Source: Trissonchulus latispiculum
Lineage: Eukaryota > Nematoda > Enoplea > Enoplida > Ironidae
Assembly (NCBI GenBank): GCA_030248195.1
Contig: JASAND010018011.1
Span: 1 to 64,000, forward strand
DNA: 64,000 bases
Direction of reading: 5' to 3'
Below the pieces are notes generated by a model. The model was given only the letters and a program-made list of their open reading frames with translations, did not search any database and was not told where the DNA came from. How positions within the stretch are numbered: position 1 is the stretch's first letter; every line of letters begins with the position of its first letter. A program made the position numbers and the translations under genes. This document shows, one piece after another, positions 1 to 64,000 of the stretch.

Positions 1-835
1 CCCAATAATAACACGACGAGAATAAGGGTTTGCCCTTTTCCTTCGGAAGTAGCGGCAAACCAATATATTAAAATAAAATAATACTTTGATTAAACTGTAT
101 ACATCTTATCTTACTGATTAAACTGTATCTTATAAGGTCGAAAGTGAAAAAATGGTATATAATCATTAGTGATGAGAACTGAACTGGATATTGTTCATAT
201 CCGGATATCCGCTTATTTTGCGCTATAAGGATATTCGGATATCCAATTATCCGCCGATTCAAAACTTATTTCAAAAATGTTTTCGATTTTACGGTTAAAA
301 TTTCAATTTTTCTCTCGATTTTTCACAGCGGAATTTCAATCATCATGCCAAGCTGCAACCTTGGTTTCTTAAGTATTTTAAAAGAATTTATAAAAACATT
401 TTCAAAATTTTTAAATTTTTATCAAAAATTCGCTAAATCTTCATGACTTGTCTCAAATGTTTACGGATATCCGGAAATCGGATATTACCCGGACTGGACA
501 AACTAAGTTTTTTGGTCAAAAATAGCGTCGTCTGCAGAAATGAACAATAGTTTTGACGACGCCAAAATAAAAATGACGAAAGAATGACCAAGCCAAAATG
601 TGGAAGTAGCACTCATCAGTCGCGCGCGCGCATATACATATATACGTATATATTTCCAAAGTTTTTACCAGATTTTTGGAGTGAAAAAGCTTAAAATGTC
701 ATTCGATTCTAGCAAAAAAATTCCTATTTTCAACAAAAAAGTGGAAGTTTTAAAAAATTTTCTTGTTTCTGCAAAATGAAAGGAAAGAAAGATTGGAAGA
801 ACGATTTCATCTAAAAAGCAAAAAATTCCTACGAC
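1..835. other. AT-rich stretch without a recognisable gene
   Basis: I see no gene here. Two clusters of the palindromic word ATATCCGGATATCC and its fragments lie near 198-250 and 465-500. They face each other like the ends of a small transposon, but I could not find a clean target duplication. A TATACGTATATA microsatellite lies near 632-652. Confidence 0.5.
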
Positions 836-874
836 TTCTGGGGGGCGTGGGGGGGCTCCGCCCCCAGACCTCCC
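836..874. repeat. Dispersed G/C hairpin motif (TTCTGGGGGGC type)
   Basis: A run of G, a short CTCCG turn and a run of C followed by CAGACC. The same hairpin recurs at 8813-8845, 10006-10033, 18154-18182 and 24156-24184, each time in a different sequence context. It is followed here by a short stretch rich in GGCCTAA and GGCCAT words (about 885-975). Confidence 0.6.
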
Positions 875-1168
875 ATCAAGGTTTTTTACTTAGGCCATAG
901 CTAAGGCCGTGGCCTAAATTTTAGAACCGATGGCCTAAAGAATTGTGGCCGCTGAGGCTGAGGCCATCGGGCCCAGTTTTCGACAAAATCTCAGTCAAAT
1001 TTTATTGACGTAGTGGTACGTATTTCTCATCAGCTTTTACTTCCTAAAAATTTCTGGACTGCGCCAGTTAGTTACGTTCTCTATTTGTACTTAGTAACAA
1101 ACATTCAAGTTTTGATTTCGTCACAATAATGCGAACAACTGTGCACAACCTAAAAATCAGCAAAATTA

Positions 1169-1350
1169 TAGCCATGGTGTGAAAAAACCCACCCCCTGTT
1201 TGGGGGAAAAACCCACCCGCCTCCTGGGTCACGGGTTGGAGTTAGGAGCTCGAAAACATACCAGCAGAAAGCGCGACTCTTTCTAACCTATGTGTGCAAA
1301 GATCAGGTCATTTGGTTTACTCTTGCTCATTTTATGACATTTTGAAAATG
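1169..1350 (-). mobile_element. MITE family A, 3' part, split by the composite element
   Basis: Starts with the terminal repeat TATAGCCATGG followed by an A-tract and ACCCACCC. It matches, reversed, the ends of the copies at 14740-16845 and 40456-41540. It breaks off after the words CATTTTGAAAATGA, and the same element resumes at about 7489 with CCTACTTTTTGGTCC. The 6.1 kb between is therefore inserted DNA. Confidence 0.8.
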
Positions 1351-1352
1351 AT

Positions 1353-1535
1353 ACAAGTAATAAAAATGCTCCTCCGGAGCATGAAAAAGTAATATGGGTA
1401 GTGGTGAGGTTGTAAAATCAAGAGAGGACTAGTCTTAAAAATGCTTAATATGGGGCTAGGTTCAAAAAAAGAAGAGGACTAGGTTGTGGGCGAATTAATA
1501 TGGGCACAGCTTCGCCGAGCAACCCATATTCGCGG
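1353..1535 (+). repeat. Left arm of the 183-bp inverted repeat, copy 1
   Basis: Identical over 183 bp to the reverse complement of 1939-2121. It carries a small terminal hairpin (ATGCTCC, three-base loop, GGAGCAT) and about two and a half copies of a ~62-bp subrepeat with the words AATATGGG and GAGGACTAGGTT. The unique spacer between the arms (1536-1938) contains TATACGTA runs. Confidence 0.9.
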
Positions 1536-1938
1536 ACTGAAAAAGTTATATATATATACGTATTTTTATACGTACCAGTGTTCAGATTTAGTTACGGTAC
1601 GTAAATAATATACGACTATGATAAACGAGTTTTAGTGGAAGCAAACATTTCTTTCGATAAAATCTTAATATTTAACTACTGAGCGTTTTAACCATTTATA
1701 AGAAAAGTATATATTTCAACAATAACTTCAGGATCAGGACTCTCTCCGACGATCTTCTATTTCTATTCAACCGTTAGCGTTACAATCATAGCCTTGGTTT
1801 TTTCTCGTTGCTTGTCGTAGTCCAGCACAACCAAAATATATACTATATAGTTTACGTATATATAACTGCTGGAATTGTAATTATTGACTGACATTAATTG
1901 CTTTGTATATGGCAATCGCCATTGCGAAGCGTGAAAGC

Positions 1939-2121
1939 CCGCGAATATGGGTTGCTCGGCGAAGCTGTGCCCATATTAATTCGCCCACAACCTAGTCCTC
2001 TTCTTTTTTTGAACCTAGCCCCATATTAAGCATTTTTAAGACTAGTCCTCTCTTGATTTTACAACCTCACCACTACCCATATTACTTTTTCATGCTCCGG
2101 AGGAGCATTTTTATTACTTGT
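1939..2121 (-). repeat. Right arm of the 183-bp inverted repeat, copy 1
   Basis: Perfect reverse complement of 1353-1535. Past its end a short stretch (about 2122-2146, ending AAAGGTTCC) is also conserved after the corresponding arms of copies 2 and 3. The element therefore continues rightward into the satellite array and does not end at this arm. Confidence 0.9.
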
Positions 2122-2199
2122 CCTTCTGTCATTTTAAAGGTTCCCTTTCCAGCAGTGAGCTAACGCAGATAAGGAGCTTGAACAATGCAATAGGCAGGG

Positions 2200-5100
2200 C
2201 AAATGTGAGCAAATTGGCTTTCATTTGATACCAAACATGACCACTTTTGAAGATTTTAATTTTTGACCCACGCTATCGCGCCCCTGCATAATATGTATGC
2301 TCCTGAAGGCATATCATGTATATCTTTCAACAGTAGCAAGCAAGCCAACCACAGCGCTCCACAGCCACTTTGAGCATGCAGTTCTATGACAAAAGTTGCT
2401 CAGCTCGCTTAGGGCTTTCATTTGGTACCAAATTTAACCACTTTTGAAAAATTTCATTTTTGACCGAAAATCGCCTAAGTCCCCACCCCACCCCACCACA
2501 GCACTCTACAGCCACTTTGAGCATGCAGTTCTATGACAAAGGATGCTCAGCTCGCTTAGGGCTTTCATTTGGTACCAAATTTGACCACTTTTGAAAATTT
2601 TCATTTTTGCCCCACACCGGACCCACTGTGGGTGGGGCACCCACCCACAGGTCGGTGGGGCCACTTTTTGTGGGTGGCATAATGACAAAAGTTGATCGCC
2701 TCGCCAAGGACTTTCATTTGATACCAAACTTGACCACTTTTGAAGACTTTCATTTTTGACCCACACCGGACCCACTGTGGGTGGCACACCCACCCACAGG
2801 TCGGTGGGGCCACTTTTTGTAGGTGGTATAATAACAAAAGTTGATCGCCTCGCCAAGGGCTTTCATTTGACACCAAACTTGACCACTTTTGAAGACTTTC
2901 ATTTTTGACCCACACCGGACCCACAGTGGGTGGGGCACCCACCCACAGGTCGGTGGGGCCAGTTTTTGTGGGTGGTATAATGACAAAAGTTGATCGCCTC
3001 GCCAAGGGCTTTCATTTGACACCAAACTTGACCACTTTTGAAAATTTTCATTTTTGACCGAAAATCGCCTGAGTCCCCACCCCACACCACCACAGCACTC
3101 CACAGCCACTTTGAGCATGCAGTTCTATGACAAAAGTTGCTCAGCTCGCTTAGGGCTTTCATTTGGTACCAAATTTAACCACTTGAAAAATTTCATTTTT
3201 GACCGAAAATCGCCTAAGTCCCCACCCCACCCCACCACAGCAGTCTACAGCCACTTTGAGCATGCAGTTCTATGACAAAAGATGCTCAGCTCGCTTAGGG
3301 CTTTGATTTGGAACCAAATTTGGCCACTTTTGAAAATTTTCATTTTTGACCGAAAATCGCCTAAGTCCCCACCCCACCCCACCACAGCACTCTACAGCCA
3401 CTTTGAGCATGCAGTTCTATGACAAAGGATGCTCAGCTCGCTTAGGGCTTTCATTTGGTACCAAATTTGACCACTTTTGAAAATTTTCATTTTTGCCCCA
3501 CACCGGACCCACTGTGGGTGGGGCACCCACCCACAGGTCGGTGGGGCCACTTTTTGTGGGTGGCATAATGACAAAAGTTGATCGCCTCGCCAAGGGCTTT
3601 CATTTGACACCAAACTTGACCACTTTTGAAGACTTTCATTTTTGACCCACACCGGACCCACTGTGGGTGGCACACCCACCCACAGGTCGGTGGGGCCAGT
3701 TTTTGTGGGTGGTATAATGACAAAAGTTGATCGCCTCGCCAAGGGCTTTCATTTGACACCAAACTTGACCACTTTTGAAAATTTTCATTTTTGACCGAAA
3801 ATCGCCTGAGTCCCCACCCCACACCACCACAGCACTCCACAGCCACTTTGAGCATGCAGTTCTATGACAAAAGTTGCTCAGCTCGCTTAGGGCTTTCATT
3901 TGGTACCAAATTTGACCACTTTTGAAAATTTTCATTTTTGCCCCACACCGGACCCACTGTGGGTGGGGCACCCACCCACAGGTCGGTGGGCCACTTTTTG
4001 TGGGTGGCATAATGACAAAAGTTGATCGCCTCGCCAAGGGCTTTCATTTGATACCAAACTTGACCACTTTTGAAGACTTTCATTTTTGACCCACACCGGA
4101 CCCACTGTGGGTGGCGCACCCACCCATAGGTCGGTCGGGTCACTTTTTGGAGGTGGTATAATGACAAAAGTTGATCGCCTCGCCAAGGGCTTTCATTTGA
4201 CACCAAACTTGACCACTTTTGAAGACTTTCATTTTTGACCCACACCGGTCCCACAGAGGGTGGGGCACCCACCCACAGGTCGGTGGGGCCACTTTTGGAG
4301 GTGGTATAATGACAAAAGTTGATCGCCTCGCCAAGGGCTTTCATTTGACACCAAACTTGACCACTTTTGAAGACTTTCATTTTTGACCCACACCGGACCC
4401 ACAGTGGGTGGGGCACCCACCCACAGGTCGGTGGGGCCACTTTTTGTGGGTGGCATAATGACAAAAGTTGATCGCCTCGCCAAGGACTTTCATTTGATAC
4501 CAAACTTGACCACTTTTGAAGACTTTCATTTTTGACCCACACCGGACCCACAGTGGGTGGGGCACCCACCCACAGGTCGGTGGGGCCAGTTTTTGTGGGT
4601 GGTATAATGACAAAAGTTGATCGCCTCGCCAAGGGCTTTCATTTGACACCAAACTTGACCACTTTTGAAAATTTTCATTTTTGACCGAAAATCGCCTGAG
4701 TCCCCACCCCACACCACCACAGCACTCCACAGCCACTTTGAGCATGCAGTTCTATGACAAAAGTTGCTCAGCTCGCTTAGGGCTTTCCTTTGGTACCAAA
4801 TTTGACCACATTTGAAAATTTTCATTTTTGCCCCACACCGGACCCACTGTGGGTGGGGCACCCACCCACAGGTCGGTGGGCCACTTTTTGTGGGTGGCAT
4901 AATGACAAAAGTTGATCGCCTCGCCAAGGGCTTTCATTTGATACCAAACTTGACCACTTTTGAAGACTTTCATTTTTGACCCACACCGGACCCACTGTGG
5001 GTGGCGCACCCACCCATAGGTCGGTCGGGTCACTTTTTGGAGGTGGTATAATGACAAAAGTTGATCGCCTCGCCAAGGGCTTTCATTTGACACCAAACTT

Positions 5101-5600
5101 GACCACTTTTGAAGACTTTCATTTTTGACCCACACCGGTCCCACAGAGGGTGGGGCACCCACCCACAGGTCGGTGGGGCCACTTTTTGGAGGTGGTATAA
5201 TGACAAAAGTTGATCGCCTCGCCAAGGGCTTTCATTTGACACCAAACTTGACCACTTTTGAAGACTTTCATTTTTGACCCACACCGGACCCACAGTGGGT
5301 GGGGCACCCACCCACAGGTCGGTGGGGCCACTTTTTGTGGGTGGCATAATGACAAAAGTTGATCGCCTCGCCAAGGACTTTCATTTGATACCAAACTTGA
5401 TCACTTTTGAAGACTTTCATTTTTGACCCACACCGGACCCACAGTGGGGGGGCACCCACCCACAGGTCGGTGGGGCCACTTTTTGTGGGTGGCATAATGA
5501 CAAAAGTTGATCGCCTCGCCAAGGGCTTTCATTTGATACCAAACTTGACCACTTTTGAAGACTTTCATTTTTGACCCACACCGGACCCGCTGTGGGTGGG
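2200..5600 (+). repeat. Satellite array of ~148-bp monomers with an 890-bp higher-order repeat
   Basis: About 22 head-to-tail monomers of 146-149 bp. Type A carries the words GACAAAAGTTGATCGCC and a pair of GTGGGTGG/CCACCCAC blocks. Type B carries GCTCAGCTCGCTTAGG and CCACCCCACACCACCAC. Both share a core around CTTTCATTTG...ACCACTTTTGAA. Six monomers form a higher-order unit: 3487-4376 repeats almost exactly as 4377-5266 (shift 890 bp). Many long open frames run through the array on the minus strand, but they change frame with each monomer and are products of the repeat, not genes. Confidence 0.95.
2270..2297 (+). repeat. Remnant of a 3' terminal hairpin inside the array
   Basis: The words GCTATCGCGCCCC and GCATAAT are the loop and right half of the terminal hairpin at 6319-6352. 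They interrupt the first monomer of the array, as if the end of another copy had been joined here. Confidence 0.5.
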
Positions 5601-6352
5601 CGCTGTGGGTCAGGGGTCACATCCACCGACCTCAGCAGTATGCTCATCGTTTTCAGCGACCCCGATTTACTATATATGGGTACCACCCCTAGGCCGAAAA
5701 ACGCCATTTTTAGTGACTTTTAGGCCATTTCTAGAAAAAGTGGGACTTAGAAACTTTTCGCCAAAACAGGTGAAAAAAAGCAAAGTTTGGGCCCATCTCC
5801 TGAAAGCTCCAGAGCGAAATTAAAAAATCCCCCTCGTTACATTCCGCGCATAGTCCGAAATATTCAAAAAAACAAACCAAACCGATCTAGCTGCTAACCT
5901 GTGAAAAAAAGTCGATCACAACCGAAGTGCCAAAATAGCGAAAGTCCGACTTTGAGGCCTTGGCACAGAGCCAAAATTGGCCAGGTGCCAAAATAACCAA
6001 AAAAAGGTTGCATGGGAGGACCATGCCTACCAACATATAATAGTAGTATTGGGCCAAAATGCCCATATCGTTCCAACACTGCGCTGACATAAGCACTTCT
6101 GAAAAGCGTTATTAACCGAGAAAAAAAAACAAACGCACGGTAACTCCCGCCTAGTGCAAAATTTCGAAGTTCGGAATTTTAACCAAAAGTATGGTGGTAC
6201 TTGTAGTACTGCTCGAGTACTTTACGATGGTAACATTTTTACCCCTCCCGGGCCTCTAATTAGCTGGCACCAGGCCAACACTGTCTCCAGGGGGCCGCGC
6301 AGACGCCTTTATACCCATATTATGTAGGGGCGCTATCGCGCCCCTACATAAT
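5600..6352 (+). repeat. 3' module of composite element, copy 1
   Basis: Conserved block beginning near CAGTATGCTCATCG...CAGCGACCCCGATTTACTA. It is shared with 13010-13710, 34020-35390, 36200-36765 and, less closely, 39560-40166. It always follows a tandem array and always leads into CATATTA plus a hairpin. Confidence 0.85.
6319..6352. repeat. Terminal hairpin, copy 1
   Basis: Perfect inverted repeat with a 15-bp stem (ATTATGTAGGGGCGC) and a four-base loop (TATC). Equivalent hairpins lie at 36731-36763 and 40139-40164, with different stem bases that still pair. Confidence 0.9.
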
Positions 6353-7488
6353 AGTCAGGTTTCCAAAAAAAGAACCGGTGACAAAGTTCCCAAAAAAAGA
6401 ACCAGTGCCAGATCTCCCAGGTACTTCGACCGTTTCGAGCCAAATTTGGCGCATAATAAGTAGAAGACCTTAGTACTATAAATATATCAGTTTGGATTAT
6501 ATAGCTTATCTCGTGAAGCCAGGGCGCCGGCTAGAAGACTACCACCCCAAAACCACCCTCTTTTTTTGGCTTTTTTTGGGAACGGATTCCCAAAAAAACT
6601 AACCAGTTCAGACTTTGCAAAAATAGGTCACAGCAGCCTCCGCAATTGTTTTTCTGGTGATATTAACGCGGTTTTAGAACGTTTTACCCCAAAAAACACA
6701 GTAATAACTTATATTTGGAATCTTTGAGGTGATTTGACTGGCTCAGACAGCCTGAACCTGGTCTGGACCCAAGTTGGTCTCTTGAAGTACTGGACTTGTC
6801 TAAAAACTGATATTTACAGCATAATTCACGCTGGAAACGCGTCTTCCTAGTTATAAAACGGTTCTACGCAAAATTTCAGTTGTTTTGGTAGAGTTCTGGT
6901 GATAGTCCCCCAACCCCAACTTGGCCTAGGTCCCCGGGGTCCAAGTTGGGGATGTGCACTGTTGTTACAGGTAAGTCCTCAGAAATTTTATAGTGTACTT
7001 AAAGAAATTACACGTTTAAAGGGTGCCAAATATGCTATAAACGTCGGCTTAAGGCGTTTGGCGCTCAAGGAAAAGTTATCGGAACTTACACCTCCAGACT
7101 CACCATGTCATGGTGGTCCAAGGTAGTCTAAGTGGGCTGCCGTGCCCAGGCTAGACCCTTGGGCTCCACCAAGTACCGTGTAGTACGTATTGATCGGTTA
7201 TGGGCTATATATAGGTAATATTAGATTTGCCCTGCCTCTTCTCAGCCAGTAGTAAAGAGGGTGGTTTTTTATTTGGGAACGCTGGTTCTTTTTTTGGGAA
7301 TCGTTCCCAAAAAACCACTAAAATTTTTTAATTACTCAGGATTGCCATGGAGGCAGGCTAGGGGCTATAGGTGGGCATATGTGTCGGACCGAGTCCTATG
7401 CACATGCACCCTAGTTGGGCTGTCCCACGTCACCCTGCAAAAGTTTGGAGCAAAAAACTGTCAACTGGTTTTTTTGGGAACCTGACTA
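6352..7488 (+). mobile_element. MITE family B
   Basis: Ends are TAGTCAGGTT...CCAAAAAAAGAACC on the left and the matching GG...TTTTTTTGGGAACCTGACTATA on the right. It is about 1.14 kb long with no coding frame. Extra internal copies of the G(G)GAAC/A-tract word occur near 6580 and 7275-7310. It is inserted right at the hairpin of the composite element. A truncated relative starts near 41797. Confidence 0.75.
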
Positions 7489-7733
7489 TACCTACTTTTT
7501 GGTCCAACCTTCCAAAAATTTGCCAAAAGTTTGGACCGATGTAACTTTTGACTGGGTTGGGCTAGAAAAGTTTTGCAAATATCTGCAATGATGGCAAGTC
7601 TTCCTCTTTGCACACAGCAAAAATTAGACCGATCCGATGCACGGTTAGACTGGCACATTGCCAAACGTGGCGGGGAAAAACCCACTTTGGGGGAAAAACC
7701 CACCCAAATTTTTTGAAATTTTTTACCAGCTTA
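7489..7733 (-). mobile_element. MITE family A, continuation after the composite element
   Basis: Reverse complement of the region around 16440-16660 of another family-A copy: CCTACTTTTTGGTCCAACC, then the GGCGGGGAAAAACCCAC words. It joins with 1169-1350 to form one interrupted copy. Confidence 0.8.
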
Positions 7734-8121
7734 CTGGCTTTTTCCTACAGGGGGGGGGGTGGGGGCGCCCCCCCCCCAGAATTTCGTTCCCCCCCCCCCA
7801 GACTTGGGTCGCCCCCCCCCCCAGAATCGCCGCCCCCAGGATTCGGGCCTTCCCCCCACAACTTTAAAGTGCCCTGAAAAATAGGGTTTTGAGGGTAAAT
7901 TTTGAAAAATTTTTCTGGCTTCGCCGGATTTTTAGACAGTTTTAAGAATTTTTTGCTCTTTTAAGCTTAAATTTAGGTTAAAAATACTTAATATATTAGC
8001 TCAGCAGCAAAAATGGCTATTTTTAAGCATTTTTCAAAAACTTTTCTCCCCCCCCAGACCTGGGGGGGGGACCGCCCCCCAGACTTCCCCCCCCGGAAAG
8101 TTTTGCCTAGGAAAAAGCCAG
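7734..8121 (+). mobile_element. G-run element, copy 1 (5-bp target duplication)
   Basis: A 388-bp element with ends CTGGCTTTTTCCTA / TAGGAAAAAGCCAG, flanked by the direct repeat GCTTA (7729-7733 and 8122-8126). Both flanks belong to the family-A MITE. Inside are several blocks of 8-10 G or C and the mini-hairpin CTGGCTTCGCCGG. Short frames rich in proline and glycine are chance readings of these tracts. Confidence 0.8.
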
Positions 8122-8126
8122 GCTTA

Positions 8127-8740
8127 ACAGGGAAACAATTCAGGACTGTAGTACGATATTATCGAGGACGCTGCGTCACCCTATGCTGTCAGATTTGGAC
8201 AATTTTGAATACTTGGGTAGCTAGAGGCATAAAACCCTAAAAGTGCAATTTCGCTGCTGGTTGACCCAGCAGAGGTCTAATTGTGACTTTTAATAGCCAA
8301 TTGTACGTAAAAAACCATTCTCTACACGTTAGAATAATATGTTTTATCAAATTACATCATTTTTAGCATTTTTCAAAAATTGCCCTATGTTTATATACGT
8401 GCTAAACTTTATGAAACCTGTCCATTTGATGCTGCATTTTCAATGGCACATGAGATCTCAAAAAAAGCTACCTAGGTCAGGTTTTTTGACTCATACTAAC
8501 TAAAAAAGAGTTGAATTTTGCACAGGAAGTGTCAGAATAGCGCTACGACAATTTTTAGGACCTGTGAGGGGCGGGTTTATTTCCTCCCATTGGGTTATTT
8601 CTCCCGCTACTTTTTGCGTTATACCGGCCTAACGGTACACCTAGAGAAGTGCAAATGGGCGTAAAAGAAAGTTCTAAGTACGACGGTATATAGAGTTCTT
8701 AGCTAGCCCTTATAACAAAAAAGTTCCAGCCAAAATGCCA
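8127..8740 (-). mobile_element. MITE family A, last third (truncated)
   Basis: Runs parallel, in reverse, to 40500-41100: the words GCATTTTTCAAAAATTGCCCTATG, TGATGCTGCATTTTCAATGG and AGTTCCAGCCAAAATG are shared. The terminal repeat expected after about 8740 is missing. Confidence 0.75.
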
Positions 8741-8758
8741 GTCGTGAAACATCACCAG

Positions 8759-9171
8759 CACTAGCGTAGCCAGAAAAAAATTTCGGGGGGGGGAACGCAA
8801 AATGTGTTCGGAGGGGGTCTGGGGGCGGAGCCCCCCCCCCCAGACGCTCAGAAATTTTTCTATTTCGTAACCTTCGTGGAATTTTTACAGAGCATTCGTT
8901 GAAATTACAAAAATATTTAAAGCGCAGTGCTTGTTCATGCACCCAAATGATACAGAAGGTGGTCAGAGTAGACCGAAATAGGGTAATTGGTACTCATTTG
9001 TTAGTGCGAAACACGTATTATAATGGTATAATACACTTGTTTCGCGCCGAAGGCGCGAAAATTTTTGGAAAAATAAGCGTTTTACACATGGCAGGAAAAA
9101 ATTCCTGGAGGGGAACACAATTTCGGGGGGGGGAATCCCCCCATTCCCCCGTCCCCTGGCTACGCGTCTGA
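8759..9171 (+). mobile_element. Non-autonomous hAT element (GCGTAGCCAG ends), copy 1
   Basis: Ends CACTAGCGTAGCCAG and CTGGCTACGCGTCTGA. The 8-bp sequence ATCACCAG is repeated directly on both sides (8751-8758 and 9172-9179). An 8-bp duplication and imperfect short inverted ends are typical of the hAT superfamily. The element is 413 bp, has no transposase, and carries a G/C hairpin (8813-8845) and a GAA-loop mini-hairpin (9041-9060). Confidence 0.85.
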
Positions 9172-9179
9172 ATCACCAG

Positions 9180-9724
9180 CTATTTTTGTATGTAAGTACG
9201 TAAGTTAGAATACTTGCCGGACAGTGTGAAATACGTATACGTATATATACGTATATAAAGCAACACACGCCAACAAGGTAAAAATCCATCCAAAATTACG
9301 AATAGCCTAAAATCAAAACAAAACTGTATTTCTGACAAACTTATTTTTGACGTTGGACAAAGAAAAATGACGTTCAGAAAATAAAAATGACGAAAATTTG
9401 ATGAAGTCCGACTTTGAAAAAACGCTGCGGACTAGTGATGGGCAGTGGATAGTTTTTACCCATTTGAATGATATATATAAGGAAATTATCGCAAAATCAA
9501 ATTTTTTAGGAAAACTTGTTAAAAGTGGACCCTCCCCTAATTCTTAAGGCAAAGGCCCATCTCCTTCATAGACTACATGCGACCATATATACGTACGATC
9601 CGAGCATCCAATATACGTATGTATTACGTATATCACATTAATCGTCCATACCTTGCGGAAGAAGACTCCTAAAACAAGACAGTTTATCCCAAACAAGGTA
9701 CGATAAATTTATAAGGAAACTATG
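9180..9724. other. No recognisable feature
   Basis: AT-rich, with a TATACGTATATATACGTATATA run near 9233-9257. I see no gene. Confidence 0.5.
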
Positions 9725-9732
9725 GCAAGCTG

Positions 9733-10084
9733 CAGGCGCGTAGCCAGGGGGGATGGGGGGAATTCCCCCCGAAATTGTGTTCCCCCCAAGGAATCTTCCA
9801 AAAAATTTCGAAATGAAGTGTATTATACCATTATAATACGTGTTCCGCACTAAAAAATGAGTACCAATTACCCTATCTGGTCTTCTTTCACGACCTTCTG
9901 TATCATTTGGGTGCATGAACAAGCACTGTCTTCAATATTATTGTAATTTCAACGAATGCTCTGTGAAAATTCCACGAAGGTGACGAAATGGAAAGATTTC
10001 TCAGCTTCTGGGGGGCTCCGTCCCCCAGACCCTCCGAAAAAATTTTGCATTCTCCCCCCGAAATTTTTTCTGGCTACGCTAGTG
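9733..10084 (-). mobile_element. Non-autonomous hAT element (GCGTAGCCAG ends), copy 2
   Basis: A second copy of the family at 8759-9171 in opposite orientation, 352 bp. Its ends are CAGGCGCGTAGCCAG and GGCTACGCTAGTG. The 8-bp GCAAGCTG is repeated directly at 9725-9732 and 10085-10092. Two copies of different length and separate target duplications mean two independent insertions. Confidence 0.85.
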
Positions 10085-10092
10085 GCAAGCTG

Positions 10093-10974
10093 CACACCTT
10101 TTGGGATTTCCGACTATACATAGTCAACCCACAGTTAATGCACGCTAAAAATTATTTTTTGTTGTTTAGTTTTTTTAGTTTAGTTGTTGTTTTGTTGTTG
10201 TTAAAAATTAGGGTTTTGAAAGTGGGGTGCGAACCCAAGGTACATATATACAGTACAGCGCACGAGAAGCGTTCCACATTGTAAAATCACGAAGTTCGCG
10301 AATTTTCGCTAACTGAACGCGATTATCGCAAACTTAGGTGAAAGTCGTGATCAAGGCGGCTAAATCGGCAATTATCGCGAAAAATAACGACGATTTTCGC
10401 GAAGTTTCGTGAAAATCGCAATCATCAATCGCGAATGTCCATGCTGATTTGCTGAATGTGGAGCCCCCCAGAAGTTGAAGAATTTTTTATTTTTGCTGCA
10501 TGAAACGAATTTTTCTGAGCACATTTTTCGTCATTTAGCATAATCAAAATCAGTTTGGTTTAAACAGCAGAAAGCCTGTTCGGAAATTTATCTGAAGGGA
10601 ATTAACTAATGAACAAATGCTAACTTGTAACGTTACAGGGTAGCCAAAACGTTTTGCTATTTTCCAGAAAAATTGTGTGCATAGGTGTTTTAAGCTTTAA
10701 GCAAAAAACACAGCGCACGACAAGTATATATACGTATATATAAGTACTATACTTTACAGCATTATTATAACCAAGATCAGGTATATAACATTTACGATTA
10801 CGTAAATTGAAAAGACATTTTAAGATTGACGAAGACGAAATATACAATAATTCGCGCCGAAGGCGCGAAAAATTTTGGATTTTAGTTCTAAATTGCTTTA
10901 ATTTTCAGCAATTCTCAGGCTCAACGCAGCCTTGCTGTCTGCGTCATAAATATTCCTTGATGGCAGATATTTTC
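10093..10974. other. No gene; TTCGCGAA-rich patch and mini-hairpin
   Basis: About 10275-10435 is rich in GCGAA/TTCGC words like those in the ends of the element at 22982-31409. A mini-hairpin TTCGCGCCGAAGGCGCGAAA lies at 10851-10870. A further GCGTAGCCAG-type hAT right end (CCCTGGCTACGCGCCTG) lies near 10996-11014, but I could not find its left end. Confidence 0.5.
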
Positions 10975-11177
10975 TGGGGGCATGCCCCCCTTGCCCCCCC
11001 TGGCTACGCGCCTGACCGCAACCAATGGCCGCCTGAATCTGTTGTATCGTTGCGAGAATTTATATTCCTCCCTGACGCAGACAAAATATCCAAAAGCAGT
11101 ATATATAAATACAAATGTTAGCAATAACAAAGCAACGTATACGTATATATATAACATATATATATATATATATATAT

Positions 11178-11885
11178 ACAAGAATAAAAATGCTCCGGTG
11201 GAGCATGAAAAATGCAATATGGGTGACATTCGGTTGTAAATGGACAGAGGACTAGGTTTTAAAACGTTAATATGGGAGGGGCAGGTTGTAAATGCCAGGA
11301 GGACTAGGTTAAAAGCGCACTAATATGGACCAGCTTCGCTGAACAACCCATATTCGTGAAAATAGTCCAGAGTTTCTATCGGCTGCTGCTTGCTGTTGCT
11401 ATTGGCAGTTCTTCGGAAAATTGTACGACTTTTGTCAGCATGGCCAGCAAGTACATATTGTGGCCATGCTCCTTATTATACAACTTAATAATACACGTCC
11501 ATAATGTCAACTGCTTTTCGCATCAACTTAATACAAGATTATGCGCTAACACTGCAGAAAAAACACCTTGAACACCTTTCTAGCAGAACTGCATTGTTTA
11601 TTTGGAATACGTAAGCTTTAATATTTCACAATCGTCCCGCTTGCTTTGAAAACTGAAGAATGTAGATCTTACTCGTATGTCATGTGGAGTGGAGCATGAG
11701 TGACCGCGAATATGGGTTGTTCAGCGAAGCTGGTCCATATTAGTGCGCTTTTAACCTAGTCCTCCTTCCATTTACAACCTGCCCCTCCCATATTAACGTT
11801 TTAAAACCTAGTCCTCTGTCCATTTACAACCGAATGTCACCCATATTGCATTTTTCATGCTCCACCGGAGCATTTTTATTCTTGT
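11178..11885. repeat. 5' inverted-repeat module, copy 2
   Basis: Arms 11178-11356 and 11707-11885 (179 bp) are reverse complements with only about two differences. The terminal hairpin is ATGCTCC-GGT-GGAGCAT: same stem as copy 1, different loop. The words AATATGGG and GAGGACTAGGTT repeat at ~62-bp spacing. The spacer between the arms differs from copy 1. Confidence 0.88.
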
Positions 11886-12059
11886 CCTATTTCATTTTTA
11901 AGGTTCTCAGTAAATAGCAAAAACGTTAAAGCTGTGTGAAAGAAACTTTAAAAGTTCCGCCAATCATTAATAGTCAACCGAAAGTACAGAACAAAGAAGC
12001 TTGAAAAGTTCCAAGTTCTTCCTTTTTCTCTATTTTGACAGAAATCCAACATCCAGTAT

Positions 12060-12720
12060 CCATGGGCTGCAATAGTTTTAGTTACTGTATATAGCATATA
12101 GCACTCTACTGCAGCGCAAACAAATGCAAACTTTACTGTCAGTGAAGGAAACTCATAAAACACGATTTGCAATGATCTTCCGTACTTGCATACAAATTTC
12201 GGACGATTGCAACTTTCCTGTAGCTAGTTATAGGCCGTGCTGTGCTTCAGCAGCACTCGACTGCAGCCCAACCAGATGCAAACTTTACTGTCAGTGAAGG
12301 AAACTCATACGGCACGATTTGCAATGCTCTGCCGCACTTGTGTGCAAAATTTCCGACGATTGCAACTCATCTGTAGCTAGTTATAGTCCGTGCTGTACTT
12401 CAGCAGCACTCTACTGCAGCGCAAACAAATGCAAACTTTACTGTTGGTGAAGGAAACTCATAAAACACGATTTGCAATGCTCTGCCGCACTTGTGTGCAA
12501 AATTTCCGACGATTGCAAGTTTTCTGTAGTTAGTTATAGGGCGTGCTGTACTTCAGCAGCACTCCACTGCAGCGCAACCAGATGCAAACTTTACTGCCAG
12601 TGAGGGAAATTCATACGGCATGGTTTGCAATGCTGTTCTGCACATGTGTGCAAAATTTCAGACGACTGCAAGTTTTCTGTAGTTAGTTACAGGCCGTGCT
12701 GGTACACATAGCAACATCGT
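12060..12720 (+). repeat. Tandem array of ~152-bp monomers
   Basis: Four imperfect monomers. The word GCAAACTTTACTG starts at about 12126, 12278, 12431 and 12584, giving a period of 152-153 bp. Each unit also carries GCAGCACTC...CTGCAGCGCAA and GACGATTGCAA. It is unlike the 148-bp monomers of copy 1 except in length. Confidence 0.9.
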
Positions 12721-13009
12721 AATAAGTATACGAAACGTATCTATAATAGTTTGTCATGTCCTAAACTATCTGTATGCCGAATTTCAAATACCAGTGACGA
12801 ATGAATAACTTGTTATCGACGGTGCTGTGTTTGGATCAGCACATACAGCACGGTGGAAGCTAGAGAGTGCCCCAACTAACATAGCTACAGTTCCCCCTTA
12901 CTACAGACATGATTTTCGCCAAGTTTCATATGTTCAGGCGTTTACAGTAAGTCTACAGACAGCGTGCTATGGTTGTTGCATAGCAGTACAGCACGATAGC
13001 AGCACCGCA

Positions 13010-13710
13010 CAGAGCTGCGACTATGCTCATCGTGTTCAGCGACCCCGATAACCTTTATATGCGTCCCACTATGGCCCAAAACAGCATATTTAGGCCTATT
13101 TTTGACTATTTCCTGTAGAGTTAGTTGTTGGGACTTAGAAATTTTCCGAAAATGGCTATTTGGCCGGACCAACTTTGGGCCGGCCGCCAGAACGATCCTG
13201 GCCAGATCGCCCTCGTTAGGACATATAAACCCTTCCGTAGATCCTTATGCAACAAACCACGTCTCTCTAGCGTCTTCCCTGAGTCGTGTAGCTTTGACAA
13301 AATATTGGTCATTTTTGGCCATTTTAGCGCCAAGTCCACTTTTGGCCGGCCGTACAGGTGGCTGGCCGGGCCGGGCAGCGAAATAATATCAAAAAGGTTC
13401 ACTTTCGGGGTATATATGTTCAGAAAAACCTAACTTCACCTGCTGAAAATGCCCAGATCGTTCTAACACTGCGACAGAAAATTGCATTTTTCCAAGCGTG
13501 ACTTACACGGAAAAAAAACAAACGGACCTAACTTGCCCGGAAGCGAAAATTTTCAAAGTTGGAAATTTTGACCAAAACTTTTTGCGACTTGTAGTACTCG
13601 TCGTGTAGATTCCAACGATACCAAAATTGTCCAGTTTCGTTGAGTATTTAGCTGGCACGGAGCTCGAACGGGTCTCCAAGGGCCGCACTGAGCCTTTTAC
13701 ACCCATATTA
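13010..13710 (+). repeat. 3' module of composite element, copy 2
   Basis: Shares with 5600-6352 the blocks ATGCTCATCGT, TTCAGCGACCCCGAT, GGGACTTAGAAA, ATGCCCAGATCGTTC and the closing CTTTTACACCCATATTA. It contains the GGCCGGCCGCC and GGCCGGCCGTACAGG words, which are absent from copy 1. Confidence 0.75.
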
Positions 13711-14481
13711 CTGGCTTTTTCCTACACGGGGGGGGGGGGGGGGGTGGGCCCCCCCCCCCAAATCCGTTCCCCCCCCCAGACTTGGGTCGCCCCCCCCCCG
13801 GATTCGGGCCGTCCCCCCCCCAGAACCCCCCCTACCCTAAAGTGCCCGGAAAAATAGGGTTTAGAGGGCAAATTTTGAAAATTTTTTCCGGCTTCGCCGG
13901 ATTTTTACCTACGTATTTTTAAGCATTTTTTAGCTATTTCAAGCTTAAATTTAATTTAAAAATAGTTAATATTTTAGCTCGGCAGCAAAAAATAGCTATT
14001 TTTATACATTTTTCTAAAAAATTTTCTCCCCCCCCCCCCCAGAAATCCGAGTCCCCCCCCAGACCTGGCTTATTTTTACTGGGGGGGGGGGGGGGGGGGG
14101 GGCCCCACTCGGCAACCTCCCCCCCCCCCATTCGAGGTTCCCCCCCCCCCCATAAAAAGCCCCCCCAAAAATTTTACCTCCCCCCCATAAGCCAAAAAAT
14201 TGCCGGATTTCACCATTTTTACCCTAAATGTTCGAAAATTTTTCCGGCTTCGCCGGAATGTTAACGAACTGTTAGCTATTTTAGCGTAAACACACCTAAC
14301 ATTAGTCATTTTTAGCAATTTTTGGCATTTTTTACACAAAAAACGTAAAAATTTGCAACATTTTTCAAAAATATGCCCCCCTCCCAGGTTTGGTGAGCCC
14401 CCCCCCTCGATGGGGGGGGCAACAGTGATCCCCCCCCCCCATATCGCCCCCCCCATAAATTTTGACCTAAAAGTAAGCCAG
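13711..14481 (+). mobile_element. Two fused G-run elements
   Basis: 13711-14064 begins CTGGCTTTTTCCTA like 7734-8121. 14065-14481 begins CTGGCTTATTTTT and ends AAAAGTAAGCCAG, like the reverse of 27509-27875. The first lacks its right end, so one probably inserted into or recombined with the other. Contains G/C runs of up to about 22 bases and CCGGCTTCGCCGG hairpins at 13888-13900 and 14244-14256. Confidence 0.7.
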
Positions 14482-14739
14482 TAATATATATATATATATA
14501 TACTTACCTTGAACACGACCGAAAACTTCAAATTCAACGGAAAGCAGTCTTCGCCCGGGGCCTGCCATAGCAGGGGACAACGAAAAACGTTTACAGTAAA
14601 AAATCACAAAAGCAACTGCTGTGAGAATAGCGCTACTAATCAGGCATCCACGAAATAACATTCCTCGTCCAGCTACTCATTGCCAAACACTGGCTAAAAT
14701 TAAAATAAACAAAAATACAAGAAAACAATTATATATATA

Positions 14740-16845
14740 TAGCCATGGGGGAAAAACCCACATTTTCGGATTTTGGCTGGAACTTTCTATTATAATGGCT
14801 AGATGAGAACTTTATATACCATCGTACTTGGCGTACTTAGATCTTTCTTGTAAGCCCATTTACACTTCTCTAGGTTCTACCGTTAGGTCTCAAAAATTAT
14901 CGTAGCGCTATTCTGACACTTCCGGTGTAAAATTCAACTCTTTTTTAGCTAGTATATATATATAAATCAAAAAACCCGATCTAGGTACCTTTTTTGAGAT
15001 TTCATGTGCCATTGAGAATGCAGCATCAAACGGACAGGTTTCATAAAGTTTAACACATAAACATAGGGCAATTTTTGAAAAATGCTAAAAACGATGTATA
15101 GTCAATCGGGAAAAAAAAGCCACGTCAAAATTTCGGGAAAAAAAAGCCACGATCACTGTGGCCTAACGGGTGAAGCTATTGCAGTAATATTTGGCATGTA
15201 GAATGACGACCTCAATATAAGCCCACATGCCGATTTTTAGCTTTCTAGCTCTCCTCTATAGTCAACGGCAGGGTCGACATTTTTTGGAAAACTTTATTCC
15301 TGAAAAGGCGGGAAAACGGTAATGTTTCAAAAATTCATAACTTTCGTGTCAATAGTGCTATCTGAATAATTTCTATTGCAATCAAGTGGGAACATGTCTG
15401 GCTTTGTTCGCATAGAAATGTAAACAATTCAGGACGTCACGTGGTTTCTGCGCAGGTGTGGCTTTTTTTCCCGATGATTTTGACCCATCGGGAAAAAAAA
15501 GCCAGTCGCTTGCGAGACCCATAGTGAGCAGTTTTCTGGATTTCTGGCATTATAACTATTTTGAAAATAATCAGCAATTCAAGTTTTACAAAGCCATACC
15601 GTTTTTAGGTGGACAGTCCCTGAAATGAGCAACTTTTGGGCTAATATGTCATGTCAGTCGTTTTGATCGCTACACTCCACATTTCATCCGGAAACTGGCA
15701 CATTTGGCCAAAAAGAGCATTACGAATTCATTGGAAAACATTATTTTGTGGTTAGCCTTCGTTTTAGCAAGTTTTTGAAAAATTTGTATGTTTACCTTAT
15801 ATTTGATGAAACCTAGCCAGTTTATGCTGCAAATTAAAAAGTTGTACTTAATCCTTTACGAAGCCAATTTGCCACGGTAAACAACAAATCTAGGGTAAAT
15901 AAGTGACGCTGAGCACGATGGAACACTCAGAATTGGTCTACGGCTTCAGGATATGCTTCGACCAAAGTGGCTTTTTTTCCCGATGAGTGGCTTTTTTTTC
16001 CCGATTTTGGCTTTTTTGTCCCAGGAAATAAATCACAAAGTACTCTCTATTGCTACAGTCTAGAGGAGTCATTAATACATGAAAATAATCCGTAGGGGTT
16101 GCCATTCTTCAAACTACAAGAATTTTCCCAAAATTCCAAACAATGAGTTTTCCACGTCCAAAAGTTTGAAAAAATGGCGTTTTTTTCCCGATTGACTATA
16201 CATATATAATTTGATAAAACTTGTTAGTCTATCGTGTAGAGAATGGTTTTTTACGTTAAAATGCCTGTTAAAATCCACAATTGGACATGCCCTGGGTCCT
16301 CCAGGACCGAAATGGCACTTTCAGGGTTTTTGGCCCCTTTCTAGCCAGGGAAGCAAAATTATCCAAATCTGACACCATAGGATGATGCAGCGTCCTTGAT
16401 AGTACCGTGCTATAGTGTCGAATTGTTACGTACCCTGTTTGGTTGTTAAAAAATTTTTCAAAAAAATTCGGTGGGTTTCCCCCGCCACATTTGGCAATGT
16501 GCCAGACCAACGGTGCATCAGATCGATCTAATTTTGGCTGTGTGCAAAGAAGAAGACTTGCCATAATTGCAGATATTTGCAAAACTTTTCTAGCCCAAAA
16601 TAATCAAAAGCTACATCGGTCCAAACTTTTGCAAAATTTTGGCATGGTTGGACCAAAAAGTAGGTGTCATTTTCAAAATGTCATAAAATGAGCAGGAGTG
16701 AACCAAATGACTTGATCTTGCACACGTAGGTAAGAAAGAGTCGCGCTTTCTGCTGCTATGTTTTGGAGGTCATAGCTCCAACCCTTGGTCCAGGAGGCGG
16801 GTGGGTTTTCCCCCAAAAATGGGGTGGGTTTTCCCCCCACGGCTA
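14740..16845 (+). mobile_element. MITE family A, complete copy carrying a nested MITE
   Basis: Ends TAGCCATGGGGGAAAAACCC and GGGTTTTCCCCCCACGGCTA, each next to TA. After removing the 1100-bp insert at 15099-16198 it is about 1.0 kb, in line with the uninterrupted copy at 40456-41540. No coding frame of its own. Confidence 0.85.
15099..16198 (+). mobile_element. MITE family C, nested in family A
   Basis: Ends TAGTCAATCGGGAAAAAAAA and TTTTTTTCCCGATTGACTA, flanked by TA. The uninterrupted sequence at about 40890 reads GATGTAATTTGATAAAAC, which gives the empty site. The element is 1100 bp. Extra copies of the CGGGAAAAAAAAGCCA word occur inside, near 15135, 15480 and 15970-16015. After the right TA an additional CATATATA is present compared with the empty site. 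Confidence 0.85.
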
Positions 16846-16849
16846 TACA

Positions 16850-17067
16850 TCAATATGATAAACTAGTGCCTTTTTTCCAGTAATAAACCAGGGTGGAAAG
16901 GGACCCCACCATAGGTGTGGCTGGCGAAAAAAGTAGGAGGGGGTCTGGCGAAAAAGGGGGAGGGGTATATATAGTTACACCAGGGCGGGGTTTGGGGGTA
17001 TCTCCATCCCCTCCCCCATTACCAAAACTTTCGAACAACTTTACCCCTCCCAGAATTTTTGGATCAA
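16850..17067. mobile_element. G-rich fragment with a CATAGGTGTGGCTGGCG end
   Basis: The word CATAGGTGTGGCTGGCGAAAAAAGT near 16911 also opens the element at 45717-46176. I could not locate the other end, so this may be a truncated relative. Confidence 0.4.
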
Positions 17068-17373
17068 GTCAACCAGGGGGGGGGGGGGGGAAATCAGAAA
17101 CGCTATTTTATGCAGTAAAATTGAGATTTCTGTGCTCAGGACAATGAGACGAGTCGATTGGTACCAAAATTTTCCACTTTTAAAAATTTTGTTCGGCGAC
17201 CTTTTTTTTTGATCTTTACGTGTTAAAGGGCCCTAAGCCTAAGCCTTAGCCTCAGCCTAAGCCTGACACTAAGCCTAAGCCTCAGCCATATGTTAAACAT
17301 AGGCACTGATATACCCATAAAGTGTAGATTTGATTTTTCAGTGTCTGGGATTTCCCCCCCCCCCCTGGTTGAC
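17068..17373. mobile_element. Small element with G/C-run inverted ends
   Basis: Left end GTCAACCAGG plus a G-run and AAATC; right end GATTT plus a C-run and CCTGGTTGAC. They are inverted copies 306 bp apart. Between them, at 17226-17290, lies a block of CCTAAG/CCTCAG hexamers. No clean target duplication seen. Confidence 0.55.
17226..17290 (+). repeat. CCTAAG-type hexamer block
   Basis: Imperfect repeats of CCTAAG, CCTTAG and CCTCAG. They resemble a degenerate telomere-like hexamer, but the usual animal telomere is TTAGGG/CCCTAA, so I treat this as an ordinary short repeat. Confidence 0.6.
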
Positions 17374-17701
17374 TAGTGCCGAATTTTTGATTTACGCTCC
17401 TCCACTTTTGTTTACCCCCCTCCCGTACTCTACCAGCACTTTTTCGGCCAAAACATTAGCAAACTTTTGCCAAAAATGGTTATTTTTTTGGAAAATGTTT
17501 TCTCAAATTTTGGCTTAAATTCGCTTTAAAACCGTGTAACAACTTTGTTTTTACGAAAAAAGCGTTAAAATGCAGGAAATTTTGCACTTTCAGGCTATTT
17601 TTGGATTTACCAAGGTCCAAATTTGGGGGGGGGTTCGGTTCGGGTGTCGACCACGACGTTTCCAAAGTTTACCCTCCCCCAACCAAAATTTCCGGTGAAA
17701 C

Positions 17702-18426
17702 CACAGTTTTTTTGCGTAAAATACTGCGTATTTACGCAGTCGAGCTTAAAAATACGCAGTCAAAAACAAAAATACGCACCAAAATACGCAGCCGAAAAAT
17801 TCGGTAGCAATAATTTCCAGAGTGCTCTAAATTAATTTCTTGGGACAATTCAACGTAGTTTGGGCTCTGGCTTCCCAGACCCCCCACTTATATACCTCTT
17901 CGCTTCTACATTGATCCTTCCGTCTGCAGTTGCTTCTAAGCACACGTATATTGTTGTATACACATGCGTTGTTTTTGTTTCTATTTTGATTTGACATAGT
18001 AAACTAAAATTTTATCTGTTCTAAGACTCTATTTGTTCTATTCGTAAACTCTATTTGTCTAACCAACAATTAACTTTACTATTAAATTGCTCCAGGCAAA
18101 GAATTCAAAGTTTTAAGAGCAAATTTAATCAAAAATTTAAAATTTTGTTCAACTTCTGGGGGGCTGCGCCCCCCAGACCCCCTGCGTGTCTGTTTCAAAT
18201 CAAATATTCATACTTTTACACCATAGTTCAATCGGCACGCAACGTAAAATGAAGCTAAGACCTTTAAGGTTGTTTAAAAACTCTTAAAAACGAATTAATT
18301 CGACGCAAAATGCGTTTATAACGTTGAGAAGCGATTTTTGTAATTTTACGCAGTCGAAAATAAAAATACGCACTCGAAAACAAAAATACGCAAAATTTAC
18401 GCAGGTCCGATTTTCAAAAAACCCTG
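17702..18426 (+). mobile_element. hAT-like element with TACGCAGTCGAAAA ends
   Basis: Both ends carry several copies of the words TACGCAGTCGAAAA and AAAATACGCA in inverted orientation (17702-17812 and 18330-18426). Flanking 8-mers GGTGAAAC (17694-17701) and GGTAAAAC (18427-18434) match at 7 of 8 bases. The G/C hairpin at 18154-18182 lies inside. No transposase. Confidence 0.55.
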
Positions 18427-18744
18427 GGTAAAACTATGGAGAGGGGGGGAAAATGTCATTTTGGGCATAGGTGTACCAGGTCAGTTTGCCCCCTGTGAGA
18501 CCCTCCCCACGAGATCCCACCCCCCATACCCGACCTCGACTACTCCCCCCTCCAAGCTGAGCTCAGACCCCCCTCCCCCCTAAAATAAGGTCGAAACAAA
18601 AGAAAAATGCCAAATTTTTGCAATTTTTCAAAACTTTTCTGAAAAAATTGGCTGAAAATAGTTAAAAACGCTAAAAAATGGATTGTAAAACGCAATACGA
18701 GTAGTTTTTGAGTAGATTCACTAGAAGAACTTTGCTGGGTAAAA

Positions 18745-19781
18745 TTGCTGCGCAAGGTACAACGATTTTACCATGAATTTACCACGGATTTTTAATGAAA
18801 TTTTAATATTTTTTAATGGATTTACAATGATTATATCCAGTTTTACCATAAGATTTCAATGGACATACAATGGTTTTACTAACTACTACTTCTGTTTTTA
18901 TACGTATTTACAATAATTTTACCACGTTGTAAAATTGTTGTAAATCTGTTGTAAAATCTGGAAAATTCAATTGGGTCAACTTACAATGTTTTTACAACTT
19001 TTACAACGAATTTGCGACATCTTTATAACGATTTTACCATGTGGTAAACTTGCTATAAAATTGTTAAAACTTATTTTGGAGCATTGTAAAAACGTTGTAA
19101 ACATTTACCACGATTTTACAATAAATATACCACATGATAAAATCGTTATAAAGACGTTGTAAATTCGATGTAAAAGTTGTAAAAACGTTGTAAATTGATT
19201 CAATTGCATTTACAACGATTTTACAACAGATTTACAACAATTTTACAACGTCTTAAAATTATTGTAAATACGTATTAAAACCGATGTAGAACCATTGCAA
19301 ATTCAATGAAATCTTATGGTAAAATCGGATATAATCATTGTAAACATAGTTTCCCTGGAATTTTGGGTATGGGGGGGAATTTTGGAAGGTTGGTGGTCGA
19401 CCCAAGAAATGTGATGGGGGATTTTCTGTAATCTAGCCCTTTTTTCTTCAAAATAAAGCCTCTTTTTCACGTTTTAGGCGTTTTGTACCGTTTTAAAGCG
19501 ATTTTAAATCTAAATTTTAGAAAATTTTGTCAAAAAATGACCATTTTTTGGGCCAATTTAGCTAACTTTTTCGGTAAAAAATCGTTGGGGGGGGGGTTCG
19601 GGGGGGAAGCCGAAAGTTGGGGCAGGGTATGTCAAAAATTCTGGGGGGGGTAAAATTGGTCAAAAATTTTGGGGGGATACCCCCCCCCAAAGGAAAGTAT
19701 GATTGTAAATTTTGTAAATTGTAAATTTCATTAAAAATCCGTGGTAAATTCATGGTAAAATCGTTGTACCTTGCGCAGCAA
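18745..19781. mobile_element. Foldback element built of TTTACAACGATTTTAC words
   Basis: The arms starting TTGCTGCGCAAGGTACAACG (18745) and ending with its reverse complement (19781) are inverted repeats of at least 120 bp. Both arms and the centre are chains of TTTACAACG / CGTTGTAAA words in both orientations. A hAT element (19345-19701) has inserted in the right arm. Confidence 0.8.
19345..19701 (+). mobile_element. hAT element with CATAGTTTCC ends, copy 1
   Basis: Ends CATAGTTTCCCTGG and CCAAAGGAAAGTATG. The 8-bp ATTGTAAA is repeated exactly at 19337-19344 and 19702-19709. The element is 357 bp with G/C runs next to both ends. It sits in the foldback element. Confidence 0.85.
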
Positions 19782-19795
19782 TTTACAACGATTTT

Positions 19796-21389
19796 AGAAG
19801 AAGAAGAAAGATTTACTCCGAAGAAATTCAACAAGGACGGTACATCGATTTACTCAAGTATAAGCTTAATCATCCATAACACAATACACGTGCAACATAC
19901 TAAAGACAGTTACAAACTGAGACATCAGAGCAACATACTTTGTCTTCCTCCATCTACCATTTATATACAATGAGATGGCGCAAAAGTAAGTGCCTGCTTT
20001 CAAATAAAAGCTCTTTAAAGGTCTTTATATCTTTAGCTAAGACAATATTTTCTGGGAGAGAATTCCATGAGTTTACTATTCTGTTAGTGAAAAAATACTT
20101 TCTAATATCTAAAGAAAATTTTGGTTTTTCCAATCTAAATAGATGACCCCGTGTATTACGTACATTAGCTGATAACGAAAACAGAGACTGAAAAGATATT
20201 CCAACATGACCATAAACAATCTTATACACCAAAGTCAAATCAGTCATCAGTCTATTTAGTTCTAACGAAACCAGACCCAAGATTTCGCACTGATCTTTAT
20301 ATGATAAATGTCTAAATTCATAGAAAGAGTTACAAAACTTCTTCTGAACCTTTTCAATTGTTTCAATATCTTGTTTTAGCCAAGGATTCCAAATCTCAGA
20401 TGCATACGATAGTATTGGTAAAACATAAGCTTTATATAGTCTTATCCTCACAGATAAGTCATCCGAAGTAAAACTTCGTAACATAATAGACAAAACTGAT
20501 AAAGCCTTGTTCGCAATACGGTTTATGTGAACTCCAAACTTTAAATTTTGACTAACCCACACACCTAAATCTGAGCATCCATCAGAATTCAGCAAAGTGT
20601 TTTCATTAAAAGTGTAAGGGGTCTTTGCGTTTTGTCTTCCAATATACAAAACAAAGGACTTAGTCCATGAGACCGATAGTTGCCAATTTTCAACCCATTC
20701 AAAAAACCCTTGTAGCAAAGAACTTAATATTAAATCTCTATCAGTACCAACTGCAAACAATTTCATATCATCGGCATAGGCAACACAATTCACAGAACCT
20801 AATAGGTTTAAAATTTCATTAATATATATTAAAAACAAAGTCGGACCAACAACTGAACCTTGAGGAACCCCGCTAGTTACATCAACAAAAGTTGAATGGG
20901 CATCGTGCAGCTTAACTCTCTGACGTCTACCACTTACAAAAGAAGATACTACATTTAAGACAACCCCTTGAAATCCATAAGCTTGCAATCTCACTCTAAG
21001 TTTAGGAAGTGAAATTGAGTTGAAAGCTTTTTTCAAATCAATATATGCCACATCAGTACATAAACGATTATCTAAAGCAGTAGTCCATTTATCTATATAT
21101 ACAAAATAACAGATTCGTAACAGTCGATTTACCCTTACAGAAACCATGCTGAGCAGGAGCAACTATATTATTATCAAAACAATGTGATCGTAAAGTATCA
21201 TTTAAAATCCAATCCAACGGTCTAGCTGCACCACATGTCAACGATACATCCCTAGTTATCCGTTAGTTGGCTCCTAGACCCTTTATTTTTAAAAATTGGC
21301 ACTACATTTGCATCTTTCCAATCTTGTGGTATATATCCAGTGTTACAAGCAAAATCGGTAATAAACCATATCGGAAAAGCAAGTTCAGC
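19796..21389 (-). mobile_element. LINE family 1, copy A (5'-truncated)
   Basis: Codes for the reverse transcriptase half and C-terminus of a jockey-superfamily non-LTR retrotransposon. A 402-residue frame (21162 to 19954) holds the RT motifs: AFNS near residue 46, GVPQG near 98 and the catalytic YADD at 129-132. The first ~20 residues are out of frame because of a 4-bp TATA insertion near 21095; the upstream RT part (to 21389) lies in another frame. The 3' UTR ends in a (TTC)n tail at about 19800. Compared with copy C the frame around YADD is intact, because A lacks the TATA insertion found there. It joins copy B head to head at 21389. Confidence 0.85.
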
Positions 21390-22979
21390 TGTCATTCATG
21401 AATCTCAGGTTATTTGTAATACTTTCAGTTTTGATGTTGTGACTGTTTTTGAAGCCTTGTCTAAGATTAAGCCTACTATGGCTAGAGGTCCTGATGAAAT
21501 TCCTTATATTTTTTATAAAAAATTTGCCGCTGAACTTGCTTTTCCGATATGGTTTATTACCGATTTTGCTTGTAACACTGGATATATACCACAAGATTGG
21601 AAAGATGCAAATGTAGTGCCAATTTTTAAAAATAAAGGGTCTAGGAGCCAACCGGATAACTATAGGGATGTATCGTTGACATGTGGTGCAGCTAGACCGT
21701 TAGATTGGATTTTAAATGATACTTTACGATCACATTGTTTTGATAATAATATAGTGGCTCCTGCTCAGCATGGTTTCTGTAAGGGTAAATCGACTGTTAC
21801 GAATCTGTTATTTTGTATAGATAAATGGACTACTGCTTTAGATAATCGTTTATGTACTGATGTGGCATATATTGATTTAAAAAAAGCTTTCAACTCAATT
21901 TCACTTCCTAAACTTAGAGTGAGATTGCAAGCTTATGGATTTCAAGGGGTTGTTTTAAATGTAGTATCTTCTTTTGTAAGTGGTAGACGTCAGAGAGTTA
22001 AGCTGCACGATGCCCATTCAAATTTTGTTGATGTAACTAGCGGGGTTCCTCAAGGTTCAGTTGTTGGTCCGACTTTGTTTTTAATATATATTAATGAAAT
22101 TTCAAACCTATTAGGTTCTGTGAATTGTGTTGCCTATGCCGATGATATGAAATTGTTTGCAGTTGGTATATACTGATAGAGATTTAATATTAAGTTCTTT
22201 GCTACAAGGGTTTTTTGAATGGGTTGAAAATTGGCAACTATCGGTCTCATGGACTAAGTCCTTTGTTTTGTATATTGGAAGACAAAACGCAAAGACCCCT
22301 TACACTTTTAATGAAAACACTTTGCTGAATTCTGATGGATGCTCAGATTTAGGTGTGTGGGTTAGTCAAAATTTAAAGTTTGGAGTTCACATAAACCGTA
22401 TTGCGAACAAGGCTTTATCAGTTTTGTCTATTATGTTACGAAGTTTTACTTCGGATGACTTATCTGTGAGGATACGACTATATAAAGCTTATGTTTTACC
22501 AATACTATCGTATGCATCTGAGATTTGGAACCCTTGGCTAAAACAAGATATTGAAACAATCGAAAAGGTTCAGAAGAAGTTTTGTAACTCTTTCTATGAA
22601 TTTAGACATTTATCATATAAAGATCAGTGCGAAATCTTGGGTCTGGTTTCGTTAGAACTAAATAGACTGATGACTGATTTGACTTTGGTGTATAAGATTG
22701 TTTATGGTCATGTTGGAATATCTTTTCAGTCTCTGTTTTCGTTATCAGCTAATGTACGTAATACACGGGGTCATCTGTTTAGATTGGAAAAACCAAAATT
22801 TTCTTTAGATATTAGAAAGTATTTTTTCACTAACAGAATAGTAAACTCATGGAATTCTCTACCAGAAAATATTGTCTTAGCTAAAGATATGAAGACCTTT
22901 AAAGAGCTTTTATTTGAAAGCAGGCACTTACTTTTGCGCCATCTCATTGTATATAAATGGTAGATTGAGGAAGACAAAG
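21389..22979 (+). mobile_element. LINE family 1, copy B (5'-truncated, frameshifted)
   Basis: Begins inside the ORF upstream of the RT domain (at IHESQV) and runs through the RT. The frame 21340-22176 ends just after YADDMKLF because of a 4-bp TATA insertion near 22168. The remainder of the protein (22157-22963) is in the next frame and ends with the usual C-terminal region and YKW stop. The 3' UTR is cut at 22979 by a TA-target element, and its last part reappears at 31410-31565. Nearly identical to copy C. Confidence 0.85.
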
Positions 22980-23617
22980 TACAGTACAGCTCAAAAAAAC
23001 TATTTTTTGCGAAGTTCGCCTTTTTTGCGAACTTCGCGAACTTCGTGAAATTTCGCCAAATTTCGCGAACTTCGCGAAGAATTTTTCGCGATGTTTCGCG
23101 AAGTTTTTTCAGATAGCTAATTGAGGGGTTTTCTCCATAGTAAAAAACAGAAAGTTGAGTGGGCAAGCAAAATTTCAATTTTGTTTTGATTCAAATCCAA
23201 ACTTCGCGAATTTCGTGAACTTCTCCAAATTTCGCGAACTTCGCGAAGGATTTTCGCGAAGTTATTAGTTATTGATAGTGAAAAGCCCGGTAGCCTGTTT
23301 GCAACCCTCTTCCAGGAATTCGGATGTTATCTGGAATGAATGAAAGCAGCATTGAATGTACGTACGCAACCAGATACGCTTTATATAATTAAACCAACTA
23401 ACATTTTGTTGTAGACCTTTATAATCCGCTACAGTTATGATAATAGCGCGTTAATAGTTCGTGTAACGTGTCCCTCCTTGTAATTACAGGTGCACCGGGG
23501 CCGCGCCGCCACTACCGGGGAAGGAGCAGGGGCCGGGACCTCACCGTGGCCCCGGCCGGGGCTACCCTAGCCTCGATTCCGGGGCCGGGCCTGGAAACTG
23601 GGGATCCAAACCAAAAA
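21389..23617 (+). repeat. Left arm of a 2.2-kb inverted duplication
   Basis: Contains LINE copy B, the end of the CAGTACAGCTC element and a GC-rich hAT end. It matches 28284-30510 in reverse with very few differences, including the shared TATA insertion in the LINE frame. The arms are separated by 4.7 kb. Confidence 0.85.
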
Positions 23618-23989
23618 TTTTCAAAAATTTTCTGGAAAATTTAAAATTTGTAATATATAATTTTTGATATACAAACGTTATTATCTTTACATGCTTAAGG
23701 TTGTGGTATCCTTTCGTGCACTGCTTTTGTGGTGATTGTTTTGAAACGCTATAACTTTCGCAATTTCGGCAGTAGGAAAGAGACTTATATATACATCGTT
23801 TTAGAGCTTATAACCTGTAAATTCGGATTAGCTTACGAAACTAGCAAAATTTTTTGCAAAAGTGACATCTAAAAAGCTGAATATATATAGATCAAAAATT
23901 TTTGAATAGTGATTTCTCAAAACTGTAGAATCGGGCTAAATTTCTCTTGTGCCATGATATTATGAAGGACATGTGGTAGGGATGGGCGC

Positions 23990-24683
23990 CAGTGTTTTTT
24001 TTGCTCAAAAACGCGTGTAATTACACACTTTTTTCTGGAAAATAGCAAAAAAATTTTGGCGACTGTGTAACGTTACACCAAAATTTTGGACAAATTTTAC
24101 CAAACGGTCGGAACTTTTTCCAATGCTCATTCATTTGTTTCCACATATTTACCGTTTCTGGGGGGCTTCGCTCCCCAGACCCCCTTTTCCATTATATTTG
24201 CTATATTTGTTCGTTCTTGTATTAAAACAAAATTTTGTTTTAACACACAACACACAACACACAAAACACACCAAAATTTTTCAGCTTATGAAGCAAATTT
24301 AACTGGTTCCTTGCCAAGTTTTGTGCTACAGGAGGCCTTTCGAAAGGCCTCTATGCTCCTTCGGTCTCGGTGCACTGGTGTTTTCCTTCGTTCTATCAAG
24401 TCAAAACCAATAAATGCAAATCATCGATGTAACTGCTCAATTTTTTAATTTTGTCAATCTGATTTGGTGAAACTCTAAATATTGCTGTAAATAAGATGTT
24501 AAAATTTTACTTATAATTTTTCAACGGAAAATTTTGTTAACTATAAAATTGTGTACATGTGTTAAGCAAAACGCGCGTAAATCTGGAATTTTTAGGTAGT
24601 TACACACTTTTTTCTGAAAAATAGCAAAAAATTTTGGAGAGGTGTGTAACGTTACACATAGACGTCGGCGAAAAAAAACACTG
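23990..24683 (+). mobile_element. hAT element (CAGTGTTTTTTTT ends) nested in a hAT
   Basis: Ends CAGTGTTTTTTTTGC and CGGCGAAAAAAAACACTG. The 8-bp ATGGGCGC, which is part of the host element's own end, is repeated exactly at 23982-23989 and 24684-24691. Subterminal words GTGTAACGTTACAC and AATAGCAAAAAATTTTGG are inverted. The dispersed G/C hairpin (24156-24184) lies inside. No transposase. Confidence 0.9.
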
Positions 24684-24845
24684 ATGGGCGCGGAAAAAAG
24701 GACTGAAAAAAAAGGTTTTTTCCGTTTATTTCAATTTTTTCCGATGGGGTGGAAAAAATAGTAAAATATTCCTAGTGTTATTTTAACGATTTTTACTGCG
24801 GAAAATAATGTTTTCTGAACTTTTCCTGTGATTTCGCACTATTTA

Positions 24846-26087
24846 TAGCAAGGTTAATAAAAAAAAATCAAAAATCGAATTTTTGCTGCCATTTTCGCAA
24901 ATAAAGTCCGATCGAAATAATTTTGGTATGTATCAACTGGTAATGATCCCCTCTATATACATATGGTGCAAATTTCATGCCGATAGCTCTTGTGTAGCGA
25001 GAGTAATAAAAAATTTTTGTGATTTTTTTTGTTAACGAATTCACAAAAAAAATCACGGGTTCGCAAAAAAAATCACCCATGGATCTAATCTCAGGATACA
25101 GCTATGAAAATTTTCTTTTCATGTATGAATAGAGCATAGTCCATAGAGTTATTATGTAAAAAAATTTGGACCCCGAAGTTTCTTTTGGGTAGGCTTAACT
25201 TCGAATTTCGGTGCTCGGCCCCCGGGTCCAAAGTGGCTACCATGACCAATTTTCTTGACACTGTTTATTGACTCCAGGAAGCTAGGAATCCACTTGTTTG
25301 GTGTTCATCCTCGTAAGCACAGCGCAAACAATTTGGCGTAGTAATTTCGCATCTGGACTGGTCACGTGACTTGGCCCAGGGTCACGTGACCTTGGTCAGG
25401 GTCACGTGACTGGTAAAATTCAAGGTCCAGGAAGCCTAAAAACTCGCTATATAGGTTTTTGGGGCGTAGAATTCAAATTTGGCATCTGTTTTTATGTAGC
25501 TTTAGCCCACATATGGATCCAGACCTCCCCAGGGGTCCGGAGGGTCGGGGTCATGCCTAACAGCCAGCCAGTGGGTCAGACGGGTTGAGGTAATAAAAAC
25601 ATGTGCTATATAGGTTTTCGGGGTCGTAGAGCTAGAATTTGGTGTTAGTTTTGCTGTAGCAGCCATCCCGCACCTTTTTACAAAAAGTTGTGGGTGATTT
25701 TTTTTTGGAAAAATTTGGCAAAAAAAATAACCCACCGTGGGCCAGCAGAGGTCATGGCAAGGTATCCAATATATGGCTAGATAGTGCAGAGTGTGGACAT
25801 GTTACATGCATAATATGGGTTAGCTAAGCAAAGTCCATAGTGAGTAATAGCAAAATTTTCAATTTTGGTCCGGAGTTGTCCGAAGGTCGGTTTTGGGGTG
25901 GGTCGACTATTTTGGGTACCCTAGTCGAAGGAGTTGGGCCTCGGCGGTCAAACTTACATATGTTAAGGTTGGGACCTCTGGCTATTACCGTGCAAAAAAT
26001 TTTCCAGCTGCGGCTTGTTACTAATCCTGTAGGTGGGTGATTTTTTTTTGCGAATTTTCGGGGTGATTTTTTTTGTTAACCTTGCTA
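24846..26087 (+). mobile_element. MITE family D, nested in a hAT
   Basis: Ends TAGCAAGGTTAA and TTAACCTTGCTA, flanked by TA, with A-tracts and TCAC just inside. The uninterrupted hAT at 34386 reads CTATTTACAACT here, giving the empty site and a TA duplication. The element is 1242 bp, and extra A-tract/ATCACCC words lie inside near 25025-25080 and 25690-25735. Confidence 0.85.
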
Positions 26088-26741
26088 TACAACGTTTTCC
26101 TTGGGTCATAGTATAGGTGGGGGTATGCTAAATCTGACCAAATTGTATTTGGGTTTTTTCGAAGCATCGGAAAAAAATGGAAAAATATTCGAGACATGTT
26201 CTGAAAGTTAATTTATGGAATCAGAACATTAATAAACTATCAAAAACACTGTTTTATGAATTAATATGACAATATCCATGAATTGGAGCTAATTCTGGGA
26301 TTTAAGATTTTTTGCCATTGAATGTGTATATGGTTGCGTAACTCAGGTACTCTTAACAATTCTATGTCTAATAGTGGAATGTTCAGCCAAAACCTTTTAA
26401 AACGTCTGGTATTCTTTACTTTACGAGGTGTATTACCTACGAAAACCACAGACTAGGTCTAGCAGAACCGTCAAGGTATACAGAAGTCACCTGTAGTTTA
26501 TTCTACAGTATTGTCTGCTGAAAAAATTAACCTGTGATCAATACTAAAACCTTTGTAACCGCTTGTGTAAGTGCGCACTACACGGTGGGGCTATTAAATA
26601 TGTTGAAAACGGCTTTTATGCATGCAGAAACATGAAATAACACAAATTTTCGCACATTGGTGAATTTTGAGGTGACCGGAAAAAAAGGTAAAAAATGGAA
26701 AAAACCGGAAAAAAGGTTTTTTCCGGAAAAAACCAACCCTA

Positions 26742-27508
26742 ACATGGGACGAGGGACATTTTTAAATTTGGCGCAATTCTCCAGAAAATCCGGCAAATGA
26801 CAAACGATGACACGAAATTTCGCAACTTTGTATCCAGTTTTCTCGCAACTGGAAGATTTTAGCCCAAACCAAAAACTGTCCTTCGGCAATAGTGCAAATT
26901 TTCATCCAGCCAAAAATCACGCGAATCCCTTGCGTAGTTTTTGAGAAATCTATGTTCAAAACAAAATAATCGCAGTTTTGCCAAATTGGTTTTTCGGCCA
27001 AATATCTAGCCTAAAACAACGCATCCCAACTAATATCATTGACAAAATCTGCAATTAGACAGTGGATCGATTCAGTATATTATGTGAAAATTGTCTAAGA
27101 TTAGGCAGTAATTTTGAAAAAACTGATTTTCTCGAAAATGGCCATCTTTGGACCCCAAAATCGTTTTTGGCTTGCGGTGGGGAAAAACAATGCTGACCCT
27201 GTTCTCGTGGAATTGTATTGGATTTTCAGGACCGCTTATGTGTCAGCTTTCATGTGACAATGCGGTATTTCAAAATTTTAAAATCGATGTTTTCCAAAAT
27301 ACACTTTTTGACCCAAAATTTCGGCAATGCGAATCTAGCAAAAGTGACTAAAAATAGCAGAATAGTAAGGTTTAGTCTGAGCTGAATCCAACAATATAAA
27401 GTTTTCTTGGCTACGATTTATATTACCCCTGCGACGAATTTTTAAACGATTCCCCTGTTTAGCTGGTTTTTGGCTAGTTTACACTGGCTGCGGTTTGTTA
27501 TTTTTCGA
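26742..27508. other. Noncoding sequence shared with 52840-53390
   Basis: No gene. The stretch around 26936-27010 (TTTTTGAGAAATC...CAAAACAAAATAATCGCAGTTTTGCC) recurs at 53238-53310 and, inverted, at 53030-53085. A matching relation holds between 23790-23960 and 52695-52840. The interior of the element around 23488-28412 and that of the foldback element at 52191-54029 are therefore related. Confidence 0.5.
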
Positions 27509-27875
27509 CTGGCTTATTTTTAGGCCAAAATTTATGGGGGGGGGGGGCGATATGGGGGGCTCAAAGTTGCCCCCCCCCCACGATGGGGGGGGGTTCACCA
27601 AAAATGGGGGGGCATATTTTTGGAAAAAATTTTGCAAATTTTTACGTTTTTCTGTGTAAAAATTGCCAAAACTCGCTAAAAAATGACTGATTTTAGGTGT
27701 TTTTTACGTTAAAATAGCGAAAATTTCGTTAAAATTTTTGAAAATTTAGGGTAAAAATGGTGAAATCTGGCAATTTTTTAAATTATGGGGGGAAGGCAAA
27801 AATTAATGGGGGGAACCTCGAATGGGGGGGGAAGGTTGCCGAGTGGGCCCCCCACCCCCAGTAAAAATAAGCCAG
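27509..27875 (-). mobile_element. G-run element, copy 2 (5-bp target duplication)
   Basis: Ends CTGGCTTATTTTT and AAAAATAAGCCAG. TTCGA is repeated at 27504-27508 and 27876-27880. It is 367 bp with several blocks of 7-12 G or C. Same family as 14065-14481, in opposite orientation. Confidence 0.8.
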
Positions 27876-28283
27876 TTCGAAAACATCGCTTTTCAAATTT
27901 TATACGTACATACCGCATAGGTCACATGAAAGCAGGCACGTAAGTGGTCCTGAAAATCTAAAATCTAAATCTTTCAAAACCTAAAAATCGGCTTTTTTCA
28001 TGAATTTTAATTTTTTCAAATTTCTTTGAGAGGAACGTAGGTGCGAGGAACTAGCCGTTTGGTGGAAAATTAGCAAATGTCCCAAACATCAGCTAACTTC
28101 GTCAAGAAGTGCGATAGTTATTCAAGTTTTTCGATTTCCAAATATCTTTGCCGCTTTTCAAATTTGACTGGCTATTACTCACAACTCTCTCAATGGAAAA
28201 ATTTTTCAATTGGATTTTCAGGACCACTTAAGACCGCTTTCATGTGACCTATGTGGTATGTAAGTATTTCAAAATTTGAAAAT

Positions 28284-30510
28284 TTTCGGTTTGGATCCCC
28301 AGTTTCCAGGCCCGGCCCCGGAATCGAGGCTAGGGTAGCCCCGGCCGGGGCCACGGTGAGGTCCCGGCCCCTGCTCCTTCCCCGGTAGTGGCGGCGCGGC
28401 CCCGGTGCACCTGTAATTACAAGGAGGGACACGTTACACGAACTATTAACGCGCTATTATCATAACTGTAGCGGATTATAAAGGTCTACAACAAAATGTT
28501 AGTTGGTTTAATTATATAAAGCGTATCTGGTTGCGTACGTACATTCAATGCTGCTTTCATTCATTCCAGATAACATCCGAATTCCTGGAAGAGGGTTGCA
28601 AACAGGCTACCGGGCTTTTCACTATCAATAACTAATAACTTCGCGAAAATCCTTCGCGAAGTTCGCGAAATTTGGAGAAGTTCACGAAATTCGCGAAGTT
28701 TGGATTTGAATCAAAACAAAATTGAAATTTTGCTTGCCCACTCAACTTTCTGTTTTTTACTATGGAGAAAACCCCTCAATTAGCTATCTGAAAAAACTTC
28801 GCGAAACATCGCGAAAAATTCTTCGCGAAGTTCGCGAAATTTGGCGAAATTTCACGAAGTTCGCAAAAAAGGCGAACTTCGCAAAAAATAGTTTTTTTTT
28901 AGCTGTACTGTACTTTGTCTTCCTCAATCTACCATTTATATACAATGAGATGGCGCAAAAGTAAGTGCCTGCTTTCAAATAAAAGCTCTTTAAAGGTCTT
29001 CATATCTTTAGCTAAGACAATATTTTCTGGTAGAGAATTCCATGAGTTTACTATTCTGTTAGTGAAAAAATACTTTCTAATATCTAAAGAAAATTTTGGT
29101 TTTTCCAATCTAAACAGATGACCCCGTGTATTACGTACATTAGCTGATAACGAAAACAGAGACTGAAAAGATATTCCAACATGACCATAAACAATCTTAT
29201 ACACCAAAGTCAAATCAGTCATCAGTCTATTTAGTTCTAACGAAACCAGACCCAAGATTTCGCACTGATCTTTATATGATAAATGTCTAAATTCATAGAA
29301 AGAGTTACAAAACTTCTTCTGAACCTTTTCGATTGTTTCAATATCTTGTTTTAGCCAAGGGTTCCAAATCTCAGATGCATACGATAGTATTGGTAAAACA
29401 TAAGCTTTATATAGTCGTATCCTCACAGATAAGTCATCCGAAGTAAAACTTCGTAACATAATAGACAAAACTGATAAAGCCTTGTTCGCAATACGGTTTA
29501 TGTGAACTCCAAACTTTAAATTTTGACTAACCCACACACCTAAATCTGAGCATCCATCAGAATTCAGCAAAGTGTTTTCATTAAAAGTGTAAGGGGTCTT
29601 TGCGTTTTGTCTTCCAATATACAAAACAAAGGACTTAGTCCATGAGACCGATAGTTGCCAATTTTCAACCCATTCAAAAAACCCTTGTAGCAAAGAACTT
29701 AATATTAAATCTCTATCAGTATATACCAACTGCAAACAATTTCATATCATCGGCATAGGCAACACAATTCACAGAACCTAATAGGTTTGAAATTTCATTA
29801 ATATATATTAAAAACAAAGTCGGACCAACAACTGAACCTTGAGGAACCCCGCTAGTTACATCAACAAAATTTGAATGGGCATCGTGCAGCTTAACTCTCT
29901 GACGTCTACCACTTACAAAAGAAGATACTACATTTAAAACAACCCCTTGAAATCCATAAGCTTGCAATCTCACTCTAAGTTTAGGAAGTGAAATTGAGTT
30001 GAAAGCTTTTTTTAAATCAATATATGCCACATCAGTACATAAACGATTATCTAAAGCAGTAGTCCATTTATCTATACAAAATAACAGATTCGTAACAGTC
30101 GATTTACCCTTACAGAAACCATGCTGAGCAGGAGCCACTATATTATTATCAAAACAATGTGATCGTAAAGTATCATTTAAAATCCAATCTAACGGTCTAG
30201 CTGCACCACATGTCAACGATACATCCCTATAGTTATCCGGTTGGCTCCTAGACCCTTTATTTTTAAAAATTGGCACTACATTTGCATCTTTCCAATCTTG
30301 TGGTATATATCCAGTGTTACAAGCAAAATCGGTAATAAACCATATCGGAAAAGCAAGTTCAGCGGCAAATTTTTTATAAAAAATATAAGGAATTTCATCA
30401 GGACCTCTAGCCATAGTAGGCTTAATCTTAGACAACGCTTCAAAAACAGTCACAACATCAAAACTGAAAGTATTACAAATAACCTGAGATTCATGAATGA
30501 CAGTTGGGTC
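28284..30510 (-). repeat. Right arm of the 2.2-kb inverted duplication
   Basis: Reverse complement of 21389-23617. It contains the end of the hAT, a copy of the CAGTACAGCTC element end (about 28430-28908) and most of LINE copy C. Confidence 0.85.
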
Positions 30511-31130
30511 TCTCCCATTATCTAAAGTGTATACAGAAGAGAAAAATTCATTGAGCACTTTACTTTTGTCATGATCAGTTCTAGCTCTTGTCCCGTCATA
30601 TCTCTCTAATACAGGAACACCAGGTTTATTTTTAAGTTTAGAATTCGCGTACTTAAAAAACTTTCTAGAATTTGGATTAGTTGCAAGACTTTTTTCATAT
30701 TCACTTAAAAATTTGTTTAACTGCTCAGAGAATAATCTATTTAAAGCTTCATATTGTCGCTTAGACGCATAATCCATAGAACGATTCCAAGTTTTAAAAG
30801 CAGCAATCTTGTTTCCATACAACTTTTTCAGAGAGTTTGGCCATGGCAGTGCATTCTTATTACACTTCACAATAGGTACATACACTTCAATTAAAGAATG
30901 GACAAAATTCTTGAACGTACTCCAAAAACATTCAAGTGGATTACCAACCCCATTATAAGCATTCCAGAAAAACATGTGCCAATCTACATTACACAGTCTT
31001 TGACTAATATTAATACAATCCATGGAGAAAAAATTGCGGAAATAGCTTATTTCCTCTTTACATTGTACCTTCAAATCAAAAAGCAGGGAAGCATGGTCCG
31101 AATTTCCCAAAGGAGTATTTATTAAATTAA
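28909..31130 (-). mobile_element. LINE family 1, copy C (5'-truncated at the endonuclease)
   Basis: A 464-residue frame (31110 to 29716) begins with the endonuclease motif GNSDH, so the element is cut within the last part of the apurinic-type endonuclease. It continues through the linker and reverse transcriptase: AFNS near residue 369, GVPQG near 421 and YADD at 452-455. A 4-bp TATA insertion near 29722 ends the frame; the last 268 codons (29735 to 28929) follow in another frame. The 5' side is a short run of TTTAATT words. It is the longest LINE family 1 copy here and non-functional as read. Confidence 0.88.
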
Positions 31131-31409
31131 AATTTAATTTAATTAAAATTAAAATTAAATTTGGAGAAGTTCACGAAATTCGCGAAGTTTGGATTTGAAT
31201 CAAAACAAAATTGAAATTTTGCTTGCCCACTCAACTTTCTGTTTTTTACTATGGAGAAAACCCCTCAATTAGCTATCTGAAAAAACTTCGCGAAACATCG
31301 CGAAAAATTCTTCGCGAAGTTCGCGAAATTTGGCGAAATTTCACGAAGTTCGCGAAGTTCGCAAAAAAGGCGAACTTCGCAAAAAATAAAGTTTTTTTGA
31401 GCTGTACTG

Positions 31410-31565
31410 TATGTTGCGTCTGATGTCTCAGTTTGTAACTGTCTTTAGTATGTTGCACGTGTATTGTGTTATGGATGATTAAGCTTATACTTGAGTAAAT
31501 CGATGTACCGTCCTTGTTGAATTTCTTCGGAGTAAATCTTTCTTCTTTCTTCTTCTTCTTCCTTC
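31410..31565 (+). mobile_element. 3' tail of LINE copy B
   Basis: Matches the 3' UTR of copy A (reverse of 19796-19950), ending in (TTC)n near 31545-31562. It is separated from the rest of copy B by the inserted element ending at 31409. Confidence 0.8.
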
Positions 31566-32399
31566 GAGAAAGTCTAAGCTTACTAGTGTTCATTTTATGC
31601 ATTTATATATACAGACAGCATATTCAAAGAATAATTTCATAGCGATTGTCATTGACTGCAACCCTGCCGGATTGAACCAATGGTTTTACCGCCACATCCC
31701 TATCTTTCTGTCCGATACTTGTCATAGTCCAACTAAATTTAAGGTACATATAAGGCTAGCCAAAAACTGACCAGGCAAACTACTACGTTCTCGCAGATTA
31801 TCCATTCAACATTTTTACTCTAATGTTGACCGTTCTATATGTGATAAACGCTGAAGCGAAGCGTGCAAGCCCGCGAATATGGGTTGTTCGGCGACGCTGT
31901 GCCCATATCAGCTCGCCCACAACCTAGTCCTCCTTTCTTTTACAACCTAGCCCATATTAAGAGTTTTCAAAGCTAGTCCTCTCTTGATTTCGCAACCTCA
32001 TCCCATCCACCCATATTACTTTTCCATGCTCCGGAGGAGCATTTTACTTTCTTGTCCTCTTAACACTTTAAAGATTCTCTGACAATATTCCAATATTGTT
32101 AAACACTGGCCTTAAGATTAGCTCGTATGTCGAGGCCGAGGGAGAATTGGCAAGGGAAGGCCTCGATGAACGAACTTCCCCATCAAAAATGTGGATCCCC
32201 TTTTGGTACCAAATTTTGCAGTGAAAAAATCAGAAAGCGAAATTTTCAAAATTTCTCTTGTTTAACTGAACTAATTTAATTGGTTGGCATAGCTTAATTT
32301 TCCGGCTTAATGATGGATGCGTTTCCAGTGAGATTATATATACGTAGAGTTAAGAAGGAGCCGAGCATCCCGCAGCGCATTTACAGTACACAGGACTAT

Positions 32400-34010
32400 G
32401 GCTATGGGGCCACTTTTCGTGGGTGGTACAATGACAAGAGTTGTTCGTCTCGCCAAGGGCTTTCATTTGATACCAAACTTGACCAGTTTCGAAGACTTTC
32501 ATTTTTGAGCCCCACCGGACCCACTGGGGGTAGGGCACCCACCCACAGGACGATGGGGCCACTTTTCGTGGATGGTCCAATGACAAAAGTGTTCGTCTCG
32601 CCAAGAGCTTTCATTTGATACCAAACTTGACCAATTTCGAAGACTTTCATTTTTGAGCCCCACCGGACCCACTGGGGGTAGGGCACCCACCCACAGGTCG
32701 GTGGGCCCACTTTTCGTGGGAGGTACAATGACAAAAGTTATTCATCTCGCCAAGAGCTTTCATTTGATACCAAACTTGACCAGTATTGAAGACTTTCATT
32801 TTTGACCCCCACTGGACCCACTGGGGGTGAGGCACCCACCCACAGGACGATGGGGCCACTTTTCGTGGATGGTCCAATGACAAAAGTGTTCGTCTCGCCA
32901 AGAGCTTTCATTTGATACCAAACTTGACCAATTTCGAAGACTTTCATTTTTGAGCCCCACCGGACCCACTGGGAGTGGGGCACCCACCGACACGACGATG
33001 GGGCCACCTTTCGTGGGTGGTACAATGACAAAAGTGTTCGTCTCGCCAAGAGCTTTCATTTGATACCAAACTTGACCAATTTCGAAGACTTTCATTTTTG
33101 AGCCCCACCGGACCCACTGGGAGTGGGGCACCCACCGACACGACGATGGGGCCACCTTTCGTGGGTGGTACAATGACAAAAGTTGTTCGTCTCGCCAAGG
33201 GCTTTCATTTGATACGAAACTTGACCAGTTTTGAAGACTTTCATTTTTGACCCACACCCGACCCAGTGGGTGGGGCACCCACCCACAGGTCGGTGGGGCC
33301 ACTTTTTGTGGGTGGCAAAATGACAAAAGTTGATCGCCTCGCCAAGGGCTGTCATTTGATACCAAACTTGTCCACTTTTGAAGACTTTCATTTTTGACCC
33401 ACACCCGACACACAGTGGGTGGGGCATCCACCCACAGGTCGGTGGGGTCACTTTTTGTGGGTGGCATAATGACAAAAGTTGATCGCCTCGCCAAGGGCTG
33501 TCATTTGATACCAAACTTGACCACTTTTGAAGACTTTCATTTTTGACCCACACCCGACCCACAGTGGGTGGGGCACCCACCCACAGGTCGGTGGGGCCAC
33601 TTTTTGTGGGTAGAATAATGACAAAAGTAGATCACCTCGCCAAGGGCTGTCATTTGATACCAAACTTGACCACTTTTGAAGACTTTCATTTTTGACCCAC
33701 ACCCGACCCACAGTGGGTGGGGCACCCACCCACAGGTCGGTGGGGCCACTTTTTGTGGGTAGAATAATGACAAAAGTTGATCACCTCGCCAAGGGCTGTC
33801 ATTTGATACCAAACTTGACCACTTTTGAAGACTTTCATTTTTGACCCACACCCGACCCACAGTGGGAGGGGCACCCACCCACAGGTCGGTGGGGCCACTT
33901 TTTGTGGGTGGCATAATGACAAAAGTTGATCGCCTCGCCAGGGGCTTTCATTTGATACCAAACATGACCACCTTTGAAGACTTTCATTTTTGTCCCCCAC
34001 CTGACCCCCG
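32400..34010 (+). repeat. Satellite array of ~148-bp monomers, second site
   Basis: About eleven monomers of the type-A family also found at 2200-5600. The first half carries a variant (GTTCGTCTCGCCAAGAGC, GACGATGGGG). The second half is closer to the first site but with ACCCGACCCACAGTGGG. Minus-strand open frames through it are repeat artefacts. Confidence 0.93.
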
Positions 34011-34385
34011 ACCCGCAGGCCCTGGGGGTCAGGGGTCACATCCACCGACCTCAGCAGTATGCTCATCGTTTTCAGCGACCCCGATTTACTATATATGGGT
34101 ACCACCCCAAAGCCGAAAAACGCCATTTTTAGTGACTTTTAGGCCATTTCTTGTAAAAGTGGGACTTAGAAACTTTTCGCCAAAACAGGTGAAAAAATGC
34201 AAAGTTTGGGCCTATATCCTGAAAGCTACAGAGGGAAATTAAAAAATCCCCCTCGTTACTTTGTGTGCATTGGCCGAAATATTCAAATAAAATAAACCAA
34301 ACCGATCTAGCTGCTAGCCTGTGAAAAAAGTCCACCACAACCGAAGTGCCAAAATAGCGAAAGTCCGACTTTGGGGCCTTGGCAC

Positions 34386-35243
34386 TAGGGATGGGCGCGG
34401 AAAAAAAAGGACTGGAAAAAAAAGGTTTTTTTCCGTTTTTTTCCATTTTTTTCCGATGGGGTGGAAAAAAATGGAAAAATATTCCTAACGTTATTTTAAC
34501 GATTTTTACAGCTGAATATGTTGTTTTCTGAACTTTTCCTGCGATTTCGCACTATTTACAACTTTTTCCGTGGGTCATAGTAGGTGGGGGTATGCTACAT
34601 CTGACCAAATTTTGTTTGAGTTTTTTCGAAGCATCGGAAAAAAATGGAAAAATATTCGAGACATGTTCTGAAAGTTAATTTATGAAATCACAACATTAAG
34701 AAACTATCAAAAACACTGTTTAATGAACTAATAAGACAATATCCATGAAGTTGAGCTAATTCTGGGATTTAAGATTTTTTGCCATGGAATGTGCATGTAT
34801 GGTTGCGTAACTAGGGTAGAGTTAACAATTCCATGTCTAACAGTGGAATGTTCAGCCAGAATCTTTTAAAACGTCTGGTATTCTTTACTTTACGAGGTGT
34901 ATTACCTACGAAAACCACAGACCTGGTCTAGCAGAACCGTCAAGGTATACAGAAGTCACCTGTAGTTTATCCTACAGTATTTGTCTGCTGAAAAATTAAT
35001 TCCTGCAATTAATACTGAAACCTTTGTAACCACTTGTGTAAGTGCGCACTACACGGTGGGGCTATTAAATATGTTGAAAACGGCTTTTATGCATGCAGAA
35101 ACATGAAATAACACAACTTTTAGCACATTGGTGAATTTTGGGGTGACCGGAAAAAAAGGAAAAAAATGGAAAAAAATGGAAAAAAACCGGAAAAAAAAGG
35201 TTTTTTTCCGGCAATCTTTTTTTTCCGGAAAAAACCAACCCTA
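34386..35243 (+). mobile_element. hAT element (TAGGGATGGGCGCGG ends), uninterrupted copy
   Basis: 858 bp with ends TAGGGATGGGCGCGGAAAA and GGAAAAAACCAACCCTA. CTTGGCAC is repeated exactly at 34378-34385 and 35244-35251. The related 3' module at about 5958-5975 reads GAGGCCTTGGCACAGAGCC without the insert, a paralogous empty site. No transposase is coded, so it is non-autonomous. Confidence 0.93.
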
Positions 35244-35389
35244 CTTGGCACAGAGCCAAAATTGGCCAGGTGCCAAAATGACCAAAAAGCTAGCATGGGG
35301 GGATACTGTCTACCAACATATAACAGTAGTATTGGACCAAAATGCCCACAACGTTCCAACACTTCGCTAGAAATTTCAGCCTTCTAGCT

Positions 35390-36190
35390 ATCTCCAGTTG
35401 CTTGAACCAGGACCTGGTTCAACTTTGAACCATTTGAACCAGATCTGGCCAGCCATGGGTTGGATCGCCAAAGTTACACCACCAGTGAATTCCCCATGCC
35501 CAATAACCTTTGTATGCAAAATTTCAGCCTTCCAACTATCTCCAGTAGCTTGAACCAGGAACTGGTTCAATTTTGAACCAGTTGAACCAGATCTGGCCAG
35601 CCATGGGTCGGATCACAAAGTAACACCACCAGTGAATTCCCCATGCCCAATAACCTTTGTATGCAAAATTTCAGCCTTCCAACTATCTCCAGTAGCTTGA
35701 ACCAGGAACTGGTTCAATTTTGAACCAGTTGAACCAGATCTGGCCAGCCATGGGTCGGATCACCAAAGTAACACCACCAGTGAATTCCCCATGCCCAATA
35801 ACCTTTGTATGCAAAATTTCAGCCTTCCAACTATCTCCAGTAGCTTGAACCAGGAACTGGTTCAATTTTGAACCAGTTGAACCAGATCTGGCCAGCCATG
35901 GGTCGGATCACCAAAGTAACACTACCAGTGAATTCCCCATGCCCAATAACCTTTGTATGCAAAATTTTAGCCTTCCAACTATCTCCAGTAGCTTAAACCA
36001 GGAACTGGTTCAATTTTGAACCAGTTGAACCAGATCTGGCCAGCCATGGGTCGGATCACCAAAGTAACACCACCAGTGAATTCCCCATGCCCAATAACCT
36101 TTGTATGCAAAATTTCAGCCTTCTAGCTATCTCCAGTAGTTTGAACCAGGAACTGGTTCAACTTTGAACCAGTTGAACCAGATGAACCAG
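35390..36190 (+). repeat. Tandem array of ~147-bp monomers with GAACCAG/CTGGTTC dyads
   Basis: About 5.4 near-identical monomers. Each carries the dyad words GAACCAGGAACTGGTTC and TTTTGAACCAGTTGAACCAG, then ATCTGGCCAGCCATGGG and GTGAATTCCCCATGCCC. The period is 147-148 bp. Two 60-codon frames on the minus strand, 295 bp apart, are the same repeat read twice. Confidence 0.95.
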
Positions 36191-36199
36191 GCGAGATAC

Positions 36200-36765
36200 G
36201 GTGTCGGCACTATGCTGATCGTGTTCAGCGACCCCGATTTACTATATGTGGGTACCACCCCGAGGCCGAAAAACGCTGTTTTTGCCCGTTTTTAGACTAT
36301 TTTCAAATTTTCGGACTTAGAAATTTTTCAGCTTGAAGGTGTCCAAAAACGCTATTTTTTCCATTTTTGGCCATCTATAAAAATCGAACCAGATTGAAAT
36401 TCGGAAAAAAACATAAACTTGCTAAGTACCATTGCCTAGATATTCAAAAAATAGTATAGAAAAATTTTTCCTATCGGCCGTTCGAAAAATCGAGTTAACA
36501 CAAAATTGACAAAAATCATGCTGAATACAGAGAAAAAAACCCCACTTTCAAACCCGTAAGAGAAAGTCGATTTTTTCAAAGTTCATTTTTTCCGGGCAAG
36601 TTTGGTATCATTCGAAAGCTCTTGGCCTGGAGATTTCAAAAATGTAAATATTAGCTCTTAATTCCTTCCTGTTAATTAGTTATGCCTAATTAGCACTTCT
36701 CAAAATCCGCAAAGTGCCTTTATAGCTCATATTATGGGGGGCTCTCCGAGCACCCCCATGATAAG
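36200..36765 (+). repeat. 3' module and terminal hairpin, copy 3
   Basis: Starts CTATGCTGATCGTGTTCAGC and keeps the CGACCCCGATTTACTATA and GGACTTAGAAATTTTTC blocks. It ends with CTCATATTATGGGGG and the hairpin 36731-36763 (GAGC/GCTC stem, C-run, ATGATA). Confidence 0.85.
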
Positions 36766-37577
36766 TGTCGATTTTAATAAATATGCTGTTTCACCTCTAC
36801 AACAGCCCTTGCACCGTTCACTATAGTGAAGCGTTTTCCGGTTCTTAGTGCCTGATGTCTCATAAGAGAGTTTTGGCGCTTTAACAACTGGAGATAGAAA
36901 ACGCTTTGCATAACAAAACCTTACAATTTCATAGTAGGAACAACGGAAAGCAACAAATAAATTTACCCTACAATTAAGTTTTCAGCCAATTTAGAATACT
37001 TTTCTCAATAACGGCATGCCCCACATATATACGTAGAGAAATTGTAAGGCTCAATAAAACTTACGGCTAGGGCTAGGCCTAGCTGTCCGCGTAGTCTGAA
37101 GTTTGATATCAGATCAGTAAAAAGTTTTGGCCAAAAATGTTCCGCTTGATTCCATGTTAGGACTATTGTATGAAATCTGTTGTTCTTACGTTTTATTTGT
37201 ATAAATATATTAAATACATAATTAGCTGCACCAAAGTGTCTTTGAACTCTAGAAGCCGAAAGTAGCCCTGTCTATATTTGAAAGCCAGAAGCAAACTAAC
37301 CACAATGAATGTTGCGGGCTGGATCACCAGGTGACAGGACGAACACAATTCCAAACCGGTGAGACACTGTCAGCCACTGAACAGGATCCCGTTGAGTCGA
37401 CCAGCTACTATCCGCTATTTTTAGCTTGCGATAAGAATGGAAACCAAATTCCTGAAAACAATAAATATCCAGCGCTTTATACGTAGCAACATAAGACAAC
37501 CAAAACGGAATAAATCTTTTGCTGCATTTTAAGGTTTTCTGCTCTCCCCATTGTTTTGTTATATACGTATATATGTC
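36766..37577. other. No recognisable feature
   Basis: AT-rich unique-looking sequence with TATACGTATATA near 37561-37574. No open frame I would call a gene. Confidence 0.5.
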
Positions 37578-38488
37578 GTAGTAAGATAGTAAAATTGGCA
37601 AGATAGTTATCTTGCTAAGACTTTGGCAAGATAGTTATCTTGCTAAAATTTTAGCAAGATAGTTATCTTGCCACGAAATTTAGCAAGATTACTTACTATC
37701 TTGCCAAAATTGTTGGTAAATTCCTGTCATCTTACCAGTTTCAATATGAAAGGTATTTTCAATTTGGAAACAAAGACAGTCATTAATTATCTGTTTTATG
37801 CAGTTCAGTAAGTTTAATACAAGGGGGGGGGACTTTCGCAAAAATTTAAAACTAACCATTGTGCTCTGTATCACTGTTGGAATAATATTTGTAATGGATT
37901 ATGTTAAAGTTAGAAATTAAATGGAAAAATAAATAATGTATTATTTCAAAGTAACTGTGAAGAAAAATTCAAAGATTAATATATAACTATTGTGCCGATA
38001 AGACCAATCACACAAATTATATAGTTTTATATGCACATATATGTTTAATTTTTTTGGGTCTTTTAAAGACGCTTTCAGTTTCATTTCAATTTTCATAATC
38101 ATGACGTATGTAATATTTGTTACTACAATCTCATCGCAACAATGCAATTTCTATGCATTTTCTATTAAAAATATTGTTTCAGAAACAATACGGAGCACAA
38201 TGGTCAGTTTTTAATTTTTTGAAAGTTCCCCCTTGCATTATACTCAGCAACGAGGTACACTAATGATTTCCTTTGTTTCCAAATTGAAAACACCTTTCAT
38301 ACGGAAACTGGTGAGATATTGCTAAATTCTAGGAAGATTACTATCTTGCCAACAATTTTGGTAAGATAGTAATCTTGCTAAAGTTCGTGGCAAGATAAAT
38401 ATATATCTTGCTAAAATCTTAGCAAGATTACTATCTTGCCAAAGTCTTAGCAAGATAACTATCCTGCCAATTTTACTATCTTGCTACC
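37578..38488. mobile_element. Foldback element built of AGCAAGATAGTTATCTTGCT palindromes
   Basis: Arms 37578-37830 and about 38240-38488 are inverted repeats starting GTAGTAAGATAGTAAAATTGG. Each arm holds several copies of a 20-bp palindrome around AAGATAGTTATCTT. The middle (37830-38230) is AT-rich and shows no transposase. Confidence 0.8.
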
Positions 38489-39104
38489 ACATATATATAT
38501 AATTATATATACAAGTAACAAAAATGCTCCACAAAAGAGGATAATATGTGTGTGTTGGCTGTATCGTATATATATATATATCCTTTAAATATATAATAAA
38601 TATAAATAGGTATATATATATCCTTTAAATTCCGGTTGAAGAAGTAAAGACAAAAGTTTCATGGGCACGTGACGTTATTTGGCACAGCAAATATTGGTGG
38701 ATGGTTCCATGTCAAAAGTTGCTCAGCTCACTTAGGGCTTTCATTTGATAGCAAATTTGACCACTTTTGAAAAATTTTATTTTTGACCCAAAATCGCCTA
38801 AGTCCCCACCCCACCCCACCACAGCACTCTACAGCCACTTTGAGCATGCAGTTCTATGACAAAAGTTGCTCAGCTCGCTTAGGGCTTTCATTTGGTACCA
38901 AATTTGACCACTTTTGAAAACTTTCATTTTTGACCGAAAATCGCCTAAGTCCCCACCCCACCCCACCACAGCACTCTACAGCCACTTTAGAGCATGCAGT
39001 TCTATGACAAAAGTTGCTCAGCTCGCTTAGGGCTTTCATTTGGTACCAAATTTGACCACTTTTGAAAAATTTTATTTTCGACCACTTGACCCCCCACCCG
39101 ACTG

Positions 39105-39560
39105 ACCCTTCAAACGGCAAAGTGGAACCAGCCCAGCAAAATAGGTACGTCGGACGGCAAAAAGGACACCGGGAATGAGCTGGGCGCACCAGAAAACCCC
39201 TATAGACAAAGTTTTGAGAGGCCAGCAGTAGACTACTATGGACCTCCAGGAAGCGGTTTCCGACATGACCCTCCAGACGGCAAAGTGGAACCAGCACAGC
39301 AAGATGGATGAGTCCTACGGCAAAAAGGACACCGGGAATGAGCTGGGCGCACCAGAAAACCCCTATAGACAAAGTTTTGAGAGGCCAGGTAAAGCCTACT
39401 ATGGACCTCCAGGAATCGGTTTCCGACTTGACCCTCCCGACGGCAAAGTGGAACCAGCCCAGCAAGATGGGTGGGTCTGACGGTAAAACTGACTGCGGGA
39501 ATCGATTCTCCGTGCCAGAAAACCATTGTATGGAAGATTTGAGCGTTCAAAGTTAAATAG
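39105..39560 (+). repeat. Tandem array of ~163-bp monomers
   Basis: Nearly three units: the word ACGGCAAAGTGGAACCAGC begins at about 39113, 39276 and 39439. Units also share ACCGGGAATGAGCTGGGCGCACC and CCTCCAGGAA. Open frames in several phases result from the repeat. Confidence 0.9.
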
Positions 39561-40138
39561 ATAGCGAGAAATTTCGATTTTTCATTTTTCGAATTTTCGC
39601 CATCTTTGACGGGGCCACTGTGGTCGCCAGGGAAGTGATACAGAAACGCAACCAGGACCGTTAGTTAGTTCAATATATGTAATTTCTGAATCTAAAAAGA
39701 AATCAGCTCCAGCTCGTAACGTTCGACCTGAGCGACGACCACAAAAATGGTCACTTTTCGCTATGAGTCGATTTTTGCGGCGCCACTGCGGCGCTGCGGC
39801 GCAGCTGCGGCGCAAAAAAAGTTGTGAATTCTTTAGAGGGTACTACTAGACCCCATAGCCCTTTAGGGCCCCACCGCTGCAGATCACGTGAAAGCGGCGA
39901 ACATTATGTACAATACAACCATCAAATAGGAGAAACCGGAAAAAAAACATCGCCGCCATAACCGGTCCGGGGCGCAACTTTTTAACGGTAAGTGATACGC
40001 GGCTGAAACTTCACAGACATACTAAACTCGATGTGCTCTACAATTTGCGCATGAAATCTGCGCAGGATCTGCGCAGGGTTTTGCGCAGCTTCTGCGCAGC
40101 TTATTTTACACTGTCTCCAGCCACTTTTCACACATATT
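39561..40138 (+). repeat. 3' part of composite element, copy 4, with CTGCGCAG cluster
   Basis: Weakly similar to the 3' modules above. At about 40047-40100 the words CTGCGCAG/TTGCGCA occur five times. It leads into TTACACTGTCTCCAG...CACATATTAT, as other copies do before the hairpin. Confidence 0.55.
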
Positions 40139-40164
40139 ATAGGGGTCGCTGCCGCGACCCCTAT
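40139..40164. repeat. Terminal hairpin, copy 4
   Basis: Stem ATAGGGGTCGC of 11 bp with loop TGCC, followed by GATA and a TA microsatellite. It holds the same position as the hairpins at 6319-6352 and 36731-36763. Confidence 0.85.
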
Positions 40165-40455
40165 GATATATATATATATATATACGGACGGCCGCTCTTA
40201 CCATAACCTGGCATGTTTAGTGGGGAAGCCCACACACTTTTTTGGGGACGCCTAAAAGAGTCAAAAAATTAGGTTTGAGTTCAAATTTTCAAACGTTTTC
40301 TCAATTTTTAAGTTCATTTACGCTTAAAACTGCGATTTTTGCGAGGTTATCTCAAAATGCTAATTTTTCGCTAAAAATTTAGGTGTATATATTTATACCT
40401 TAGGCTCGCCCATCCCCACTTTCAAAACCCTAAAAAGTTTCAGATAGCGTATATA

Positions 40456-41540
40456 TAGCCATGGGGGAAAAACCCACATTTTCGGATTTTGGCTGGAACT
40501 TTTTTATTATAAGGGTTACCTGAGAACTTTATATACCATCGTACTTGGCGTACTTAGAACTTTCTTTTAAGCCTATTTGCACTTCTCTAAGTTGTACCGT
40601 TAGAGCGGTATATATAATGCAAAAAGTAGCGGGGAAAAAACCCAATGGGGGGGGAACCCAAATGGGGGTAAAATAAACCCACCCCTCACAGGTCTTAAAA
40701 ATTGTTCAATCGCAATTCTGACACTTCCAGTGTAAAATTCAACCCTTTTTTAGTTAGTATGAACCAAAAACCCGACCTAAGTAGCTTTTTTGAGATCTCA
40801 TGTGCCGTTGAAAATGCTGCATCAACTGGCCAGGTTTCATAAAGTTAAACACATAAACATAGGGCAATTTTTGAAAAATGCTAAAAATGATGTAATTTGA
40901 TAAAACTTATTATTCTATCGTGTAGAGAATGGTTTTTTACGTAGAATTGGCTGTTAAAATCCACAATTGTACCTGTATTGGGTCCTCCAGCTGCGAAATG
41001 GCACTTTTAAGGTTTTTAGCCCCTAGCTAGCCATGTAAGCAAAATTGTCCGAATCTGACCGCATAGGATGACGCAGCGTGCTCGATAGTACCGTGCTATA
41101 GTCTCTAATTGTTTCCGCGTTGAGTTGTTAAAAAATTTTTCAAAAAAATTTGGGTGGGTTTTTCCCCGCCACGTTTGGCAATGTGCCAGACTAACGATAC
41201 AGCGGATCGGTCTAATTTTGGCTGTGTGCAAAGAGGAAGAGTTGCCATCATTGCAGATATATATTTGCAAAACGTTTCTAACCCAACCGAGTCAAAAGTT
41301 ACATCGGTCCAAACTTTTGGTAAATTTTTGGATGGTTGATTGAACCAAAAAATAGTTGTCATTTTCAAATTGTCATAAAATAAGCAGGAGTGAACCAAAT
41401 GACTTGATCTTTGCATACATAGGTTAGAAAGAGTCGCGCTGCCTGCTGCTATGTTTTGGAGCTCATATCTCCAACCCATGACCCAGGAGGCGGGTGGGTT
41501 TTTCCCCCCAAAAAGGGGTGGGTTTTTCACCCCATGGCTA
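40456..41540 (+). mobile_element. MITE family A, complete uninterrupted copy
   Basis: Ends TAGCCATGGGGGAAAAACCC and GGGTTTTTCACCCCATGGCTA next to TA. It is 1085 bp and noncoding. Compared with other copies it has TATA insertions near 40620 and 41258. An internal repeat of the A-tract word (GGGGAAAAAACCCAATGGG) lies near 40632. Confidence 0.9.
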
Positions 41541-41796
41541 TACAAATAGAATTTAACACTAACCATCGTATATTACGTAAACACAAAAAAGTGCGATGTA
41601 TATACGTATATAAATATTTATGAAGCCTTGAATTGGTTCCAGGCTAAATGTGAATACACATAAATTACTAAGACTCCTACCGTAATATCCGCTGAATGCT
41701 CCATGACGGACAGTAAAGAGATATATAACTAACGAAATAAAAAGAACAATTCAAATGTCTAAAACAGACTTTAACTTAAATTAAATATGTAGGTTC

Positions 41797-41995
41797 AGAC
41801 GGTTCAGTCAGGTTCCCAATCTGCCAACTGCTTCGGCATTCTCAAGCCAAACTTGGCACATATATAATAAATAGAAGACCTTAGCCACATTTGTAATTAC
41901 TTTGGGTTATATATACGTATATATAGTCAAGTGAGAAAAAACCCACTTTTCAGATTTTGGGGTATATAGAACTTTCAGTGGTTACGTATATATAT
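41797..41995 (+). mobile_element. Truncated MITE family B and A-like ends
   Basis: 41797-41920 resembles the left part of family B (CAGTCAGGTTCCCAA; TAGAAGACCTTAG as at 6452-6466). 41926-41985 resembles the left end of family A (TATAGTCAAGTGAGAAAAAA, then CCCAC and CAGATTTTGG). Confidence 0.6.
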
Positions 41996-42008
41996 TAGGG
42001 ATGCACCG

Positions 42009-42725
42009 GTGGGGGATCTTCCTAATTTAACGGATTCCGTTCGGAGCAACTTGGCTTTACTAAGCCCAACGGGATCCGTCTTTGCCCATAGTAATCTGCC
42101 TCAACCCCCTACTCCACCGACGAGCTCCAGTGTCTCTTGCTTAGATGCGCTTTCTATCTTGAAAAGTCCCGAATTTATGGGATTCATGTCCGAGTTGATG
42201 GCGCAATGTGTCAAGGCCGCCACCAAGGCTGCGACTGAGGTGGTGACTGAACTTTTGGAAAAGAAAGAGAAGAAAAATAATCTTGTTATTGTAGGATATC
42301 CGGAATCAGGTGATGATGACGAGATTGACCAGAATAATGCGGATCGCACTATGATTACTGAACTTTGCAGCGAATTGAAAATTCCGCCTTCGTCAATCCA
42401 GTCTAACTTTCGCGATGGGCGTAAAAATGGTAACAACCCCCGGATCATAAAAGTGTGCTTTAAAGACAGGCATATCACAGAACATAAAATTTTTCTATAT
42501 GGTGCCTCCAAAATTCTTCAGAAGCGTGATGATATAGATAAGGAAGTCTTCCACCCTTTCGTGAGGGAAGATTTGACTTACAAGGAACGGGTTGCCAACA
42601 AAGCCTTAGTCAGCCAGCTTAAGGCCCGCCGGACCAAGGGCGAACAGAATTTGGTTATTCGCAATGGTAAAATTATTACTAAGCCGGGAAAGCTGCTAAA
42701 GCCAGAGGAGGTACCCAAAGCCTGA
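42009..42725 (+). CDS. LINE family 2 ORF1 protein (N-terminus missing)
   Basis: An open frame of about 238 codons without a convincing ATG at its start; the first ATG is near codon 57, and the frame runs into the insertion border, so the true start is probably lost. Residues about 60-93 are helical and charged (possible short coiled coil). Residues about 94-180 (NNLVIVGYP, DGRKNG, RIIKVCF) fit the RRM-like domain of LINE ORF1 RNA-binding proteins. Residues 185-230 (REDLTYKERVANKAL, VIRNGKI) fit the basic C-terminal domain found after it. It would bind the element RNA in the retrotransposition particle. The stop is 12 bp before the first ATG of the endonuclease frame. Confidence 0.7.
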   Translation: MGDLPNLTDSVRSNLALLSPTGSVFAHSNLPQPPTPPTSSSVSCLDALSILKSPEFMGFMSELMAQCVKAATKAATEVVTELLEKKEKKNNLVIVGYPESGDDDEIDQNNADRTMITELCSELKIPPSSIQSNFRDGRKNGNNPRIIKVCFKDRHITEHKIFLYGASKILQKRDDIDKEVFHPFVREDLTYKERVANKALVSQLKARRTKGEQNLVIRNGKIITKPGKLLKPEEVPKA

Positions 42726-42733
42726 ATCCGTTT

Positions 42734-43753
42734 GTGTTACTTAATGCTCGTAGTATTGTTGGGAAATTAATTGACTTGAAACACTATGTATCTGAATGTG
42801 CACATGCATTGTTTGCTATCACTGAGACCTGGTTGTGTGATAGTTTAGGTAACAGTATCTTCGATTCAATTTTGCTAACCCATTCGATTATTCGTGCTGA
42901 TGATTGTATTCGTGCTGGGAAAGGTGGGGGAGTACTTCTTTTAATCCCTAAAAGTTATAGGCACCAAATTATAGATATTGAGAGAAACCAATTTTTTGAA
43001 TCTGCGTGGGTTCGCCTTTTTATGGATAGAGGATATGACTCTTTGGATGTAGCAGTCTACTACCGCAGTCCAAGTCCTAATATGGTAGACTCAACAAATA
43101 AATTGTGTGCCCACTTGGCTAAATTTACTACGAACAGATCAATTGTCTTAGGTGATTTTAATTACCCAAATTATAAGTGGAACTGGGATTTACGACACGT
43201 AACTGAATCTGAACTTACATTTATTGATCTGACAATAGAGCTAGGTTTTGAACAGTATGTGCATCATAGCACACATCTGCATGGTAATATTCTAGATTTA
43301 GTTCTCTGCAATGAGCCTAACTTTGTGACCACTGTAAATGTAGAAATGCCTTTTTGTAATTCTGATCATAATTCTGTTACAGGATATTTTTGTTTCTTCA
43401 ATATTGGTCGTCAAAATACTACTCCAGTTAGAAATTTTCACAAAGCAAATTTTGACGAAATTAATAAATATCTTTTAAACATTTCTTGGCCTGATGAATT
43501 CAATAGCTGCGTCACCATTGATGATTTTTGGAGTACGTTTAAGAAGCATTTAGATTTAAGCGTAACTCTATTTGTTCCGTGGAGTACTTATAATAGTTTT
43601 GATCGGCGTAAAAGTGGCTTTTGGTCTGCTGAAACTAGAAGATCCTTTAAATCTCAAAAGAGGTTACATAATGCATATTCTAAAAACCCGACCCCTTTAA
43701 ATCATCAAAGGTGGAAAGTATATAGCCATTGCAAAAACTCGGAAATTACGTAG
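42734..43753 (+). pseudogene. LINE family 2 ORF2, endonuclease part
   Basis: A 339-codon frame with the full motif set of apurinic/apyrimidinic-type LINE endonucleases: NARS at residues 4-7, ETW at 31-33, GKGGG at 62-66, GDFN at 140-143, ILDLV at 186-190 and SDHN at 210-213. This enzyme nicks target DNA to prime reverse transcription. The catalytic residues look intact. The frame ends early at 43753 because a 4-bp TATA insertion near 43720 shifts it; the coding sequence continues in another frame through 43930. ORF2 probably starts slightly upstream or by reinitiation after ORF1. Confidence 0.85.
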
Positions 43754-45201
43754 AAAAGATTGTTTTGAACAGGAAGATAAAATTTTAAAATCCAGAAATC
43801 AAAACGTTTTTTGGAGGTTTATGCGATCTAAATTTGGTTGTAAGGTTGATATTCCTTGCTTGAAATCTGATAATGGAGATGTTATTTTGTATGACAAGGA
43901 AAAATGTGATGCATTTAATTCGTTTTTTAAGTCAGTATATATTTGTCGATGATGACGGAATGGTATTGAATTTAAACGCACAAAGAACTATCATAGATTT
44001 CCCTGTCCTCGACTTTTCTGAACAAATAGTATACGACTGCATAAAAAATTCCGAGAACAAAAGCAGTGCAGGCTTTGACGGATTTCCCCAATTTTTTACA
44101 AAAAAGCTGGCAATCTCAATCTGTTTGCCATTATCCATTATATTTAGAGTACGTATATATCCTTGGCTACTGGGCTAGTTCCGACTGATTGGAAAATCGC
44201 GAAAATTGTTCCTGTTTTTAAAAAAGGTGACAATTCCAATGTTAAAAACTACAGACCTATTAGTCTTTTGGTAGGATGTAATAAATATATGGAAGACTTA
44301 GTGGCAGATGCTTTAAAATTTTTTCTTATTGGGAACCGTTTCATATCTACTCATCAGCGTGGTTTTCTACCTAAACGCTCAATTGTAACGCAATTATTGC
44401 AGTGCTTGAATGATTGGACGAAAGCTGTTGATGACAGAAATTATGTTGATGTGGTATATATGGATATCGCAAAAGCTTTCGATAGCGTCTCTCATTCAAA
44501 GTTATATAATTCAAAAGTTAATTGCTCTCAAAGTTCCACCCAATATTATCAAATGGCTAAACGATTATTTAACTAGTAGAAAACAGTATGTTGAAATATC
44601 TTGTAGCAAGTCAAGCTTAGGCGACATAAAGTCAGGCGTACCACAAGGCAGTATTCTGGGCCCGATTTTATTTCTTGTTTACATTAGTGACTTAACTAAT
44701 GTTATTGAGAACTCTAAACTCAAACTTTATGCTGATGACTCTAAATTATATCTAACTTTTAGTTCTAAACAATCCTGTTGGTTGCTGCAAAACGATCTTG
44801 ATAAAATTGTAAGTTGGTTTAAGACAATGCAGCTAAGTCTGGCAGTCGAAAAATGCAAAGTGCTTCACATTGGCAAAAACAACCCTTACTGGAACTATTC
44901 AATGAATGGAGAGATGTTGTCTAAAGTAGATGATATGAAGGACCTAGGGGTAATTGTTCAAAGCGACTTAAAGTTTGACCGTCATTGTTTGCAGGTCACG
45001 TCTTCAGCAATGAAAACAGTAAACCTAATTTACCGGTCATTTTTATGTCGAAACACAAACTTTCTCGTCAACCTATTTAAAGTCTACGTCCGCCCTAAGC
45101 TTGAAACAGCCTCCGAAATTTGGTCCCCTTGTTATGTTAAAGACATTTGTTTAATTGAAAAGTACAAAGAAAGTTTACTAAACGTTTACCTGGTTTTCTA
45201 A
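43754..45201 (+). pseudogene. LINE family 2 ORF2, linker and reverse transcriptase (multiple frameshifts)
   Basis: Continuation of ORF2 in changing frames. Visible RT motifs: NYRPISL and HQRGF (44240-44370), DIAKAFDS (44463-44486), SGVPQGSILGP (44633-44665) and the catalytic YADD (residues 107-110 of the frame from 44410). Frame breaks coincide with TATA near 43936, CGTATATA near 44151 and TATA near 44504; skipping those 4 or 8 bases restores the frame each time. The frame is lost again near 45158 by one missing A. Jockey-superfamily (CR1/L2-like) by motif style. Confidence 0.85.
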
Positions 45202-45284
45202 ATTTAACTTATATGCAGCGTTTGCAAAAGCTTGATTTGAAAAGCTTGGAGGAACGACGTTTAGTTAGGGACTTAACCTTTGTG

Positions 45285-45684
45285 CTGGGCTTATTCTAGT
45301 GGGGTGGGGTGGGGGGCCCCCATAAACACCCTTCCCCCCCCCAAAATCGTTCCCCCCCCAAAAATCGCCCCCCCCCAAAAAAGTGGGTGCCCCTTTTGGT
45401 ACCAACTTTTGCCCTGAAAAATCGCTCAGAAGGCCAAATTTTCAAAAATTTTCCGGCTTCGCCGGAGATTTTTACTCAATTTTTGCCCTTTTCAACACTA
45501 AATCTGCTTATTTTTGCTATGAAAATCAACTTTTATAGTATATGCCAGAAAAATAGCGCTATTTTTAGCATATTTTTCGAAAAATTTTCGCCCCCCCCCC
45601 AAAAATTCCTTGCCCCTCGGACCTTTGGGGGGGGCCCCCCCAAGAAGCCCCCCCCCCAAGAAAAAATCCCTATAATAAGCCCAG
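45285..45684 (+). mobile_element. G-run element with CTGGGCTTATT ends
   Basis: Ends CTGGGCTTATTCTAG and CTATAATAAGCCCAG, inside the ORF2 C-terminal region. 400 bp with six G/C blocks and the mini-hairpin CCGGCTTCGCCGG (45453-45465). A distant relative of the CTGGCTTATT elements; the 5-bp flanks here do not match cleanly. Confidence 0.65.
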
Positions 45685-45716
45685 TGTTGTAACAGATTTT
45701 GTACGGTCGGGTCATT

Positions 45717-46176
45717 CATAGGTGTGGCTGGCGAAAAAAGTGTGGGTGGGGGTTCAGAAAAAAGTAGGGAGGGGGTTTGGCGAAAAAAAGGGGGAGGGGG
45801 GGTCGCGAAAAGTCGATTTGGGGGGAGGGGTAAGAAAAATTTTCTGGGGGGGGTCGGCGAAAAAATTCGAAAAAAGTCGGTTTTTCGTTAAAAAAATGAA
45901 AAATTTTCTCAATTTACAGCTATTTTTAACGATTTTTAGCTTAATTAAGCGAATTCTAGCAATTTTTCGCTAATTTTTGAAATTTTTCGGAAAAATTTCG
46001 AATTTTCAGCTAAAAATTTTCAAAAATTTAGGTAGGGGTTTGAAAATTTTTAGGGGGGAGGGGTCTGAAAAAATCGATTTGGGGGGAGGGGTAGGAAAAA
46101 ATTTTTAGGGGGGGGGGTTGGCGACCCCTCCATTTGGGGGGAGGGGTCCCCCCCACCCCCCCCCAACACACCTATG
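45717..46176 (+). mobile_element. G-run element with CATAGGTGTG ends
   Basis: Left end CATAGGTGTGGCTGGCG, right end CAACACACCTATG. It is 460 bp, very G-rich on the + strand, with long GGGGGAGGGG phrases. The LINE frame resumes directly after it (GMVDINVNEFF). Confidence 0.65.
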
Positions 46177-46425
46177 GGTATGGTTGACATTAATGTAAAT
46201 GAATTTTTTGTATTGTCACCTAGTCGCACATGTCGTGGCCATAATCTTAAGCTTTTTAAACCACATAGTAAGTTAGTCTGTAGGCAAAACTTTTTCAGTA
46301 ATAGAGTGATTTCTATATGGAATGCATTACCTGTTGAAGTTGTTAATGCACCTAATTTGTGCTTGTTTAAACGACGTCTAGCTGAAAATTGTGACTTTTC
46401 TATATTTCTCAAAGGCCTCGTATAA
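46177..46425 (+). pseudogene. LINE family 2 ORF2, C-terminal end
   Basis: About 83 codons with the usual C-terminal pattern of this LINE group (RTCRGHNLKL, FFSNRVISIWNALP, FKRRL) and a stop at 46425. It is cut off from the RT part by two inserted elements. LINE family 1 shows the same pattern (NTRGHLFRL, FFTNRIVNSWNSLP). Confidence 0.85.
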
Positions 46426-46972
46426 GTAGTCGTTTGTCGGCTCGTCGGGGCCTCCCAGATGCAGGTTACATGTTGTCGTACAGCTTTTGTAATTGTGTTT
46501 TTGTTACAGTGAAATATGATTTACCGTTGTACTGTACTCTGGCTTAACCATTAAACCATTAAACCGGGGCCTGGCCCCGCCCCGGCCCCGGTGGTCAGGC
46601 CAGTCCCCGGTTTCAACCGGAGCCTGAACTCAGCTAACTTAGTAGAAGTTTTAACTTGTCTTTTTACTAGAATTTTGCAACCTTTGAAGGCAAAAATGAA
46701 TGGAAACAACTAAAAACAAGAAGATAGTCACTTGACTCAAGGAAAACTACATTAATATATATAGTGTTTGCACCAGATTTTCGTGACCTGTTAAAATGTT
46801 TAAAAAATTGAGCTACTTTCTGCCTTTAAGGCCCTGGCCCCGGCCCCGGTACCGTGGCCGCGATTTGGCCCCGGCCCGGCCCCGGTAGCGGGGCCGCAAT
46901 TTGGCCCCGGTCCTGACGACCGGGGCCGAGAGCTGGCCCCGGCCCCGGTAGTGGCGGCCCGGTGCATCTCTA

Positions 46973-47262
46973 AATCGAAACGCTGATTATACAGGCAGCT
47001 TAGGCCTAGTCATATGCTTTCTTATGAGCTATAGAACACCTCTCTAGGGTGTGCCATTAGGAGAGAAATTGTACCAAACAGGCAGGAAAACCCACTGCGG
47101 AAAAAACCCATATATACATATATACGTATGAGGGGGTAAAACCCAAAAATTTTTTGGAGAGTTATCAGGAGTCTGGGGTTTTTCTAGGCAAAACTCAAAA
47201 ATAAGTGGGGAGACGCCCCCCCACCCTAGTGGGGGGGAGGTCCAAACGTGGGGGGATAAAAT
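46973..47262. other. No gene; short MITE-A-like words
   Basis: Around 47080-47145 the words AAAACCCAC, GGAAAAAACCCA and GGTAAAACCC resemble family-A MITE ends, but no complete end can be defined. Confidence 0.4.
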
Positions 47263-47778
47263 CATAGTTTCCCTGGAACTTTGGGTCTCGGGGGGGGGTA
47301 AATCTTGGCCGACCTCCGAAATGTGATGGGGGGTACCCATAGGTGTAAGGTGGGGGGGGGGGGGGGTTGGGGGGGGTAGCCCCCCCAAGCCTTTTTTCAA
47401 CCCTCCCCCAAAACTTTTTGGGGGGGGACGTCCCCCCCCCAACTGGGGGGGGGGGGGGTAGTCGCGCCGAAGGCGCGAAAAATGGCCAAAAATTGGGTAT
47501 TTTTGGGTAAATTTTGTAAAAATTTTCAAAAATGTCCAAATTTTTGGCTTAAACTGTTTATTATTATGAGAAATACACGTTTTTAACTGTATTATGGATC
47601 TTATGACTCAATATTGTCTTTATTTTGGACTTGGAAACATGTTGGCAATCAAGTTTTTGAGTTTAAAACCACTGTCTAATGTTAAAATTACTTTATGGTT
47701 AGATGTTTTTCATCATTAGCAACGGCTGAAAATGCGATTTTTGGCATAAAAAATGAAAAATTTTTTTGGGGGAGGGTT

Positions 47779-47809
<31 letters not shown>

Positions 47810-48231
47810 GGGGGGGTCGCCCCCCCCCCAGAAAATGTTGGGGGGGGAGCCTCCCCCACCCCAAATCTCCGTTACACCTATGCCCCCCCCAACCCCCCCC
47901 CCAGAATTCGGACCTCAGAAATTTCGAAAAATGGCCAAAAAATGCAAAATTTTCTGTAATTTAGCCCTTTTTTCATCAAAATAAGGCTTGTTCTTAACGT
48001 TTTAGGTGTTTTTGCACCGTTTTAAAGCGATTTTAGGTCAAAATTTTAGAAAAATTTTTCAAAAAATGACCATTTTTCGACCAAATTTAGCTAGCTTTTT
48101 GGGTCCAAAAATCGTTGGGGGGGTTCGGGGGGGGGGGGTAGCCGAAAGTTGGGGGAGGGTAAGTCAAAAAATCTAAAAATTTTGGGGGGGGGGGGGGATA
48201 CCCCCCCCCCCCCCCCCCCAAGGAAACTATG
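47263..48231 (+). mobile_element. hAT element with CATAGTTTCC ends, copy 2
   Basis: Ends CATAGTTTCCCTGG and CCAAGGAAACTATG. GATAAAAT is repeated exactly at 47255-47262 and 48232-48239. It shares its 3' part with 19345-19701 and carries a further element (47338-47882) with CATAGGTGTAA ends. Long G or C runs are present, up to nearly 30 bases. Confidence 0.85.
47338..47882 (+). mobile_element. Nested G-run element with CATAGGTGTAA ends
   Basis: Left end CATAGGTGTAAGG, right end CGTTACACCTATG, inside the hAT copy 2. The flanks are G/C runs, so the target duplication cannot be read. It holds the mini-hairpin TCGCGCCGAAGGCGCGA (47462-47478). Confidence 0.55.
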
Positions 48232-48239
48232 GATAAAAT

Positions 48240-49060
48240 GGGCTAAAAATGCCAAAAATACCGTATAAAAAGCCTTTGGGCATTTTTGGAAAATATTTCT
48301 GGGGGGTTTGGAAAAATGGCTGGGGCGTTGCCCCCCCCAAACACCCCCAATTACACCCATATATTACATTACATTACATTACATTACATTAAATTACACC
48401 CTCCACTCCAACCACCCCACTCAAAAAAAATTTGGGACCTCCGAAAATTAAAAAATGGCCTAAAACTGATGCGTTCTGCGTTCTAACGCTTTTTTCGTCA
48501 AATAGGCTTGTTTTGATAGTTTTAGGCGTGTATACACGGTTTTAAAGCGATTTTAAGTCAAAATTCAAAAAACTTATTCAAAAAATGACCATTTTCGGGC
48601 AAAATGGAGCTAACACTTTGGGGTGGGGCGGGGCATAGGTCAGGTGTACCACCTGTTTGGGTTGGGGGGGGAGTAGAAGGTCCAAATTTGGCTCGGGGGA
48701 CCCCACCCAAATCCGAAATTTGGGGGAGGGGGACCCCCCCTAAACTGTACCCAAGTTTTTTTGGCTAAAAATGCTCCTTTTTCGATGTACAGTACATTAA
48801 ACATACTCAAAAGCTTCTGTCAATAGTTTTCGTATGCGAAAATGGGGCTTGAAAATTGACAAATTTGTGCTAAAATATGCCTAAATTAGCCCAGATTGTG
48901 GTTTATAATTGCGCATATTACCTTTTAATTGCTATAAATAACCATCTTTAGCTCTTTATATGTGATTTATAGCCATTTTTACGAATTTTTTTCAAAAATT
49001 TTCAGAAATTGCAAAAAATTTTTTCAAAAATTTTGCATTTTTTACCTGGTTTGGACCCAA
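48240..49060. other. Further G-run repeat fragments; no gene
   Basis: A TTACA pentamer microsatellite at about 48362-48392 and G-rich blocks near 48300, 48620-48740. Stretches at 48470-48600 repeat parts of 47960-48110 (TTTTAGGCGTG..., GTTTTAAAGCGATTTTA...), indicating diverged copies of the CATAGTTTCC element. Confidence 0.5.
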
Positions 49061-49301
49061 TTTTAGGGGGGAGGGGGGTTTGAGCTCGGCTTGGGGGGGA
49101 GTAGTTGAGGTCGGGTAGGGGGGAGGGGGGTCTGGCCTCTCCGTGGGGGGGGGTCTCACAGGGGGCAAACTGTAGCCTGGTACACCTATGGGGTGGGGGT
49201 AGCCGAAAGTTGGGGGAGGGTATGCCAAAAATTCTTGGGGGCAAAGAGCAAAGAGGGTCGAAAATTTTGGAGGGAGACAGTTTACTGCCCCCCCCCCCAT
49301 C
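49061..49301 (-). mobile_element. G-run element fragments with CATAGGTGTAC ends
   Basis: TGGTACACCTATG near 49178-49190 next to GGGGGCAAACTGT matches, in reverse, CATAGGTGTACCAGG near 18476. 49190-49290 repeats GGGGGTAGCCGAAAGTTGGGGG from 48135-48160. The ends are not resolved. Confidence 0.5.
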
Positions 49302-49729
49302 CTGACGTGGCGTAACCTGTCTTAGTGTCTTCTTGTCGTCCTTCGATTCCCCTTCCTGGCAACAATCCTTGTCATATCAGAAAAGCCAACCAATACAACA
49401 CCAATTACTAAATTAGAAAGAAAACTGCTGAAACATCAATTATTCAAACAAATGCAATACGTCTAAAGTTCATCAAAATTTTTATACAGCTGCTAACATA
49501 GAATCTTTAAATTTTCAGAAACGAAATCATGAAAAAATGTTTATTTTACAGTCTGCGCATGCGCAGCTGTCACGTGATTTGTATTTATCGCTACTTTATG
49601 AAAGTTTGCGGTAGTTTCTCCTCATTTTAACCTGTATTTACAAGCATTCCAAGTTTGTCTTTGTGCGCCACTGATTTTTATCTATATTTGTTAATAATTC
49701 GTCTGCATGTAAAAGATCATTGCTTTGAC
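49302..49729. other. Upstream region of the SRP RNA gene; no other feature seen
   Basis: Repeat-poor AT-rich sequence. CTGCGCATGCGCAGC near 49553-49568 is a perfect dyad, resembling an NRF1-type site (TGCGCATGCGCA), about 200 bp upstream of the RNA gene. Confidence 0.45.
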
Positions 49730-49737
49730 TATAAAAG
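49730..49737 (+). promoter_or_regulatory. TATA box of the SRP RNA gene
   Basis: TATAAAAG lies 31 to 24 bp before the predicted first base (49761). External upstream elements are known to assist polymerase III at 7SL genes; a TATA box at this distance fits that. Confidence 0.65.
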
Positions 49738-49760
49738 CTTGTTTTAACCCAAAGTTTTCG

Positions 49761-50057
49761 GCCGGGTGGTTTGGCAGCCGCCTGTAACCCAGCTACTTGG
49801 GGGCCGGGACTGGTGGACGGCTTGAGACTGGGAGCCCTGTGTGGCGCCCTCCCACGTTGACCAGGCGTCCGCACCAAGCATGGCGTCAATATGGCACTGC
49901 ACTGGGAACTCTGCAGAGCCAGGTTGCTTAATGAGGGGTGATAACGGCCCAGGGCGGAAACGCAGCAGGCAAAAGCCCCCGCGTCATGACAGTGGTGGGA
50001 TAGCGCTTGCGAGTGGGGAACGTCATACAGCCTGGTCAATAAAGTTGGACCCAGTCC
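49761..50057 (+). ncRNA. RN7SL: Signal recognition particle RNA (7SL RNA)
   Basis: RNA scaffold of the signal recognition particle, which halts and docks ribosomes making secreted proteins at the ER. The 5' end GCCGGGTGG...GCCTGTAACCCAGCTACT matches the Alu domain (UGUAA loop for SRP9/14). The S domain follows: GGCGTCCGCACCAAG near 49864, the GGCGTCAATATGG loop of helix 6 (SRP19) near 49883, and the helix 8 symmetric-loop sequence GGAAACGCAGCAGG near 49955 (SRP54 binding) with AAAAGCCCCCG. GTGGGATAGCG near 49992 and CAGCCTGGTCAATA close the Alu part. The length of about 297 nt is normal for animals. Because the S domain is complete and no A-tail is present, this is the gene and not an Alu-type SINE. 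Confidence 0.95.
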
Positions 50058-50062
50058 TTTTT
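50058..50062 (+). terminator. Polymerase III terminator of the SRP RNA gene
   Basis: A run of five T follows CCCAGTCC at the predicted RNA end, the standard stop signal for RNA polymerase III. Confidence 0.8.
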
Positions 50063-50196
50063 GAATTTAGTTTAATGAATGAAACTACTTTTACTATTTC
50101 AATTAATAATTTTCTTTTATTTTAACAATTATGCTTTTCTTATTTAATATTCAATCCCTGCGCGTCCGTCTCTTTTTTAAGTTAATAGTCTGTCTT

Positions 50197-50534
50197 TAAT
50201 GTGGTGATTCCTTTTTTAGACATCACCTTTCAACAATTATGACTCAGCTATATCTAACGATAGGTAAATGCTAGAAAGTTGCTTCAAGTTTGAAAATGTA
50301 CAGCGCAATGAAATCTTTCGAAGGAGTACAGCTATAATTATGCAACTGCTGCCAAACTGTCAAAAATTGGCAAAGTTACCCTGAACGCAGTAGTTGAATT
50401 TTTGAAAGCGTTGCAGGATATTAGAACGCTAAAAGTACTCTTTTGGGAAAGTTTCATGAAATTTCATCTTGTATATTGAGCCGTCAGCCAATGAATGATA
50501 CGCGAACGCGCCCAGAAGGAATCGCCACCTTGAG
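50197..50534 (+). mobile_element. TTAA-type element with GGTGGTGATTCC ends, short copy
   Basis: Left end TGTGGTGATTCC, right end GGAATCGCCACCTTGAG, inverted copies 338 bp apart. It shares words with the longer copy at 60318-61310 (TTTGATGAAAC/TTTCATGAAA..., CGTTCTAACACC, GGCAGCTGCT). The TTAA borders are worn (TTAA/TTGA). Confidence 0.65.
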
Positions 50535-51170
50535 TTAGATGTATTTGTTCATTTATCCATCTTATTCATCATTTAGTCATCTTCAATTTATTTTTAATTG
50601 CTGTCTTCCACACATTCGCTCACACCCATGGTCTATTTTAATCTTTCCTTTCTTTTTGGTTTTTCTCAAACCCGTGGCTTAATGCCATAAGATTCTAGTG
50701 CCTGTTAGATTCGCACAAAGCCCCTGAACCGGACTCCAACCCTTCTGCGCTGCCTCAGGGGATAAAATTCGGCGGGTAAAGCTAGCACATTCCGGGCAAA
50801 ATGCAACCGAGTTTCCAACTGAGCAGCTTGAATCCGTCTCGTGTAAACGTCAGTGAATTAGACAGCACAGTACCTTCTTCTTCTCTTATCTTCCTGTCCT
50901 GAGACAACCAGACAGTTTCAAAGAGTACAGTATTGCTGTTGCTGAATATCGCGAGAAGTCACCTATCTATTCTTATTCACTGAAAAACGCAAAAAATATT
51001 TAAAACATTTTGCATTTACGGAAACAGAAAATATTGTAGAAAGTTACAAGTTTTATAAATAAGCTGAGTGATCAACCAGACACATTTTATTGCATTGTTA
51101 GGCTGAACTCTTGCGTTTTGTTGGTTTTGTTTAACCAACGACATGGTGGGATGGTTGTTCCGATAAGAAA
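50535..51170. other. No recognisable feature
   Basis: AT-rich unique-looking sequence; no open frame or RNA I can support. Confidence 0.5.
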
Positions 51171-51236
51171 TTGACCGGGCCGGGCCCGGGCCCGGGCCTA
51201 AATTTTCAGCCGGGCCGGGCCCGGCCGCGTATTTAT
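51171..51236. repeat. GGGCCCGGGCC-rich palindromic block
   Basis: Alternating GGGCC and CCGGG words form two self-complementary clusters around AAATTTTCAG. It may be the end of a GC-rich hAT, but a partner end is not seen. Confidence 0.5.
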
Positions 51237-51240
51237 AAAA

Positions 51241-51380
51241 TGTACACTTGATTCGCGCAGCAAGAAAGTGTACAGCGATGTCGCGCACTTTTTCAAAATG
51301 TACATGCGAATTAGCGCAGCAGGAAAGTGTACAACGATTTCGCGCACCCTAAGAAAGTGTACACCGTATTCGCGCAGCAC
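51241..51380. repeat. Five ~29-bp tandem units with TGTACA and CGCGCA boxes
   Basis: Units start at about 51241, 51269, 51299, 51328 and 51358. Each holds TGTACA, 5-8 variable bases and TCGCGCA (or TAGCGCA), then an A-rich linker. The boxes are conserved while linkers vary. Confidence 0.8.
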
Positions 51381-52190
51381 TATATATGTATATATGAGTT
51401 TCATTTTAAACACACATGGAGCTATATAGGCGCGGGTATATATATTTAGATGCTAAAAAACCATACGTCAAGCCATACGTGTACAAGATTTTTTGGCATT
51501 TCCAACTGTTATGATATAATACATAATAAGGGAAACAATGATTTGGATTTCATGCTGTTTTACTGAGATGCAACTTCAATTTAATACTGAACAAAATTCC
51601 AAGATTTGTGAATCAAAATAAGGAACTGTCTCAAAATTGAAGTTAAAATAAATAGGATTTTCCAGCAAAAATACGTTTTAGAAATCGTATATGAGATTTA
51701 TTTTTTAACTTAAACAAAAACTACAAAAATCCGTCATATTATTTTCTTTCAAAGCTATTTGTGCAGAAGTTCAAAAGCTAAAGTTTAGTGCCCATTCTTT
51801 GCGTAAACAAAAAGTGGAAAAGTCAGACTAGCAGACAAAACAAAAGCATAAGAAATCGCATTTGTGCTGGAAGAGGAAACGTTTCAGAAATTTTTGCTGA
51901 TTTTTAATTTTGAGACGGTTCCTAATGCTTAATTATGTATTCTGAATTTATTTCTAGAAAACTTATTTTGGTCAACTTGAAGCTTTTCCAAGGTGTCAAT
52001 AAAATTGCAAAATATTACAATATTTTCAGTTCAGGTCTTGGTATTAAGGGACAGCATAGGCCTTTGTCTAAAAGTGCACAAACACCTCCGTCATTTTAAC
52101 CAAATATATAATGAAAAACGACAAAATTAAAATGTTGCATTAAAACGCATTAAAATGCGCATTAAAATGTCGCAGTTAATGTGGTTGTCA

Positions 52191-54029
52191 CGGTGAAATT
52201 TTTCCCCCTAGAAATTTTTCCCCCCGGAAAAATTTCACCGGTGAAATCTTTCCCTCCGGAAAAATATTCCCGGAGAAATTTTTCCGGGGGGAAAAATTTC
52301 ACCGTTCAGTTGTAAACATATAATTTTTAACATCTATTTTCAACTTTCCAATTAATTTCTTTTTTCCGAATCGAATTTTTAATTGTTTCCTAACGTAATT
52401 AACAATATTATTTATGAAGTAATTTCATAAGGAGAAGGCCCCAGATCCTAACAAATAATAAAATTCTCAAAACTGATATTAATATAAATTTGCCTTGAAT
52501 TCTTCCGTTTTAGAGATGCAACATAATTTTTTAAGGTCACAGATGTAAAAAGGTTCAATGTGAGAGATTTAATGGTTGCACTTGATTATTACTGTACTTA
52601 TTATTTAAAATAATATATTATTAATTATTAATTAATTAATTAATTAATATATATCATTATTATATTATTGTTATGTGATTAAAAAATACTTATTTAAAGC
52701 TTATAATCAGAACATTCAAATGAGTTCACGAAACTAGCTAAATTAACAAAAATTTTCTGACATAAAGGCTAAGTATAGGATAAAAATTTTTGAATATTGA
52801 TTTCTCAAAACTGTAGAATAGAATCGACCCAAATGTGTTTATGTGACCACCATTATTGAGGAAATCAGTTTTGTCAAAATTACTGCCAAATCTTTTGGAG
52901 AATTTTGATACTCAATCGCTTTATTCATAATGATTTACTTTCTACTCAATTTATACAATCTAATTGCACATTTGATAATGCCTACTAGCTGGAGTTCGTT
53001 GCTTTAAGTTAGAGATTTGGCCGAAACCCCCAGTTGGCAAGACTGCGATTACTTTGTTTTAAACATCAATTTCTCAAAAAGGCCAATTTCTTGTAAGGTC
53101 AAATACTGTGTTAGTGGGATTATATGGGATGGGAAAAAGCAAGTACCGACAAATGGGATGGGATGGGACGGTGAATTTGAAAATCTGGTGGGATGGGATG
53201 GGATGTAATCGGAGAATTCGTCCCATTTGCCACCTCTGGTTGTTTTTGAGAAATCGATGCTCAAAACAAAATAATCGCAGTTTTATCAAAATCGTTTTTC
53301 GACCCATTTCCTAGCTTAGAGCAACGAACTCCTCCAGCCAATAGGATTTGATAAAATGTGCAATGAGACTGTGTAGATCGATTATAAATATATGTATTTA
53401 TAAATATAGTATATGTATTTTCCAAAGGATATAGGATCTTTAAAAAATAGACCTAAAGAACCAATAAATCCTTGAAAATTTGGGGACAAAAGAATTGGCT
53501 TAACTTCAATTAGTTCAACTTTAATTTTACTCTATATTTCCGTTTTTTAATCCGTTTGTATTTTTGGAATCGAATCCGCAAATAAGGGAGCATTACAAAA
53601 ACACATAGGTACAGTAATATGATCAAGTGCAGCCATTAAATCTCTCACATTGAACATAATATCTACATCTGTTACCTTTTAAAAAATTACATGTTGCATC
53701 TCTAAAACGGAAGAATTCAAGGCAAATCTATATTAATCTCAGTTTTGAGAATTTTATTATTTGTTAGGATCTGGGGCCTTCTCCTTATGAAATTACTTCA
53801 TAAATAATATTGTTAATCACGTTAGGAAACAATTAAAAATTCGATTCGGAAAAAAGAAATTAATTGGAAAGTTGAAAATAGATGTTAAAAATTATATGTT
53901 TACAACTGAACGGTGAAATTTTTCCCCCCCGGAAAAATTTCTCCGGGAATATTTTTCCGGAAGGAAAGATTTCCCCGGTGATATTTTTCCGGGGGGAAAA
54001 ATTTCACCGGTGAAATTTTTCCGGAGGGA
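52191..54029. mobile_element. Foldback element with CGGTGAAATTTTTCC ends
   Basis: Long inverted ends of about 410 bp (52191-52600 and 53611-54029), diverged by several percent. The outer ~115 bp of each is a chain of GGTGAAATTTTTCC/GGAAAAATTTCACC palindromes. The inner parts share TTTACAACTGAACGG and GGATCTGGGGCCTTCTCC. An AT microsatellite of TTAAT units lies near 52608-52660. No transposase in the 1.0-kb centre. Confidence 0.85.
53003..53316. repeat. Small inverted repeat with a TGGGATGGGA core
   Basis: 53030-53085 and 53238-53310 are imperfect inverted copies (AATCGCAGT, TTTGTTTT, TTTCTCAAAAA). Between them lies GGGATGGGATGGGA-type sequence. The same arm sequence occurs once at 26936-27010. 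Confidence 0.6.
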
Positions 54030-54555
54030 ATTGCCTAGATTGCTGTAGAAATATCACCCTGAAAATATTATATTGTCAACAACACCAATTATTATATACA
54101 TAAGGCATTGGTCCAAGATTTTGGGATATTTATGTGTCGAAGTTATGCTGTTTGGCAGGAAAACACGGCTGAATTTTGACTTACATAATTTGTGGAAACG
54201 TACGCATTTTCTATTGTAGGGCTCCAGGTTGCAGGGATGGGCTTAACCTAATTCAGCTCTTGGTGGAGCCTCTGGGGAATGTATACAACCTTGTGAAACC
54301 AGTTACCTATTTAGTCAGATCAAATATCTAGTTTTCGAATAATTTATCTCCTCACCGTCACCGACATAGCGGCCAGCAAGACACGAGTTGACTTAACGGT
54401 GATAAGTGTAAATTCCGAAACTTTACAAACATTTTGGACAAAATTACACATTTTTAGCAATTTTCTTTATTTTTCCAAAACATTTCTTAATAATCGCTGG
54501 CTGAAGGCCTTTTAAAATCGTCACTTTACCGTATTTTCTCGCTACAAGGTTTTCA
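54030..54555. other. No recognisable feature
   Basis: No gene, RNA or repeat that I can support. Confidence 0.5.
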
Positions 54556-54563
54556 CCAGTAGT

Positions 54564-55714
54564 CAGAGTTGGACGCGGTCGCGGGTACCCGCGGGTACCC
54601 ACGGGTACCCGCGGGCGGTCGCGGTCGTGGTCAAATTTTCTTGACCGCAATGACCGCAAATTTCCATCAAATCTTCTCAATTTGGGCCAATTTGTAGCAA
54701 AAATTTTCAATTTTTCCAAAATATTTTACGTCTTTGCATTGCCATAAGTGGTCCTCTGGACGAATCATTAGGTTTATATTTATTCTTCATTTTGTTTTAC
54801 TGCATTAAATGCTTTGCCTGTTGGGTGGACAAGCTGTACAAACTGTCAGTCCTTACGGTAGTCCTTACTGAAATTTGTTCAAATTTGTTTATTTCTAATT
54901 CTGTTTAATTTGATTTTAGAACATTTTTTAATTTTGCGGGTTCAGCGGAATTAGTCACCCTACACCTACAAACTTGAAGTCATTCGAATGATCTTACCAA
55001 TACCTACAACTTTGTTGTTTCCAGTATTCTTTGACTCACGATTTCAGGGATAACGCCAAAATCTAATTTTGTCAGATTTTGACAGCTTCAAGAACACAGG
55101 TCGGTAAGTCAAGCATTGGCCACATTTGTACTCCTACAATTCATGCTATCCCAATGGAGAGCTCTACCTGGCATTTCTGCCTAACCAGTAAGCTCAACAA
55201 TAAAAATGTGAAATTTTAAAAATGGCAATTGGATTGCTTGAACACGAATTTATCTGAACTCATGCAATTAATTAGAAAGCGGCTTTGCACACGCGTTGGG
55301 ACAATTGCCGCGGGCTATTTTCCAGGGGTTTGAGTCTGATCATTTGATTTGAGAAAAATAAGCGTCTAAACTAGAAAATTTTGAAGAAAATCGGAAAAAA
55401 GCGTTTGTTTTCCTCAAAATAATGAGCTTGTTTGTTTATTAAGCAATTTCAGAAAAAATAACCATTACAAAAATCAAATCCTTTTGTAATTTCAGTTGCA
55501 CGATCGAAAAATAGTGAAAATACATACCTTAAATATGCGAGAAAGTGGACTTTTTACGCTCACTCAAAAGCTCACTTAAAGCTCACTAACTCAAACTTTT
55601 GCGGTCACACAATTAGCATGCGGGCTGCGGTCGCGGTCGCGGGCGGTCGCGGTCATGACTACTGCGGTCGCGGGGTGGTCGCGGTCAAGAAAAATGTGTC
55701 CATCTCCAACTCTG
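54564..55714 (+). mobile_element. Non-autonomous hAT with GCGGTCGCGG ends
   Basis: Ends CAGAGTTGGACGCGG and CATCTCCAACTCTG. CCAGTAGT is repeated exactly at 54556-54563 and 55715-55722, the 8-bp duplication of hAT elements. Just inside both ends are clusters of GCGGTCGCGG and GCGGGTACCC words. 1151 bp without a transposase frame. Confidence 0.92.
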
Positions 55715-55722
55715 CCAGTAGT

Positions 55723-58230
55723 GTTATGCCTGGTTGAGTAGGTGCTGTCGTCGTGCGTTTTATGAAATTAAAAAAAATCCCTGCACTACTTGACCTATAA
55801 TTTTTTCTTCCTTTCTTGGGTTTCTTTATTCATACTCATTTCAGGAGAACCGCACAATGGGACTTTAGTAAAATTTCGCAATTTAGGCCTCAGCAGTTCG
55901 TGACCCGGACCAATTCTCCGGGGTAAAATTTATAATACTATCGTTTAGGTCGGTAAAAGTGTAACAATTTCATGCTTATTTAAGGCCCATGGAAAGCCGT
56001 AGACAGAGAAAGGGAGACGCTATTTACTGAGGCAGTTTTGGAAGCTGGGAATGAAAGAAAAGAAAGGAAGTTAATATGAGGAAAGATGAAACAGAAACGA
56101 GCAGAAAAGCGGGGGCCAATTTTGCCAGCACATCAAAACCCCCCTCCGGACGCGGTTGTGCTTAACCAAATGAAAGCGCTAACGTGTGACTCCTTGTGCT
56201 CCCTTTATATGGGAGTTGACACAGACGGAAGGAGGCCGGGACCTCCTTTTTTGACTACTTTTTTCTTGTCTCAAAAGTCAAGCCTTTGTTCACTGTCGCA
56301 TACGTTGAGACGGATGCGACAGGAACTGGCTTAGCTTTCTGGAACTTGTAACTCTGACAAGGTTTTGCTTGTTCACTTTACTGTGAATGGTGAATGTTTT
56401 AGTTGTAATAGGAGTTTCGTTCGTTTTTTACACTTTTATAAAACATTTTAATTTCTATCTGCGATTGTTTTGTTTGGTGGATAAATGTATATCAGGGATT
56501 TAATTGTGATGTGATTTAGTTGTTGGTGAAAAATGGTAGGTACCTAAATCATCTTAGTTTGCTATTTCCGCAATATTTTGGTTAATGTTTTGTTTTTGCT
56601 GACAGCTCACATTCTCACTTTCTTGCAGATTAATAGCTTTCAGATGGAAGTGACCTTCGTCCCTCTACCTATTGACTCATCTCGAAGGGGAACTTTGACA
56701 GCACCACGGAATGTTTGACACCATTACTCGAAATTCAGTTCTACGTTTCGGGTCAGATCGCAGAGCAGACTTGAAAGTTGAAACCTCTTATCAGTTGTTT
56801 GTCAATCCTCAGTTTTAAAGTCACCTTTTAAGTTGATAAGCCTTAAGATGGAATAAAAGACTGCAATAGTCTTTAAGCAGATGCCCTTGTCACTTGAAAG
56901 CAGCCTCTCTATGTTTCCTGACTTGACTTTTCGGGGGCTGCTTAATGATTAATGAAAGAGTGCCAGATGTTTTTTCTGATCGTGGCTTCTTTTTGAAGAT
57001 TTTAACTTCTCTAGCTGGAACACTTGTCAATTTTATCGTGTCGGATAATATATATTACGGAATGGCATAAACTTTTACTAAATTGGATTTAATGTGATAC
57101 TGGTGGAAAATTTATTGCCACTTAAAATTCATCTCAGCTTAGAACTTTAAAGCCCCCAACTATTGAGGTTTCAAGTTTGCTTATAGCGATTGAGGTCATT
57201 AATGCAATTTATTGCAATTCGGAATTTCCTATTGGCGGCTCATCCAGAGTTCCAGTCTAAACAACCGGCTGGCTACAATCTTTGTCCAGTTAACGATAAG
57301 GTTTTATGAATTTTGTTGACAATTTTGTTGACGTTAAGTCGGTTCATTGTTGGTACAGAAAGAGTTACCTAAGTGCTTTTGTTAAAAAAACTCGAAACAG
57401 AGAGATGATTGGCACAGTGATTTAAGAACAATATACAAGAAAGACATTTATACAAGAAATATTGTGATCATCCTCGGATGCACTGCCGTAGACCCATGAT
57501 TGACACTTGACGCCTGTCCTTGGCATAAGTTCAAAATGAATAAATTAATTAATTAATAATTAAGAAAGTGACATTTGAACCAGCAACCTCTCGTTTAAGG
57601 TGGTACTTGCATTATCGGGATTATTGATTTAAAATGTGAACGGAGAGATTGTTTATGCCTTTGTGCCCACAGCAAAAAATCATATCGCTTCCTTCTGGTT
57701 CTGAACATTTCCTGGCTACTCTATTATTCGATTTAGAGCAAATCACCAGCAGGTGTCTCTCGTCCCTCTCTGGAAAGCTACTTAAGCTAATTGGTAACAG
57801 GCGATCATATCAGCCCAGAATAACAGTTTGACAGTGATTTTAGTCTAGACTGTGAAAGAAAAGTTGATTGCTTTGATTGGCTGAGCTGAGCTATGTAAAC
57901 GGTATATAATTTGTATATAATCAGAAGGTAAATCCTGGAAAGGGAAAGCTAAAGTGTAAGACTTTGCGTAGTGTAAAGTATTCGTCTCGCAAAGTACAGA
58001 GTTAAGTGTGGGTCAAAACGTTTGCCCGCACCATACCCTTCACCCGCGGATCCTCGGCTAGCCAATTGACCCAATATTATTTGACCCATACGCCTCACAA
58101 ACTAATGGTACGCTCTAAACCTTGGTCAATAATAAAATAATGGGGATTTTTAGTTTTTAGTATTTGTGTAATCCAGTTCTACATGACTACAACTTGATGA
58201 AAAGCAACTCAATTGACTTATGTAGAATCT
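55723..58230. other. Repeat-poor stretch without a supported gene
   Basis: The longest frame (82 codons from 56086) has no recognisable domain and I do not call it. At 57550-57590 the reverse strand reads GGTTGCTGGTTCAAATG, like a polymerase III B box, possibly a worn SINE. Introns or regulatory DNA of a host gene could lie here unseen. Confidence 0.45.
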
Positions 58231-58254
58231 TTATGTACTATGTAGAAATTTGGC

Positions 58255-58340
58255 TATTATAATAATTTAAAATAAATAAAGTAATAATTTAATAATTTAT
58301 AAATAATTAATAATATTAATTAATTTATAATTAATAATTC
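58255..58340. repeat. AT-rich TAAT/AATA simple repeat
   Basis: Almost pure A and T, with ATAATTTAAT and AATTAATAAT words. Confidence 0.8.
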
Positions 58341-59640
58341 TTGAGCCTTGACAGACCCAGACCCATAATTGGCCCCTCGGACCACACATTTTGCCCACAT
58401 ACACCCCACCAACCGACGGGGTATCTGCCGGTTCCCGTGACCCACTTCCAGCTCTGGTTGTACTTGTGTGTGCGCAGCAATCCATAACATGTGTGCTGTA
58501 TAAAATGCGCTGGTTACATTTCGTTAGCCTTTCCCGGTCGTCCCCAGATATAGAGCATGTATTGCCCGTCCATATTCTGCCCGTTTTAGTTTTACTTTAG
58601 TTTATAGCTATTTGTTGTAAAGTTTTGAAAATATTTTCCTGCAATGTGTGGCCTTCCCTGTCACTTACTGAGTCTTGTCATACTCTTATCTATTATGTAT
58701 GTGCTTGTTAGAAGCAAGCAAAATAAGCAGCCATATAACCTTGTGTTAATTTATTGTCTTTCCCACATTTTAATCACCCCGCGTTCACTCCCCTAAACAA
58801 GCAATATCACAGTTTCTTTGCATGGCAAAATTGAATAAACATAAAATATTCATGCCTTCAAAGGCTCATTAATAGAGCAGAATTTTTCTCATGTTTCTTG
58901 TTCCCCCCTTGTCTAGCCTGGAATTGGGTGCAAGTCTTCACTGCCAGGTCTTTGCGCGGTATACTTCGGTCGGATCCTATCGCTGGTGACTTTTGAGGGC
59001 TTCTCCCCCCCACAGAATTTTTAATACGATTTTTCCAGCCATTTTTCACTTCACTTCGAGCTTAGATATGTAATTAAGAATAGGACAAAAGCTTGAATAA
59101 ATGCTTACTCAGGAGCACTTAAGAGGGAATAATAATGGCCAGGAATGGAGTCATTATCCCCTCATAATGGGTCTCCTCCGTTTCTCCATATAGCCTTTCT
59201 ACAATGACAGCCATTTGATGCGCAGCATGGGATATTACTTTTAATATTGCAAAATCATTACGTAATTTACCTAGCGTTAAGTTTTCGTTACTGGTTTGGG
59301 AGTGTCCCTCCTCCAATAGTTCTGAGAGATGCAGGTATCGTATGTATGTAGTAGGAACGTGACAGGAGAACCTTTAAAATTTGATCTTGAATATAGAACG
59401 AATAAACGCGTAAAATTAAAAAGTTACCGATGCAATTTTTCTTGCAGTTTAGAGAGCGCATACCAGCGACTTCCTTCCCGCCGTGGCTCGTCTCATTCAG
59501 GCTGGGCTCTCCGGCCAGTCCGACCTAAGAAAAGAACGTAAAAATCAGCAGGGAAAACAATACTGGTTTTGGAATAAGGGGGGAAAATAAGTTCATTCAT
59601 TCAACTCATTTTGAAAATGAATAATTTCGAAGCTCATTTT
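58341..59640. other. No recognisable feature
   Basis: No gene, RNA or repeat that I can support in this stretch. Confidence 0.45.
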
Positions 59641-59649
59641 CAATTTTGT

Positions 59650-59890
59650 CTGGGAGGGGGGAAGCCAATTCAGCCGGCAACGTAGGGCAGGCCCCGATCG
59701 GCTGGCTTGGCCTCACCGGCTTTCCCCAAAACAGAGACACACAGCAAGAAACCGGACACACAGAGAAGGGCTGGATTCCAGTTTTTTTTCGCCGACGGGC
59801 GCAAAGAGTTAGCTACGTCGGGGATCGAATCACGGACCTCCCAAACTGTAGACAAACAAGCTACCTTTACATCACGACATCATCAGAATC
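59650..59890 (-). mobile_element. tRNA-derived SINE (probable)
   Basis: On the minus strand GGTAGCTTGTTTGTCTAC is followed 25 bp later by GTGATTCGATCCCCG, which fit the A and B boxes of a tRNA-type polymerase III promoter. A GC-rich body follows. It does not fold as a full tRNA, so it is a SINE head or relic. Confidence 0.5.
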
Positions 59891-60317
59891 ATGATATATG
59901 AGCTAACTTCGATATCATTGGTGCTCCCTGTACACTATATTCTATAGGTTCTGCACTGACACTGTGTCAATCAAGCTAGAAGTCTGTCTGAATGCGTTCT
60001 TGTTTTTCCTGTAGAGAACTATCACCACCAGTCATATTCTGATGTAGTTATTGAAGTCGATAGCTCCGGATACCAAGACAACCTTAGAAAGAAAAGAATA
60101 GGGACAGAGTCAAAGTAGGACCCGTTGCTCAGGCAAGACTACCATAAACAGACGTCTACTGATAGGTGCAGTTTTGCCAAAGAGACAAAATAGATTGAAC
60201 CAATGTCAGAAATCAACATTTCCTGATGTGGCGCAGCTAAAGTTGAGTTTTTGGATTTTACAATACATTTTAAATTTTAACGTATCAGTAGACAGAGTGA
60301 TTTATAATATATACCTA

Positions 60318-61310
60318 TTAAGGTGGTGATTCCTTTTGGGCACATATTGTTATTTGGCGGCGTAAATCAAGATGAAATTTGATGAAACTCTCCGAAATAA
60401 GTTCTTTTAGCGTTCTAACACCCTCCGCGCAATCCCGATTCAAAAATTTGAGATTACCGGTCAGAGTGGTTTTTCCCAATTTCTGAACGTTTGGCAGCTG
60501 CTATACAGTAATGACTTATGTTCATTCGAAAGAGTTCATTGAGCTTTACATTTTTGCTCTTTAAAGCAAGTTTCTAGCTTTTCTCTACCGTGAGATATAG
60601 CCGATTTTCTTGTTTTGGCGTCGAAAACTTGTCATCTTTGCAGAAATCAAATAATCCAACATTTCTTGAACTACGCAAGCCGTAAAATCAAACTAAGGGC
60701 GTCGATCTGAAGGTCTCACAGGGACAAATTATTCGACGCATGATCGTCTTCCAACTGCTGTCCTGTAGGCTGCTGTCACAAAAAATGTAGTTTTTGCAAA
60801 AACACGACCAATTTTTTCCAAAGACTGTGGAGCATTCACCATGCAAGCTGGAGGGCTGCTACTGAACAAATGTGTTCTGCACAAATATACCCAGGGACGA
60901 TTTTTTATTTTCCCCAATTGCTGCTTTCTAGCCATAGTAATCGCTTGACAAATTTGGAAAAAGTAGGTAAAATACAGGTTACGCACATATCAGCTTATTT
61001 TTTTATAACGAAAGGCTATTTCACAATAAATAAAAAAATCGTCCCCAGCTATTTGATGGAGGTATCGAATGATGAAGGGGAACCGATGTCTCGCGAAAAG
61101 ATTTACATGAGTCTGCAAAAATTCTGGAAGATTATACTTCTTCTAAAATGTGTTAAAATAATTTAGAAAAGCAACATTGGTTTCGTGGCATGCATTAAAA
61201 AGAGAAAATGTCAAGCTACATTTTGATATAAAAATGGCTTCTTAACTCCAAGTAATGAATGAGTTATAATGGTGCAAACTTTATGTGACCAAAGGGAATC
61301 ACCACCTTAA
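60318..61310 (+). mobile_element. TTAA-flanked element with GGTGGTGATTCC ends
   Basis: TTAA (60318-60321), left end GGTGGTGATTCCTTTTGG, right end CCAAAGGGAATCACCACC, then TTAA (61307-61310). Insertion at TTAA is typical of piggyBac and Kolobok elements. 985 bp between the TTAA copies; the frames inside show no transposase, so non-autonomous. Confidence 0.78.
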
Positions 61311-62162
61311 GATATCACTTAACGGAAGGCTATCTTGTTGCATTATTATTTATGATTTCATCAGAGAAAAAATCTAACCCATTAATCTCTACGCTTATAC
61401 AATTGGCCCTTTCTTACCACCACGGGTACGGCTAAATTTTGTCTTACCCGCCACGCCCAAAAATTTTAGGATACCCGTGGAAAGCAAAGACCAATCATTT
61501 TATATGAAACATGAAAAGCATACAGATTAGAAATTTATTAATTTAAATACTGTAATGTTTTCTGTCCATGATCTCGAGTCGATGCTATGTAGTTGACTCT
61601 GACTGTTATAATATCTTCTCTAATCCCCACCTATCAGCTGAAAATTTCTACTAAAGCATCGTTAATTAAATTACTTTAGCCAAAATCTTAATTAATCATC
61701 ATTACAGCTGCATATTGTGACGTAGGCGGCAAAACTCGATTCTAATGTACAACTTTTTCATTTTACAAAGTTCTTTCAGATAGAATATTACGTCAGTCTC
61801 CATGAAGGGTCTTGTGACAGATATAGGTGTAGCAAAGACTGAAAGCTGATACTAAAGAATTGAGTTATCTCCTTACCCCAGTTGGCCGACTTCAAGTTTT
61901 CTCTAATAGGTTGAGTTGTTTTTTACCATAGCGACAATTGGAATTACTGTAGAAAGGCTGAAATTGGATACGAAGACAGGTCAGAAAATATATTCCAAAG
62001 GTCACAGATCGAATCTCAATCATGAGACACTTTCGAGAGTGCTCTCAATGATTTAGACTTATGCCAGGCAACGAGTTGTCGGTTTGATTTGCCTCAGTCC
62101 AATGTTTTTATTAAAGTTTTCTGTCCTTAATTCCAACCTTTCACAGTACATATCTTAAAGGA
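61311..62162. other. No recognisable feature
   Basis: AT-rich, repeat-poor; nothing supported. Confidence 0.45.
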
Positions 62163-64000
62163 GAGGTATAGAGGAGAAGGGAGCAGCTCAGCTCAACTCT
62201 CAGAATTATCCGTGTGCGGTTGTTTCATTATCTAAAGTAGATCCGGGTTCAATTCCAGGGGATAACTTGTCCAACCCAAAACCATCGTAGAGAATGTAAT
62301 TTATTCCAGAAATCCATTAGAGGCTATGCACCAGGGCAAATTTCCCTCCCCTCTCCGAATACAAGAGGACTCCCTCCTTTTCTCCGCTGCTCTCCCCCCC
62401 TTTTTTCCTCTTTGCCCTCCATTTGGTTTTTAGACTTCAGCTTTTAGCCAGTACACTGGTTTATCCACCTTAATTTCACCCATGCACCTAACCTCCCACA
62501 AACCAAAGAATCATTAGAAAGTCAGTGATTTACTGAGATGGATTTTTCATCTCAACAAGATCCATCTAAAGATACAAACCTATTTCATTGTTTCACGGTT
62601 TCGGTCCCATTTCACTGACCGACTTCAAGAGCTAAAGATACATCTGTTAAAACAAACAAAATGGAACCCTGAAGCTATAATTTAGTGTACATAAGTATAT
62701 TGTTATCGACAATTTTAAGTAATAACAACATAATCCTGGAAATGCTTACAAAATATAATCTGTTAAATGTCAATTATGGCGAGCGCTTGCGTCAAACTTT
62801 AATCATGTGTGTAGATTTTAAATCTGTCTTAGGTTAGGTGATGATATTTAAAGATTTCAGTGTCAGGAACGACATCGGACGGAGCTATTTAAAACTCATG
62901 GAGCATTTCTGATAAATGTTAATTAATTACTGCATCTAGCAATTGCAAAATAACATTTCGGGATTTGAGTAGACTTTAATTGAAAAATAAAGCTTATAGA
63001 GCAACTTAAACCGTTTAATTGATGAGCTCGTAGCTCCGTCAAGGCGTTCTCTCGTTATGTATCCAAGAAAATTAAATAGCCACTTCAGCTTCAGCACATG
63101 AGACCCGAAAAAATTAGAAAAATGGGACTGCAAACATCGCTTGCGCAGAATGCAGTTATCGTCAAAGCACTGCACCTGACCACCGAAACTATGAATGCAG
63201 TGGGTGGAATTTTTTAAGCAGCAACCTCTTTTGTTCCAAATTGCCAGCTATTGGTATAATCAAGAGTACATAATATAAGAGTGTGCCACTAGGCACACTC
63301 TATGTTATCAGAGCAAAAACTATGCTCTGCTCGCAGGGTCTAATTTGCCGGGGGGGGGGGGGGTGGGCCGTTAGCGAGCAGCACAGTTTTTGCTCTGATA
63401 ACATAGGGTGCCTAGTGGCACACTCTTATATTATGTGCTCTTGGTATTACTCAGTAATTGTGATCCACAAAGAGCCACATGCATCAAACCATTAACTATT
63501 TACACAATTTACACAAAAAGGTATTCAGTATACAGTCATGATAATAATTTTCGACATTATATCAGGGTTGTTGATCTTAAGAAAATCACTACATTAGCAT
63601 TTCCACTGGCCGGTCAGCTATCTTCACAAATATTTCCCAGAAACTGCTTTAGATTATTTTTAGATAGGAAAATGTCAGAAGGTGACCTGACTAATCACAA
63701 GGTGGATAAACCAGTGTACTGGCTAAAAAGCTGAAGTCTAAAAACCAAATGGAGGGCAAAAGGGAAAAAAGTGGGGGGAGACATGTAGATAAAGGAGGGA
63801 GTCCTCTTGTATTAGGGGAGAGGGGAGGGAAATTTGCCCTGGTGCATAGCCTCTAATGGATTTCTGGAATAAATTACATTCTCTACGATGGTTTGGGTTG
63901 GACAAGTTATCCCCTGGAATTGAACCCGGATCTACTTTAGATAATGAAACAACCGCACACGGATAATTCTGAGAGTTGAGCTGAGCTGCCCCCTTCTCCT
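62163..64000. mobile_element. Inverted-repeat element with tRNA-like arms (runs off the window)
   Basis: 62163-62472 and 63699-64000 are inverted copies over at least 300 bp. Each arm includes GATCCGGGTTCAATTCC, a strong B-box-like word, preceded by GTGTGCGGTTG. Each arm looks like a SINE, so this is either two SINE copies in opposite orientation or one foldback element. The right end lies beyond the window. Confidence 0.7.
63261..63443. mobile_element. Small hairpin MITE
   Basis: Arms of about 75 bp starting CAAGAGTACATAATATAAG (left) and its near complement (right), around a centre with a run of 12 or more G. The arms contain the inner dyad GTGCCACTAGGCAC and TATGTTATCAGAGC. It lies in the spacer of the larger inverted-repeat element. 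Confidence 0.75.

What the first reader, a model, noticed from the sequence alone, without database searches (positions are those of the whole stretch)
1351..6352. A ~5-kb satellite array is internal cargo of one mobile element, proved by a split MITE
The family-A MITE stops at GAAAATGA (about 1350) and resumes at TACCTACTTTTTGG (7489). Uninterrupted copies read GAAAATGACACCTAC across this point. Everything between, apart from the family-B MITE at its right edge, is a 5' module with 183-bp perfect inverted repeats, about 22 monomers of ~148 bp and a 3' module ending in a 15-bp hairpin. The satellite therefore arrived as part of a transposable unit. The TA borders, asymmetric ends and terminal hairpin fit no superfamily I can name with confidence.
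Basis: seen in the sequence. Interest (0 to 1): 0.9.

Follow-up and report, generated by a model that had tools for sequence, protein, structure and literature searches.

The report
Satellite-carrying rolling-circle transposon with foldback head
In this likely animal genome a block of about 149-letter repeats sits inside one mobile DNA element whose end occurs thousands of times, and which likely spreads by rolling-circle copying with proteins supplied by related elements: one way that satellite DNA can be scattered through chromosomes.

Summary
1353-6351 is one 4,999-bp unit: 5' module with 186-bp inverted arms, an array with 23 monomer anchors, 3' module ending in a 14-15 bp hairpin. Its 3' end occurs 4,593 times in the 734-Mb genome (0 in the reversed control). 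On all 10 contigs where both modules were among the scored matches, order and strand agree. One copy sits in a repeat whose empty paralogues show an exact join, with no target duplication. The ends fit the Helitron2 group, as a non-autonomous Helentron (HINE): 11-bp subterminal inverted repeat, 3' palindrome after it, AT|T preference. A second in-window family has another subterminal repeat, changed at both ends together. The genome holds 147 Rep-domain matches; at one locus helicase and endonuclease matches, both under the cut-offs, follow. No autonomous partner with these ends was found. Satellite-carrying HINEs are published in oyster, so the kind is known. Less usual are the long 5' foldback arms, which differ about threefold less than their loop and co-vary within copies, and the mosaic array here with monomers of the second family. 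Rolling-circle movement is inferred, not shown.

The parts
1353..6351 (+). complete non-autonomous element (HINE-like, here family 1), 4,999 bp
   Evidence: same ends ACAAGTAATA...CCCTACATAA in 9 of 9 loci read in full (chosen because both modules matched); 4,593 3' ends genome-wide
1353..1538 (+). outer arm of the 5' foldback (186 bp)
   Evidence: 99.5% inverted match to 1936-2121; 0.76% mean divergence among 28 copies
1366..1382 (+). small 5' hairpin ATGCTCC-TCC-GGAGCAT
   Evidence: read directly in the sequence
1390..1400 (+). 5' subterminal inverted repeat TAATATGGGTA
   Evidence: 11-bp perfect match to the reverse complement of 6312-6322
1539..1935 (+). loop of the 5' foldback
   Evidence: 2.26% mean divergence among 28 copies, about three times the arms; inverted in 1 of 30 loci, L004
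1936..2121 (-). inner arm of the 5' foldback (186 bp)
2216..5600 (+). satellite array, 23 monomer anchors; mosaic of type A (149 bp) and type B (about 147 bp) monomers
   Evidence: 7 of 22 scored intervals are type B
5601..6351 (+). 3' module
   Evidence: 40 of 40 scored matches at 97-100% identity; anchor-to-end distance 828-829 bp in 9 of 9
6312..6322 (-). 3' subterminal inverted repeat TACCCATATTA
6320..6351 (+). terminal 3' hairpin, 14-bp stem and 4-nt loop
1167..1350 (+). left part of the split family-A MITE (host sequence)
7490..7685 (+). right part of the split family-A MITE (host sequence)
6354..7486 (.). family-B MITE (ends GTCAGGTT...AACCTGAC, TA duplication), a separate insertion at the element's 3' border
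   Evidence: read directly in the sequence

Best explanation
The unit at 1353-6351 is one copy of a repeated element that carries the satellite array as internal cargo, and it is likely a non-autonomous Helentron (HINE, Helitron2 group) that is predicted to move by rolling-circle copying with a Rep/helicase supplied in trans. Shown: common ends, module order, number of ends, an exact empty-site join without target duplication at one locus, subterminal inverted repeats that change together at both ends between two families, target preference, monomer variants shared between loci. Inferred: a Helentron Rep/helicase of this genome nicks at the ends and displaces one strand; the 3' subterminal repeat and hairpin end the copying; the single strand is joined into an AT|T site; the array is copied passively with the rest and changes in length by unequal exchange or slippage. 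The long 5' arms would extrude as a hairpin on the single strand, which would explain why the two arms of a copy stay alike.
For: Cargo: on 10 of 10 contigs with scored matches to both modules, order and strand agree; 9 of these were read in full, 2,283-4,999 bp, 5-23 anchors. 30 of 30 5' modules are followed and 29 of 30 3' modules preceded by direct monomers. Of 55 exact 5' ends (T, A or C before them) on contigs 1-1391, 21 have an exact 3' end within 10 kb, and in 17 of 21 the nearest one is downstream on the same strand, 2.0-5.4 kb away. Movement: 40 of 40 scored candidates match the joined flanks of element L066 straight across the junction, each over nearly the whole 260 bases; 6 of 6 fetched join exactly, with no duplication or loss. 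Type: 11-bp subTIR, in family 2 a different 12-bp pair, again at both ends; 3' hairpin. Target: A at -2 in 24 of 27, T at -1 in 20 of 27, T at +1 in 27 of 30; genome-wide T at +1 in 1,606 of 1,690. Machinery: 147 Helitron_like_N matches, about 92 of them in stop-to-stop frames of 1,000 aa or more, counted by eye. Full head-to-tail junctions 3, tail-to-tail 0.
Against: No autonomous element with these ends was found: flanks of 7 of the 147 Rep matches were read in part, and 0 of 6 Rep matches on contigs 1-1391 have an exact 3' end downstream on their strand (compared by eye). At C16688 the helicase and endonuclease matches are both under Pfam's cut-offs. The 5' subTIR lies 37 nt inside, not the 2-4 nt given for mite HINEs, which also have at least two T at each border (PMC4067079). 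T before the 5' end is 565 of 851 with G left out; both borders are T in 5 of 10 paired loci, and at the exact empty-site locus they are A and A. Only one locus gave an exact empty site: the other seven joined flanks had no scored match. Head-to-tail junctions are few.
Confidence: 0.83

Rival explanations
1. The 5' module alone is a stand-alone TIR MITE or a Mutator-type foldback, and the satellite and 3' module beside it are a separate thing.
For: The 186-bp arms look like terminal inverted repeats; foldbacks with internal tandem repeats are published (Tetris, PMC4079207).
Against: The inner border CTTGT|CCTTCTGTCATTTTAAAGG was found with at most 2 edits in 30 of 30 loci, with satellite within 1.5 kb beyond it (L004 turned round because its loop is inverted; in L002 the first monomer is 1.3 kb away), while the outer flanks differ. 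So only the outer end is an insertion border. No target duplication at L066.
Confidence: 0.06
2. Canonical Helitron (Helitron1) derivative: 5' TC, 3' CTRR, insertion between A and T.
For: 3' hairpin, no target duplication, asymmetric ends.
Against: The ends are ACAAGT...CATAA, with neither TC nor CTRR (these two motifs are recalled; the A|T target is in PMC5148889). The subTIR pair and the T after the 3' end are features of the Helitron2/Helentron group.
Confidence: 0.06
3. The array and the two modules were brought together by local duplication of satellite-rich regions, and spread as segmental duplications rather than as a transposon.
For: Some loci are local duplications: on contig C6473 three 3' ends about 2.02 kb apart share the same flank.
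Against: Outer flanks of the fetched loci differ and in nearly all begin at the same base; 29 of 30 3' ends read CTACATAA. Empty paralogues exist; 4,593 ends.
Confidence: 0.03
4. Assembly artefact: the MITE halves and modules are false joins.
For: Fragmented draft (21,732 contigs) with long repeats, a known hazard.
Against: The same module joins recur on many contigs with different flanks.
Confidence: 0.02

Closest known systems
Cg_HINE elements of Crassostrea gigas (non-autonomous Helentrons; PMC7492417)
   Same: Left flank with subTIR, central satellite-like array of mostly 140-180 bp monomers in fixed orientation, right flank with 3' subTIR and palindrome, no target duplication, T-rich target; the authors likewise could not link them to an autonomous Helentron.
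   Different: There the subTIR is followed by a 7-12 bp complementary repeat 1-12 bp away and a microsatellite; here the complement is part of a 186-bp arm 397 bp away. There monomer cluster and flanks go together consistently (two elements have two consecutive arrays); here one array intermixes monomers of two families.
DINE-1 / HINE of Drosophila and mites (PMC4067079)
   Same: subTIRs of 12-15 bp, 3' palindrome, optional tandem repeats, no target modification, TT or T-rich preference.
   Different: Mite subTIRs lie 2-4 nt from the 5' end, here 37 nt; no long 5' foldback in the passages read.
Helitron2-type FoHeli elements of Fusarium oxysporum (PMC5148889)
   Same: Asymmetric terminal inverted repeats, a hairpin at both termini in FoHeli1 and 2, insertion between TNAT and T (here AT|T).
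   Different: Fungal, with coding elements described; no satellite array in the passages read; different terminal letters.
Tetris foldback of Drosophila virilis (PMC4079207)
   Same: Long inverted repeats together with tandem repeats that seed satellites.
   Different: Its tandem repeats lie inside the TIRs and its complete copies have target duplications; here the array lies outside the arms and no duplication was seen.

Membership tests
Helentron / HINE (non-autonomous) | subTIR of at least 11 bp identical at both ends | tested here: met
   TAATATGGGTA, 11 of 11; family 2 in the same window 12 of 12 with other letters
Helentron / HINE (non-autonomous) | 3' palindrome after the 3' subTIR | tested here: met
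   14-bp stem overlapping the end of the subTIR by 3 bases; 0 of 200 shuffles fold as well
Helentron / HINE (non-autonomous) | no target-site duplication | tested here: met
   exact join in 6 of 6 fetched empty paralogues of one locus; not tested at other loci apart from the window's own, where three bases are unexplained
Helentron / HINE (non-autonomous) | insertion at TT / T-rich target | tested here: inconclusive
   T after the 3' end 1,606 of 1,690; T before the 5' end 565 of 851, G not counted; both T in 5 of 10 pairs
Helentron / HINE (non-autonomous) | no long coding frame of its own | tested here: met
   no frame of 60 aa or more lies within the 5' module; the longest wholly within the 3' module is 69 aa, two of 75 and 96 aa cross the array border, and the longer ones run through the repeats
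Helentron / HINE (non-autonomous) | ends shared with an autonomous Rep/helicase/endonuclease element | tested here: inconclusive
   Rep domains present; no shared ends in the flanks read of 7 of 147 matches
Canonical Helitron1 | 5' TC and 3' CTRR ends (recalled), A|T target | tested here: not met
   ACAAGT...CATAA with T mostly following
TIR (DDE) transposon or MITE, Mutator foldback | symmetric inverted ends and target duplication | tested here: not met
   ends asymmetric, no duplication at one locus
Helentron / HINE (non-autonomous) | rolling-circle transposition | not testable with these tools
   needs a transposition assay or detection of circles or single strands

The most novel reading that the evidence does not exclude
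A subclass of Helentron-type elements has turned the short 5' repeat of HINEs into a long foldback that works as a replication end: the two 186-bp arms are kept alike by hairpin-templated copying of the single-stranded intermediate at each transposition, while satellite arrays are exchanged between element families as interchangeable cargo.
Probability: 0.25. Interest if true: 0.7.

Novelty: new variant of a known kind. Interest (0 to 1): 0.42.

Why it matters
How short satellite arrays get dispersed, and whether transposons seed satellites, is an open question. Here thousands of ends of two sister families are found, copies of both carry related monomers, one array is a mosaic of both families, and the co-varying 5' arms give a sequence record of a single-strand or gene-conversion step. 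That makes both questions testable in one genome.

Tried and rejected
Autonomous partner: read C16875 68200-71700 and 77500-81000, C16688 52000-59600 and 62900-71500 (59601-62899 not read), and 2.7 kb upstream of the Rep matches at C10406, C17284, C7244, C11232 and C20309. No match to the 3' hairpin; only loose matches, searched at up to 4-6 edits, to the 20-base 5' motif, taken as chance. C16688 lies among other tandem repeats, about 150 and 300 bp long, of which about 60 bp resemble this monomer.

Tandem rolling-circle concatemers as a general feature: rejected; only 3 full head-to-tail junctions within 30 bp. The C6473 series is a local duplication with the same flank.

Arrays as strictly shared or strictly homogenised: monomers differ by 9.05% within and 8.44% between arrays (91 of 92 intervals), but the window's mosaic array inflates the first figure. 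Without it the values are 4.20% and 5.11%, so there is some local likeness, and I do not claim that arrays show none.

Ribozyme or other known RNA in the satellite: none at Rfam gathering score; the one window hit is an SRP RNA.

Species by the LINE protein: top hit 34% identical; among the 120 of 1,005 listed few are named, and those are mixed, so not settled.

Arm conservation as proof of selection: not claimed. Loci were chosen by similarity, and gene conversion explains it as well; variable sites 27 of 372 in arms against 52 of 387 in the loop, p 0.006.

Dropped rows: L004 (loop inverted) and L026 (5' end incomplete) left out of the 5' flank and arm counts, L019 (no flank) out of the flank count; C12958, a tenth contig with both modules, not read in full because it starts at the element's edge; L001 and L031 left out, as they are the window.

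Full report
What is there. The window belongs to a 734-Mb assembly of 21,732 contigs. It holds a metazoan-type SRP RNA, so the host is likely an animal; the species was not identified. From 1353 to 6351 there is one 4,999-bp unit: a 769-bp 5' module made of two 186-bp inverted arms around a 397-bp loop, a short spacer, an array with 23 monomer anchors, and a 751-bp 3' module ending in a hairpin. It interrupts a MITE-like repeat that is uninterrupted at two other places in the window. A second MITE sits at its right border with a TA duplication. After that MITE is discounted, the join at this locus still has three bases more than the empty copies, so this locus alone does not prove a clean insertion.

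It is one mobile unit. The 5' module matched in 40 of 40 scored candidates (2,057 in the first look) and the 3' module in 40 of 40 (3,501). Ten contigs are in both lists, the window's among them, and on all ten the modules lie in the same order on the same strand. Nine of these were read in full: same first and last bases, lengths of 2,283-4,999 bp, 5-23 monomer anchors, last anchor to 3' end 828 or 829 bp. In 30 of 30 fetched 5' loci direct-orientation monomers follow, and in 29 of 30 3' loci they precede. All these loci were chosen by similarity. A less biased check used the exact ends listed for contigs 1-1391: of 55 exact 5' ends preceded by T, A or C, 34 have no exact 3' end within 10 kb; of the other 21, 17 have the nearest one downstream on the same strand at 2.0-5.4 kb. 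The 3' end occurs 4,593 times with up to three mismatches and never in the reversed control.

It inserts without target duplication, at least at one locus. The element of L066 lies in a high-copy repeat. Its joined flanks match 40 of 40 scored candidates across the junction, each over nearly all of the 260 bases; the joined flanks of the seven other elements in that query had no scored match. Six paralogues, fetched and aligned, read straight through with no base gained or lost at the join, apart from ambiguity in a run of A. The border context is AT|T: A at -2 in 24 of 27, T at -1 in 20 of 27, T at +1 in 27 of 30. Genome-wide, T follows the exact 3' end in 1,606 of 1,690. T precedes the exact 5' end in 565 of 851; G could not be counted because the inner arm has G there. 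Only 5 of 10 paired loci have T on both sides, and L066 has A on both.

What kind it is. The 5' end holds TAATATGGGTA at 1390-1400 and the 3' end its exact complement at 6312-6322, at the foot of the hairpin. A second family in the window, 38511 to about 40166, begins almost alike but has ATAATATGTGTG at one end and its complement at the other, again before a hairpin; its 3' end occurs 6,259 times. That both ends changed together speaks for a recognised pair. subTIRs of at least 11 bp, a 3' palindrome, optional tandem repeats, no target modification and T-rich targets are what Thomas and colleagues give for Helentrons and HINEs (PMC4067079, passages read). Hairpins at both termini and insertion between TNAT and T are given for Helitron2-type elements of Fusarium (PMC5148889, passages read). 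The genome holds 147 Helitron_like_N matches (150 of 157 candidates scored), about 92 of them in frames of 1,000 aa or more by my count. At C16688 a downstream exon has a Pif1 2B-domain match (19.9 bits, cut-off 23.9), an endonuclease match (25.4, cut-off 27.4) and a ubiquitin hydrolase over its cut-off; the first two are suggestive only. I found no such gene between these ends; flanks of only 7 of the 147 matches were read. The oyster authors met the same gap (PMC7492417: abstract, Results and first part of Discussion read).

The satellite. Over nine arrays, mean monomer divergence is 9.05% within and 8.44% between arrays, but the window's mosaic inflates the first figure; without the window it is 4.20% within and 5.11% between. 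Most variation is thus shared between loci, as expected if arrays were moved as wholes, with some local likeness. The window's array is a mosaic: 7 of 22 scored intervals are type B, the monomer of family 2, against 0 of 72 in the eight other complete copies. In the partial arrays of 58 fetched loci, some of which are the same copies as those eight, 1 of 351 intervals is type B (L032, the best match after the window itself). Family-2 copies in L034 and L056 scored type B only, 1 and 2 intervals, and the in-window one 2 of 2. Identical monomers recur at a shift of six in the window array, so it also grew by block duplication. The oyster paper reports double consecutive arrays, otherwise one monomer cluster per flank pair; intermixing within one array is not described in the parts I read.

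The foldback. In 28 copies the arms differ by 0.76% (outer) and 0.88% (inner) and the loop by 2.26%. In the nine complete copies the values are 0.51%, 0.63% and 3.3%, and the 3' module 1.95%. The two arms of one copy differ by 0.85% against 1.34% when inner arms are shuffled among copies; 0 of 2,000 shuffles reach the observed value. One of 30 loci has the loop inverted (L004). The arms thus co-evolve. Gene conversion between arms, or hairpin-templated copying during transposition, would both do it; these data do not decide. One search for three or more of HINE, Helentron, long inverted repeat, central tandem repeats and foldback listed six papers. In what I read of two of them (PMC7492417, PMC5148889) and in passages of PMC4079207 no such 5' end on a Helentron is described. 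That is a limited search.

Mechanism. Most likely a Helentron Rep/helicase acts in trans on the subTIR pair and the 3' hairpin, displaces a single strand and joins it into AT|T; the satellite is passenger DNA. A role for the 3' hairpin was tested for the Helitron Helraiser (PMC4778049; only the start of the abstract was seen, in the listing, and it breaks off there; that the role is termination is recalled). Everything in this paragraph is inference from anatomy.

Verdict. Satellite-carrying HINEs are published, so the kind is known; the long 5' foldback and the cross-family mosaic array make it a variant worth a follow-up.

Noticed in passing
38511-40166: Second HINE-like family: 12-bp subTIR ATAATATGTGTG at both ends, 3' hairpin, type-B monomers (2.6 copies) plus a 163-bp repeat array; 6,259 3' ends genome-wide.
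   Followed up: partly
31856-36329: Degraded relative of the main element: 86% match to an arm, type-A array 32405-34007, 93% match to half of the 3' module, then further pieces and another 148-bp array 35371-36183.
   Followed up: partly
11178-13607: Third relative, more diverged: 5' end ACAAGAATAAAAATGCTCC, two arm matches of about 76%, a 153-bp array 12100-12701 and weak 3' module matches.
   Followed up: no
19954-31170: Very similar LINE reverse transcriptase frames at 19954-21162 (-), 21256-22963 (+) and 28929-31170 (-), an inverted arrangement; likeness judged by eye from the translations.
   Followed up: no
49761-50060: Metazoan SRP RNA, 250.7 bits, full length of the model.
   Followed up: no
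L074-L076 (C16688): Tandem repeats of about 150 and 300 bp around a Helentron gene share about 60 bp (75-83% alike) with this satellite, in opposite orientation to the gene: possibly a wider satellite superfamily tied to these elements.
   Followed up: partly
L034, L038, L043, L056: Four of 30 3' ends are followed within about 10 bp by another member of family 1 or 2; three (L034, L043, L056) in direct orientation, L038 ambiguous because only an arm and the palindromic end match. L038, L043 and L056 lack the start of the second member.
   Followed up: partly
L004: Loop of the 5' foldback inverted relative to its flanks, as expected from recombination between the arms.
   Followed up: no
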